This document shows positions 1 to 64,000 of a stretch of DNA of 64,000 nt, piece by piece. How positions within the stretch are numbered: the first letter of the stretch is position 1; each line of letters starts with the position of its first letter. The position numbers and the translations under genes were made by a program. Source of the stretch: Periconia sp. R9002 (lineage: Eukaryota; Ascomycota; Dothideomycetes; Pleosporales; Periconiaceae); the NCBI GenBank assembly GCA_023627715.1, contig JAMAHW010000024.1, positions 248,001-312,000 of the forward strand, in the 5' to 3' direction. The notes below the pieces were generated by a model, which had not been told where the DNA came from, ran no database searches, and was given only the letters and a program-made list of their open reading frames with translations.

Positions 1-809
1 TAAGGCTCCGAGTTAGCCTCTGCATCTCTCCGCCGCCGGGCAATATCATCAAGCGCCTCTTTCCCCAATGTAATTGTTATGACAAACGCCAGAGGTGCGA
101 TATACGTAGAAAGGTAACCGAGTCGTAATTGGGGTATAATTTGGGACAATGCTACAAGCAAGAAATACATGTTGATGAAGAAGGAGAATTCGTTGTACAA
201 TGTTCGTGGGAGGAAACTCCATGGCGTATATTTGGCGTTGGACACGGCATTTGCGGGGAATCTGGCGGTCTGAGGTTGTCCTACAGCAATGGTCCGCTGG
301 GTGGTGGGATCGTGTTCTTCTTCGGCGTCGGACTCGGCGTCGGGGTTTGGGAGCTGTACCCCGTTTCTATTGGGGCTGGCGAGAAAGCTCGGCAGGCGAA
401 TGCTGGATTGAATGCGCGACAAAGTGCTGGGAGCCCGCTGGTGGTTCCGCCGTCGTGAACCCTGGGATTGTAGCAACGGCGCATCGTCATCACCAGACTG
501 ACCGTAGCTACCGTCCGAATTCCTATTTGCACTGCTATCCTCGTCATCTATGAGTCCCCGCAGATCCTCCTCTTCCGATTGCTGTGCCCTCCTGTGCCCG
601 CGCAATCTCCCCACCCTCAGATTCCGCAGGGGGATGCGAGCGCCCAGCTCATGATACGGTTTTCTGCTGCGATCTCGAGACGAGCGGTGCGGTTGTGAAT
701 CGGGGGTCGCTGCTGGTGCAGAAACGGGATCGAGCTCCTCGAGGTCGAGCTCAAGGTCCGAGTCGTCGTCGGGGGCGTTGGGTTGGTGGTATTGATGGGG
801 CGCGGCCAT
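1..809 (-). CDS. NEO1: Neo1-type P4-ATPase (phospholipid flippase), N-terminal part, runs off the left edge
   Basis: One open frame runs from an ATG at 809 to the window edge with no stop, giving about 269 residues. The first 180 residues are acidic and Ser/Arg rich. Next comes the conserved entry to the membrane domain, with NEFSFFINMYFLLVALSQ followed by a second hydrophobic stretch (YIAPLAFVITITLGKEALDD) and the basic loop ARRRRDAEA. This order, with an uncharged first hairpin and the KEALDD-type loop, is typical of the Neo1/ATP9 branch of P4-ATPases, which flip aminophospholipids in Golgi and endosomal membranes. The catalytic DKTGT motif lies outside the window. The gene is divergent from SEC16, with about 950 bp between start codons. 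Membership of the P4 family is strong; the Neo1 subclass is from recalled motifs. Confidence 0.85.
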   Translation of the reverse strand, partial: MAAPHQYHQPNAPDDDSDLELDLEELDPVSAPAATPDSQPHRSSRDRSRKPYHELGARIPLRNLRVGRLRGHRRAQQSEEEDLRGLIDDEDSSANRNSDGSYGQSGDDDAPLLQSQGSRRRNHQRAPSTLSRIQSSIRLPSFLASPNRNGVQLPNPDAESDAEEEHDPTTQRTIAVGQPQTARFPANAVSNAKYTPWSFLPRTLYNEFSFFINMYFLLVALSQIIPQLRLGYLSTYIAPLAFVITITLGKEALDDIARRRRDAEANSEP

Positions 810-1755
810 GGCTCATGAGTCGCTGTGAGGGAGCAGGCAGAAGAGAAGCAGATCGGGTTGTGGATTATCGGACGGTCATGTGCCGTGAAAACGGTAGATA
901 GAGAAGTTTATTGGCGGGTAGAGGCCTTTCGGAGGTCCGCGGGAGTGTCGATGGGGAAGTATAGCGAATCTTGGGGGTGGTGGCCAGATATGCGGATTGG
1001 TCTGGGGTGGTTTCGGAGAAGTCGCAGCGCCGCTGAGCAACCAACTACACGCGACACACGGGATAAGTAAAAATGAGACGAGACAAAGACGAAAGGATGA
1101 ACTTGGGTATGCGTGGAAAGGTTCGGAAGGTGGGTGTCGTAAGGATGTAGGGAGGGAAGAATGATGACTGCGCTACCTATTAATATCATCAATGAATGGA
1201 CGGACGTACGAGGAGTTGACGCCACAGTGGCTTGTATTGCGTAGTAAGGATGGATGGATGCATGCATGCATGAGGTGGCTTCATTACATTACGCCTAGTC
1301 CCCGTCTATCCCGTCACCACCAACTCCTCGCTGTCCTTTTCATTAACTCACCCCATGCTATTGGCGATGCTGCACTGCATCGTGGCCTTTTACTAGGAAC
1401 CGTCCTCTTTATCCAAGACGTCCTCATCCTCGCGTTTTCTAATTCTTCGTCTTCTGTTGTATAGATACCTAGGTATGTATCTTCACCTCTGCTGCTTCCG
1501 TCTCATCCAAGAAAGGGATAAGGGTCAGAATTATCCCGTGTTCCCTTTTTCTCGATTCATTTCTCCTTTTTCCCTCCTATATGGTTGGCACTCACCATCA
1601 TCGCCGTCGCAATCCACGGCTCTCCATGCCAGATCCTCGAGTCCCGTCGTCCCACCCACTCGCTACCAGTCTCCATCTCAGCGCTAATCCCGTCGCATAG
1701 TCTTTTGCAGATACCCCCTTTTCTTTTAGATCTTATACATATATAATACTCAATC
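810..1755. promoter_or_regulatory. Shared upstream region of NEO1-like and SEC16 genes
   Basis: This 946-bp gap separates two divergent housekeeping genes and should hold both promoters and 5' leaders. It has short pyrimidine-rich runs near 1540-1740 before the SEC16 start. ATGCATGC-type repeats occur near 1255-1275. No convincing ORF or canonical TATA box was found. Confidence 0.5.
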
Positions 1756-4700
1756 ATGGAGGACGACGCGCCAAATTTCTCTTACGCGTACAACGACACC
1801 CTATCGCCGTCAGAACCCTGGTGGAATCCTGCTCTGCGACCCGACCACGACGAAGCCAATCAAAACAAACCACCACGTCTCCAGCCCTCTCCGCAAATCA
1901 ATCCTCAATCGAAACCCGAGTTAGACCAGGGTTTAGAGGATGATGATGAACTACCCACCATACCTGCGCCCGTTGCGCCCGTAGCCGCTGCCGCTCCCGC
2001 GAGCAATGACACCCCCGAGCGCGCACCCGTTGCAGACGATGATTTTGTCGAGCACCTTGCATCCGGTGTTTCCGATCATGCGCCATCACGCGAGCCCACG
2101 AACAATGCAGATGAGGATGGGGAAGGCGCTGTCGCACAGCAGGACGCAGACTCGTCCGAGTCACCGGAACCCCCTCCGGCGGAAAATTATGAATCGCAAG
2201 CAGAGGGATCGCTTTTGGAAGATGCAGTAACAGAAAGCGCAAAAGCGCCATTGCTGGAAAACACCGAGTCTGCGGCTGACGAGTGGGATTCGGGCGAGGT
2301 CTTCGATCTGGGGGGAGTGCCGCAAGACGCCCCTACGCAGACAGCACCAGCCCAGACTCCCGACCCCTTGCAGACTCCCCAGGCGGAAGCGGTTGGCACG
2401 ACCGTTGGCGACCAAGTCATTGGAAACACCAAGGTTGGGGGTAATGCTGGGGAAGAACTGGATTGGGGAAACACTGCTGAAGATGACTTCTTTGGTGCAG
2501 TCGCTGCGAACCAGCCTGTGCAGGCATCACCCTCTACTGAGAAGGGTGATGGAGCTCATGCTTCAGAACATTCCGCACCCCCAGATACGGATCCGCTATG
2601 GGATTTGGATATGGACGATGATTTCCTGCCCGATAATGAGCAAGCCCCAATCATCGACCTAGATGATGACGAGGGATTTCTGGACGACGAGCCTGCCTCG
2701 GCGCCCCAACCCGTCCAACCTGCTACCAGCAGATACGCACCCCAAGCTACTCAAGCACCACAGGCACCCGCCAATCCATATGGTGCACCGAGCCCGCAGT
2801 TTACAAACTTCACGCAGATTGATCAGTCAAAATCCGTGCCCACCCCAGTTCCAGCCTATGGCGCATATGGACAGCCTTCCCCATACCAACAGCAACCCTC
2901 TCGACCTGCCATGTCCAGTTCTTCCGAAAGCTTTGCCGCCAAAGCAAAAGGCGGTTACCACTCGCCGTATGATCTGCCAGAGGATGTTGTAACCACTCGA
3001 AAACGACCTGCTGCGAGAGTCATCTCGTCCCCACAGACACAACCCGCTCCTCCCCCACCGCGGAGTACTAGCATGTCGGGAAGTACTGGTGCTATTCATC
3101 CACCGCCTCCACCCATGTCTGCGAGCAGCCTGTCTCCGCCATCGTCTGGTCATTCTGCCCAGCCTCAGATGACTGGCTTGCCGCCAAACGCTGGTTCAAA
3201 ACCACCCTCGCTCGCAAAATCGCCTTCAAGTGACTTCTTCGCTGATCTACCTGTGACTTCAAGACCGAAACCATCGCCACGCTACACCCCACAGCCATCC
3301 CCCCAACTTGCCCCAACACATGGCTTTCCACCCAAAGAACGAACCGCATCATGGTCTTCTTTGCGCAACGAGTTTCGCCCAGATTCGGACAATCTTATCT
3401 CCCAGCTCCAGCAACCTGAGCGACTGCCCGTTTTCCCTGATCAGCCTTCACCACCAATTCGAACCAACAGTCTGCCAGTTCCCCCAGCGGGAGCAGCTCC
3501 ACCCTCAAATCGATACTCCCCTGCACCCCCAGCTGCTCCAGCGCCTCCTGCAGCAAATAACAGGTACTCTCCTGCACCTCCACTCGCCCCGGCTCCCCCG
3601 GCTCCTCCCGCCGCTAGCTCGAGATACTCTCCTGCACCTCCTCAAACTCATTCTGCGCCTCCAAGCGGTTTTCCTCGCCCTCCAGTGCAGCCATATGCAC
3701 CCCGCACATCCAGTCCACTTGCGTTCCATGCATCGCCACAGCAGCACGAAAAGGAACAAGCAGTAGCAGTTCAGGAACAACATGAACCGCACTCGCAGCC
3801 TCCGCCACTCCGTAGTATGCATTCGGCGGAGGGACTTGGCCGTGCTCCCTATAGGACTCCTTTGGAAGGTGTTAGTGAAACAGAAGAGCAAGTTACCAAT
3901 TCAGCGGCAGCCCCTGAGCCATCGACTATACCAAGATCCGAAACACCTCCCCAACGAAGCCGTCCTTCATCCGCCGTGAGTTCGCCGAGGAAGAGAAATA
4001 ACTACACTCCGCAGTATCAACCAATGCAGCCAGGAGTAGGAGTGGGTACTCCTGTTACTTCCCCACCGCGCACCCAATCCCAATCCCCGTCAGCTACTAT
4101 GAAGCAACCTGTTCGTTCCGCTTCTTACGACCGCCCTGCTTCGTCCCACAGTTTCATGCCCCAGGCTTCTGCATTCGGACTGCCGACAGCAGTACCATCA
4201 GGTGTGCAGAACCTGAACACCATCCCACCACGGTCGCAAGTTGCTCCTGATTACGAATGCATAGTGCCAGCCGATGAGCGTGCGAACGACCCACTCCTTC
4301 GGTGGAAAGGTGCTCCTGTTTTTACTTGGGGACTTGGAGGAACTGCGGTCACAACTTTCCCCAAACAAATTCCCCGTTATGGCGGTGGAGCAACGATGCC
4401 AATGATGAAATGTAGCCCTGGCGAAGTAAAGATTCAAAACATGAAGGAAATATTGCCTCTCTCGGCGGAAATTGCAAAATTCCCCGGTCCTCTCAAGGGA
4501 AAAGGCAAGAAGAAGGACGTTTCGGTCTGGCTCAGTACGCAAATTGAAGTGCTGGAGAACCAACTCAAAAATCCTTCACTTGATCAATCTTTGAAGGAGA
4601 CGGAACAAAAGCGTCTTTCGGAAAAGATTTTGTTGTGGAAGATTCTACAAGTTCTGGTAGACAATGATGGCCATTTGCAAGGTAATGAAGCTGCTGAAGC

Positions 4701-7155
4701 TGCTGTGCGGAAAGTCCTATCCCCCGAATCAGACAATTCCATCGAGAGAGAGGCATCTTTCGCAACTGCTGCTGATCTGGTCGGAATCAACAAGACAAGC
4801 ACTGGTTTGGCACAAGCTGAGTCAACAAACTCCCGATCTCTTGACGAGCTCAGGACATATCTAACAAAGGGTGATCGCGAAAAAGCCGTATGGCATGCTG
4901 TGGATCAACGTCTCTGGGCGCATGCCATGCTTCTCTCCTCTACTCTCAATAAGGATATCTGGAAGCAGGTAGTGCAAGAGTTTGTTCGTGAAGAGGTCAA
5001 GAAAGTCAGCCGAGACAACCAGCCTCTGGCAGTGTTGTACCAGATTTTTGCCGGTAACCATGAAGAATGCATCGATCAACTTGTGCCTGCATCCGCTCGG
5101 GCAGGCTTCCAAATGGTGAGCACAGGCGGTGAAACCACCCAAAACGCTCTCCAAGGTCTAGACAAGTGGCAGGAGACACTGTCTCTGATTCTCAACAACC
5201 GAAGCGAAGGTGATGCAGCGGCGTTGCTCTCTCTCGGCAGGCTACTGGCAGGTTATGGTCGAGTCGAAGCAGCGCACATATGCTTCATATTTGCTCGCCC
5301 CATGTGCATTCTCAGTGGAGTAGATGACCCTCAGGCCGACTTTGTCTTGCTTGGTGCAGATCACCGCCAAACCCCGCTAGATCTGGCAGTGGATCTGGAA
5401 CCTGTTCTGTTGACAGAAGTTTACGAGTTTGGTCTTTCTTTGTCAGCTCAAGGAAACATGCATATCGTACCTCACTTGCAGAATTACAAGCTCGCGCACG
5501 CTTATCGTCTTGCAGAATACGGCCAGCGGACCGAAGCACAAGCTTACTGCGACGCAATCGCAGCCGCAATGAAGGCCACCACGAAGATCTCACCATACTA
5601 CAATGCCAGCTTCATCTCCAGCTTGGACGACTTGAGCAAGCGTTTGTCGCAATCACCAAAGGACGGGTCTTCGTCATGGATTTCCAAGCCAAGCATGGAC
5701 AAAGTATCCAGTTCATTGCTGTCGAAGTTCAACAGTTTCATCGCAGGCGACGATGAGAGCCCGGCCGCTGGCCAAGCTCCTGGTAGTGAAGTTGGACCGT
5801 TCGCGAAGATCGCGGGAGACTCACCTGGTATGAGCCCAGTTCAATCCAGTGCTGATCTCTACGGCGCTTACTCGGGATTTGGGGTCTCATCTCCCCCACC
5901 AGCTTCGACGAATTCCAGGTATGCGCCATCAAATGCTTCAACCACATACGCGCCGAGATCATCAATGGAATCTACCAGAGGCAGGTATGAGCCTGGAGGT
6001 CGCCAGTCCCTGGATTCTACCGAGGGTACTGGCAATGTGCGGGCTGTCTCTGATCCATATGTGATATCACCAGGCCTCGCGAGCCCTTACACTCCAATGC
6101 AATCTCAATTGAGTCCGGGACCACCAACACTTTCTAAGTCGGCCTCTTACTCCCCGCTCCGGACTGAACATAGCATCTCTCAGCCATCGTATGGAGGTTA
6201 TCAACCGCCCTCAGCAAGTTTCGATGATAAACCGGACGAGAAATCACGGGCATCCAGCGGCTACGAACCCCCCAGTTCCTACGATCCTCCATCTTCTTAC
6301 GAACCCCCGAGTTCATATGAGCCACCAACATTTGAGCCGTACAAACCAGAGGCCGAGGAGGAGGAGGAGGAGGAGCCGAAACCCAAGTCTAAATCCTTTA
6401 TGGACGATGATGACGATGATGAGTTGATTTCACGCGCCGCAAACCTCAAAATCTCGTCTTCGACCTCCAAATCTGCCGCCGACCGCGCAGCCGACGACGC
6501 ATTCAAAGCAGCCGCCGAAGCCGACGCCCAGCGCGACAAGGAAGCCGCAGCAAAGAAAGCCTCAGGCGGATGGTTCGGCGGCTGGTTCAAGAAGGACCCC
6601 AACGCCGGCCCAGGTCCCATCAAAGCCAAGCTCGGCGAAGAAAGTTCCTTCTACTACGACCCGGACCTCAAGAAATGGGTCAACAAGAAAGCAGGCGCCG
6701 AAGCCGCGACCCCCAAACCCATGACTCCTCCTCCTCCACGCATGGCCGGCCCTCCCGGCGCTGGAGGTCGCAGCATCAGCGGCGGACCGGGCGCTTCCAC
6801 CATGGGGCCCCCATCCTCCCTTCCCTCATCGTCCAACCTCCTCAGCGCCCCGCGCTCCGGCGCTCCGCCTACCTCCCGCAGCTCGTCCATGCCGCCTCCC
6901 ATGAGCGGCGCTGCGTCTCGCGCTTCTACACCGGGCTTACCGTCTGACCACGAAGACGGCTCTATCGAGGGATCAAAACCCCCGGTCCTAACCAGACCCA
7001 GCTTCCCAGGCGGCGGACCCCCGTCTAGACCCGGCACGGGAATGAGCACTGCGAGTAGTATTGATGATCTATTGGGGGCACCGCAGGCGAGAAAGGGTCC
7101 TGCGGGGGCGAAGAAGAAGAAAGGAGGACGGTATGTGGATGTCATGGCGAAGTAG
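1756..7155 (+). CDS. SEC16: COPII coat assembly scaffold Sec16
   Basis: This is a single 1799-codon exon. The protein organises ER exit sites and recruits COPII coat subunits and Sar1. The first 820 residues are disordered: acidic patches, then Pro/Ser-rich sequence with repeated RYSPAPP units (about residues 585-640). The Sec16 central conserved domain begins near residue 830 (WKGAPVFTWGLGGTAVTTFP) and continues into the helical ACE1-like Sec16_C region to about residue 1270. A Pro/Tyr-rich stretch with repeated SYEPPSS units follows near 1510-1535. A conserved C-terminal element lies near 1600-1645 (GWFGGWFKK, SSFYYDPDLKKWVNKK). Length and order match fungal Sec16 of about 1800-2000 residues. 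The first ATG fits the conserved acidic start (MEDD). No intron is needed. Confidence 0.95.
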   Translation: MEDDAPNFSYAYNDTLSPSEPWWNPALRPDHDEANQNKPPRLQPSPQINPQSKPELDQGLEDDDELPTIPAPVAPVAAAAPASNDTPERAPVADDDFVEHLASGVSDHAPSREPTNNADEDGEGAVAQQDADSSESPEPPPAENYESQAEGSLLEDAVTESAKAPLLENTESAADEWDSGEVFDLGGVPQDAPTQTAPAQTPDPLQTPQAEAVGTTVGDQVIGNTKVGGNAGEELDWGNTAEDDFFGAVAANQPVQASPSTEKGDGAHASEHSAPPDTDPLWDLDMDDDFLPDNEQAPIIDLDDDEGFLDDEPASAPQPVQPATSRYAPQATQAPQAPANPYGAPSPQFTNFTQIDQSKSVPTPVPAYGAYGQPSPYQQQPSRPAMSSSSESFAAKAKGGYHSPYDLPEDVVTTRKRPAARVISSPQTQPAPPPPRSTSMSGSTGAIHPPPPPMSASSLSPPSSGHSAQPQMTGLPPNAGSKPPSLAKSPSSDFFADLPVTSRPKPSPRYTPQPSPQLAPTHGFPPKERTASWSSLRNEFRPDSDNLISQLQQPERLPVFPDQPSPPIRTNSLPVPPAGAAPPSNRYSPAPPAAPAPPAANNRYSPAPPLAPAPPAPPAASSRYSPAPPQTHSAPPSGFPRPPVQPYAPRTSSPLAFHASPQQHEKEQAVAVQEQHEPHSQPPPLRSMHSAEGLGRAPYRTPLEGVSETEEQVTNSAAAPEPSTIPRSETPPQRSRPSSAVSSPRKRNNYTPQYQPMQPGVGVGTPVTSPPRTQSQSPSATMKQPVRSASYDRPASSHSFMPQASAFGLPTAVPSGVQNLNTIPPRSQVAPDYECIVPADERANDPLLRWKGAPVFTWGLGGTAVTTFPKQIPRYGGGATMPMMKCSPGEVKIQNMKEILPLSAEIAKFPGPLKGKGKKKDVSVWLSTQIEVLENQLKNPSLDQSLKETEQKRLSEKILLWKILQVLVDNDGHLQGNEAAEAAVRKVLSPESDNSIEREASFATAADLVGINKTSTGLAQAESTNSRSLDELRTYLTKGDREKAVWHAVDQRLWAHAMLLSSTLNKDIWKQVVQEFVREEVKKVSRDNQPLAVLYQIFAGNHEECIDQLVPASARAGFQMVSTGGETTQNALQGLDKWQETLSLILNNRSEGDAAALLSLGRLLAGYGRVEAAHICFIFARPMCILSGVDDPQADFVLLGADHRQTPLDLAVDLEPVLLTEVYEFGLSLSAQGNMHIVPHLQNYKLAHAYRLAEYGQRTEAQAYCDAIAAAMKATTKISPYYNASFISSLDDLSKRLSQSPKDGSSSWISKPSMDKVSSSLLSKFNSFIAGDDESPAAGQAPGSEVGPFAKIAGDSPGMSPVQSSADLYGAYSGFGVSSPPPASTNSRYAPSNASTTYAPRSSMESTRGRYEPGGRQSLDSTEGTGNVRAVSDPYVISPGLASPYTPMQSQLSPGPPTLSKSASYSPLRTEHSISQPSYGGYQPPSASFDDKPDEKSRASSGYEPPSSYDPPSSYEPPSSYEPPTFEPYKPEAEEEEEEEPKPKSKSFMDDDDDDELISRAANLKISSSTSKSAADRAADDAFKAAAEADAQRDKEAAAKKASGGWFGGWFKKDPNAGPGPIKAKLGEESSFYYDPDLKKWVNKKAGAEAATPKPMTPPPPRMAGPPGAGGRSISGGPGASTMGPPSSLPSSSNLLSAPRSGAPPTSRSSSMPPPMSGAASRASTPGLPSDHEDGSIEGSKPPVLTRPSFPGGGPPSRPGTGMSTASSIDDLLGAPQARKGPAGAKKKKGGRYVDVMAK

Positions 7156-8067
7156 GAGACTTTTGTCTGCTGGTTGTTGGAGTTTTTGGAAAAGGGGGGA
7201 GGGATGTGGTTTAACGGAATGTGAGGTGTGATTCGGACAGGGGAAGTCTGGATTCAAATACGGTGTTTTGTGTTGGTTTTTTTCTAGATTCTTTTTTTTT
7301 CTTGCCGTACATTCTGGAGGATTGTATTTTGATATTTTATTATATTTTATTTATACTATTTTTTCTTCTTCTAGGCTTTTGGTATCTCGTTTTCTCACCT
7401 TTTTTTTCTTTTCTAACTTGTAGATTTTGGCCTACTTTTTTTCCGTTGATTTTTTTTTTTTTGGAATTCTCTTGTACGTGCGTACATATGTAGGCTGTTG
7501 ACTGTATAGAAAGAGTGGCGTTTTCATCTGATTTTTTTGCATGCTGCATACGAATATCCATCCATTATAGGAATGAAAATTCAGTAGTCTTTTTAACATA
7601 GGTGAGAGTGTCTTGTGAAGTATGTACGTGCATGACATATGTAGGTAGGTATGGTTCTTGCTCTCTCCATGTACCTCCCTATTCTTCCACCACCTTCCCT
7701 TCCGGCCCTACGTTTCCCCGGGCTCTTACTACACCACAGTCCTCAAAACTCACTCCTCACTTCCCTCGAAAGCCAGCCTTAACACTACGCGCGATATAAA
7801 AGAAACTCTACACACCTCCATCCAGCCTCGTATTCCTCTCACCCACCACTCCACTAGCCGACCTATCAGCTTGAGGCTGCTTTTCCGCGAACCGGTCAAC
7901 TGATGCAAGAACTCAGCCCCCGAACCCACCCGCATCGGGCGCAAGCGAATAGCCCCCGTCCTCCAGCCGCAGCCATGATAAATATAAGAAAAAGCAGGCT
8001 CGTGTGGTCTTTTGTCGGCTGGAAAACACAGGCTTCCGCACGCGCCACGGATTTTTAGCATTACGGT
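7156..8067. other. Intergenic; T-rich downstream region of SEC16
   Basis: Positions 7260-7460 are strongly T-rich with long T runs and are probably the SEC16 3' UTR and polyadenylation region. From about 7640 to 8067 composition returns to normal and should contain the HET-gene promoter. No ORF with convincing coding character was seen. Confidence 0.5.
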
Positions 8068-10201
8068 ATGAGACTTATTAATTGCGAAACTGGGGATTTG
8101 GAGGATTATACGTTCAGGTTGAAGGACAGGCCTAAATATGTGGTTTTTTCGCATCGATGTAAGTTGTGCCTGGAGGTTTTGTGTCAATGTCACCACGTGC
8201 GGTCGTTTCGAGACGCCTATCAACTGCATCCACTGCAACCAACCCGGTTGTATGAAGCGAACTGACTTTGTACCCGCGATAATAGGACCCAAGATTCGCG
8301 GTTATAAAGACAGTTTAGCTCATGCAAGGGTGATAGAGTGGGTTGTAAAGGTCGTAAAACGCCATGCCCACATGGCGTCTTGACACAATTGTGCTTTGTA
8401 CTCAAGAACAACTTATAGGATAAAGGTTCTAGCTGACATTTTGCAACGTATAGGGCTTCCTTTAAAGGATGGCGGTGATGTGACTTTCGCCGAATACAAC
8501 GATGTCAAAACCAGAGAGGAGGCTAGAGCGCAGGCGGGACGAAAGATCGCCTTTGCAAAGCTTGATAAGGCCATGAGCAAAGCGAAGGAAGTGTTCAATC
8601 CCAAAGGTATGTTAGACCCCTATCAGATACAGGGTCGTTTTTTATCAAAATACCACAGAGCGTGACATATCACGGCCCTTATGGAACCACCCTGACTGCA
8701 TGTGGCTAACTTTATCAAATCGAAAGACACCAAGAAATCACGGATTACTACTGAAAAGGAGGAAGAAGCTGATGAGACAGGGCGAGACTTAAAACCTAGT
8801 TACATCTGGATTGACAGTTGCTGTATCAATCGCGATAGTAGCAGCGAGCTGTCCGAGGCTCTGAACTCAATGTGGCGATACTATAGCGAGGCGAAGGAGT
8901 GCTTAGTCTACCTCGAAGACTTCAAAGGTCAACCGAGGGTCAACGGGAAATTTGATCAGCCGCTCAACTTCGAAGATACCGAGTAGTTCAAGAGAGGATG
9001 GACACTTCAGGAGCTTATTGCCCCACGCAGAGTCACTTTCTACAACCACGACTGGGTGCATTTCGGAGATCGCACCGACGACGATATCGCCGAGGCCATC
9101 CAGAAAGCCACAAACATACCCAAAGACTTATTGACAAGAAAGACCAAGTACTGGGACTACACAGTAGCACAACGCATGTCGTGGGCTGCCAAGCGGCAAA
9201 CCACGCGCAAAGAAGACAGGTCGTACAGTCTCTTCGGGCTCTTCAACGTCCATCTCACGCCCATGTACGGAGAAGGAGCTCGGAATGCCTTTCTGCGGCT
9301 GCAGGAAGCCATCATGAGCCAAACAACCGACCTCTCGCTGTTCGCATGGACCGACAACCAGGACTTCGTCCAGTACCGTGGCATTCTAGCTCGATCCCCA
9401 GACGAGTTCAGCAATGCCGGAAGCATCGCCAAAACCAGCTTCGTCGGCGACAACCCCGAATTCTCCATGACGAACAAAGGCCTAAAGATCCAGCCGTTCC
9501 TAGCAAAGCAGGCCAACGGGGACTTCTTCCTACCCCTCAACTGCGCAAAGGACACGGCGAGGAACGGCACCGTCGGCATCATCCTCCGCAAGTACTTCAA
9601 AGACGGCGACGTGCTGCATCGGTATGAGCCTGGAAAGCTCGCCGACTTCGACACGGCGCTGCTGATGCGCGATCACTCGTTCTGGCCGAAGAAGAGCGAG
9701 GTGCCCATCTACATTGCCAAAGACGAGCGGTACCTAAGAGAAATCAAAGGGGAAGTGCCACTACGCCAGGGGATAACACCAATGCCCAATAACCCGAGGG
9801 GCTCGCACAACACGTTCAGAGCTGCTGCTGCCAGAGGTCAGGTCTTGGGAATCACAACATACGGCTTGGACAATTCATCCATGTTCGATGTAAGGGAGAC
9901 AAGGCCGGACACAATACCGGAAGAGGAGTTCTTAAGGAGACGGTATGCTGCTCCCCCAAGCGTTGACGAGTACGCTCGGAGACGATATGCTAGCGAGCCC
10001 CCAATACCGCGGACGGAACCAGAGCTCCTCGATGACAATCCATTTGTTGATCCTGCGCACCCTAGATACTCGTCAGTAGGCCATAGATATCCTTCCTCCC
10101 CCACGGAGAGATCTGCTGCGGCCAGAGGCCACGTCGTCGTACCCGGGGACTCAACAACCGGTGTGGACATAGGATGGAACGATGACCTTGAGTTTGCCTA
10201 G
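8068..10201 (+). pseudogene. HET-domain (heterokaryon incompatibility) gene with one premature TAG
   Basis: Exons are 8068-8158, 8454-8606 and 8727-10201. Phases agree throughout, giving 573 codons including the final stop. The N-terminus is the classic HET start (MRLINCETG, then YVVFSHRW rebuilt across intron 1). IWIDSCCINR and the GWTLQELIAP motif follow, then a DRSYSLFGLFNVHLTPMYGE block typical of HET proteins. A TAG at 8984-8986 interrupts the frame exactly where the family has Trp (normally R/E-W-F before the RGWTLQEL segment); the frame then stays open to 10201. HET proteins trigger cell death after allorecognition. Intron 1 is long (295 nt) with a CTGAC branch site near 8433; intron 2 is 120 nt. 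The C-terminal 100 residues are low-complexity and RRRYA-rich. Without readthrough or recoding the product would stop after about 167 residues, inside the HET domain. Confidence 0.85.
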
Positions 10202-12147
10202 CTACATTCTTTTTCCTTACCATCAGTTCAGTTTATCAGCGTCTTATTTTTCGTAGCAGCACCAATACGTAGGTAGTAGCCCAATATCATCTACTCAGTC
10301 AATTGTTATCAGATGTTCTATCGTTTAAGGCAGAGTAATCCTACCTACCCTTCTAGTAAACACTTCCCTGCTCTTTCTTCCTCGCTACCTCTGTAGAAGT
10401 CTCGATACGCGGCGGGCACAATGTTAGTCATCCCAACCTATGATGCTACAGCAGCACCTAATCATGGTCTTGGAACGATACGATACGCTGCGCGACCCAA
10501 TGTCCTCGTCCTACAGTAATACTTAGAAAGTGGGTAAGTAGTACCGAAGTCTAGCTACAGACTTATCTATGGTCAAAACACTACGTAGCGCTGCGTAGCG
10601 TAACCAAAATGCCCACGTACCGCATACCACGGAATCAGAGTACTCACAATGAAACAACATCACTTCAAGATAAAAGTAGACTAAATCACTTAATCCCCTC
10701 CACATCAACACCTATCAATACCTTAATTTTCAATGAAAACCAACCAAGCAAGCAACCTGCTTTCCTAACCACAGGTACCTAAAGTCAACGTTCTTGGCTG
10801 GGCTGGGGGCGTTTTGCAGTTAATTTATTTTTGTCTTGGCCTTGCTTCGCTTGCGGGGTATGTACGTTGGGGTGGTTGTGGGTTGTGTGGATGCATTGAT
10901 TTCGGTAGCTAGGGTAGCTAGGATAGCTACGCAGTGAGTGAACGAACGGGGAAGTTGGTAAAGATGGTGTTATCGCGATTGCGAAGGGGATGGGTTTATT
11001 GATGCGTTTAAGCGCTTTTGTTATTGATTTTGATGTTTGATAGATTGGAGGATAGGTTTGTTTTGCACGCGACGCAAACAAAACAATAGAGTTTTACGCC
11101 TGCCTAGTTGGTTAGTTGGTTGCTCGTAGAATTTCAATTAACAATCGTCGTGCGCAAATTGTCAATTCAAAGTTGTGGACGGTTCCTGATTAACAATCAT
11201 TAGGAAATGGTTGTCAATCAAGTACTTGGCATGAATTAATCCTCATGGTTTTAAACCCTAATCTCCGAGAGAAACACTTTCATAGACGTTCCTTTTGGGA
11301 TGGAAAACGGGATTTGGATTGGTAGCGGTGACGATGTAGGAAATAAGATTTCAAGGCATCTCTTGTACAAGTACCATTTCCTACATACAAACAGGATATA
11401 AGCGAGTAGATATAAACATTTATGGAGTAATAAACAAACTAATACCTCCTACTCTAGTATTGATATAATAACCTACAAACAGTAAGACTGAGGGGTAAAC
11501 TATCGTTCTCACCAAGTCCGAACGAATTCCAGCTGGGAAACCAAGATGACGCGTACATGGGAAAAGGCTTGGCCGACGCATCTGCACGCAGGGAATCTTT
11601 CATTTTGCATCGGAGACATGGGGTTCTTTTGTCATCGGGTTCTTGGTATGCTCCGTATCCCCGTATCCCCCATGCACCCTGCCTCCGCCCGCCCCGTGGA
11701 TTTGGTGTGAACGATTGGGACTGCGATTCGTATCTGGCAGGCATCGCCGCCCGCCCGCCGCGCGCGCGCGCAAGGGTTGGGGTATAAAGTATAAAGTATA
11801 CATACCGGGACGGTCCCTCCACTCGTCTCCTCCACTGCGCTTCGTATTGCGGGTCGACGTGGGACTTTTTGTTGATTGTGTGTGTCTACCCTCCTACCTT
11901 GTAAGTTCAGTGATGTTCTGAAGGATGTGCGATGATATCATTGAGTGTTTACAACCTTTTTACCCGCCTGCATTCCTAGTATTCTTTTCTTTGGTGGCGA
12001 TTTAGCACGGGACTGACGATTACTTTGTTTTGTAGGAATAACTTTGATCGGAATTGTTGGCTCGTATTGTCAGCGAATTCGATTCATCAATCGCGAAAAA
12101 AAGCGTCCATTCCGGTAGTCCTTCGACAAGAGCCATCAATACCCAAC
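10202..12147. other. Long intergenic stretch before the DLH-like gene
   Basis: About 1.9 kb with no supportable coding gene. The first kilobase is AT-leaning with short direct repeats such as GGGTAGCTAGGATAGCTA near 10910-10930. From 11500 to 11780 it becomes GC-rich with a CG-dinucleotide run (11757-11770). The right end carries promoter-like elements, described separately. Confidence 0.5.
11783..12035 (+). promoter_or_regulatory. Probable TATA element and 5' UTR intron of the DLH-like gene
   Basis: TATAAAG at 11783-11789 is followed by a second TATAAAG-like copy a few bases later. Downstream, GTAAGT at 11901 and TTTTGTAG ending at 12035, with a GACTGAC branch-like site near 12010, fit a 135-nt intron inside the 5' leader. 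The coding start follows at 12148. This is inferred from signals alone; transcript data would settle it. Confidence 0.45.
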
Positions 12148-13202
12148 ATGTTCGCGCGATTCGCCCTGCTCGGCCTCGCAGCCAGCGCCGTCGCAAAAGT
12201 CCAATTGGCGCCTCCGCTGAAGAACGACGGCCAACCCGTGGGACAGATAAAAAATATCAATGGCAGTCAGTACACAGACCATGATGCGCCATCCAAAAGA
12301 ACAGCCAACTGACCCACCACCGCAGCGCAAATCTACCACTCCTTCTCGCCCTCGGGCACAGGCAACAGCACGACCGCCATCCTATACATAACCGACATCT
12401 TCGGAATCCCGAATCCGCAGGCCCAGCTGCTCGCCGACTCCCTGGCCGAAGCAGACTACACAGTCATTATGCCGGATCTTTTCAAAGGCGACCCTGTACC
12501 GCTTAATGCGCTCGAAGGCCCTGGGCTTAATCTCACTGATTGGTCATTGCGACACCCAGCGACGGAAGTTGATGGGATTATTGAGGCGACTATTGCGTGC
12601 GTTCTTCCTCTATCTCACGTTTTTGTCTGCTTCTGCGGATTTCCTGTTGGCCATCGTTGCGATTCTTGCATTTTTTCACGAAATATACATGTACTTACTG
12701 CCGAGAAAAACAGATACATCCGCTCCAACCTCACCATCCCCACCATCGCAGGCGTAGGATACTGCTTCGGCGGAAAATACGTCCCACGTCACATGACAAA
12801 CTCCTCACGAGGCATCGACATCGGCTTCATCGCGCACCCGAGTAACCTGCTTCCCTCGGAAATCGCGGCCGTTGTGAACCCTTTGAGTATCGCCGCCGGA
12901 GGTGCGATTGCTTCCGTCACGTCCTTTTTTACTTCACCATGAATTTGAAGAATCAGAAAAAATGAACACTTCACTAACGCAACCAAAACCAAACAGAGCT
13001 CGACGCAACATACAACGCGACGCACCGCTCCGCCGCCGAAGCGATCCTACAAGCCAACAACTTGACGTACGAGACGAGCTTGTATTCCGGCGCCCCGCAT
13101 GGGTTTGGTGTTAAGGTGGATTGGAATGTTAGGGAGCAGAGGTATGCTAAGACGGCTGCGTTTTATCAGGCGCTTCAGTGGTTTGGGTTTTGGTTGGAGT
13201 GA
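12148..13202 (+). CDS. Dienelactone hydrolase-family alpha/beta hydrolase, predicted secreted
   Basis: Exons are 12148-12265, 12326-12596, 12714-12901 and 12997-13202, giving 260 residues with consistent phases. The N-terminus (MFARFALLGLAASAVA) is a signal peptide candidate. YITDIFGIPNPQAQLLADSL matches the start of the DLH fold. The nucleophile elbow GYCFGG puts Cys near residue 147; Asp is probably in ELDATYN (near 195), and the catalytic His is in GAPHGF (near 227). Together these form the Cys-Asp-His triad of DLH enzymes, which open lactone or ester rings. Intron 3 has an ACTAACG branch site. Substrate cannot be told from sequence; many fungal members of this family have no assigned reaction. 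N-glycosylation-type NxS/T sites fit secretion. Confidence 0.85.
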
Positions 13203-14249
13203 TGCGCTACTGAGTGGGTTTTTTTTGGATGGGGAATGATGGAATAAGGAGAGGAGTAGTATATGTGTATACGTAGAATAGTGTAGGAATTTAATCTTTC
13301 GGGGGTTGTTTTTCTGTCTAGGTGGTGTGAGTTATCGTCAATACTCTACATTCTTTGATATTGTTAATAATACAATCCTAACATACCTCGAATTTCAAAA
13401 TCACTCACATCTCTTTTTCATCCCTTTTCCAACATACCCCTCGCTCTTATCTCATCAAGCACGAAGCACGAAATCATTTCTCTTTTTAGCACATGCATCG
13501 GTCTTCGAGATTCAGGTTTTGCCGGCGTCCACTCTTCTATCAATAGACAAAATATAGTTTACATACATTCCTAAGAATAGATAGAGGTCTGTTCACGCTA
13601 TTAGCCTATCGTATTATATGTATAATCTAATTCACAGACCGCGATTTACTGTGGAGAGCATATTGCCGCATACAACACGGCGTTCTGTTCCTGGACTTGT
13701 AGGGGTATTTTTGCAATATTTAGTTCTTTGCTTCTTATCAGTACCAAGACGGTGGTATTGATTCAACGTGGGAAATATCTGTTTCTTGTGAAATTACTAC
13801 ACATGTGGATGTGTAATGCGCAGATCACGTGATATGTTCTACCCACCCTCGTCTTTTCGATTTTTTGATTTTGAATGTTTATAATCACCTTTTTACGTAT
13901 TCTAAAAACTGGGACTATGAAGTCTAGATAGTAAATGTTCTATTGAAAGATTCTAATACTTTTGAGGTGTAATGCTCAATCTTGTCTGACTTAAGTTGTC
14001 GCGTGTCTTCAATGTTGCTTTTTCTGTACCTAGATATAGATGTAGAGAACCGCCACAAACCTGCCAGCAATCCCCAGCGGTCCAATGAAAATAATGAATG
14101 CTGCAAATGATCGGCTAGTTTGCAATGCTTTCAGCGAGGTCCGCAACGCTTTTTTCTTTCCCTAAGGTAAAATTGTATCATATTGTCTAGAGGATGAATT
14201 GTTCATTATTGTCCAATATATGTTTTCTTCACCTAAATATGTAATATTA
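13203..14249. other. Intergenic, AT-leaning, no gene seen
   Basis: This is about 1 kb between the DLH-like gene and a short minus-strand ORF. It holds short ORFs without coding character and AT-rich tracts (13340-13620, 13850-14040). Confidence 0.4.
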
Positions 14250-14417
14250 CTAGAAGATCCCCTCTAGTATCCTGTCATACTGAAGCCCTCTCGACTCCTC
14301 TTCCGTTTCCGCCGTATTGTGAAGATCCATTCGTCCAAAAACATTCACAGCCACAGGTGCTCCATCTCTAGGCTCAAGATCGTGATCGAGTGGGCTCTCA
14401 TTAGAGAAAGGCACCAT
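14250..14417 (-). CDS. Possible micro-ORF of 55 codons, unknown
   Basis: An ATG at 14417 opens a 55-codon frame ending with TAG at 14250. The translation is acidic with a segment DGAPVAVNVFGRMDLHNTAE that looks more like protein than random sequence. The frame is also open for about nine codons upstream of the ATG, so it could be the last exon of a small gene or a relic of a lost one. No family was recognised and no upstream exon could be fixed. It lies about 240 bp from the divergently placed NLR start. Confidence 0.25.
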   Translation of the reverse strand: MVPFSNESPLDHDLEPRDGAPVAVNVFGRMDLHNTAETEEESRGLQYDRILEGIF

Positions 14418-14661
14418 TTCTAGCGACGAGAAGTAGCATGGTTACGGTTCAGCCCGTATCTTTACAGCGTCAGGCTTAGACCTCTGTGGCTTGGTAGGGA
14501 CTCGCTTTCAGCCTTGCCTTTGGGCAAGGGGCCAATTCAGCCTGGCCATTGATGCATCTACAGACGTCCGCACATCTTCTTATCTGCAACCATCTTCTTT
14601 TTCATCTCTCCTCATTCCAAATCAACGCACTCGGCTCTGCATCGATTTTTAAAGTGCAGCT

Positions 14662-17600
14662 ATGAGAAGTAGCGTAGAAAGCACATCCACGGCGTCGAGG
14701 CTGAAGCGGGGCTGGCTCATAACCGACGACGACATAGGCCTGAAGGTAATCCACGAGGCGCCAGTAGAGGAAACGCAGATCATCGAGTACGTCTTTCGAA
14801 TACTTGTGTCTCAGCACTCACCCTCACGGTACATGCTGACCGTTCAAGCATCGTCGCTATCCACGGCATCGGCGCTCATCCCGACTACAGTTGGTGCAAG
14901 AATGTGGGCACCAGAGAGAACCAGCAGTGGATCAACTGGCTGGAGGAGGAAAGCATGCTGCCAACTGTGGCTCCAAACGCGCGCATTATGCGGTACGGAT
15001 ACCAGTCACACTGGTTCGGCGAAGGTGCAATGAGGCAGAGGACATCCACAGTTGCACAACGGTTGCTCTCTGCGTTGAAGCGGATCAGAAAGGTGCGAAC
15101 TTCCCGCCATCGATCCCTAAACACTGCTAACTCGCAGATGGCTTCTAGGAGTTCCCGTACCGACCACTCGTTTTCATCGCGCATTGCTTTGGCGGGTTGG
15201 TCATACTGAAGGTAGGCAGGCTCCGTTACATCAGATATGCGAGGCTGAAGCTGGACAGGCTCTTCTCGACGCTCGAACCTACGAAGAAGACTGGCCCGGC
15301 ATATTCATCTCAACCACTGGCCTGATCTTCTTCGGCACGCCGTTTCGAGGAACTACAAACATGAGCCAGACAGAGATGCTCGAAGCGGCCCGAAATGAAT
15401 ATCATGACGACGATATCCAGCCAGAGATCCTGAAGATTCTAGAGCCGGAAAATGAGTTCCTCCAAGACCTCGTCGACCAGTTCGGTAAAATACGGCGAAA
15501 CGCCAATAAGACCCAGGTAGTGTGCTTCTATGAGCTCAAATCGAGCAACGTTGGGAAAATTGTGGGTGGCAAAGATCGAACGGTACGCTCATCGGCACCT
15601 TGTATGTCTTTCCAGGCTAACTTTGGTTGAAGAGATTTGTGGTCAGTGAAGGCTCTGGCTGCCTTGATCTCTCTGATGCGACTAGTAAACATTCCCTTTC
15701 GCGGACACACTTTAACATGAACAAATTCAGCAGTCCCAATGAAGAAGACTTTCAGATTGTTGCGGAGGCTGTTCAATCGATGGTTGAGGCCGCCCATGGA
15801 CTTGTAATAGCTCGAAGCGAGAGTAGGTGATAGACCACCAGTACAATATAATACTATAGTTATTTTTGTGTTGACTCGTGGCCAGAAAAGAGTGACGAAG
15901 CTTTTTCAGTAACTTTCAGCCTTTCTGGAGTGGCAAAGACTGAGGATTTCGTAGCGAGAGAAGGGGAGCTAGCCCAGATGGACCAAGTGCTCCGCTCTGG
16001 TGACGGTCGTCGGACAGTCACTCTCCACGGTCTGGGCGGTATAGGCAAGACACAACTCGCGATTACATACGCTGTCCGGCATCGGGCAGACTTCTCCGCC
16101 ATCTTCTGGTTCAACATCAAAGACGGAGACTCGGTGAAGCAGGGTTTTGCTAGAGCGGCGCGAAGGATTGCAACGGACTGCCCATCGAGCGGGCTACGTG
16201 GTCTTGAGGAAGAGAAGGATCTGGACAAAGTGATGCGAGCGGTCAACCGCTGGCTCGAGCAGCCTAAGAATACTCGGTGGCTCATGGTCTTCGACAACTA
16301 CGATAATCCAAAGCTGTCAGGGGTCACTAACCCCACAGTGGTTGACATCCATCGCTTTCTTCCAGAAGCCTACCATGGCTCGGTCCTCATTACAACTAGG
16401 CTTGCAGCTGTAAAACTTGGCCGTCAGATCCCCATAAAAAAGCTTAGTAACCTGGTTGATAGCCTCAGGATTGTCTCGGATTCCTCAGGGAGAAATATTA
16501 CTGCCAAAAGTAGCAACTCTTTAACTCCTTTCGGATGTGAAAAATACTAAAATTGATAGATGATGATGCTGTGGCGCTTGGTAAAGAGCTGGATGGTCTT
16601 CCTTTAGCACTGGCTACTGCAGGAGCGTACCTGAATCAGGTCACAACAAGTTTGGCAGATTATCTTCGCCTTTATAAGGAAAGATGGCTGCGGCTGTTAC
16701 AGACGACCTCGGAGCTAGAATCATACGAAGACCGGGCATTATATACGACATGGCAACTATCGCTCGACCATCTCAAGCAGCGGAACGAGCTGTCGGTACA
16801 TCTCCTCAAACTGTGGGCGTACTTTGATAATCAAGACCTCTGGTATGAGCTATTAAAAAACTATTATGACGCTCCGGAATGGCTGCGTCAACTCACGGGA
16901 GACGAACTCGAGTTCACTGCAGCAGTAAGATTACTTTGTGACTACGGGCTAGCGGAGGCCTATACGTCGCCTGAAGATACCACCCCAGAATCCCAGGGTT
17001 ACAGCATGCATAGCTGCGTTCATTCGTGGACGGTGAATGTTTTGAACCAAGACCAGAGCCATCATATGGAAAAAGCGGCCTTAGGTTGTATAGGTTCACA
17101 TCTATCGAGGAGTTTTGCTTGTCATTCTTTAACATTACAGCGGCGTCTGCTCGAGCATGCAGCAAGATGCTGTGAATTCGTTTTAAAGGATGGAGCCGGC
17201 ATAGACGGGATGGAATGGGCTTTGGGTAATCTGGCCCTGCTCTATACCAACCAGGCGAAACTAGAGATGGCGGAGCAGTTGTACGATCGAGCGCTGCGGG
17301 GATTTAAGAAATCGTTTAGACTAGAGCACATTGAGACACTCAGGACAATGAGCAATCTAGGTGGGGTTTACCGAGTACAAGGCAAGCTAGATGCAGCTGA
17401 GGAGATGTATAACCAAGCGCTTCAATGTCAAGAAAAAGCACTTGGACTGGAGCACATTGAGACACTCAGAACAATCAACAACCTAGGCCTAGTCTACTGC
17501 GACCAGGGCAAGCTAGATGCAGCAGAGCGGGTATATAATCAAGCACTTCAAGGTCTAGAAAAAGTATTTGGACTAGAGCACGTTGAGACACTCAGTACAG

Positions 17601-18427
17601 TCAGCAATCTAGGCATACTCTACTACACACAGAGCAAACTAGATTCAGCAGAGCGGATGTACAATCAAGCGCTTCAAGGTCAAGAAAGGGTACTTGGAGT
17701 AGAGAACATTGAGACACTCAGTACAATCAACAATCTAGGCCTAGTTTACGCCGATCAGGGTAAACTAGATGCAGCAGAGCAGATGTTCAGTCGATCATTT
17801 AAGGTCTGGAAACAGGTGCTCGGAGCAAATCACGGAGAAACCCTAACAGCACTTTCCAACTTAGGACTCTTATCTAGCCGGAAAGGTAATTTTAAAGAGG
17901 CCGAGGAGAGATATGAACGAGCTTTGCGTGGACTTGAGGAAGCATTGCATCCCGAGCATACATGGACACTAAACGTGGTCTATAATTTTGGCGGTCTACG
18001 CATGGCGCAAGGCCAGCTCAATGAGGCTGGATTGATGTTCAAGCGTGCACTGCAAGGCTACGAGAAGGCCCTGGGTCCTGGGAATCCATATACGCTCAGG
18101 ATATCTATCAGTCTGGGCAGTCTTGCTATGAAGCAAGGAAAGCTGGAAGAGGCTGAGCAGAGATACCAACAGGTTCTAGAAGGATTCGAGAAGTCACTGG
18201 GCGTTATCCAGGTCAAGACGTACATTCCCGCCCTGGATACTCTAGAGAACATTGGCCGGCTTTATGCGTCTACAGGACGTTTGGAGCAAGCCTTGGAGAT
18301 GTACAAGCGTGCATTGAACGGTGTCGAGGCAGTTTTCGGGCGGTCTAGTCAACGGTACTCCAAGCTGGCTGCAGTGATGGCAAGCCTTGAGAGGCCAGTT
18401 GTTGACGTTGAAACCCTTGCCGCTTGA
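14662..18427 (+). CDS. NLR-type receptor: alpha/beta-hydrolase-like, NB-ARC, nine TPRs
   Basis: Exons: 14662-14786, 14849-15092, 15149-15211, 15259-15582, 15633-15822, 15886-16509, 16560-18427. All phases close, giving 1145 residues. Residues 42-310 form a lipase-like alpha/beta hydrolase (GIHGIGAHP near 46; elbow AHCFGG near 134-139; LIFFGTPFRG). NB-ARC follows: P-loop GLGGIGKT with Lys near 370, kinase-2 WLMVFDNYDNP near 447, a GSVLITTR element and GLPLALA near 536. Residues about 740-1125 are nine consecutive 42-residue TPRs of the NLGLVY-QGKLDAAE type. This is a known fungal NLR layout linked to non-self recognition and regulated cell death. The expected nucleophile Ser is Cys (near 136), so the hydrolase may be inactive or use Cys. 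The gene looks intact. Introns are 47-63 nt. Confidence 0.88.
17210..18350 (+). repeat. Tandem 126-bp units encoding TPRs
   Basis: Nine back-to-back units of 42 codons lie in the last exon of the NLR gene. Units 2 to 5 (about 17335-17840) are especially alike, sharing QGKLDAAE, YNQAL and LEHIETL-type blocks at both protein and DNA level. Such near-identical internal repeats can gain or lose units by unequal recombination. Confidence 0.8.
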
Positions 18428-19062
18428 CGACCGAAACTTCTCAAGCTACAGAAGTCATCATGTACGATAGTTAACGGTGCGCTAAATAGCCGTATTGAGA
18501 ACGCTGGTCAACACTTAACCTCCACCACCAAAGGCAAGGAGCTTCGAATCCAGCTGTTTTGCGAATGAATGGTATAAAAGACTATAAATTTTATTATGTT
18601 AGTAAAATAGGATGACACAAATGGCCTTTTTCAACTTTCTTTCACGCAGTCTGGGGTACCCCTGCGACACATAAAAATCATCAACTATCTTTCCGTGCTC
18701 TGTATTCAACCCACTACGTTGCAATTTGCTAACTTTAAACGCGTGATTGTGAGTAATGCTAAAGCGAGCCTGCTTTTTCGCTTTTTGATTAGATTTTTAA
18801 GAAATTCAGAGCTCGTTGCGAGGAATTTGAAAGTATGTTTTCCCGTAGACCTTGTGCGATTTTGAGATTTGGAGGATCGAAAAGAGATATCGCTAGACTC
18901 TCACTCCCTAATTTACGTAAACTTTTATTCTATCGTTTTACTGTACTCAATGCGCAGAATCACGCAGAATTCCACGTGATATTCCCGTTTTCCCCATCAG
19001 CACATTCGCACATTCGACCCTGTCTCGTAAAAAAAGCAACAGAACACTATATATCATAGCTA
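18428..19062. other. Intergenic between NLR and convergent membrane-protein gene
   Basis: About 630 bp, AT-leaning, with no convincing ORF. It should contain both 3' UTRs. A GCTTCGAATCC motif near 18541 resembles a tRNA B box, but no A box or foldable tRNA surrounds it. Confidence 0.4.
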
Positions 19063-19881
19063 CTATGTTCTAACAGGTAACTCGACCGGAACCGACCACC
19101 CCGGCAGCTCACTACGCTCCGTGTTGTACTCAAACCCATTAAACACCCTATGATCCCCCCGAACCTCTTTTCGCGGTTGTCCGGGCTGTCCGCCAGCAGA
19201 AGCAGCACTTGACCTCCATCGCATAGCCTTGCGCATGAACACAATGGCGCCGACGACTGTCAAAAACCCGAGTATAGAGGCGACGGCGATTGCCACTTTA
19301 ACACCAGTAGAAAGTCTACCTGGGCTATTTTGTGTTGATAGTGACGTGGGGGAGGTGTTTGACAATTCAGTGGCGGTGGCTGCCATAGAGGAAGATATAG
19401 AGATCGCCCTTGCTCCAAAGTTTGTCGGTAACTCCACAACCCCGACATCATTCGTACAACACGATCTCGAAACCCCACAGCACCAACGCTTGTTCGTCGG
19501 CGTGTCCTCACACGGCGTTACTCGCGACATGCCCAAGTCATTCCGCGTGGATCGACAATCGTCGATGCAATCCGGGCTCGAGATGTTCTGGTTCGTGCAG
19601 TACGTTACCCAGTACTCGGTAATCACTTTGCGGTTCTCGGTGCGGTTGTGCATGCACACGCCGTTGTCGAGGCAGATGTCTTGGATGGTGGTTCGCGGGG
19701 CATCGCTGCCGGATGCCGCGGGGCGGTTGATGAAGCAGCAGATGCTGCGGACGGGGTCTTTGGTACAGGCTTGGAGATCTGGGAAGCGGATCTTGGTCGA
19801 GTTGGGGAAGTAGCAGTCTTGTCCGCGCACGTGGGCGACGGCCGAGATGAGGAGGTGGGATAAAAGGGCCGAGGGCTTCAT
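19063..19881 (-). CDS. Cysteine-rich single-pass membrane protein, unknown function
   Basis: The likely start is the ATG at 19881 (272 residues) because it directly opens a signal peptide (MKPSALLSHLLISAVAHVRG). A longer in-frame start at 19941 would bury that signal. The ectodomain (about residues 24-160) has some 15 Cys in patterns such as RSICCFI, DICLDNGVC and WCCGVSRSCC. A Ser/Thr-rich stalk leads to one transmembrane helix (VKVAIAVASILGFLTVVGAI, near 203-225) and a short basic tail. This plan is common among uncharacterised fungal surface proteins. It could be a sensor or wall-linked protein; nothing in the sequence fixes a role. The gene appears to have one exon. Confidence 0.75.
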   Translation of the reverse strand: MKPSALLSHLLISAVAHVRGQDCYFPNSTKIRFPDLQACTKDPVRSICCFINRPAASGSDAPRTTIQDICLDNGVCMHNRTENRKVITEYWVTYCTNQNISSPDCIDDCRSTRNDLGMSRVTPCEDTPTNKRWCCGVSRSCCTNDVGVVELPTNFGARAISISSSMAATATELSNTSPTSLSTQNSPGRLSTGVKVAIAVASILGFLTVVGAIVFMRKAMRWRSSAASAGGQPGQPRKEVRGDHRVFNGFEYNTERSELPGWSVPVELPVRT

Positions 19882-20025
19882 GGCCGTGCGGATTGGAAAT
19901 GCGGAGAGGTGAGGTGAGGTCGGATAGGCCCGCGAAAGCACGAGAGACGGTTTTGTAGAAAGGTTTTTGGTGAGGTATATGATGAGGGCGCTGCGTGGAC
20001 CGCATACTAGGCATCAGTACATATC

Positions 20026-20358
20026 ATGATGCTCAACGACCTTCCAAGAGACGTTCAGATCTGCGCCCCAGAAGTTGGAGCGACGAATTGGTATCGTGTG
20101 CATCATCAGGCATGCCAATCTGGGAAGCCTTATTCCCTCTACACGTCTTTAGCGAATGGTTACTTCACATACCGCCCCTCGTTTCACAATGTTCGTGTTC
20201 CTGGGGTTTCGATTTCACAAAATGGGGGCGGTGGCGTCGTCGCTAACAATCGATTCTGCGAATCTAGTGGCAACGTTCAAGTCTGCAAAGTGTATCAGCT
20301 CCGTCAGAAGGACTGCATGTCTAAGATCTCCTGCTGCGCGCAAGCGAGGGAGTGATTG
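20026..20358 (+). CDS. Small Cys-containing ORF, unknown (possible gene)
   Basis: A 109-codon ORF, divergent from the membrane-protein gene and only about 145 bp from its start. The translation is not low-complexity (NWYRVHHQACQ, SLYTSLANGYFTYRPSF) and ends in a Cys cluster (CESSGNVQVC, CMSKISCC). There is no signal peptide at the first Met, so an upstream exon may be missing, or the ORF may be chance or a relic. No family was recognised. Confidence 0.35.
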
Positions 20359-20988
20359 AACACAGTATACCACGTGTGTGGATCTTGACGTGCCTACCTT
20401 TATACATGATCACTTAAAAAAAAATTGGTGATTAAATGCGGAGAGACGTTATAAAATTACAAACCGTACTTTGGAACTACTAGCTTAGTTCCGAATTATT
20501 GAACACGTTCGCTATCGGCGAACTCCTTGCGCGACGCATCCCCTTGTGTAGTGCCAAGACACGGAACTTAGCATCAGGTATCTGTCTACGCGTCCTCCAA
20601 GCAAGTAGATGAAAAATCTTACAGGAAAGAGTTCTAGAATTGGAGATCTCTGACAAGAAGTTTCAGACACTAAATGTGCATATTTGAATGCAAGCTTTCG
20701 TTTGCGCCGCTTGAAGGCCGAAAGCGGATTTTTGATATAAGAGAGTTTAGGTAAGTGAAGATTGTCTGTTCCTCCGCGGACTACACTATTAAGATCTCAA
20801 GTCGTGGACGAAAGGCGGCCTTTGCAAAGAAATGCACATGAACTGTTGTCTGATATTCAATTTACAGATTATGGTGTACTTGAAATATGCTGTGCTCTGC
20901 TGCTTCGATGCCCTAAACTCCAATTTTGCTAACGCCAACGCCGTACCGATTGCAATTATCGTGGTTGCTTTATCAACTACATAGCATT
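20359..20988. other. Intergenic, nothing recognised
   Basis: About 630 bp between the small ORF and the 3' end of the helicase pseudogene. It contains an A8-type run near 20420. No ORF or RNA gene was seen. Confidence 0.4.
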
Positions 20989-23900
20989 CTATCGTTCCAT
21001 TTGTGTGGCTCTAGTAACACCTTGAACAGCCTGATGACTTGATCCTCCAACAGTGGCACCGCATTCAGGACAGCGCGCAAGTTCCATTGGCATGCCGCAT
21101 TCACCGATAGCAAACTGAATAGATGGTTAGTTTTCACCCTATATAGTTGCAGCTTGTGATACTTACTGGATGTCCATTGGCGCAATTGTACCAGTGACCC
21201 GAGTGTGTTGCGATACCTCCTCTACCACTCACCATAGCCCTCTTGATTTCGGCAAGCTCTTCGGCGGTCACTTCCTCGTACCACTCCCTTCCAAGGATCT
21301 CAATATTTCCCTCGACGCAAGTTCTCAGTTGATCAGCATTCTGAAAAGGTTGCTTGCATAATGTATGCGCTTGATTTAGCAACTCTTTTGCCTCTTCTAC
21401 GTACTTGGTTGCGTGCTTTCTGGCTTCTTCGGACAATCCAGAAGAGCGGTAAAGCTGAGCTTTCGTCGCGAAGTGAATTGATGCTTCTACTGCGAGTTTG
21501 GGAAGTTTCTCAGCCGTGCAATCCTTCATTAGCATTGCGCAAGTTTTCAGGAAGTCTTTGATAAGTTTTTCTGGATTACCGAGTGGGAGTTTCACATTTT
21601 CAGCGGACAGTCTTGATCTGAGCTTTCTTATAATCTGGAACTTGTCTTCCAGCATGATGGAGTCTACCTTGATCTGAAGAATGCGACCACCAAAAGTGAT
21701 TCTACGGTCTCGTTCGACAGGGGGAATGTAGTCTTGCTGGATACTCAGCGAATCAAGTGCAGCAGCGAGAGATCCAGGGTTGTCTATAGTGTTGTTCCTA
21801 CTAGCATGGACAATGGCTTCGTGAAGCTTATGGGCCGGTTGATGTCGATCTGCAATGCCCCGGAGAAAACGATTGATCTTATTTTGTAGCTTCTTGGACT
21901 CATTGTATCGCGTGAGGATCTTTGACATCATGTCTCCTCTAGAGTTGTTGATGTCTCTCCTTGACTTTCCAAGATCTGATTCAAGACCCTCAACATCCTT
22001 TTCCAACTCTTGCAGCCCATTTTTGCCGTTAACCAGGAATCTTTTTGATATTTCATCGACCACCGCTCTGTTGATGACACGGTTGTATCGGCGAGTGATG
22101 TATTGCATGATTGGTCGCTGGCAGTCTGGGCACTTTGGGATTTTTGTTGCTAAAGCGCCGCTGATATCTGCCAGGCTAGCGAAGTATCCGTGAATATCAG
22201 TAGTGTAAACTTCACTCATACCCACAACGCCATCGAGCGACTCCGCTGTAAAGAAATGCCCACATCTGAGAACTACAATTGGGGTCTCGTCGATATTGGC
22301 TTCGCAATAAGTTTTCATTTTAAGAAGGTCAACTCTAGCATCTGGCTTGGACCCACAGGCGTGACAGTAGTCGGTGGGGCATTCTTCGCCGTATATACCC
22401 GGACACCGATGGCCACAAGAAAGACTATTCGAGCAGCGTTGATCACAGGGCAGCCTGTTACAGGGCGCGGAACACGGCCTTAAATAGACGAAAGGTTAGC
22501 ATCGGTTCAAAATGACTGTCTCGCGCAGAGGTTACACTTACATGGTGCATCGCCCACGATGTTGGCACTCCCATGTGCATCTCTCAACACATGGCGCACA
22601 TGGTTCGTGGCAGCGCAAGGTACATTTCGAATGTTGGCAACGGACTTCACAGGGAGAGAGGCAAGGACCGCAATCGTCTCCGTGGCAAGCCTTTTGACAG
22701 AAATGGTTACATGCGGTGAGTCGACGTCCGCACGGTTTGGTGCATTTCTGATGTGAGGCTGAAACTTTGCCTTCAGCGTCCTTGCTGTTACAGCTCCTAC
22801 AGGTTCCTGGATAAAGGTGACCGCAGGGTAATGTTGTATTGTAAGGGGTTGAGTAACGATAGTTTTCTGAGTTCACATCTTCTGAGCAGGTTACTCTTAC
22901 TGTATGGTTACAGGAAGGAACAAGCTTCTTAACCAAAATGGAATAGCGGAGTATACTGGGATTCTGTGCTTGAAAGTAGAGTACATTATCTTTATAATGC
23001 CTATAAGGAAGCGAGACATTGTTCAGCTTGATGTGACAGTACCCGCAATCCTCCCTACACGTTGGCTTCTGGTAGGCGTGTCCGCATGGTTTATGCAGTC
23101 TTTGACAAGGCTGTGGGCACAAAAAGGCTTTGTGTATACTTTTTGAATGACATCTAGACTGGCATATATGGCTACACTTAGGTAAGCGCCAGAGACATGC
23201 GAGGCGACATCCTCCTTCTGGGCTAACTTTGGGAAAGTCATGAGGTTCATGAACTGTGATCTCGGTTTCGGGATGGCGGGGACAGCTAAGCCCTAAACTT
23301 GTTCCTACGGCGTCCGTTATGCGAAGTATGTTAATAACTTTCTGCTACATCTTAATATTTGAATATGTATTAGAGTTGCTAATTAGGTACATTCCTTGCT
23401 GAGCTTGACTTAGAAGAACGTTAATTCGATTTGTCGTTCTGAGAAATCTGACTCTCTTCTCGTTATTGCTTTGGACGAGAGAGACAATAATAACCTTAGC
23501 CTCCTCACCTTGGAAGTTGTCGACTGTTGTAATTCGTAAGAGATTACTGAGTGTCTTCTTTTCTAAAACGGTCTGATGGTGCGTTGAACGTAGCTCTGCC
23601 GCTTCCTGATGAGGACTTGCGTCGCTTTCGCTGAATCCGTCCTTATTAAGTGCTTCTTGATCTCTGTTGCTAAGTATGATTTTAAAATTATTTCTTATTG
23701 CTGAGCGAAGCTTCTGTAGCTGCCTAGTGTAAGGTGTTAAGACAGCGATATCACTGCTTTTGTAGACACCCTGCCGAATAATGTGGCGGATCAATGCATG
23801 TACCATTTCCACTTCCCAAATATTTGAATGAGACTTATGGTGCATTTCGGAGTTATGTCCCTCTTTAAAATGGTCATGGTCTAACCAGTACACATTCTTC

Positions 23901-26900
23901 TGCATCCTAACTACATCTGGAAGGTCGACCGTAGTGCCGTGATCGGTCAATTTGGGATAGATAGTTTCCTGTATTAATTTTGATATCTTAGGACGCATGC
24001 GTCGCTGCACGTTTAGCTGGGACACTGGAATCTTGGGTCGACTAGGTTGCCCCACGGAGAGCCTTTCGAACTGGCTTCGATCTAGTTGGTATATGCAACC
24101 CTGCTTGCTTTTAAGCGAAAGACCATAGTTGCTTATCTGCGGACGAAGTTGTTCATGATCTCCGATTTGGATTAGATGTTCAATCTATGAATGTTTCTGT
24201 TAGTATGCCTGTGCTTACAAGATGCTGTTCTGGAAGCAATTTACCGTTGGAAGCAACGCAGATATTATGTGTGGTTCCATAACTTCTCCCGCTTCCTCAC
24301 AGATCATAATTTTGCATTGTATGTGCTGTAGAGTGGAAATTCGTTTTGCCAGACCTGTAGTAGTTATCCTAATAACGTCTGCCGCTTGAAGCACTCGTCG
24401 GTCAACGTTATTGTGGATATCAGCCAGTCTTTTATGTATGGAGTTGGTTTTTTTTACCCTCTCGTAAAGATCGTTAAGAGCATCATCGCGGATCTCTTGA
24501 CACTATAGACTCATAAGTATTTGCTTCTCATGCTGTGACAAAGAATGAACGTTGACTTTCGCCTTTTGTAGAACTTGGTCAATCAACGCGACTGCCGGTC
24601 TGACCTCGCCACTCTCTGTGCCTGTGCGCTCACTGCCATTTGAAGCACGCTAAGTATTAAAAAGAGGTGGACTAACACGCTCAAAACCGTCTTTATTAAT
24701 CTCATTAAATTGCTTATAGATCTTCGGGTACTTACATATGAGGTGCCACTGCAAATTCGACCAGTTAGCATGTTTGAAAATGCTATGAAGACGTCCTAGA
24801 CACTTTTTAATGCGTTTAGACTCTTTCTCCAAACCCTCGTATAATTCGTGAAGGAGAAAACCCTCTATTCTCGTTTTGCCTTTAGTTTGGGAAATGTTTC
24901 GAAGGTTGTGCTCTTCCAGAACGGTGGAGTTGCTCTGGCCTCTGATGCGAATAGTCTTCTTGATTCCAGTATCGACTAAATGCTCTAGAAATTGATTAAG
25001 CGCATGGTTGGTGTAATAGCTCGTTTATTGTTAGCTAAGGCTATAAACATTGAAAACTCCTCTTACACTACAATGATAGGTCCTAGGTCTACTCTTGATT
25101 TGCATTCCATTAGAACCTTCATCAATTTGACCCCAAGATACGATTTTCCAGTACCAGGCGGACTTTGGATGAATGCAAATTCTCGCGTCAAAGCTGATAT
25201 TAAGGCTTGGCTCTGGCCACGATCTAGTCCTGTACGGGCTTTAATGGTGTCTATGATAGCTGTGTCATTGGGGGAAGAGGCCGGCAGTACGTGGATGTCT
25301 CCTTTTCCCATCTCCTCTGTTTTGAGAATGGACTTCAACTTGAAAGCAAATCTAGGACGACGAGTGTAAAGTGGAGCTGGTATGTTGAGAATATTTCCGC
25401 CTATTTTGTTCCGCATGTTCTCGACTCTGTTAGGGAGGATGTAATCCTTGAACGGCAGCCTGCTGAGATTTTGCATCCTCTTTAAGTTCTCGAGAATTGG
25501 CACAAATGTAGCTGGGATGATACTAGGAAACTCTATAAGAAGCCCCCGAGTTTTTTTGCTGCTCAACGAAACGGCTAAAGTGATGTGTGTCTGATTAAGG
25601 ACTAGCAACTTTAAAGTAATAGTGCATTGATGACTCTCTTTTGTAAGGCTCCCATCGTGCTTTGAATTTGTCTCTCTCCTGCTGACGGTGAAGAATAAGT
25701 GCTGAACGTTACCATCCTGAACTGCGATAAATGATAGAAGAACACCAACGCTAAGTCTTTTGGAGTCTTGCCACTATTTTGTTCTCTCTTTTGCTGATTC
25801 TTTGCGCAGCTGTGGAAGTTGTCGGAATGAGATATTTATTTTGAGACTATGCCGACGGTCGAATGATATATAGCTGATGTACGCATCCGAGTAGCGGAAA
25901 GCCCGAAAATCTCCGAGACTGAGCTTTGGATTGTTGATACAACCTGGATCGTTTTGTATAGTATGTAAGAGCAATCCTAGAGCCTCTTTCAGTTTTCTGA
26001 AAGTATCATGACGAAGAAGGCGAAAACTTGTGTCGATATGCCTTTCAACCTTGTCTTGAAGGAAATGAGGTTGGTCGAGATTGGTGGATGGCAAAAAGTT
26101 GATTGCATCGCTTATGATCTCCTCGGAAGTTGGAAAGATCTTGATATCAACAATATCAGGCTTGTCATTATCGTGGCGATTTCGTGGCATGACCAGATTG
26201 CGAGGATATGTTGATCTAGTGACAGTTTCTACACGCGCACCATCTTCTTCTTGCGCAAGAAGTCCATTTGCTCGTACAATAATGGCTCGTATCTCATTAA
26301 TATGGCCTAACGTGATTGGCTTAATTAGATTACGACCATCCCCAGCGATTATCTTCGTAGCTTCTTCCATCAAATCGAGTAAAGAGGTAATGTTTTCGTT
26401 GAATCTAGCGCGAGGCTCTCTCCCAAGAAGCTCTCGCAGTGCAACCGGCATAGTCTGTAAAGTATTCTCGATCGTTGTGGGAGAGTTGGCAGATGTCAAG
26501 TGAGACTCTACAAGCATTTGAGAAAGATGTTGGAAGAAAGGAATCGCGCGGTTTCCATTCGTGCCACTGATGAAATTGTAGAGCGCTCCGACAGAGGTAT
26601 CAACAGAGAGGCAATTCAAAAAAGCCCGATGAGTAATGACGGCCAGAAAAGAACGCGCGATACGAACGAATTTCTTCTGCTTTCCTGGGGTTGATCGCAG
26701 CTTTAGCAAAGCCTCAATATGTTCCCTGCCTCGATAGTCGTCGCTGTCTAGATCGCGTGGCAACTTTTGCTGCCATTCTAGATTCTCGCCGTCTAAGATG
26801 GCAAGGCCATCACTCCAAAGTTGTTTCATTGTCCTCTCATCGTTTCTAATGGAGGGCGCCTTTATGTATCGAAGCCATGTATTGTACTCCATTCTAGCGT

Positions 26901-27137
26901 GTTGTTGCTCGGGAGTCTCCTCGGGTCTGGGTGGTCGTCCTCCACGATTCTGCCTCCCATTTTCATCTGCAGAGGGAGAATCATGGGAGTATTTGCATGA
27001 TGAGCCGAACTTGCAATGTCCGTGTTTTTGGAAATAGTGACATGGCCTTTTTTCCCTCTCCCACCCTGCCCTGGACTACCTTGTCCAAATCCCCCCCGGA
27101 ATCCTCTTTCCCGCCTGTCTCGATCAAACATATCCAT
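20989..27137 (-). pseudogene. ZNFX1/NFX1-type zinc-finger helicase gene with four TAG codons and a frameshift
   Basis: The model reads 27137-25067, 25019-24245, 24184-22542, 22478-21167 and 21114-20989; introns of 47-63 nt splice cleanly. Content: Gly/Arg-rich start, CCCH finger (CHYFQKHGHCKFGSSCKYSH), a long helical region, then SF1 helicase motifs: QSPPGTGKS, YYTNHAL, ICEEAGEV, GDHEQLRPQ and VDNFQGEE. A C-terminal array of NFX1-type Cys/His fingers is followed by the conserved ECGMPMELARCPECGA end. ZNFX1-class helicases act in RNA silencing and RNA sensing. Lesions: TAG at 25774-25776, 24650-24652, 24503-24505 and 23345-23347 (the last replaces the Trp expected before QKVINILR). The finger is out of frame with the start, needing one extra base near the A6 run at about 27050. 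Motif VI reads LSQAQQGMY instead of the expected LSRARRGMY. Corrected, it would code about 1975 residues. Confidence 0.85.
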
Positions 27138-27867
27138 AAAAACAATCCGGTGTTCTTTGAGGGTTTTGTGTAGAGCAATAGCATAGACTAATTTAGGTAA
27201 GAGTGCTACGAAAGAGGGAAATGAAGAAGGGGGAATGTTTGGGCTTGATACGTCCTTTCATGGCCTGGTATAGCCGAAATTGCCCACATAGTAGTACGAG
27301 GCAGGTGTGAGTTGTCAACGCAGAGGTTATCCGACTGAGCGGATACATGTGATAAGAAGGATGCGATTGAACAGACGTACATTACACGTACGATAAGTGA
27401 TGAACATGACAAGGGTGAGCGGCCTAGTTACGACTAAACCCTCGGACATGGATCTATAAGCCTTTCTGTATCTCAAGGCTTGCAGCACGACGTGTACTTT
27501 GCGTGGGATGCATCGTAGGCATCCTTTGACCTTCGAAAGTCTAATCCCTTATGCGCGATCCTAGTCTGTGACACATGATTTGTGATTCTGCTTCCCTGTT
27601 TAGCTGCAAAGACCAGCAAAGACCAGAATCTTTGACTGCTTCGCATGGGAAACAGCTGTCAGGCTCACAACTTCTTCTCCTCGGTATAAAGGCTATGTGA
27701 CAGGATTGCCCAGTATGGTCTTTCAGCGGCAGAATCACAGCCTTGTTGCGGAGATGTTGTACCAATAGAATACACTGGAAGGATGACACATGTAGTTCAA
27801 TCACAACTCTGTCTTCACGCCCTTACTTCTCCATCAACGTGGGTCCGACTGACAGAACAATCAAAAA
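27138..27867. other. Upstream region of the helicase pseudogene
   Basis: About 730 bp. A minus-strand open stretch at 27541-27804 (87 codons) has some protein-like character but no recognisable family or neighbouring exon. It is noted only as a possible relic. No other feature was seen. Confidence 0.35.
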
Positions 27868-28421
27868 ATGTATCTTGTTAGGACTAGGCGAAACTTTGAG
27901 CGAAGCTACAATTCCAATCATTGGAGCCATCTTGACGCATTACAGTTGGTCCAGTACGAGGTGGCGGTGTACGCCGCCGAGCAGAGCGAGGCCTTCGCCA
28001 ACCAAAACAGTACGATGGAGAGTATCAAAAACAACACAGAAGGCATCCAGGCGAAGTAGCAGGAACTCAAGATGCATAACGCGGGAAACGATCAGCTCGC
28101 TTTAAGTGTGGCCCAACATCCTATCAGTGTATCCCCTATTTACGTAGTAAAGGTGGGCATCCTTCGCAGCTTCAGCGAATCAGCAGGAGTAGGAACAAGT
28201 CTAAGGGCAGAGAGCAGCAACAAAACGGACAGGGATCAACAACGTCCAACCCGGCACAGACGGCGTGGGAAGGCTCAAAGGAGCCGCGATCAGGGACTTT
28301 CAAGTGTGGTGCACGATCAACAGCGCGAGCATAATTAAGTTTTCGGTAGACAAGGACACGTAAGTGGTCTCTCACAACAAGCAAATGGGCCGGACCGCAT
28401 TTCCCCGACAGGAGGCTCGTA
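27868..28421 (+). pseudogene. Decayed fragment of an unknown protein gene
   Basis: Protein-like sequence is spread over two frames. The first part (27868-28059) includes LVQYEVAVYAAEQSEAFAN and MESIKNNTEGIQAK, then TAG, then QELKMHNAGNDQLAL in the same frame. Farther on, a Gln/Asn-rich basic stretch (about 28175-28262: NPAQTAWEG) changes frame by one base near 28265 into LKGAAIRDFQVW and SASIIKFSVDKDT, which ends at a GTAAGT donor near 28361. The pattern fits a gene broken by a stop and a -1 shift. No family or function is assigned. An exon with unusual splicing around these points cannot be excluded. Confidence 0.5.
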
Positions 28422-29062
28422 CCATTGAATGATTGTCAAGATAACAATGCACGAAGCAGCATGTTCCGAAACCTTCTTTTCTTTTCTTTCTCGCCAGATT
28501 AACCAATAAATGCGTTCGTAGCACTGTGTAGTACGGCCCAGAAGGTATCATAGCCACTATCTCAATCACTGCTACCGACGCGACGCATTATTGGTGGTTT
28601 TCGTATATTCAGGAGCCATATAAATTACACAAAAAAGTGAAATGGTTTTTTGATACCCCAATGAGACATAGATAGGGCCTATAACCTGTGTGCACGTCCC
28701 AGCCACGGACGTTACCTTGAGATCCAAACCAGTGTTGATACCGTGACTGATTTCACCAATCAATTGGAAGAAGAAGACACTTTAATAATACTTCGGCCGA
28801 GGATCTAGAACATAGAGAAATAGGTGCTTTTTCTAGTTTTCTTTAAAGGTCTGGGGTGATCCTACAATATATGAAAGCCGTTATAGTTCCAACTCGTCGA
28901 CGTAGCAAAAATCCGGTTCTGCGAGCGCCATACCAGGGTTTGCGGGCTTTCATATTACACAACCACCTGCATCTACTTTTCAGTACAAGGATATTTGAAT
29001 TAAAACAAGAGAGATCAAAAACATTGGTTGGCCTTCCCTAGTAAAAGTCTCTAATTCACATT
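28422..29062. other. Intergenic, nothing recognised
   Basis: About 640 bp between a decayed gene and the 3' end of a minus-strand gene. Only short ORFs lacking coding character were found. Confidence 0.4.
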
Positions 29063-29885
29063 TTATCCACTCCCTCCCATCGTTAGCCGCCATATCCACC
29101 ATACTCCAATAAATATCACTATCAGCACGAATATGTGACAGACGACACCAGAGCTTTCAGGGTTATCTGAAACGGGTTGGCTCGTACTATATGCTGATAG
29201 AAGAGGCCTGAGCTCGTCCGGAGGATACGAGGAGTAGGGGTTGGTATCTGACTGTTGGACTGGCACTGAACATGGTGCTAGGGCCCTGTTCTCAAAAGCC
29301 AGGAAGTGTGAGGGTTCCGGCCATACTTGGTGAACCTGCGACGTGATGCGTGTAGGATGCGTCGTAGGGATAACAGTTATCGGCGGTGCTTTGAATCCAA
29401 TGTACTTGACAAGTTGGTCGAAGGACTCTGTCGTGAGAGTGCATACTTCGTGCCTTAGCGGCCTAAGGAGTATCGTTTTGATGGTGCGTTGGGGTTCCGT
29501 CTTTACATAGCTGTTTTTATCGAGTCGAGCATTGCCTCTGAGGTACAGGAGGCTGCCATTATCAGGATGCGGGTTACTGGGGTAGATCGGTAGGTAGTGA
29601 GAGCGGTTGCGATGATTTGTGCGGTGCTTCTCTTGAAGGTCTTGTCCCCCGAGGGACGTAATCTAAAAAAAACTGTCACAATTCATGTGTAAGAATCATA
29701 CATGATCAACGGACCGTTAGTACAATGGCTTCTTTGCCGATTTGATTGACCCAAAGAACCAAGGCTGGATGATTGAAACAGCCGCCATCGATCCCGTACG
29801 TTGCATACAGATGGCTGTTAGGGATCTCCTCTTTAGCTGGTAACCAGAATACAGAAGCGACATCGTAGGTTGAAAGAGATTCCAT
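29063..29885 (-). CDS. Conserved-looking fungal protein with C-terminal membrane anchor, unknown function
   Basis: Two exons, 29885-29715 and 29662-29063, joined by a 52-nt intron ending in a T-rich tract plus TAG, give 256 residues. The second exon is open for 199 codons yet has no early ATG, so ATG-based ORF calls would miss most of it. The first part contains GIDGGCFNHPALVLWVNQIG and ITSLGGQDLQEKH; the next has YLPIYPSNPHPDNGSLLYL and KNSYVKTEPQRTI. This pattern feels familiar from uncharacterised ascomycete proteins, but no named domain is claimed. The last 30 residues hold one strong transmembrane segment (CHIFVLIVIFIGVWWIW) with almost nothing after it, consistent with a tail anchor. 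The weak point is the donor, GTCCGT. An earlier in-frame non-ATG extension reaches 29978. Confidence 0.65.
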
Positions 29886-30705
29886 GATTAGGATCAAATG
29901 CTTCTCAAGTCGGTAACAAGGCAGCGATTCTGAGGTCTTATGTTCTGCATTCTGAGCCGGTTTCTGAGAGAAATACAATATACAGTTGGAGTTTCACACC
30001 AATCAATTGCGAAGAAGAAGAAAACATTTTGATACAGTTGGAGTTGCACCTTACAAAGTTTTGCCCAAGTGACTTAGGTTTGAGCTGGGTGAATGCGGAG
30101 CCTGTTTACCCGTACCACGGACCATTCATGGCTTAAGAACACGCTCAGAATCTAACAGTATTTTGGGTAATAACCATAGTAGGGACTTTACTTAAATACA
30201 GATCTATCGGAAATATTCTGAAAGCCGTTCAATGTTATGAAGAGAGATGCTAGATGCTATAGGCAGGATATGTCATGCTCACCGTATCGAGGATTCGGCG
30301 AGCCCACGATGTCGGATGCTTGATCCTCCCAGCCAATTCAGTATGAAGATAAACTTGCCACGCTCAATACGGGAAAGATCACCGCCACTCACATGCGCCG
30401 GGCTTTTTGGCCACGGGTCGATCATCTATTCGTTGGCCTTGATTCTACAACCCATTCTGAAGACGATAGCTAGCATACGTAACGTGAGTCCCAAAAACGC
30501 CGCGATACCACGTACCGAGTAGATTGGCTGGACTCGGACGACACGAAACAAGGTTTAATAAGGATTCCGAAGGTGCATGAAAACGACCAAAAGCAGTAGT
30601 ACATATCCCGGAACGATACACCCTCGAATCCATTCCTGATTTATTTCTAGAACTTGTGGATATCAAATGGAAAGGTATCGAAAGGGAAATATGCTCGAAA
30701 ATGTC
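29886..30705. other. Region between the tail-anchored gene and the NLR-ubiquitin gene
   Basis: About 820 bp holding the promoter side of the first gene and the 3' UTR of the second. Short minus-strand open stretches (30445-30666 and about 30290-30435) lie just past the NLR stop but show no domain. No RNA gene was seen. Confidence 0.4.
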
Positions 30706-33700
30706 CTAAGCACCCCGGAGCCGCATCACCAAGTGTAAAGTGTTTTCCTTTTGACTAGAAAATTGAAAAGTCAGTAGGGTGTCAAATGCGGACAAAACTA
30801 ACATTTTCACACTTACATATTGTAATCTGCTAGCGTTCTCCCGTCCTCCAGTTGCTTCCCTGCAAAGATGAGTCTCTGGTGGTCAGGAGGAATCCCCTCC
30901 TTGTCTTGTATGCGCGACTTGAGATTATCAACGGTCTCGGAAGGTTCAAATTCTAGAGTGATTGTCTTTCCCGTGAGCGTTTTTACGAATAACTGTTTTT
31001 CGTAGCGTCTGATTGTCGAGGGATCGACTTTAGGGTACAGCCGATCAATGAATCTTTGCTGCGGAGTCGAGTCGGTTGACAGGGCGGAGGACTCAGACGG
31101 TTCGCCAATTTTTCGTGTTGCAAAAGAAGGTACAGGCGGGCAGTATTCTGCGCGTAATGCGAGGCTGTCATGCAAAGCCAAGACGGTATTGTCTCGTTCC
31201 TCTTTGTCCTTGAGGGCTTCGAGGCGCGTTAACTGGAAAGGATTCATCGTTGATGACAAAGATGAATCTTCCGAAGTACGGCCAATAAGGTCATCAATAT
31301 CTTCCATGTCAACATCATCTCCTTCGTTGGGAAGAAACTCAGACGCGGTTCCTTGAGTGTTCGTTTCGGCATGGTACTTCTTCCGTTTGAGTGTCATGCG
31401 AGGCAATATGTCTTTCCGCGCGACAGGTGATGCAAATTTCTGGGCGAATTCTTCTGGTGTCAACATCTGCTTGATATCTCTCCTAGCGTTTCGAAAAGCT
31501 TCCCGAAGGTCTGCATGTCGGAGTGATTGTGGGTACAACCGTTTCCACATTGGTATCAATTCCAATTGACCCGTCGCAATCTCCTTGTGCGTATCGATGG
31601 CGTACTGGATCTGGGTTTTGATAGCTGCTTCAGTCTCTGGGCCTTTGAGCACTCTCACATTATGTAGAGCAGCATCAAAAACAAACGCGGATTGGTCAGG
31701 CCTTCCCTCGCGGAGGCAGTGGAAGGCAAAAGCTAATTGAAGCTGCCATTGGATCGAAGAACTGAGGTTGCAGGCATCCGCCGGGAGTTTTTCTTCGAAG
31801 GCTTTCTGATAGGCATCCAGCATTTCCAAACATCGAAGCGCCACCGAGGCAAGCGACGAAATCACTTCGATTGCTTCTTGCCTTTCCCTATCAGGAAAAT
31901 TCATGGGATCCACGAAAGGGTTTGTATTATTATGGAAGCATTGACCCACTGCGAAGCTAAATGAGATGGCCAGCTGTGCAGTGGCAGCGATGGTGAGGAT
32001 CGACATCTCTAACTTCTGCTTTGGCGTAATAAGCTTGAGGACAAGCTCCTCGACGCGGGATGCCCATTTTTGCAGTCTATTCCAATGAAGAACATCATTG
32101 GAGACTCCGCAACAGATCAGCAGGGAATTTGCGTACTCTGATTCTCCTCTGACATATGTTCTCGCGGTGCGGAAGATATCGCTCGCATCATCGATAGTGT
32201 TCTCCGAAAGTTTCGCCTGTTGGAATGCAATTAAAATGGCATAGGTATCATATACCTCAGTCTGTGGCATCAAGGTAAACTCGTCTTGAGGGTCGAGGCC
32301 TGGGAAAACGATACGGTCGAGGAGCACCCTGAACTCCTGAAGCATGAGCATGAGGTCAAGAAATACATCGACAACTCCACCTCCGCCAGTCTGGTATTGT
32401 CCGGTACGGTAGATCAAGGAAATTTTATCCCCCATGCCGGCCATCTCTTTGAGCTCGCTGAAAAAGGAGAATATTATAGCTTGCCATTGTCCACTACTGG
32501 CCGAGGGCAAGCGACGCGAATTTTTCAAGGCTCTTTTCATATTGCGGAGCGGTGCAAGTCGAAGGAAATCCTCATCTGCCTCTCGGGCACAGTCGTCAAT
32601 CGATTGAATGAAAGTCCAAATGGCATCAAAAGCAAAACTTTTGCGAAGCTGGTCGTCGAGATCAACCATGGCCCATTGCTGCACGAGCGGATGAATCCAA
32701 ATTTCGTAATCTGTGTCGTCATCTTCTTCTTCGTCATCTTCCCCATTCTTGGAGGTTATCTTCATGCGGAGGAGGCAAAAGGTTTCAAGTTTTGCCAAAG
32801 CCGTCTTGAACCTTAACATATCCCATTGTCCACGGCTGTTGCTGGTTACGGAAACTAGGTATTTAGGAACCCTGGCACTTTTGGACGAGATTTCGGTTAG
32901 TCTTCCAACGTAGTTCCAATAATATTTCGTCCGTACTGCATCACGGAAAAGGTCAGTGTGCAGCTGAGACCGGTCGAAGAAAGCCATCAGCCGGAATAGC
33001 GATGCTGCATCTGGTGACGACTCCTCGACTGCCGCCAGCGATCTCCTCCATGTCTCGAACACACCATGTTGGTAGCTCGAAAGATATTGTGCTGCTGGTT
33101 TGGGCCTCAATGAGTGATCGAGGGAGGTGTCTTCCTGTAATTCAACCCATGAGGCATAGCCTTTGAGTTCTCGATCATGTGTTTCATACATAAAAGCTCC
33201 CGCAAGCTCTAGTCCAAGAGGGAGGCAACCGACATACCCTGATATTGCAGCAGCGCGCTCTCTGTGTATGTCGGAATGACTCAATTTCGGACGCGCAAGG
33301 TTCAACAAAAGTGTCTTTGCATCTTCAAGCTCCATTTCAGACACCGGCATACTATGTCCGAGTCTTTCTGCGTCCTTTCGTCGAGAAGTAATAATGACAT
33401 CTCCATTTCCCACGCGAGGTAGGTGCCAATCCATGTCGAACTCAGCCGGGTTATCGTAGCTATCGCAGATAAGCAGCCATCTGCTTTTGCTAGCTGAAAG
33501 CCAACTTTTGACGAATTGGACAGTATTCTCACTACCAGCTTCGCGAGGGTCTTGAGTGGCAGCAGCCAGCTGACCTTCGCTGCCGCGAATGATCTGTGCG
33601 ACGCTGGCGAAAGAGTCAAGAAATGCCTTTTTACTCGTGGCATCCAGGAAGATACGATGTTTGTACGTCTCTTTAGATGATTCGGCATATTCGTAAGCCA

Positions 33701-35076
33701 CTTGCGACTTTCCGACGCCGCCCATTCCTATGAGAACTAGTACCCGCGGTGGCTCGGTTTTGACAGGTTTCGATTGAAAATATTGCTGAATCGATATAAT
33801 GGTATCTTTGCGACCTGTAAAGTGGGGCACGGGTCTTGGAATTGTGCACAATATAATGTCGCCCTCTGTCAATTTGAACTGTCAGATTTCTCATTACTCT
33901 TACATAAACAAGATATACGAATCGTTGCATCCCTAGGTCACTCACGGGTCGAATTGCTTGAGGCGTTCTTGATGTCACTGATATATGACTTGAAAGCCTG
34001 CAAGACCTTGGCGTAATTGTCATCCTGACCGTCCTTATACTTGACCATGGTACGATGGTTTGCATTCAGTGTTTGACGACGCTCTGCAGGTTCTCCAATA
34101 ATGCTAGAGAAGCCTTCAACAATCTATGCGCAGGTCAGTATTCTGCAGTTGCCCAAAGAGACCTAGAGTTTTACCTTGCCATTAAACCCTGGGATATCAG
34201 TGATGCTTTGACCTTCAATAAAAGACCGTACTTTGAAATCGTCGTCTTTCAGCATAATGGCAAAGTCATCCATCAACCTTTCAAGGATCTCGCTTCCGAC
34301 ACGTAGATCCTCTAAAACCTGTGTGTCTCTCTTCCCCATCGCAAATATAGTTGCTTTCTCTGCCAATGACACCCAGTCACTCCCACGATGAGGAGTGCCG
34401 AAGAACACCACCGCGTTCGTGGAAGTAAAGATAGGTTGAAGGTCTGGCTTGTACTTTGCATCTTTGGACTGTTTCAATGCCTACTACAATCAGAGCAAAT
34501 CCAGCTCAGCAAGAACTATGACTTACATCTTTCACCAAAATACCACCAAGACTATGAGCTGCCCAAACGATAGGACGTGTTGGCTAAACCGGTTAAAGAA
34601 CAATCAAGGTTCGATATTGGTATAACGACATACATCAGTTTGTCTTTCCCCTGCCAAGTCTTCCAGCATATTGGTAGCATGATGGTATATGTTCATCCTG
34701 TTGACTGGATCCAGAAAACGTGCGGGGTCTGAGTCATAGCCGTAAGTCAATATGCGTACGTCAGGAATTGCCGCCGCAAGAAGATCCTTCAGCCAGAAAA
34801 CCGATGTTGGGGCAGAGGATGTGTCGTTTGTGGTGGGTCTGATTCTCCTGAACATTGAGTTCATCGACCTTGATACAGCCCCGGCCGACTCGTAAGTCCA
34901 GGTGTCTTTTGGATGACCCCCCAGGCCATGTACGAAGACAAAGCTGCACGTATTAGCAAAAGAAGCCCGCAATAATTCTTCATACGAGCATACTCCGCTA
35001 CGGGTTCTTCTCCATTGTTATTTCCTTCGGATATAACAGTGAATCCATTGCGTCGAATGAACAGATTATTAGACAT
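30706..35076 (-). CDS. NLR-type receptor fused to a C-terminal ubiquitin: alpha/beta-hydrolase, NB-ARC, helical region, ubiquitin
   Basis: Model: 35076-34986 (uncertain), 34943-34634, 34583-34527, 34480-34175, 34123-33946, 33865-30817, 30754-30706; about 1345 residues. The alpha/beta hydrolase has [13 protein letters not shown], elbow AHSLGG with the Ser present, and [13 protein letters not shown] has [38 protein letters not shown] and an IHPLVQQW winged-helix motif. A long helical part without clear TPRs and an acidic linker ([10 protein letters not shown]) follow. The last 75 residues are ubiquitin-like ([37 protein letters not shown]). The last intron falls in codon 61, and the final exon gives [15 protein letters not shown] then stop. 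Lys at ubiquitin positions 6, 11, 27, 33, 48 and 63 and the L8/I44/V70 patch are kept; position 29 is Arg and Gly76 is Ala. Exon 1 does not join in frame (one base off), so the start is unsettled. Confidence 0.82.
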
Positions 35077-36566
35077 GGCGGTAGGCTGCAGTTTTCGCAC
35101 AAGCTGCAGGAAAACTTCAGCCTGGTCTCCTCCCTCGATTGAAAAAGAGTCAGTCGCTGAAGTCGGCGATAGTAGAAATGTAATGTAGAAGTGAAATAAT
35201 ATATAACGTTAGAGATTGTTAGGGAAACCGTTCGTCGACGGCTAGAATGTTGGGGCGAGAATGAAGGTGTCAGAATCGAATGAGAGGGAACTTGGGGGAG
35301 AAAGAAGAAAATATACACGTCCCCACGTTCACAAGCTGATAAACCTGAAGCAAGCTTCAGGCGACAAGGCTGGGCTAAATATACGACAGCTGATCGCATG
35401 CTTTTACTGGCTATCAGGTTGAAGCTTAGCGAATACGAGAATATGTATCGATACATGACGTGTTGCTTGTGGTGGCTGTGAGTGGCTGTTGCAGTGTTCC
35501 AGGGTAGCTATCGAACAGAACCTGCAGGCAGGGGTATCTCTAAAACCGCAGAGACCAGGGTGATATCAGGGTTGTTGTGAATCAAAGCTCCCTGATGTTA
35601 CGCGTCCACGTTCATTTTACTATCGACACCCAGAAGTGACGAACGCCCCCTCCCCTGTTGAAATCGAGCGTTATTAAGAGTGTTTCAAGTTCTTCTAAAA
35701 CATCATGCTCGTATACGAAAAGCCCAATCACGTGCGCCATGACTTGCCTGTTTGTCGGTCCTAGCCAAGAGCGTTACTGTGCTTTTTTTTCTTTTTTGTC
35801 CGTCGATACCCTGAGTGGCATAATACTCTGTTGCAGTTCATTGTACTCTTCATACGAAAAGCCCTAAGTTTAACATTGGTCACCTTTCTTGTAGGATAGG
35901 GGATGTCCTTCACTTCCAAGTGTCGATAGTATATACTTTTTGCTACACAACCCAGCACCACTCCCCCTAACCATTCCACACTTCATAAATCAACCCCACT
36001 AATTCTAAATAGACAAGAATGCTCCTACACTTCCTACTGTTAATATTTACCCTCTAGTACTGTAAGGGCGGGAGCAGGTATGTTATGCCCTCAAGCTACT
36101 CAAGATACACTGACTGACACAAACAACACCCACCCCCTCCCCTATTAGAACAGACCTTCATTATCAAAGGTATACCTAGATACACTTCCTTCCTCTAGTA
36201 CAAATCACCAATCTCTTATAGAAAACTCCTCTCCTCCTCTCATGTCCTACGCCATACCCTCCAACCACCCCCTCTAATCGGTAGAAGTGAAGGTGAAGGA
36301 AGTGAAGGTGAAGAAAGTGGGGGTAGAAGGATGGAGAGGGATAGGATAGTATAGCATAGGGGCGCGGTGGGATCTAATGTGTATGGAGAAAAGTGGGTGG
36401 TGATGCAAAGAAGGAACGAGAGGGGGGAGAAGGGAGAGATAAGTAGTCATCAAATCTTCATGCAAGCGTCACCGCGTCCCTACATAATCTATATACATAA
36501 TATCACATAACACACATACACACACAAGTACATACGTAACGATGCCCAAACACCTCCACGCACCCC
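35077..36566. other. Intergenic; contains a short purine-rich tandem repeat
   Basis: About 1.5 kb without a supportable gene. Around 36283-36325 a GAAGTGAAGGTG-like unit repeats two to three times on the plus strand. The left part should hold the promoter of the NLR-ubiquitin gene; the right part is the 3' side of the acyl-CoA-binding gene, with CA-rich sequence near 36510-36530. Confidence 0.4.
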
Positions 36567-37883
36567 CTACTTCTTCCCCCCAATCCCCGGAATCTTAACT
36601 CTTCCCAACTGCGCCCCACCCACCCGCTGCACCTGCGCAACAGCATCCCCAAGCAACACCCTCACGGCCCCCTCCAACCTCCTATCCTTCTTCCGCCGCA
36701 TCCACACGAGCACGACGCCTAAAATGACAAGATCGATGGCGACATGCTTGACGCTGCCCCACAGGACGCGCCACAGGAAGCGGAAGAAGAGGAATTTCTT
36801 GGTGTGCGTGAAGAGGCTGCGGGCTTCGAGTTGCTCGCGGAGGGCGGCGATTTCGGCGGTTTGCTTGATGAGGGATTGTTCAATGCGTTTGCGCCATTTT
36901 TGGTCGGCTAGGGAGGGATATTGGGGTTTTGAGGGGGCGGGGGTGGGCGTGAAGAGGGCTGGGAGGAGACCGCCTGCGGTTCGTGGTGGTCGTTGGGGGG
37001 TTGTGTATGGGATGGGTTCTTGGATGACGAGGTCGGTTTGCACGTTGGCGTTTTGGGTTGGGTTTGCCGTGGTGGTGTTGGGGGGATTGTGGTCTTGCGA
37101 GTCTGGCGCGTCGACGAATTCTTCTTTGTCGATTTCGGCTTCTTCTTCCTCCAGGTCTTCTTCGCTTTGGGACATGGGGCTTTTAACTTGGAGGGGTCCG
37201 TCTTCGTCTTCGACTTCGGGACGTTGTTTGCCTCTGCGTTTAGGATTTGGGTTGTTGAACTGTGGGTAGGTAGATGGTGGCATTTGTAGACCCATGGAGC
37301 CAAGGGTTCGGAGGGGCGAGGAGGAGGATGAGGATGGCACGTTGGATTTGACTTGGTCCCAAACGAATTCAAGTTCTGCGACGAGTTCGCGCGAATCGGC
37401 TGATGGCGAGGCGTATTTGTGCATCGTTTCGATAAGCGTGGTGATGTAGTGGCGCTTTGCTTCGGTGCGGGACATGCCATTCTGCTGTTTCCATGCATCC
37501 CTACGCCGCGTCGAGTCAGCTTTCACATTGCTCTTTGAGGTGTGGAGTCCTCCCATACCATTTCTCCCGCGCGCGATCCCCTTCATCTGTGTTCTCCTCC
37601 GAGCGTTCCATGATGCCATCGACGTCGCCCTCTTCTGAAAGTTAGCCGGTGCTTATCCATATCGTGAAACAAGGCGTGGAATGGCGTACCCATGGCTTGT
37701 TTATACAGCCCATAGAGCTTCAGTCGCGTCGCGGAAGGCGGTTTTTGCAACCCGGTGCGGATCTTGTTGACGGTGTTGAGCGCATGGCTAAAGACTCTAT
37801 CTATTCACTCTAGCCATCAGCATTCATCATCCATTCGGCCATATATCATGGTTATCAGTGTACGTACCCACCGAGTCCGCCAT
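36567..37883 (-). CDS. Membrane-anchored acyl-CoA-binding protein (Atg37/ACBD5 type)
   Basis: Exons are 37883-37868, 37800-37690, 37634-37559 and 37500-36567, giving 378 residues with all phases closing. The acyl-CoA-binding domain spans about residues 5-105: RVFSHALNTVNKI, KPPSATRLKLYGLYKQA, EGDV, then EKWDAWKQQNGMSRTEAKRH across intron 3. An acidic, Pro-rich middle and a coiled-coil candidate (EQSLIKQTAEIAALREQLEA) follow. A C-terminal transmembrane helix (VAIDLVILGVVLVWM) precedes a short basic tail. ACB-coiled coil-TM is the layout of peroxisomal ACBD5 and yeast-type Atg37, which bind long-chain acyl-CoA and help pexophagy or peroxisome contacts. The first exon is only 16 nt, so simple gene finders starting in the last exon would lose the ligand-binding domain. 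Confidence 0.9.
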
Positions 37884-38859
37884 CACATAGCCCTCAGACA
37901 CTCACCCCACCTGATGTCAGCTCGATCAATTCCAGCTCAGATGCAATCCAGACGAGAGTAGGTAACTCGGATCAGCGACTTCAGGGCGGGATAGGGTGGA
38001 AAGGAGGGATATGGCGCCGGCAGGGGATGTAAAGGTCGTGCATGGCGTGTGTTGCTTCGGCGCCGCATGGATAAGGATAGGTGGTGGGTGGACTAGGGCG
38101 GGTGGTCAGATTAGAGGCCTCGGCTCGGAACACTGGGCCCATGCATGCAATCTGGATGGATGGACCAAAGCTGGGGAAGTGGACACGCGAGTCATGCTTT
38201 CACGTGCGAATCGACCCTATGGCCCCCACCTTCGTTTGGCATGTGCGGATGTGGCTTTTGACTTCATCTTCACATTCTGTTTGAGTGAGCAAAATGTATT
38301 CTTCTTGAGACATCGGGTTTTGATGAGAAGGAGCTATGCCAAGTAGTCAACCAGTATCATCACTAAAACCCGCAATGGCTTCTAGCAGCACCCTACATTC
38401 CTGCGCCTATCCCGGATATGATCGGACAAGATGAATTGGTATATCTTCTACGCCATAAGCAAAATAACAAATCGTACAGTTCAATTAACAGAAATTAGAA
38501 AAAGACAACCCAATATAATAACCTCTATTGAACGATATCACACTTCTCCCCCGCACAAACAAACACCATTCACTCCGCACGACCGCATGCACACCACTCC
38601 ACATCACGAATAAAAGCTCATCAGACGTGGTGATGGTATCTTTTATACATTATCTAACCCCCTTCTACATCAAAATGGTTGTACATCATTGCATAGCAAC
38701 GTAATTGCTCGCGGTATCGGCATCAAGGCAAGAAAAAAAAAACCCCACCCGTTGGGGCCACATACACGGAACCTCACCAGTAAAACTCACCGGAAATTCC
38801 ACATTCCATATCCAAGACAATGCAAAGAAAAGAAGAAGAAAAACAATATAGACTACCAC
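37884..38859. other. Intergenic between acyl-CoA-binding and cutinase-like genes
   Basis: About 980 bp. The left 450 bp should be promoter of the acyl-CoA-binding gene. The right part, including an A10-type run near 38730, should be 3' UTR of the esterase gene. No coding feature was supported. Confidence 0.4.
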
Positions 38860-39941
38860 TCATATCCCCAACACCACCCCCAAAACCCCCAACCCAACCC
38901 CCACCAAATTAACTCCAACAAAATCCCCTCCGCTCTGCGCACCACCCTCCGAACTACTACTCTCCACACTCCCCTCCTTCCCCCCCTCCCCACCCAAACT
39001 CCCATTCGCCCCCCTCGCCCTCTCCAAAACCCACTTCGTCGCTTCATCATCAAACAGACGAAAGTAATCAAGGTGCTTCTCGACGTCGATGTCGGCGGAG
39101 TCGGGCGCGCAGATGGGATCGCCTTCGTTGCAGTACTCGCGCAGCACGGGGGCGAACTTTGCGAGGTCGGTCGCGAAGTGGCCGGTGCGGGGCGCGCTGC
39201 CGTTGTGGTTCTGGCCGCCGTTTGGAACGGTGAAGGATTGGTTTGCGGAGCGGCGGACGGCGCCGAAGATTATGGCTGCGAGGACTGTTGGGGGAGGGAG
39301 TGTGGGTTAGTGAGGGGTTTGATTTGGTCTAAGAGGAAGGGGGAAAGGTAGGAAGGAGGGATATATCTGTGTTGATATTGATAATGGGAAGGGGGAAATA
39401 GATACTTACTTTTATTCCCCGGACTCGACTCCGGATCCAAAGGCCCACTCGTTTCCTGATGACACCCCATGACCTCCTCCTCCCCGCCTCCACCCCCCAA
39501 AATATCCAACCCCACACTCCCACCCTGCGAGAACCCCAGCAGCATCAACTTCGACTCCGGACACCGTTCCGCGTACTCCCTCATCTGCTTCTGACCCTGG
39601 GTAGCGCCGATATGCGCGCTCTTGCACCACAGCCCCGGTCCGTCCCAGGACGAGTTGGCGGGGTACTGGATGTTTTCGTAGCCGCAGATGGAGAGGGGGT
39701 CGGAGGTGGAGGAGGTTTTGGTTAGATTGCCGCAGATGGATTTGATTAGGGGACCGAGGTGGCCTGGGTAGCCGGAGCCTGAGCCGCGGGCGATGAAGGC
39801 GTGGTAGGTTTGGCAGGTGGTGGTGTTGAGTCGGTTTAGGGATTCGTCTTGGCAGGGCACGGCGGCTTCGCATTGGGCTGTTGTGGTGGGGAGGAGGGTG
39901 AGGAGGGTGAGGAAGAGGGTGGTGGTGGTTAATTGGAGCAT
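38860..39941 (-). CDS. Cutinase/acetylxylan esterase-like (CE5 family) secreted enzyme, possibly GPI-anchored
   Basis: Exons are 39941-39410 and 39284-38860, giving 318 residues; the intron is 125 nt with a CAACAG acceptor. The start at 39941 is chosen because it opens a signal peptide (MLQLTTTTLFLTLLTLLPTTTAQ); an upstream in-frame start only adds a basic leader. The fold markers are YHAFIARGSGSGYPG, the nucleophile elbow GFSQGG (Ser near 138), the Asp loop CNEGDPIC (near 229) and the His in VEKHLDYFR (near 243). This is the Ser-Asp-His triad of cutinases and CE5 acetylxylan esterases, which cleave plant cutin or xylan acetyl esters. A Ser/Gly-rich stalk and a hydrophobic C-terminus (VNLVGVGLGVLGVVLGI) suggest a GPI signal. 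The exact substrate cannot be told. Confidence 0.88.
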
Positions 39942-40552
39942 GCTGGGTGATGTTGTGTAGTTCTCGCTGGTGTGGTAGACTCTTTGGGTGTCGAGGGTTC
40001 CGGTTTTTTCTTTCTTTCTGCGATGGATGGGAAGATTGTTTTCTTTAACGAATGTGGTGGCAATCAAAAGCTTAAAGATAGAAGCGTAGGAGGGTTGAAA
40101 GTCTTGCGAAATTAAAAGTCTAGAGAATGTCTCAAAGCAGCGCGAAAGGAAAGTTCAATCATGACAACTGAAGTGAAAAGACCTGTAAACTGGAGAGAGA
40201 AGGAGGAGAAAGGAGAACAGACAATACCAAGGAAAAGAGATCGCATTCACGGATACCACGGTCCAAAGGCTAAGATAAGGGCTGTTATTTTAAAGGGCAT
40301 ACTTCCAAGGCGTGTTTGCATGCATTTCTTGTCTGCCCGGACAATCCAAGAAAGCTAGTCCCCAATGTTGACTAGAAATTGGATCTTCTCAAGGGAAACT
40401 CGTCATCGCCAAGCTCTAAGCGAACAACTTTCCGGATAAAACGGGAGGTGGCATGCTTGTACTTGTAGCTTTCCAGTCCATTGATTGATATTTATATTTA
40501 CAAAGTTCGGGAATGCACGAGATATCGCTTTGCAGTTGTCCACACGTCTCCA
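39942..40552. other. Intergenic: esterase promoter and WD40-gene 3' side
   Basis: About 610 bp between two minus-strand genes. Nothing beyond expected promoter and 3' UTR sequence was recognised. Confidence 0.4.
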
Positions 40553-42079
40553 TCATTTGAATTTGACAATACTTCCAGCCCATGTGGTCCACAGCTCCAC
40601 TCCCTCCTCCAGATCCATAAATTTCAGACATTGTATCTTGTTTTCATGCATCTTCAATGAATTCTGCATGGGTCCTCGTCGTTCAATCTCTTTGACCAGT
40701 TTACCAGTCCATAGGTTGTGTATCCGCACCGCTGGAGTTTCAAGCGTATGGTATTGGGACGCAGCGACTAAACCCATCTGCTCGTGTACGTCGATAGCAA
40801 TGTCTGGATCGTCTCTATTTGTATGCTCGAAGGTGAGGACGGGTTGGGACCAGTCCCTGGACGCTACTCGCTGCATAGTCTTCCTCTTTTTGCGACTACG
40901 ATTTTCCGGATACATGTCCTCGAAATATTTGGTGTTGTAGTGGTGATCGTTTCCACTCTTAATAGATGATCTGGAACGGCGCGAGAATCTGATATCGTAG
41001 AGATGTAACGAATCTTGCAGACCAGCGCAAATGAGGCGTGTTTCATCATCGGCTCGCCTGAGCGACGAGATGGGGAACGGATGCTTGAGTATAGTTGATG
41101 ATCCTTGAGACCGCGTATCATGAAGATGAATGTTGCCATTACGACACCCCATTACTATCGTCGTAGGAGCTAACCAGTCCACGGTCAGCACATCTGCCTT
41201 CGACATGAAAGGGCTTGTGATGTTCCACGTTCCGCACGGCAAGCGTCTGAATAATATTAAACCGTTGGAGGCCCCAATAGCCACGGCCTCTGTATCCGAT
41301 GCTGCCACGGAGTGGTCGCTCTCAATTGAAGTCGGTGCGGAGAAGGACGCGGGCCGCGCTCTGGATCCCCATATACTGGTAGTGCCTAGTGGTGTGAATT
41401 GCTGGGCGACATAAGGACCGTCCCGATCAGGATCAGAGAGGTATACCACCGGAGGCCTATCCGAACCATATGTGGTAGCAATCAACGCGCCTGTCGTGGG
41501 TAGATATTGGAGAGAAGATATGGGGGACGTTAAGCGATGGAGCTCATCCCAAGGTTCAAAAGAATACTCGTTGAGGGTTTTAGTATGAAGGACTTGCTCC
41601 AGCTCTTGGTCCGGGGGAGGAAGCGGAACATTATCAGGTGAATTTATTCGTCGCCGCTTGATCTGATTATCCGCGTGAACTGCGTACAAGGTTTTCGTAG
41701 TAGGATCCCGATCAAAAAAGCGAACAGCAGCATGCTTGGGACGGTCGACAACAACCTGTGGCCGGTTCGATATAGGCGATACACAAGCATCAGGCCATGC
41801 AGTGTGCATGTAGTAGGATGTTCTTCGCAGCCCAATTTCTCTGTCTAGGGTGGCATACATAAAGGGATCGTTCAGATGTCGCCGCACGATAGTCTCTTTC
41901 TGGCGTCTCCTCTCTTTCAATTCTACGTCATGCCTGACTTTCTGTCTTTTTCTCTCTTTCCGGATGTTGTCTATTGTGTATTTGGAATCCGGTGCAGGGG
42001 CATGTCGTGGAGTCTGGATCTTGAAGTATTTCTGTTTCTCCGTATCAAAATAAAATCCCGGTATTTCTCGACCGTCCAT
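40553..42079 (-). CDS. DCAF4-like WD40-repeat protein
   Basis: A single exon of 508 residues. The N-terminus REIPGFYFDTEKQKYFKIQ is the recognisable start of the DCAF4/WDR21 family: the GFYFD...YFKI motif, then a basic helix (RKERKRQKVRHDVELKERRR). The rest contains degenerate WD40 repeats, for example VDWLAPTTIVMGCRNGNIHLHD, LICAGLQDSLHLYDIR and VRIHNLWTGKLVKEI. In animals DCAF4 proteins are substrate adaptors of CUL4-DDB1 ubiquitin ligases; fungal relatives are little studied, so the ligase role is inference. A basic RSRKKRKTM stretch could be a nuclear signal. The ATG at 42079 directly precedes the conserved motif. Confidence 0.78.
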   Translation of the reverse strand: MDGREIPGFYFDTEKQKYFKIQTPRHAPAPDSKYTIDNIRKERKRQKVRHDVELKERRRQKETIVRRHLNDPFMYATLDREIGLRRTSYYMHTAWPDACVSPISNRPQVVVDRPKHAAVRFFDRDPTTKTLYAVHADNQIKRRRINSPDNVPLPPPDQELEQVLHTKTLNEYSFEPWDELHRLTSPISSLQYLPTTGALIATTYGSDRPPVVYLSDPDRDGPYVAQQFTPLGTTSIWGSRARPASFSAPTSIESDHSVAASDTEAVAIGASNGLILFRRLPCGTWNITSPFMSKADVLTVDWLAPTTIVMGCRNGNIHLHDTRSQGSSTILKHPFPISSLRRADDETRLICAGLQDSLHLYDIRFSRRSRSSIKSGNDHHYNTKYFEDMYPENRSRKKRKTMQRVASRDWSQPVLTFEHTNRDDPDIAIDVHEQMGLVAASQYHTLETPAVRIHNLWTGKLVKEIERRGPMQNSLKMHENKIQCLKFMDLEEGVELWTTWAGSIVKFK

Positions 42080-42773
42080 GGCTAGAAGCCGTGAATGTTT
42101 TACAGTTTGTTGGATACAGTATTAAGAATGGCAAATGCTTAACAATTCGCTGATTGACGCGGTCAAGAAGTCGCGACTTCAGGAGAAAGGTATGGTTTGG
42201 AGGAGGTCATTCGACGGTGGGGTGACCTATTCAAGACAATGCTGGGATGCCAGCTTGACCGTAGTTATCTCTGTAGCTTGATATCGGCCGTCCGGCAGAA
42301 AGGTGTAAAGTTGGGGCAGGGTGAGTAACGTAGCGCGATGTCAAAAGCGAGCTCTCTTGTTAGCTAGTACCCTGAGTCAGGTACCTTTCTTATCGATAAC
42401 TCTATGACACGCACGGAAAATTCCTACGACATTCCACTCCCCAATAAATGCCTATTAACGACCTTGCAACCATTTGAAAATCAGGACGAAACTACGAAAG
42501 GGAGTATCATGGAGTCACTCAGCGTTTGGCGGAGCTGGCTATCAATCCTCAAAATGGCAATTCCATAACCCAAAAGAAGGAAACAGCTCCAGACCTCACC
42601 TCCTCTACCGAGGCAAAATGACGCCACTCCAACTTCAAAGGCGCGTCATTTTGACCCATCCAACCACACAGTGTTTACGACCTCACTAGTTAGTTATTTT
42701 TACTTAGAATTTCCATTCCTTCATCATCCACCGCCACACCTACTCGCCGCCTGATCTTATCGCCGTATAATTA
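42080..42773. other. Divergent promoter region, WD40 and SelO-like genes
   Basis: About 690 bp between divergent starts. The right half contains a perfect 11-bp inverted repeat, listed separately. Otherwise no ORF or RNA gene was seen. Confidence 0.45.
42614..42653. promoter_or_regulatory. Inverted repeat with two TGACGC cores, upstream of the SelO-like gene
   Basis: CAAAATGACGC at 42614-42624 and its exact reverse complement GCGTCATTTTG at 42643-42653 are separated by 18 nt. The arms end about 120 bp before the start codon. TGACGC is close to half-sites bound by bZIP/CREB-like factors, so the pair could be an operator-like double site or a hairpin in the transcript. Function is inferred only. 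Confidence 0.45.
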
Positions 42774-44852
42774 ATGCTTTTGCGCCGTTCCATCCCACGT
42801 CTACCCAGATCAGTGGCGACACACCAACAGCACCTCAAGCGGAACATCACAACGTCGATGCGCCTATCGCAAGTCATGGCGCACCTCGATTCCTCTACCA
42901 ATGGAGCTCCGACAACGAACGGTACATCCAAGTCTGCAGGTTCACACACTCTCCAGTCTCTCCCCAAGTCGAATACCTTCACATCGAACCTCCCCACAGA
43001 CCCCGCATTCCCGACACCTTCGGCATCACACGCCGCCTCTCGCGAACACCTTGGTCCACGCCTGGTCAAGGAAGCGCTGTATACCTACGTACGCCCCGAG
43101 CCTACCGAGGATCCCGAGCTCCTATGCGTCAGCCAACGCGCCCTCCACGACATTGGGCTTAGCGAATCCGAAGCGCAAACCGAAGACTTCAAGCAAGTAG
43201 TCTCAGGGAGTAAAATCCTGACATGGGACGAAAAGGAAAACGCCGAAGGAGGTGGGATATACCCATGGGCCCAATGCTACGGCGGCTATCAATTCGGACA
43301 ATGGGCAGGCCAGCTCGGCGACGGGCGCGCAATCTCCCTCTTCGAAACCACAAACCCAGACACCAACACGCGGTACGAGCTCCAGCTCAAAGGCGCAGGA
43401 CGCACACCCTATTCACGATTCGCGGACGGCAAAGCAGTGCTTCGTTCCAGCATCCGCGAGTTCGTCGTCTCGGAGTACCTCAACGCGATCGGGATCCCCA
43501 CCACACGAGCGCTGGCGCTCACCCTCTGCAAAGGAAGCCAGGTACGCCGCGAGCGCCTCGAACCAGGCGCCATTGTCGCGCGGTTTGCGCAGTCGTGGAT
43601 CAGGTTCGGCACCTTCGACCTCCCGCGCATGCGCGGCGACCGCAAACTGATCCGCCAGCTCGCCGACTACACGGCCGAGCACGTCTACGGCGGATGGGAC
43701 AAGCTCTTGTCCGCACTCCCGCCCGGCGGCGACCCCAAAGAAACACACGCCTCCGTAACCACCGGGATCCCAAAAGATCAAACCGAAGGCACCGGCCTAA
43801 CAGAAGAGAACCGCTACACACGACTCTACCGCACCATCGCCCGCCGCAACGCCCTCACCGTCGCCAAATGGCAGGCCTACGGCTTCATGAACGGCGTCCT
43901 CAACACGGACAACACGTCCATCCTCGGGCTGAGCATCGACTTCGGACCCTTCGCGTTCCTCGATACCTTCGACCCCACGTACACGCCCAACCACGACGAC
44001 CACATGCTGCGCTACTCGTACCGCAACCAACCCACCATCATATGGTGGAACCTCGTCCGCCTGGGCGAATCGCTAGGCGAGCTCATGGGCGCAGGATCCA
44101 CCGTCGACACACCCTCCTTCATCACCGAAGGTGTCAAGGAAGAAGACACCGACGACCTCGTCGCGCGCGCAGAAGGCATCATCGAGCGCGCCGGCGAAGA
44201 ATACAAAGCCGTCTTCCTCGCAGAATACAAACGCCTCATGACCGCCCGTCTCGGGCTAAAAACCCAACTCCCCTCCGACTTCGACGTCTTGTTCTCGGAG
44301 CTCCTGGATTGTCTGCAGGCTTTTGAGCTCGATTTCCACCATGCGTTTCGGAGGCTGTCTGACGTTGAGCTGGATGAGCTTGATACTGAGGATAAGCGGA
44401 AAGACGTCGCGGGTCGCTTCTTCCGCGCCGATGCCGCGCCTAGGCAGGAAGATGTCTCGCGCGTGCGCATCGGGAAGTGGTTGGGTGCATGGGCGGAGCG
44501 GGTCCGGCAGGATTGGGGCGAGGGGAAAGACGAGGAGCGGAAGGCTGGTATGAAGGAGGTGAATCCAAAGGTACGTTTCCCCCCTCAAAACCTTCCAAAT
44601 AACTCAACACCGATATGAAGAATCTTTGTGCTGACGAAAGTCGTATAGTTCGTACCCCGCTCCTGGATCCTCGACGAGCTCATCGACCGCGTCGAAAAAA
44701 GGGGCGAGCGCGAGATCCTCCCGCAGCTCATGCAGCTCAATCTCGAACCGTTCCGCGAGCACTGGGATGGGTGGGATGAGAGCGAGGTGGAGAGGTTGTG
44801 CGGTGACGTGCCCAAGTATAAGGGTATGATGCAGTGTAGTTGTAGTTCGTAG
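42774..44852 (+). CDS. Selenoprotein O-like protein AMPylator (SelO/YdiU, Cys form), mitochondrial
   Basis: Exons are 42774-44570 and 44649-44852, giving 666 residues. The basic N-terminus (MLLRRSIPRLPRSVATHQQH) fits a mitochondrial presequence. The pseudokinase-fold core shows YGGYQFGQWAGQLGDGRA, LQLKGAGRTPYSRFADGKA, REFVVSEYLNAIGIPTTRAL and the metal-binding GVLNTDNTSILGLSIDFGPF (near 372-392). The second exon ends RLCGDVPKYKGMMQCSCSS, the usual C-terminus in which animal SelO carries selenocysteine and fungi carry Cys. SelO transfers AMP to Ser/Thr/Tyr of proteins and is linked to oxidative-stress control in mitochondria. Length and motifs match the family closely. Confidence 0.93.
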
Positions 44853-45081
44853 TCTTTAAGAAAGAAGGGTGGGGAGAGCATGTCAGATAGATGGGGATTA
44901 TAGACGGGGATTATGTAGATATCCGCTGCCCCGGGGGGGTTGACGTTGGTATGTATGCAGGTATGATGGTAGCATATATCTATGGATAGATCTTGATGAT
45001 CTAGCTAGAACACCATCATAAAAAAACATAGAGTAAAACGACCCTTTTATTCTCTCTGAATGCATACCTAATCCGCCCATC

Positions 45082-46619
45082 TCAATCCACCCCACCAACA
45101 AGAAACTCGCCAACCTCCAACCCGACGCTCCGCCCCAAATTCCTCGCATACTCCCACCCAAACCCAACCCTCCACTTCGCCCCGGGCTCCAACGCATCCG
45201 CACTCCCCGCTCCACCCGCCCTCACCAACAACCGCATACTCGTCAACGTGGCGATTTGCGTGTACAAATCCGCGACCTGCGGCACGTTCGCATCGTCCAG
45301 TAGGGCTCTAAAGATCGCTAGCAGGCGATCCAAGGGGAATGGCGAGGGCGTAAGCAAGTGGCGCGAGATCTTGCGGTGCTTTACTTTTGTGTAGCCCGTG
45401 GACGCGGCGTGGTGGACGCGGCGCTTGTTCTTGCGCTTATCGGTGTGCTTCATGAAGTAGGTGACGTCTGTGCGGGCGGGGTTGTAAGAGGCCAGGTAGG
45501 CGGCGATGAGGAGGTGTTTTGTGTAGTATGGGAGGTCGTGGGCTAGGGTTCTCATGTTTCTCTTTACCGTGAGGGGGGTCGTGGAATTAAGGATGCCTTC
45601 GGGGTTGGCGAGGGGGCTTTCAGACGCGATGATGCGGTCTAGCACGCCTTCTTCGCCTTGGAAGAGATGGCGTCGGTTTACCATCAACCGGGAGAAATCT
45701 CGTGTGCCGAATGAGCCTGCTACAATGGGCTCTACGAACGGTCGCCAGAGCTTCATGGCTGCCAGGTGGAAACTGACTAGGTCGCGACCCGTGTGTTTGG
45801 ATAGGGAATCGTATACGGCGGCAGTGAAACGGCCCCATAGCCATGCGTCGTCTTCAGCGGCGAGATCGGTCGTGTAGCCGGCGAACTTCTCTAATGAGGG
45901 GGGAGTGAGGAAGATCTTTGGGGGTTTTGCTGAAAGTATTGTGAGGAGAGAAGAGCGCGAATACGGTGGGAAATGGACATGCGGAGTGGATGAGGTGTAG
46001 AGAGCTTGCGTGAGGGGGAGGCTGGATATGAGGATGATCGAAAGGTTTGGTATCTGTATGAGGTTAATATTTCCTATTCACAAACGTATGTCGCTGGACA
46101 ACATACCACTTCTCGGAATCTTCCCAGCGCAGCCATCATGGTCGGTGGAGCTTCCCTTTGTTTGTCGATGCCATCCAGCACTAGCACAAACTTTCCCCTT
46201 CCTTCCAAAAGCCTTTGTAAATTGACTGCTAGACTGCTAAGATTCTCGGTTCGTGCATATCGTCTCCTGTCAATCTTTTCATTCTCAAAGTCGTCCAGCG
46301 CATCTAGACTTGACGCAACAATGCGCTCCAGCAGATGCCTCCCGGTAATGCATTCTCGACATTGCACAATCGTATGGGTAAGCGAAGAGAGTTCGAGAAG
46401 AGATTTGATGATCGATGATTTGCCTGTGGCAGTAAGCCCGTGGGCAACAAGGAGAGGTGGTGAGGGCAGATGAGGTTCCTGATACGAGTAAGTAGCTGCA
46501 CAGCTTCGAGTTCATGCTGCCAAAATGCGTACAGAATAGAACGCAGTCAATTGCTGGATTTGCGATTCCCGACAGGGAAATTCGGATTGGAGGGTATCGA
46601 GGATTTCATCAGGCAGCAT
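45082..46619 (-). CDS. ORC5: Origin recognition complex subunit 5
   Basis: Exons are 46619-46533, 46478-46107 and 46053-45082, giving 476 residues, the normal size for Orc5. The start MLPDEILDTLQSEFPCRESQ is typical: a segment before the AAA+ core with the CRE-Q motif. Walker A is GLTATGKSS (near 43-51) and Walker B is FVLVLDGID (Asp near 131). The middle has IILISSLPLTQALY. The C-terminal part includes KLWRPFVEPI, DLPYYTKHLLIAAYLASYN and the basic KHTDKRKNKRRV segment seen in Orc5. ORC5 is part of the six-subunit complex that marks replication origins and loads MCM helicase in the nucleus. Introns are 53-54 nt with normal signals. It converges on the SelO-like gene with about 230 bp between stops. 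Confidence 0.9.
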
Positions 46620-47126
46620 TTTTTCAGCGAACTTCGCAGAACGGCTGAATTCAGACTTGCCGACAAGTGAGGTTGAGATGGAAATTGAATCCTGGGCTGA
46701 TACGCCCAAAGACGCGCTAGTCCTCGAAACGCGAAGGCACGTGCGCACGCATTTAAAATTCCCTTGATGTCAGCACTTGAGGAATGTCAACACAAGTTTA
46801 CCACCAAAAGAGTTGTTTGTATCGAGACAATAATCATGTGTTGTCTCTAGACAACTTGTACCTACAATTTAGGACCACATGAGACTACCTACCTACATGT
46901 GTAAATTGTAGTGGCTAAGAACGTAGTTGTGACCCTTACTATCGAGTTTGTACGATATGTACACGTTCATCCGGCTAGTAAACATGTATTTTCATTGGTA
47001 TTGAAGCCCATCTAAGATGCTTTGAAAGCTTTGACTTCCTCCTTCTGCAATTTCTTCAGCCGGTAATAAAACATGCCAGAATGTTAATCTCCTATCCAAC
47101 TCGCACCGCGCATACAGTACATTCCT
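46620..47126. other. Intergenic: ORC5 promoter and TAD3 3' side
   Basis: About 510 bp between two minus-strand genes. No coding or RNA feature was recognised. Confidence 0.4.
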
Positions 47127-48560
47127 CTAAACATGCAGGGTATCTTTGATGCTCGCTTGCACCTCCTTCTCATCGGTCTTCCACTCCCATGCCAGAAACT
47201 TCCAGTTGAGCTCGCTCGGCCTCCAGAACATGCCATGTTGCAATCCCTTGCCGGGGTGGACGGTAGTGCCGGTTTTATCCGCTGTCATACCACCGGTCAA
47301 CGGCATGCGGTTGGCAAAGACGCATCGCCTGAACCGCGAATGCAAGATGGCCATAGAGCACATGACACAAGGTTCGTGGGTGAGGTAGATGTCTAGGTCC
47401 ACACAGAGATAACCGTTGGCGTTGACGTTGTTGTTTTCGTAGTAGGGTCGCTCAACATCTGTCAAAGGCACGTCGCCGAACAGAGAACGGTCGAGGATTG
47501 TTGGATTGGCGCCTGAACTGCGGAGCCTCTTCTTCGCAACCATGGCGATCGCGCGCTGAACGGCGTGCGCCATTACGTTTCCCCGTCCGTCGTGACTCTC
47601 GGCATTTCCAGTAGGAGAGCGCCAACGACAGTCACCTGCCACAGCAACCACTTCGGGGTCTCCATTATTTTTGTCGACCACGACACAGCCAATGTTTTCG
47701 CCAATGCCTAGCTGGGAAATTTGATTGCCTGCCGACGTCGCAAGAGCGATATAGTCGGCAGCATTGCCTGCTATCTCGGCAGTGTTCCTTGCGACGAGGC
47801 TCGGGTGTGGACCGTAGGGGTTGGTGTTTTTGTACGCAATGGGCCAATAGGTCTCACTCCACTGGATGGACTGCTCCAGAGAGGTCGGTGCGAATGTAGG
47901 GACAGTCACGTAAAGGATCCTCGGCGGGGTAGGATAAGTATTGAATGGCCCGTTGTTCCTCAGCAAATCGGAAAGGTCGGCATGCTGGATGTATCGAGTG
48001 GGGCATAAAATGAAGTAACGAACTAGATCTTCAGTCTTAGCTTCTGCCAGCAGCGTTTCAGTGTCTTCGGGGTCTATGGGGGAAGAGGCCGGAGATAAAT
48101 ATACTGGGGAGTTATCCTGATCGTCGGAACCGGTGTCAGCAGGAGATGGGGGAAGGGGTGTGGAGGAGGGAGATAATAATATCGGGGATTCAGGTTGTCC
48201 TTCACCTCTCGGGAGCTTGGTAGGCTGGCCAAAAATTTCTTGGAGATGGGCCGGCAGGTACCTGTGCTGAACAACACGTCGTAAGTGAGAGAACTCGGAG
48301 GACTTCAAGTCTGGGATGGCGTCGTGGATCATGCTGTTCAACTTAGCAGAGTAACAGCATGGAGAAGAGGACAAGAATACTCACTCTTTGACGTCGTTGG
48401 CAAAGCGTGAGGGTGTCTCGACGACATAAACTTGCTGAGTCTCCATGCTGGCGCGCACTTCGTCCTTGGTCCTGAGTGGAATCAGCTTGCCGCTGGGCTG
48501 TCCGGTTCCAGTTCCGGTTCCGGTTCCGGTTCCGGTGTCATTGTCGGTATCGGCAGCCAT
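47127..48560 (-). CDS. TAD3: tRNA-specific adenosine deaminase subunit Tad3 (catalytically silent partner)
   Basis: Exons are 48560-48385 and 48333-47127, giving 460 residues; the 51-nt intron ends at AACAG. The protein pairs with Tad2 to convert adenosine 34 of tRNAs to inosine. The C-terminal cytidine-deaminase fold has AHAVQRAIAMV (near 313), where catalytic subunits have His-Ala-Glu; Val in place of Glu is the hallmark of Tad3. The zinc ligands are in PCVMCSMAILHSR (near 379), and the end GLQHGMFWRPSELNWKFLAWEW is typical. The N-terminal third holds ETQQVYVVETP and a Pro/Ser-rich linker. Near the start is an unusual run of six Thr-Gly pairs from a hexanucleotide repeat. The ATG at 48560 is preferred; a TTG lies upstream in frame. 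Confidence 0.92.
48504..48540. repeat. Hexanucleotide repeat GGTTCC in the TAD3 coding start
   Basis: Four to five near-perfect GGTTCC/GGTTCCA units lie within exon 1 of TAD3, encoding Thr-Gly pairs on the minus strand. Unit number could vary between strains without changing frame. Confidence 0.75.
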
Positions 48561-49643
48561 GGTGTGATCCAACTCCGCAGAATCAATGTGTCGATAGGTT
48601 TATGGGTTTGTGGATCAATGAGTCGTCGGTGGAGAGATTTTGCAGGAGTGTGGTAGGAAGAAGTAGAAAAGAGACAAGGAAGACAGGTTGGGGACGCGCC
48701 GGTGGAAATGGGGAGTCGAGCGCGAGTGCTCTTGCCAAAAGGTACCTGTCCCACTTTCTGTTAGTCCCAGTCGTTTTCCTCGCAGAATTTCATAGCGTCA
48801 CGACTGCCTGCGAGGGTGCAGTAGAGAAGTCGCGACTATAGTTGATTGTTTTCCTAATTGGTGAGGGGCACGGATTATTGTCGGGCCGACCGGTACGTCA
48901 TTGGCTAGTCTAGGGGAGCTTCTCCAACGACACTATTTACCGCCTCGTGAATTGGGGTACATCCCTAAATTCCATCTTCGAAAAGTGCCGAACCAAACTA
49001 CATACGGCTTCAATTGATTGATATACCGACCACCAGGCTCTTGGTATCCAGATATAAATTCACAATGTATATCAGAATGCAGATGTCCACCAACTCCGGC
49101 CTCCTCTTTTCCCTGCGAGTGGCTATACAATTGATATCAATGATGTGTATTCCTCCGTCATGACCTTCCAAGTACAACACCCAGGCATTTCTTTCCAACA
49201 GCCGGCATTCCCTTACAATCTGACAATACCTGCTTCCCATGCTACCCCAACTCTGAGTTTTGCTCTTTGTACACTAAAATTTAGCCTGCGGTGGTACACT
49301 CGCTACTGTACTCCGCACCCCGCCATTCACTAGCAGCTGATCGACATGGATTCCCCGCGGCGAGTCAGGTACTTTTCCACAAGACGGATATCAACACCCA
49401 AACCAGTGTGCTCGTCTAACCAAGTTGACACGCCTATTCCCAACTGCCGATTGGCATGACTGCATGCTCATGCATCCTATTTGCTGCACCACAGCAACAT
49501 GGCCTCATTGACTTCATGCGGTTAGTAATCCATTCAGGGATCTTTTTGGTTATATACCTCCTCCGTCGCCGCCAACTCCTCCAGTGGATCCATTCAAGCT
49601 ACCTGAGGAATTTTGGAGTTTCCTGCATCCGACACACCTCACG
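48561..49643. other. Divergent promoter region of TAD3 and the MFS transporter
   Basis: About 1.1 kb. The frame of the transporter extends upstream of 49644 to a GTG at 49584 without changing the prediction. No separate gene was supported. Confidence 0.45.
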
Positions 49644-51787
49644 ATGCACACCAAGCCAGAGATCGATAATGTTGAGAGAGTCTCCGAATCACATCCTCGC
49701 AAATCCTACGATGCACATATTGTTCCCCTCGCGCAGGAAGTCAATGAAGATGTGATACATATCGATCTTACATGGAGGTCATGGCTTGTGGTATTCATTA
49801 CCTGTTTTGCGTGCGTACTGTACTCAATCATGCTTGTACACCAATCTGACCAGGGCACAGCATCATGGCTCAAGTCTTCGTGGTTGTGGCTGCAGGAAGT
49901 AAGCTAATTCAATATTCCCTTGAGCGTCGTGGTTTTCCTGATCTAATCCTATGATTAGGTGTAATATCGTTCATCGTTCGCGACCTTGGTGAGCCGGCTA
50001 TAGCTGGTTGGATTATTCAGGTACAGCCCTTCTGCAAATTTGTCAAACAGCAGACTCACCCCCCGAGTATAGGGACCTCTGCTCATGCAATCCGTTCTTT
50101 CGCCGCTAGTAGGCCGTCTTTCTGATGTCCTGGACCGCAAGCTCTTCGCCTCATTGCCGCCGTTGATTGCATTTGCTGGAAGCATAATCTGCGCGAAAGC
50201 TACTTCAATGAACATGGTGATAGGTGGCGGTATTTTGATTGGTATTACCTTGGCCACTATTTCCATCGTTCAATCCATCCCATCGGAGATTCTGCCATTG
50301 AAGTACCGTGCACTGGCAAATGGTTTCGCATATCTCGGGGGAGCTGTAGGCGGGCTGTGAGTTTATCCTCTTTTTACCCATGATGGCTGTCGAATTAATA
50401 GAATGTTAGCGTCGGTGGTCTAGCTGCGGGCGCCGTAACCAACATCAACCCAGCAGGATGGCGCAATATTTTTTGGATTCAGGCTGCCCTCCACGGGTTG
50501 ACTTCTGTCGGTATCTTCGCTTTCTACTGGCCCAAGAAGCGCACCGATTATCCCAGAATGAGGTTCAAGGAATGGGCCTGGGCCTGCGATCCTATTGGAA
50601 GTTTTCTGCTTGTCGCAAGCGCTACTCTGATGCTACTGGCTCTTAACTGGGCTGGAGGTGCATATAGCTGGAGTAATCCTCACGTGTGTGCGAACCTCGT
50701 TGTCGGAATCGTTCTTTTCATCGCTTTTTGTTTATACGGTATGCCTTCAATTCTGCTTTGCTCTTCGGTTATGACATCCTGGGCTGACTTCATTCAGAAT
50801 GGAAAGGCAGGACCGATGGCATTGTCGCCCATGTCTTTTTCAGCAATGGCCCCAACTTCTGGCTGGCGACATTTGCTTTCGCTGTGGAAGGGTACGTCAT
50901 TGTCCAATGGAGAGTTTCCCAACACTGCTGAAATCATGATCTAGTTGGATATTCTACTCTGCGGTCAATTCTGTGACACCACAGATTATTCTGAACTTGG
51001 GCTTCGAAGACAACAGCTGGGATATTGCCGTTCGACAACTGTCCTACAAGATTCCCTCCCTCCTCTTCTCCCTCCCAGTTACCTGGTACGCCACTCGTTT
51101 CAAAGACATGAGTACGTCTCTCTTCCTCGTCTCTTAATATCATCACCTAACCTATCACCCACAGAAACTCCCCTCGTCTTCACCTACGGCATCTTCGTAA
51201 TCGCCACCATCTGCTACGCCTGCATCCGCCCCGACTGGTCTACCCCCCAAATTATCTTCACCGTCCTCACTGGCATCGGATGTTCAGGACCCCTCACACT
51301 CCTCGTAGCGTGCGTTCAATTCACCGCGCCACATGCCTTCCTCTCCACCGCCACTGGTCTCGCCTTCTCTGCGCGCGCAATCGGCGGCGCCTTCGGATCT
51401 GCCGTCATCAACGCTGTCATCAACGGCCGTCTCAACTCCCACTACGCTTCTGATGTGGGCGGTGCGGCTACGGCCGCTGGTCTGCCTCTGTCCTCGGTGC
51501 CTGCGCTACTGAAAGCTATGCGCGCCGGTACAGCAACGACGGTGAGGGGAAAGGGCATCCCGGGCGCGAATGATCAGATTATGAGGGCGGCATGGCAGGC
51601 GAGTTACTGGTCCTATGCGAAGGCATATCAGCTTGGGTGGTGGAGCGTGCTTCCGTTCGTTGCACTTGCGACAGTGAGTGTGGCGTGTATGAGGGGCGTG
51701 AAGGAGTTGATGACGGAGAAAGTCGAGGCTACGGTTGAGAAGGAGAGTAGCGATGTGAGCAATGAGAAGAGAGTTGGGAGCCTATGA
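49644..51787 (+). CDS. Major facilitator transporter of the TRI12/fungal efflux-pump type
   Basis: Exons: 49644-49810, 49861-49898, 49959-50020, 50073-50356, 50410-50738, 50798-50891, 50945-51111, 51165-51787. All phases close, giving 587 residues, the usual size of 14-TM drug:H+ antiporters. Landmarks: LTWRSWLVVFITCFA, VVVAAGSVISF, GWIIQGPLLMQSVLSPLVGRLSDVLDRK (the MFS loop motif in split form), NPAGWRNIFWIQAALHG, FAFYWPKKRTDYPR and ATGLAFSARAIGGAFGSAV. These are characteristic of the TRI12-like family, which exports toxins, siderophores or other small molecules at the plasma membrane. Substrate cannot be inferred. A short-chain dehydrogenase follows in the same direction, but no synthase that would mark a metabolite cluster is in the window. 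Confidence 0.88.
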
Positions 51788-52654
51788 TCATCGCCGTTCG
51801 TAATATCCTATATAGCGAGTGATCTAGGTCTCACACGCAGTGGTAAGAGAGTAGGTGCATTGTGAAATGTGAGCAATCAAAACGGTCATAATATAAGAAG
51901 TATCGTATTTCACTAAAAACGGTGACCTGAGCATTATTTTATGACTCCGAGATATGTCCAGACCCCGTGAGTGCCTTTCTTATGCGGATAGACGCATGAT
52001 TGAGGCGCAATGATTTGGTGAAGTGGTTTCTGTGGATGAGCATGAATGCGGCGATATATACCGTAATGTCTCGTCTCATTCATAAGGTTCACGCCAAAAT
52101 CTGACATCTAACTAATTATAGTAGTTTTTTAACTAAGTAGAGTAATGTTGTAACTGTATCAGATAGAAGCCTTACTACAATTGATGTATCCCTTATGGAC
52201 GAGATATTACGGTAGGTAAGAGACACTTTGGCTGCGATACTACGCCGCGCGATGGAAAAAGGATATGGTGCTACCGTAATATGGCCTCCATGAATTATTA
52301 ATATGAGCACAGATTGAATGATACTGATAGACTGATGTCTCCAGATACGATGCGTACGAATAGCACGAGCTAGACTGTTGAAACTCTGAGGGGATACATG
52401 TCTGAGGACTAGAGAATTCCTAAGTTAGAGGTTCTGCGCTATTTTTGCGTTTGTTCTCATTCTGATATGTGTGTGACCTTGCGGCGTGCTACCCTTCTTA
52501 CCTTATAGACGAGATATTGCAATACATAATCCCCCTACCCCACTACCCCACCACCCTCTGCCCCTCACTCCCTTCACGCACGCTTTCCCCGAGGAACCAC
52601 TTCTACACTGCAACTCATTCTACCTTTCCAACATACTTTCGATCATCCTTCAAT
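51788..52654. other. Intergenic between transporter and SDR genes
   Basis: About 870 bp, AT-leaning at 52080-52330. The last 150 bp are CT-rich, as is common just upstream of fungal start codons. No gene was seen. Confidence 0.4.
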
Positions 52655-53460
52655 ATGGCTGAAGCTACGAGAGTGACACTGGTAACCGGCCCCAACCGCG
52701 GTAAATTCCCTCCTCTTTTACCAACTTTCCGCGCGAGATCCAGCGCTAACGCCTTCACAAAGGTATCGGTCATGGCATTCTAGCTACTTTTCTTGCCCGC
52801 CCCAACAACACCGTCATCGCAGCTGTTCGCAACCCTGAATCAGACGTGTCGAAAGCCCTCAACGAGCTTCCCAAGGGCGAAGGAAGCTCGCTAATCCTCA
52901 CAAAAATCGACCAATCTATCCCTAGCGACGCAGCGGAAGCCGTCAAATCGCTCGATGGCCTGGGCATCTCTCGCATCGACACTGTTGTAGCCAACGCTGC
53001 GATAGCTGAAACCACCGGTGCGGTCATCACTACCCCCATCGAAGACGTTCGCAGGCACATGGACGTGAACCTCATCGGCATCCTAGCCCTCTTCCAGGCC
53101 GTGGAGCCCCTCCTCAAAAAGGGAAATAACCCCAAGTTTATTGCCCTCAGCTCGCAGCTCGGCAGTGCTACCTTGGCCATTCCCGGGCCATGGTTCTGCT
53201 ACGGTGTCACTAAAGCCGCGCTTAACTATCTGGTGCGACGTATTCATGTTGAGAATGACTGGTTGACGGCTACGGCGATCCAGCCAGGATGGGTGAAGAC
53301 AGATATGGGCAACTTGGCTGCGAAGGCTATTGGAATGGAGACTGCCCCTATGTCGTTGGAGGATAGCGTGAAGGGATGTGTCAAGGTCATCGATGTTGCC
53401 TCACGCGAAAAGTATGCCGGTGAGTGGGTCGACAGCGAGGAGAAGCCTGTTCCCTGGTAG
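52655..53460 (+). CDS. Short-chain dehydrogenase/reductase
   Basis: Exons are 52655-52700 and 52763-53460, giving 247 residues, normal for a classical SDR. The cofactor motif TGPNRGIG (residues 11-18) is rebuilt across the 62-nt intron, whose branch site is GCTAACG. Other landmarks are VVANAA (NNAG-equivalent), ALSSQLGS with the catalytic Ser and YGVTKAALNYL with Tyr162 and Lys166; the IQPGWVKTDMG segment follows the active site. These place it among NAD(P)H-dependent oxidoreductases related to fungal ketoreductase and norsolorinic-acid-ketoreductase-like proteins. Arg15 and the weak acidic residue after beta-2 suggest NADPH. Substrate unknown. Confidence 0.88.
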
Positions 53461-54401
53461 ATCTGTCAGTATATAGGTATGATGGGGTTTAGAATAGTAT
53501 ACATTCAAAACTGTGCGATGATAACGATCATTTCCCCCTTTTTTGGTAGAGCAACTAGCGTTTCGTGGAAGAAAACGAGTCTTTTTCTCGTTGACCACAT
53601 TATATCCTTTTCAGTATGATACTATAATTGAGCTTGGGCTTTCTAATTCATGACTGGTGGCGATGGGTACTTATGAGACGCACTTTATGCGTCTAATGAC
53701 AGCATAGAACTTTTAGTAGAGTGACTGGGGCATGAGTCAACCATAGCTACATCTTTTGAAAGAAAGAGGAGTAAGTTATTGTCATAGTACACGTAAGCAA
53801 TATTCATAAGTTCATAACTATACAAAAATTATTGCTTTGTTAGGTTATAATTCACTATCTACTACATTATTGCAGGATATAGGTCTTAAGAGTCGTAGTA
53901 TTATTATCTTAATAACACTAAATATTATAATAGTCGCTACGCTAATATATTATTATAGGAGATAAGATATAGCTACTACTTAAGTAGCGTATAAGGTACT
54001 AGCTATAGTTACGTAACCTATATATATATAAGTATATAAGCCCCTTTTTAATACTAGTAGTAAAAATAAAAATTAACTAATAGTAATCTTTATATATATA
54101 TTTTTATTATACTTCTCTTTACTTATTTTTCTTTATTATCTATCTATAAGCTTAGTATTATTAAGTGACTAGTTATATACCACCTAACACTAAACGCTAC
54201 TTTGGTTAGGAGCCTAAATTTCTAGCAAAATACACCAACAATTTTCTAAATTCAACAAAGCTACGGTAAGGACAGTAAAGAAGGCAAATAAACCAACCAC
54301 TTCAAATCAATCAAACAATAACATCCATCTCAACCCTAACCACCGAACCACTCATCCACACAAACACCTCCTACATTCCCCGCGCAGAAAGAAATCTTCC
54401 T
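53461..54401. other. Intergenic containing an AT-rich island
   Basis: About 940 bp between the SDR gene and the 3' end of a small secreted-protein gene. Positions 53770-54200 stand out as extremely AT-rich and are listed separately; the edges have ordinary composition. Confidence 0.5.
53770..54200. repeat. AT-rich, TpA-dense island, likely relic of a RIP-mutated mobile element
   Basis: This tract is dominated by TA-rich words (TATATATATAAGTATATAAG, TAGCTATAGTTACG, ATTATTATCTTAATA) with very few CpA or TpG dinucleotides by eye. Such TpA-dense, CpA-poor sequence is the signature left in Pezizomycotina when repeat-induced point mutation acts on transposon copies. No ORF or terminal repeats could be recognised, so the original element is unknown. 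Confidence 0.6.
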
Positions 54402-55007
54402 CTAGCACTGATCCCCCTCACACTTGCACTTGTTGTCGCTAGCCCACTGTCTCATAGCATCTTTAAGACAGGCCTTGTACATAGGACCCGCGGCGCCCTT
54501 TGCGAAATTGCCGTCGACGAGCGTAGTCCCGTCGGATCGGGTCCAGCATTGGCGGTTGCTCATGGCCATGCAGCTGACTATGTAGTTGTATTCGTCAGTC
54601 TTAAGCAAGTCTCTTCGTGCGTTATGAAGTGCTGTGATGCGTGTGGTTGTCTTTTTTAAAGCGAAGTGAAGCCTGACGTCTCATGGTGGATGGAAAGGGG
54701 TATAATTACAGTATGGAACATTGCAAATATCCGACGAAGGAATCTTCTCGGCCGTGAAAATGGTGCGGTAACGCGCGAGTCCGGCTTCGGTGGATTCACC
54801 GCCGAATTTGTGGCGGACGATGCAGCCTGGGACGGCGCGGGTTTCTGGGGGGAGGGGAGGGTTAGATGGTGTAAGGTCGAGAGGCTGGGTCGAAGATTGA
54901 GGGTAGCACTTACCACGGAGGGCATTGGCGGGCTCGGCGGTTTGGTCGATGGGACCAGCGAGAACCATGAGAGGGGACGCGAGGAGGATGAGAGTGGAGG
55001 CGAGCAT
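54402..55007 (-). CDS. Small secreted cysteine-rich protein, unknown function
   Basis: Exons are 55007-54914, 54844-54710 and 54610-54402, giving 145 residues. The donor of intron 2 (GTAATT) is chosen because it keeps phase and has a TAAC branch near the GAAGAG acceptor. The N-terminus MLASTLILLASPLMVLAGP is a clear signal peptide. The mature protein is about 128 residues with eight Cys: one in AVPGCIV, one in SSDICN, and later ones in VSCMAMSNRQCW, YKACLKDA and NKCKCEGDQC at the very end. Size, secretion signal and Cys content fit the broad class of fungal effector candidates or antimicrobial-like proteins, but no family was recognised. It borders the AT-rich island, a setting common for such genes. 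A TATA-like TATATA lies near 55183-55188. Confidence 0.7.
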
Positions 55008-58000
55008 TATTGCGGTTGGGGTTCGAGGTTGGGGTGTTTTGGATGGTGGTGGATGAGAGAGTGGAATGAGGTTGAGGGAGAAGGATGTTGGGAAAGGGAT
55101 GGAAAATGAAGGACGATGGTTGAGAATGTAGAACGAGTGAATGTGCTGATACTGATCCTGTTCGCTACTGTTTACTTCCCTTTATATATTCTACTTTTCC
55201 ATTACGACTGCCCGGACTTTGAAGCCTTCTGGTCTCAGCTACACTCTCTGACCTCCTTTTTAGGTCAAAGGATACGGGAGTGGATTTTGTATGCTTTCAT
55301 GTAGGTGTGGTTTTTTGTTGATCACATCAGCTTGTTACGTACTTGTTGGGACTGATTGATGTTGGCTTAAGGTCCTGAAAAAGTCTGCTTGGGTTTTACG
55401 CAGAAGCCCATGGGCTCTGTGATGTCTGTACGTGCAATATCATGCCAATCCAATTTGAGGAGAAAATTGATTTGCAACCTGAAAGGCGTCAAGTGCACAA
55501 GACTATCTATTTGAGAGGTTGGTAAATGGCAAGTTTCCGGAGTATGCATGATATTGATCATCTAGATGGAGAAAAGTCTATCCGAGACTTACGCCCACAG
55601 AATTGCCGAGCTCCACATATAAGCTATGACCTATGTTTTAGAAAAGAAGCACATAGAGGGTGTTATATCCGAACGGAAAGAGTGCAGCAAGCAATGATTA
55701 ACATCTATACCATCAGAGCTGATCAGGGTCGCCCAGAACAGGTTGTAGGTACCTGTGGGCCCATCAATGCATCTGAGCTAAAATGTAACGTAAATAAAAC
55801 GACTCTGGCCCATGCACAACGTACGGGAAAACAGTACAAAAGATAGGGGAACTGGGAAGTAGGTTCTTATTGAAGGGAACGTTGTATTCAGCAGTCTTTA
55901 CGAGCGCCGCAAAGGACCATTTTGGGTTGTATAACTCAATGCTACTAACATTGAACGGTTCTAACTACCATGCTACCCTGTCAAACCCTGGTCATTCGTT
56001 ATACAAAATTCTGTGGTAATAGGTCTACTAGACTTAGATTGCTGTGTTGTCTTAGTAAAGAATGCAACTGATTACCCGGGGGTGAGCACTCGCTTGTGGG
56101 GCATTGTTACATTCGCTTCGCTTGACCGGAAGAATTGGCTGCCCTAACTAGGCGGAAGGCAGACAAAAGATACGAGGATATTGAATATTTTGTTGATCGT
56201 TTCGTTCATGGTATTGAAGACACTTGATACTTGGCACCGCCTGCAGTATTGCGGCAGTATCCGGGTACGAAGTAACACGTGGTGGTGGCGTTTTGAGACT
56301 CATGTTGATCACCAAAAACGAAATAAAATAAAATAAAAAACTCCCAGAGTCTTCACACCTTTAACCCCTACAAAGCTTACCCACAATCTCTGTAAACCTA
56401 ACAGCATTGATGTTTAAACTAGGTACTAAGTTAGGCTCAGTATTAGAGTACAAGTTTTCTGTAACTATCATTGATGTTTATTATTTAAAATTATGATTTC
56501 TCTATCGAATAATCTACCCACTAGAAAACAAGTTGCCATGTAAGCTACCCCTAAATGTCCTCCCCAACATCACAAAACCCTTACCGTGAAATTTCTAGTC
56601 CTCTCAACACTCGCCTAGGTGCCAGTAGCTATTTACTTCCCATCCACAGTATTCATTCATATTCACCCCTTCAATTTCAATGAAGAATGGGCAAGGAATG
56701 GATATAAACCGCGATTGCTTCCGCCGCACGACTTTGACACGCCGAATAATACCTCGGCACAATATGCCAAGGTGGTTGATACTAAGGGCGGTTCTTAGGG
56801 GGGTTTGGGTTGGAATAGGTACGCGAGTTAGGCACTGCGTTTCAGCAGGGAAGAGGTTGTGTTCGTGGTGCTTTGGGTTTCGCTGGCTTGCGTTGTGTTT
56901 CACTGGAATCGGGAGGTGCGTTTATTAATGTGTTTTGTTTGTTATTCGTTGTTTTGTGAGGGAGGGAGTTGAGGTGGCACTTACAGATCGAGTTTTTATT
57001 CATCGAAAGTGTTTTGATTAACCAGATGATATGATTCATTTACTTGGACGTTTCCCTGAACCTTTGGTCTGACGGACACAGATTCGCTTCCTTGACATTT
57101 TTCTTCGAGATTCCTCTCTGGTTGAACAGCTAGAATACAGATTAGCTGGGAGAAATACGTCATTCCCTCAAACCGTATACACATATCTATACACACAACC
57201 CAATTCGTCTTTCAGTACAATCCCCCAAAAACCAGATCCAAACCAAAACAAAAAAGAAAGCAAAAGAAACCCACATCACAACCGACCCAACTTAAACCAT
57301 ACTCTTGTACATATCTCAACCAACCCTCCATCATTTCTTGAACCACCAAGTCAGGTTCCGCGGACCCTAAATCGCATCTATTTCATGAGATGTTCCAGTA
57401 TAACCGTAGCATTTACGCTCATCTTTTCCCCGAAGCAGACCACATATACGAGCTTTCAGCTCTTACAGTAAGTAGTGGCCCCGGCCACCCTTGCGGGACC
57501 GCCCGCCCGCCGCCCCCACGACCTCTCATCTATCGGCCCGACGCGCACGCTGAGTTAGAAAGAAGAGGGATACCTAGTGTGAGCTTTTGTTTGAGTAGGA
57601 ATGATTTACATATGTAGACGCGTATAAAGCAATCGTAACTTGTCCCAGTTTCACTTGTACCGGCTATGCTATCACCAAAGAGAAGATCTTTTTATTCAGT
57701 CGCAAAGTTTAGGATTTCCAATATCAAGCGCGGAAAAAAAAAACCGCGCGAAAGAGAGGGCGGAGACCGACCCCAGGGTATCAAAATATGCATAATGAAG
57801 CTATCTATCCAAGAGGATGCACCATGCTCAAACAAACAAACAAAACAACAATAAGGTCAAAAAATTAATGTTCACAAAACATTAAGAAACCCGCTTTAGG
57901 GATGTTTTCTTCCGGGGGGTAGAACGAAAAAGGGGGAACCGCGATAAAGTGACGCTGGTTCGGAGAGAAAGTAGATAAAAAATGCAGGGGAGGGGGGGTA

Positions 58001-58177
58001 TGTGTGTGTAGTAGTTGGACCGATGTGAATGCAACTTCTACACCAAACAACGAGGATCCTCAAGAATGGAAAAATGATGCAAATGCAATGCAAAAACAAG
58101 CAAAAAAAAGGTATGCCAGATCATGTTCCCCGTCACACACACGCGCGCGCACGCACAAAACAACACTACTGTTCGAT
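55008..58177. other. Long gene-poor stretch
   Basis: About 3.2 kb without a gene that can be supported. A 106-codon plus-strand ORF (55526-55846) and short minus-strand ORFs (56604-56903, 56842-57039) lack recognisable domains and could be chance. A GTAAGT donor near 56985 on the minus strand followed by pyrimidine-poor acceptors did not give a convincing spliced product. The right end (57720-58170) has A- and G-runs and a CA/GC alternating tract near 58132-58156. Confidence 0.4.
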
Positions 58178-59583
58178 TTAAGGCTTCTGGGGGAGCTTAG
58201 GATCGACGATCTCGCCATCGTCGCCGCCGTGGGGGACGGTGCATTTGCCGACGTCTTCGAAGGTGGGAGGGTACTCGCCGCCCTTGTTGAGTTGGACGTT
58301 GAGGGATTTGCCGGGGCTGAGGCAGATGAAGTCGTCGAGACCATCGCCGTTTACGTCGAGCCAGCGAACGTCTGGGGATATGGGTCAGTTTACTGAGTTA
58401 CTAACAAAGGAAAGAAGATATTGATGAAGGAGAACATACCCTTGGCCAAACACTTGGTATTGATGTTAAGTCGCGCGCCAGACTCGTAGTTGTCGTTGAT
58501 CCACTTGTAGACGTAAAAGGCCTCGCCGTCCTTGGCCCACACGACCGTGCGTTCGTCGGCCTTGGTCAGCTTGTTGAACTGCACAGTTTGCACGGGCTCA
58601 TAGAAGTTTGCAGGGATCGAGATCTTGTTGGCGTCGAGCTTGGTGGCGAGGTTGTTCTCGCATCGGTTCACGGTGGTGGCTTGGTTAGGGGGTTGAAGCA
58701 TGCCTGCCTTGTCGGCTTCTTGGAAAGCAGCCCACCAGATGGCGGCCATTTTCTTATAGCCGGCGTCGTTGGGGTGGGTTCCGTCGGCGCTGATGTCGCC
58801 CTTGATCCATGGTGTGTCGGATTCGTACATTTCGGCGAGGACGATGCGCTGGTTCTGCTTGCGGCGTTTCTCGACGATGTCGCGGTATTGAGGGTTGATG
58901 ATTTTGGCGCGCTTGTCGGTGGCGCCCGACTTATTGGGGAGGACGGTGGAAAGCAGGATGGTTACTCCGGGGATTTTCTCATAAAGCAGGTCGAGCATCT
59001 TGTCCATACGTGTACCGGTAGTCTCCACTTCGAATCCGGTCTTGTTTTGAGCAGCATCGTTAGTGCCGGCGCTACAAGTGGTTAGTATTCTTGCACTGTA
59101 CAAATAATAAGAGTTCTTACTTGATGGTAATCAAGTTGGGTTGTCTACCGACAGCCCTCTCAGCCTGCGTTATGATCTCATCAACACGGAAGCCGGGATA
59201 TCCTGAGTTGTCCTGATTACACATTAGCATTTTTTTTATATACGATTGTAGCAGCAAGTCCTTACATTGTCCTGCATGGTGCCGTTTTGTTCGTTGCCGA
59301 CCATGTTGACTTCCCATCCTTCAAATCGGAGCTGGTCCCGCAACGGTTTTCGATAACCATTTCCGTCCGAAGATGCTATTCCGAAGGTGATGGAAGCCCC
59401 AAGAGGTAGAACACGTAGTGGAAAAGCCTTCTTTTCCCGCTTGTCTAAAGGATAAGTGAATCGGGATCCAGATTGTACATTTTCGCGCGTGTCGATGGCC
59501 GAGCCTGGAGCAGATAGAGGAATTGAAGTGGCGAAAGAAGAAAGGAAAGCAAGGGAGAAGAATGCAATGTGGCTAGCCATCAT
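58178..59583 (-). CDS. Secreted SGNH/GDSL-type esterase with C-terminal FG-GAP-like segment
   Basis: Exons are 59583-59266, 59212-59121, 59071-58440 and 58371-58178, giving 411 residues. The N-terminus MMASHIAFFSLAFLSSFATS is a signal peptide. Block I PLGASITFG carries Ser near residue 64, the block III-type motif is NAGTND, and the final DGTHPND supplies Asp and His (near 231-234), so the SGNH triad is complete. After the hydrolase comes about 150 residues with WAKDGEAFYVY and a calcium-loop-like DVNGDGLDDFICLSPG, typical of FG-GAP/VCBS repeat units that form beta-propellers or adhesive blades. SGNH enzymes deacylate sugars, lipids or aryl esters. The pairing suggests a secreted esterase with a binding module; substrate unknown. 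Introns are 49-68 nt. Confidence 0.88.
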
Positions 59584-61423
59584 GATTGAACAGGGTTGAA
59601 CGAAAGTAAAGAGGTCAAAACCTCAAGTAATGAATGACTTGGTTGAAATACTAAAGAGTGAAGTTGTACGACTCGGTGAAAAACATTGTCTACAAAGCGA
59701 ATGCGGCTAAGTTATAAACTGTTACTCGCACGCTATGCCGGTGATTGCGGCCTAAGCAAACGGCAGGGGTAGCCATGACTCTATCGCGACGAGCCAGCGG
59801 TTTGCCTTAAAGGCCTGGGGCTGTTTTCTGGTTAGCGCAGGGACCTGGGGCCGTATATTTTCACGTAGATAGAAAGGTGAGACGGTGACATCTAGTCGAT
59901 TGCTTGTACTATGCCTAGTTAATGGTAAGGGTGAAGCAACTGAAGCATCGCGAAACAACCTCACGCCTTGATGGAATGTAGTTGAAGACTTAGTCTCCAG
60001 TTCGAGAAATGTCAACTGCCCCCATACCATAGGTTGGTTCAGTAATCGATGCACATTGTGAATTTTCAATGTTGCCTGGTAACCATCAGGATCACTTTAG
60101 GGTGACTGCACGAGTGTCGTAGTGCACCGACTTTCTCTTTGCTCCTGCTCAACAAGGGATGATTCAAAACCCCCGAATGGCATGTTCTCCCTTTGGTGAC
60201 CATGGACTTTCACCACGCTAGGCAGGATCAACACTCGGGCCAAGCCTCCATAGAGAAAGCAAGGACTCGCACTGTGCAAGAGGCCAGCGAATTAGCAGCT
60301 TTGAAACTTTGACACCATGGTCGGGATTGATGATCTCCTGGCTAGTTGTTTCGAACTCCGAAGCGACGAAGCGTGATGTTTAGCTATGATCCGTGCGCAA
60401 GCCGTCAGTATTTTTGGAAGCTGCACCTTTCCGAAAGGGATGACATGCAGCGCTGCCCGCCGTGTCCGCCTACTATGCGCCCATGAAGAACTTCAAAGGA
60501 TTCGTGATTTAACGTTGAATCTTATTATAAGCAGTGGTCCGATGCCAAATAGAGAAAAGCTTAAATCTTATCTCTAATAAGCGGTATTTTGCACTCGCAC
60601 GAGTATATTTCACTAAAGTTGCAATTGGATTGGGATCGGGTGCAACTATGTTCAAGGTGGTTCATTCGGCCATACCGAAATGACTTGGACGCGATCGAGT
60701 ATCCCGAGGATAGATGTCTTATTGGTTTGAGCGCCATGATTGAGTACAATGTGCTTATTGCTATACTATTAGGGTAATTCATTCAACTTGTCTACTAATC
60801 AGGTCTTCTCTTGTGCGTACACATCGTTGCACGCTCGAGCAATTATTCGACTTCCGTAAAACATCACCAGCAATGGGTGGTCGCCTCAATAATAAGCATT
60901 TACTGCAAACGAAATCCAACCTCTCAGAACAAAAAATTGCAACTGTGAAAAAGGCGAAAATAAGAAATGGTATGATTTGGAATTCGGGTTCATACATGTG
61001 TACATACTCACCAACTACGCGCCCAGATGCTCAGCGCATCCCAAGGTACACCGAGTTCAAAATGGTGATAGCAAAACACGATCAAAGGCTTGAGAAGGAA
61101 GCATTTCACTAGTGCAATATGATTTGTACCAATCCATCAGTTCGATTGCTACGCTTCGTCATGACATCACCAACCTGTCACCCTGAGCTCATCATCATTT
61201 TCCCATTGCAACGTTCTGGACACAGATTCTCCATGTAAAGCTCCGACCGAACCCCCATTTTGCTTTACTATTGACGACTCGGGATTTGCTCACCGGACTT
61301 TGAGATGAGATCAGTCTAGGATACACGTTACACACCACATAAAAGACCCGGGCGCCCAACAGCCATCGCACTACCACCAAAAACGCCATTCCCACTGCTC
61401 TCCCAATCCAAAGCCACCTCACC
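59584..61423. other. Intergenic, nothing recognised
   Basis: About 1.8 kb. It includes the promoter of the esterase at the left and of a small plus-strand gene at the right (CT-rich from 61390). ORFs of 60-105 codons on either strand have no coding character that could be defended. Confidence 0.4.
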
Positions 61424-61753
61424 ATGTCAAACCTCCGTACTTTCCGCTTCCGCCTTCCCTCCTCCCTCCCATCCTCAACCCGTCCAATCTCGACCACTCC
61501 CCTACTCTCCCAACAACGCATGGGCTCTAACCCGAAGGCCAACCAACCAGACTCGCCTAACGCCTCAATGCGTAGAGATACCCCCAACACCGACAAACAA
61601 TCAAGTGCTTCAACAGAGGAGCACAAAACGGGGGACGATCACCCAGCGAAGCAGCCAGATACGCAGGCAGAGCCTGATCGGAAGACGGGGATCGGTGGCG
61701 AGACGAAAGTTGAGGGGGGCAAGGCGGGGCTGGGGGAGCGGACTGATCGGTAG
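61424..61753 (+). CDS. Small basic-leader protein, probably mitochondrial, unknown function
   Basis: A 109-residue single-exon ORF. The first 35 residues are basic and Ser/Thr/Pro rich without acidic residues (MSNLRTFRFRLPSSLPSS), resembling a mitochondrial targeting sequence; ISTTPLLSQQRM could hold the cleavage site. The rest is hydrophilic and disordered, ending in HPAKQPDTQAEPDRKTGIGG and GGKAGLGERTDR. This Gly/Asp-rich tail pattern resembles small conserved ascomycete proteins remembered without a function. The ATG sits right after a CT-rich leader. It could also be an assembly-factor-like or stress-related small protein; nothing decides this. Confidence 0.6.
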   Translation: MSNLRTFRFRLPSSLPSSTRPISTTPLLSQQRMGSNPKANQPDSPNASMRRDTPNTDKQSSASTEEHKTGDDHPAKQPDTQAEPDRKTGIGGETKVEGGKAGLGERTDR

Positions 61754-62201
61754 ACTGGTGGGTATGAAGATGATGGGCGATAGAGTGTATTAGGGTTGGC
61801 TGTGCATGAAGAGCTTGGAGGTGATACACGAATCTAATTTTAGCATTTAGAAGAAGAGAGATTTCTTGATTGCACGGACGGGAGGAAAAATTGACCTGGG
61901 AGCTGATCGAAGATCGTATTTTGGTTGCTGGCGGTGGTAGATAGCCGGTGGCAAGCGATGCCCCAAGATTGTATGATACAAGTATAGAGAGAAAAGTGTG
62001 TAAGGCATGAAACTCCGGTTTTTCCCATGCCGAAGGGGGTATCTCGTCCCTACCAGAATGCTTTTTTGGTTGAGAAAGAAGAAAAACTGAAAGCAAAAGA
62101 GCAAGCCGTCCACCCAAAGCGCCGAAAGCACTCTAATCTGTGGAGCAATGTACAAAGCGCGACTTCTGTCGTGCATTTTAATTCGACGTGTATGTACCTG
62201 A
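61754..62201. other. Convergent 3' regions
   Basis: About 450 bp between the stops of the small plus-strand gene and RPC82. Nothing beyond expected 3' UTR sequence was seen. Confidence 0.4.
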
Positions 62202-64000
62202 CTAGGCAGATGTTAGCGGTCCGCAAAAATCACGCAAAACAGCAACAAGGTCGTCTTCGCGGAAAAGCTGGAGAAGAAGTCTTTCCTCGACTTCTTTCCA
62301 AGAGTTGAGCATAGCTAATTCGTCGCGACCGAGGAATCGCGACTCATTGCCACGGACATCAGTGCGCTCTGCTTTCTCAAGCACAGCTTGCACCTTCTCC
62401 TTCTCGAAAGCAATGCGTTGGATGATGCGGATCATGCCCTTGTACGTATCATGAAGAAGCTTCTCGCGCGCACGTTGGCAATCGTACCAAACCAAATGGA
62501 TGGAGTGTTTTGCTTCGCGCCGATCCACCTTGGGGACTTCTTGAGTCTGAATGAAACCTTGCACAGCGAGGTCGTTGACGACACCTCTGATTTCGGCGGC
62601 AGACATCATCATGGCAATACCAGTTTGGCGTTCGTCCAGCCTGCCCTTCTTCTTTAGCGCTCGAATGAGTTTGAGACCGTACTGAGGCTTCTTGGCAGAT
62701 ACCGTGTTCTCGATTTCGTGCTGAATGAGGCTCTTCGCGATGTCCTCAAATTCTATCTGCCACTGAGAGTGACCGGCACGAGAGTGCCATGTTGCAAAAT
62801 GGAACGGATCCTTGGCCAGATTCTCAATGTGGGTGTGGACCAGCTGCAACCTTTCATGATGTCCAAGATCTATAGGATCCACTGGGTCTTCCATTTTGTA
62901 CGACTTATCCAGGCTTCGTCCAGTGATTTTGCTGACTGCATGCGGATCGAGACCCTCGCAAATATCGAAATCTTTCGACTCCTTTTCCACATCGTAAGCC
63001 GTCACAAGATAAAGCTGTGCAGGGGGAGCAGGTTCTTCATCCTTCTTCTTGGAATCGATTGGTGGATCTGGCCATTCCTCGAAGCACCGAGGCACCTGTG
63101 ACTCGACATGTCGCAGCATGATCTGATAAATGCGGGCAGTGGTAGGGCCGAGCCGTTGCTCCACAAGACGCACAAGTTGCTCGGTACGCATGGCAACTGC
63201 AATTTTTTCGCGATTGATGCGAATTGGAAGTTGTTCTTCTGCTGCGCTGAAATCTCCGTCGCCCCCACTAGAAGCCCAGCCATTCGCACCATTGACCTTC
63301 AGTCTCTTGTTCGGCTGCTCGTTATCCCGGTTGTTGATTTTGCGTTTCCTGGAAGCAAACTGTGGAGGCTCTGCCCAGGCATCGCGTATGCTTCGCTTTT
63401 GGGCTAGAACTTCTCTTGCAACAGTGCTCTTATCTTTGGTCCCTGAAGGCATCTGCCCCGCCCATCGCTGATCCAGAACTTGTGTTAGTGCTACTTGCTC
63501 AAAATCGCCCGGAGAGAGATACTGCGTTTCATCGACCCTGATGATCCACCCTTGCTGCATGAGCAGTTGTATGGCATCGTAAAATTCGTCAACTGTCTTG
63601 AGGTACATCTTGTCACCAGCGCTATGATCACCTGCTTCGTCCAAAGAGCCATTGCTTGTGCCATTGACTTTGGTGTCCGTGCCATTAATGTGAGTGCCAT
63701 TCGTTCTCTTTCGTTTCGTGCCTGCGCCATTGATTGCTTCGTCGTCGGAGTCGTCGATTGGATCCTGCGGAGGGAAAAGTGCGTTTTTCAGATCCCCAAT
63801 GCGTGTATGACCGTGCTCAAGCAGATTTCCTACGATAGCGCTCGCATTTTTACCGAAGCGGTCTTCAACCATTTTGACGACTCTACCAAAGCGCACCAGG
63901 GCGTACGATTGCTGCCAGTCGATTTCGTATGCAGTCACGGCCGAGACACGGGACGAGTGAAAGACGAGGTGGGACTGGACCAAGGTGACGAGGCCAAGTG
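62202..64000 (-). CDS. RPC82: RNA polymerase III subunit RPC3/RPC82, partial at the right edge
   Basis: The frame is open from the stop at 62202 to the window edge; the true start lies outside. The visible 599 or so codons include LVQSHLVFHSSRVSAVTAYE, matching the N-terminal winged helix that begins only a few residues into the family. Next are VEDRFGKNASAIVGNLLEHG and a basic-acidic linker with repeated NGT units. Further landmarks are a second winged-helix part (INREKIAVAMRTEQLVRLVE, TARIYQIMLRHVE) and the C-terminal region (DERQTGIAMMMSAAEIRGVV, HLVWYDCQRAREKLLHDTY). RPC82 with RPC34 and RPC31 forms the Pol III-specific subcomplex that opens promoters of tRNA and 5S genes. No intron is seen in this part. 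Confidence 0.92.
   Translation of the reverse strand, partial: LGLVTLVQSHLVFHSSRVSAVTAYEIDWQQSYALVRFGRVVKMVEDRFGKNASAIVGNLLEHGHTRIGDLKNALFPPQDPIDDSDDEAINGAGTKRKRTNGTHINGTDTKVNGTSNGSLDEAGDHSAGDKMYLKTVDEFYDAIQLLMQQGWIIRVDETQYLSPGDFEQVALTQVLDQRWAGQMPSGTKDKSTVAREVLAQKRSIRDAWAEPPQFASRKRKINNRDNEQPNKRLKVNGANGWASSGGDGDFSAAEEQLPIRINREKIAVAMRTEQLVRLVEQRLGPTTARIYQIMLRHVESQVPRCFEEWPDPPIDSKKKDEEPAPPAQLYLVTAYDVEKESKDFDICEGLDPHAVSKITGRSLDKSYKMEDPVDPIDLGHHERLQLVHTHIENLAKDPFHFATWHSRAGHSQWQIEFEDIAKSLIQHEIENTVSAKKPQYGLKLIRALKKKGRLDERQTGIAMMMSAAEIRGVVNDLAVQGFIQTQEVPKVDRREAKHSIHLVWYDCQRAREKLLHDTYKGMIRIIQRIAFEKEKVQAVLEKAERTDVRGNESRFLGRDELAMLNSWKEVEERLLLQLFREDDLVAVLRDFCGPLTSA

Follow-up and report, generated by a model that had tools for sequence, protein, structure and literature searches.

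Does a single gene in the fungus Periconia sp. R9002 encode an NLR-type receptor that ends in its own ubiquitin, and what might a ubiquitin fixed in that position do? The question arises from a 64,000-nt window (the whole stretch of DNA analysed; contig JAMAHW010000024.1, positions 248,001 to 312,000), where a first-pass annotation had placed an NB-ARC receptor with an in-frame C-terminal ubiquitin at window positions 30706..33865. Exon joining retains that interval as the sixth and seventh exons of a longer predicted gene model and adds five further exons, moving the gene start to 35076; the resulting minus-strand coding region (35076-30706, seven exons) encodes 1343 aa. Its features are as follows.

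30706..35076, minus strand: whole coding region, from exon joining and end-to-end alignment to P0001 (1351 aa, 50% identity)
35076-34994, 34943-34634, 34583-34527, 34480-34175, 34123-33946, 33865-30817 and 30754-30706, minus strand: the seven exons
34040..34942, minus strand: alpha/beta-hydrolase effector (SesB-like lipase type), about residues 29-280, interrupted by introns; from Pfam and motifs
33165..33812, minus strand: NB-ARC, about residues 330-545, with P-loop GMGGVGKS and Walker B-like LLICD; from Pfam, motifs and a structure model
31530..33122, minus strand: family-specific helical region, about residues 560-1090; from family searches, and mostly helical in AlphaFold2 models
30996..31529, minus strand: variable linker, about residues 1091-1268, with a mean identity of 18% to 22 relatives
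30817..30995, minus strand: ubiquitin positions 2-60 plus two bases of codon 61, residues 1269-1328, in the NB-ARC exon
30755..30816, minus strand: 62-nt phase-2 intron at ubiquitin codon 61, GT...AG, whose splicing restores the ubiquitin end
30706..30754, minus strand: last exon, with the ubiquitin end, RGA and stop (RGA also in P0001, P0138 and P0141; RGG in P0132)

From N- to C-terminus, the domain order is a lipase-like alpha/beta hydrolase, NB-ARC, the helical region, the variable linker and ubiquitin. The five short exons upstream of the long exon encode the hydrolase, and the start and N-terminal exons are backed by the end-to-end alignment to P0001, from Pseudogymnoascus sp. VKM F-4520, which was recovered in a whole-protein search. 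Intron lengths range from 46 to 80 nt, and all six introns run GT...AG. The join between receptor and ubiquitin lies within one open frame (33881-30813, minus strand, 1022 open codons), in which the exon 33865-30817 carries the NB-ARC, helical region, linker and ubiquitin to codon 61. The gene appears to be the only copy in its own genome, where the other matches were weak (E 0.03 and 0.1).

The strength of the domain assignments varies along the protein. Pfam ubiquitin matches residues 1270-1341 at 98.7 bits (E 1.6e-28), a score that excludes chance, and with the open frame it bears out the original call of an in-frame C-terminal ubiquitin. The NB-ARC of the window protein scores just below its cut-off (22.1 against 23.5 bits), but those of relatives P0137 and P0144 lie above it (31.3 and 28.2 bits), and a structure model of this part matches NRC3, Apaf-1 and CED-4 in a fold search; it is an NB-ARC nucleotide-binding domain with a P-loop, as in NLRs. 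Abhydrolase_6 likewise falls below its cut-off in the window protein (20.3 against 26.3 bits), as do DUF676 (20.0 bits) and Abhydrolase_6 (19.7 bits) at the N-terminus of P0001, and the two proteins have in common the motifs HSLGG (Ser142) and NHRTM (His275). In the C-terminal half, Pfam found no TPR, ANK, WD or LRR family up to E 1. In AlphaFold2 models the helical region is a series of long helices; the fold-search matches of these models were to ubiquitin or NB-ARC, which filled the results, so that the helical part was barely sampled. Within the linker, residues 1141-1197 (model residues 829-885) have pLDDT below 50.

Relatives of the helical region place this architecture in a family. A search with residues 640-1290 of P0001 returned 21 proteins and a profile search 24, together at least 28 different proteins; each search scored the roughly 8000 candidates with the most shared words, so family size is a lower bound. 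A C-terminal ubiquitin follows the linker in 23 of the 28, whose named members include proteins of Pseudogymnoascus sp., Cladophialophora immunda (P0132) and Elaphomyces granulatus (P0138). The remaining five (P0124, P0133, P0135, P0144 and P0145) all end before the ubiquitin position: P0133 and P0135 break off shortly before its expected start, P0145 is a 359-residue piece, and P0144 may be one of two pieces of a single gene with P0147 (both are listed on contigs of length 7692). Since all five stop early, they may reflect either ubiquitin loss or an early sequence end, and their endings favour neither. The tree neighbours of four of them carry ubiquitin, P0145 being outside the tree. On sequence evidence, these comparisons show a conserved family of predicted fungal NLR-type receptors with a permanently fused C-terminal ubiquitin, and P0001 and 22 further ubiquitin-bearing relatives sustain the first-pass view of a single receptor gene carrying its own ubiquitin.

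The helical-region tree (26 rows: the window plus 25 of its 28 relatives) contains three main groups. One joins the window to three relatives (100/100), one comprises ten rows including P0001 (83/88, unstarred), and one comprises ten rows including P0132 and P0138 (100/100). P0140 and P0143 stand alone. By identity, the row closest to the window is P0124 (53%), and with this single protein as query we found no relative on viral contigs; among bacterial and archaeal genomes it yielded 18 pattern stretches and no relative. Co-inheritance of ubiquitin and helical region was also sought through the correlation of their distances, which was high across 22 rows (r 0.57, with 0 of 5000 shuffles as high) and fell to r 0.14 once near-copies were removed (18 rows, 988 of 5000 shuffles as high); the correlation does not establish co-inheritance.

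The N-terminal effector is exchanged within the family. Both the window protein and P0001 begin with the hydrolase, and P0138 begins with PNP_UDP_1 (30.9 bits, above cut-off), each a domain of the effector or signalling kind expected at an NLR N-terminus. The N-terminus of P0132 has no Pfam match; it aligns with P0138 from residue 3 onward and has weak nucleosidase matches below cut-off. Because a nucleoside-phosphorylase-type N-terminus replaces the hydrolase in these two members, comparison of the predicted proteins shows the effector swapped on an NB-ARC/helical chassis that keeps its ubiquitin. The hydrolase is found on another chassis too, as Aspergillus mulundensis P0002 aligns with 22% of the window protein at 53% identity and is listed with NACHT-type and ankyrin domains. 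SesB-like lipases and PNP_UDP have both been described at the N-terminus of fungal NLRs (PMC4986451, PMC12881547, PMC12258605; these and all other papers cited here are represented by part of their text).

The fused domain is a ubiquitin in both sequence and beta-grasp fold. It shares with ubiquitin 63 of 75 aligned positions (compared with a host unit), the Ile44 face, K48 and R72-x-R74-G75, and differs in its N-side fusion, the absence of Met1, A76 and a family signature of V17F (21/24 rows), I23V (21/24), V26L (22/24) and S65N (in the five complete tails). The 24 rows are the window and its 23 ubiquitin-bearing relatives. Residue-level observations made at first pass all held on checking: in the window, position 1 is not Met (it is Lys), Ala closes the domain, and of the seven lysines all but K29 (here Arg) are kept, as are L8, I44 and V70. 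Across the family, L8, T9, G10, K27, Q41, R42, G47, K48, L50, Y59 and N60 are invariant (24/24), F4 is kept in 23 rows, position 44 is Ile in 16, Leu in seven and Ser in one, and none of the 24 has the Met1 of free ubiquitin. Ubiquitin is the slowest-changing part of the protein among those measured. Its drift is uneven: the outer helix side is 42% host-like (12 positions between 16 and 33, a set chosen after the conservation table had been viewed), against 91% for the Ile44 face and 96% for the F4 patch, the latter two defined by position lists that we take from the ubiquitin literature. Conservation of the Ile44 face above other surface positions in 2-60 is weak (permutation 0.057; 19 rows, near-copies removed).

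Five members have complete tails (the window, P0001, P0132, P0138 and P0141, of which P0001 and P0141 are near relatives), and all five keep Q62, H68, V70, R72, R74 and G75. The last residue is Ala in four and Gly in P0132, so that Gly75-Ala76 stands in place of Gly75-Gly76 in the window and three of the four other complete members (P0001 ends ...LHLVLRMRGA). With RGA spread over all three tree groups and RGG at one tip, one change is enough to account for the pattern, and Ala76 is probably old, as judged from five tips. All five also finish precisely at residue 76, and the persistence of this end and of R72, R74 and G75, though the rest has diverged, may point to a role for the tail in its own right, which a simple Ile44 mimic would not need.

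The intron at codon 61 was correctly recognised at first pass; if retained, it would bring an immediate stop (ATG TAA). Among the 19 ubiquitin-bearing relatives with an incomplete ubiquitin, 16 break off precisely at codon 61 (Met or Val), whereas the other three extend 2, 6 and 30 residues past it. Such single-frame calls, leaving ubiquitin at codon 61, imply the phase-2 position in the 19 relatives, and the intron position looks conserved insofar as protein ends reveal it. The host ubiquitin genes compared here are built differently. In the polyubiquitin gene, the first two units are each interrupted by an intron near codon 8; four C6 ubiquitin units and the C91 ubiquitin-L40 unit run uninterrupted across codon 61, and the C91 gene is uninterrupted over codons 20-72; the comparison covered polyubiquitin, C6 and C91, and a further match, on C16, spans codons 30-72. 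Since the compared units lack a codon-61 intron, the receptor's intron does not derive from them, and capture of a host ubiquitin exon together with its intron was rejected for the first polyubiquitin units, C6 and C91.

What would such a ubiquitin do? Deubiquitinases cleave behind ubiquitin residue 76, and as nothing lies behind residue 76 here, they should not remove it. We tentatively prefer the reading, which may well be correct, that the receptor is permanently mono-ubiquitin-like and that its ubiquitin is read by ubiquitin-binding machinery. The receptor would then behave as a constitutively mono-ubiquitylated NLR, whose conserved Ile44/Phe4 face could be recognised by ubiquitin-binding proteins or by other parts of the receptor itself, an interaction that would hold the receptor off or dock it. 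Release might be triggered by competition from free chains, by Lys48 chain building or by modification of the fused ubiquitin; altered ubiquitin signalling would in this way free the NB-ARC switch and allow the N-terminal enzyme to act. Among the readings considered, a role of the Ile44 face in docking or self-inhibition needs the least. An experimental counterpart exists, as a C-terminal ubiquitin fusion, the same layout as in this receptor, has served as a mimic of a mono-ubiquitylated protein (PMC7538584).

Irreversible conjugation best explains the kept R72, R74 and G75 and the exact end. Under this possible but unlikely alternative, E1 and E2 enzymes would load the tail and the whole receptor would be ligated to a target or to adjacent receptors, through an Ala76 bond that forms slowly and withstands deubiquitinases. 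Ubiquitin does sit at the extreme end of the protein, A76 occurs in all three tree groups, P0132 retains G76, and the genome holds 11 matches to ThiF (E1-type) domains. The first-pass annotation held that Ala76 would prevent conjugation, and this does not stand as put: ubiquitin-G76A reportedly still enters conjugates, though with lower efficiency, and is not deconjugated afterwards (PMC6898720), and a G76A isopeptide has greater resistance to deubiquitinases (PMC5298413). The form described as non-conjugable is the double change G75A/G76A (PMC7538584), but a review that draws on the same 1992 yeast work counts mutants lacking an intact GG among the non-conjugable forms (PMC7659471), which lends the claim some support. 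Against conjugation, a donor of about 150 kDa would be unusual, and the loss of G76 from four of the five tails, the only complete ones, would lower activation. More specifically, the activated receptor might be a giant deubiquitinase-resistant ubiquitin, its RGA or RGG end loaded by E1 and E2 and the lipase- or phosphorylase-armed NLR irreversibly fixed to its target or assembly neighbours; this version we regard as rather doubtful.

Also unlikely, though conceivable, is that the ubiquitin is an integrated decoy: bait at the sensing end, where an invader's ubiquitin-binding or ubiquitin-modifying protein would trigger the NB-ARC switch. The sensor end of fungal NLRs is C-terminal (PMC10197012), and putative integrated domains have been described, for example a kinase in 12 Sordariales NLRs (PMC12258605). 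The fused domain resembles a host protein, as a decoy should, and it stays on the chassis through effector exchange. Its slow change is not that of a fast-diversifying bait, however. Nor is Q40, a target of some bacterial deamidases, well kept, being Gln in only 10 of the 24 rows.

A third alternative, a built-in degron, is improbable. Here the ubiquitin would seed Lys48 chains and cause fast turnover, so that the receptor stayed scarce until chain building or the proteasome was disturbed. K48 is invariant, whereas K6 (13/24), K11 (20/24), K29 (9/24) and K33 (14/24) vary, and plant NLR levels are under ubiquitin-proteasome control (PMC6032283). Invariance by itself says little, however: K27, which is buried in ubiquitin, is likewise kept in every row, and K48 borders the Ile44 face and may be kept for binding. 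Finally, an artefact, with a polyubiquitin copy wrongly attached to an NLR by misassembly or by the merging of two adjacent genes, is suggested by nothing but the unusual layout and has a negligible probability, as it is contradicted by full-length P0001 with the same end, by the wider family, by a match to the host unit of only 63 of 75 positions and by host polyubiquitin introns that lie near codon 8 instead of codon 61.

Compared with described fungal NLR/STAND receptors (SesB-like or PNP_UDP, NOD and repeats), the family shares the enzyme-type N-terminus, the central NB-ARC with P-loop, the C-terminal sensing end and the exchange of N-termini (PMC4986451, PMC10197012), and differs in having a helical region, linker and ubiquitin with no WD, ANK, TPR or LRR family match. 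It resembles NLRs with integrated domains (NLR-ID) in joining a host-type domain to the sensing end, but the literature searched held no ubiquitin case, and here ubiquitin is present in most known members. Crinkler-domain fungal NLRs also carry a domain of the ubiquitin clan; theirs is an N-terminal Crinkler and not ubiquitin itself (PMC9815663).

Outside the NLRs, Rad23/Dsk2-type proteins likewise hold a non-removable ubiquitin-like domain within a larger protein. Their domains are N-terminal or internal and are not known to have a diGly-like tail, in contrast to the receptor's C-terminal domain with its tail kept to residue 76, and NCBIfam rad23 matches were below cut-off.

As at first pass, no description of an NLR with a C-terminal ubiquitin was found in the literature searched, which consisted of the available parts of main texts. 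The string "ubiquit" occurs 0 times in the available text of PMC4986451, as does "ubiquitin" in that of PMC10197012 and PMC12881547, and in that of PMC12258605 ubiquitin appears in one reference title only. The receptor design looks real and is apparently undescribed. One review describes the molecular cues that activate fungal NLRs as unidentified (PMC10197012), and a conserved family with a ubiquitin sensing end points to the ubiquitin system, whether as the signal, as a partner or as the site of conflict. The family also supplies natural NLRs with a non-removable ubiquitin, together with a natural G76/A76 contrast, for in vitro testing. In the available part of PMC6525431, PF00240 and NB-ARC stand on separate table rows. 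P0001, P0132 and P0138 are already present in public databases as hypothetical proteins.

Retention of the codon-61 intron of the receptor gene (30755–30816, minus strand) would bring an immediate stop into the receptor frame, costing its ubiquitin the last strand and the tail. Single-frame protein calls imply a stop at the same intron in 16 of the 19 relatives in which the ubiquitin is incomplete, and the ubiquitin of the receptor could be switched off through regulated retention of this intron. Among the five complete tails, only that of P0132 (Cladophialophora immunda) has a complete RGG end. Additional diverged ubiquitin-like domains lie within larger frames in the organism's own genome (G000):

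G000:C85:131335–131847, two domains within one 437-codon frame
G000:C3:209422–209619, one domain in a larger frame, translated

The NB-ARC parts of P0132 and two further relatives of the receptor, P0001 (Pseudogymnoascus sp. VKM F-4520) and P0138 (Elaphomyces granulatus), matched NCBIfam FxSxx_TPR, a bacterial NB-ARC/TPR-type family, at 178.6, 148.3, and 135.5 bits, respectively (all below the 300-bit cut-off); possible kinship with bacteria is suggested for this NB-ARC type.

The window holds several other genes:

1747–7155, plus strand, Sec16, housekeeping
15852–18427, plus strand, second NLR-type gene, NB-ARC then a long TPR array
21134–27075, minus strand, candidate ZNFX1/NFX1-type helicase in several frames, from domain matches
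42771–44618, plus strand, SelO, housekeeping
45082–46077, minus strand, ORC5, housekeeping

The second NLR-type gene (NB-ARC 25.1 bits, above the cut-off) lies ~12 kb from the receptor gene. The helicase-like frames matched a CCCH zinc finger (31.2 bits), AAA_12 (121.6 bits), AAA_11 (19.5 bits, below the cut-off), and, weakly, an RZ-type zinc finger (20.3 bits, below the cut-off), a set that looks like a ZNFX1/NFX1-type helicase. Since RZ fingers are linked to ubiquitin ligation in animals, the proximity of this RZ-finger candidate to a ubiquitin-ended receptor gene makes the neighbourhood suggestive.
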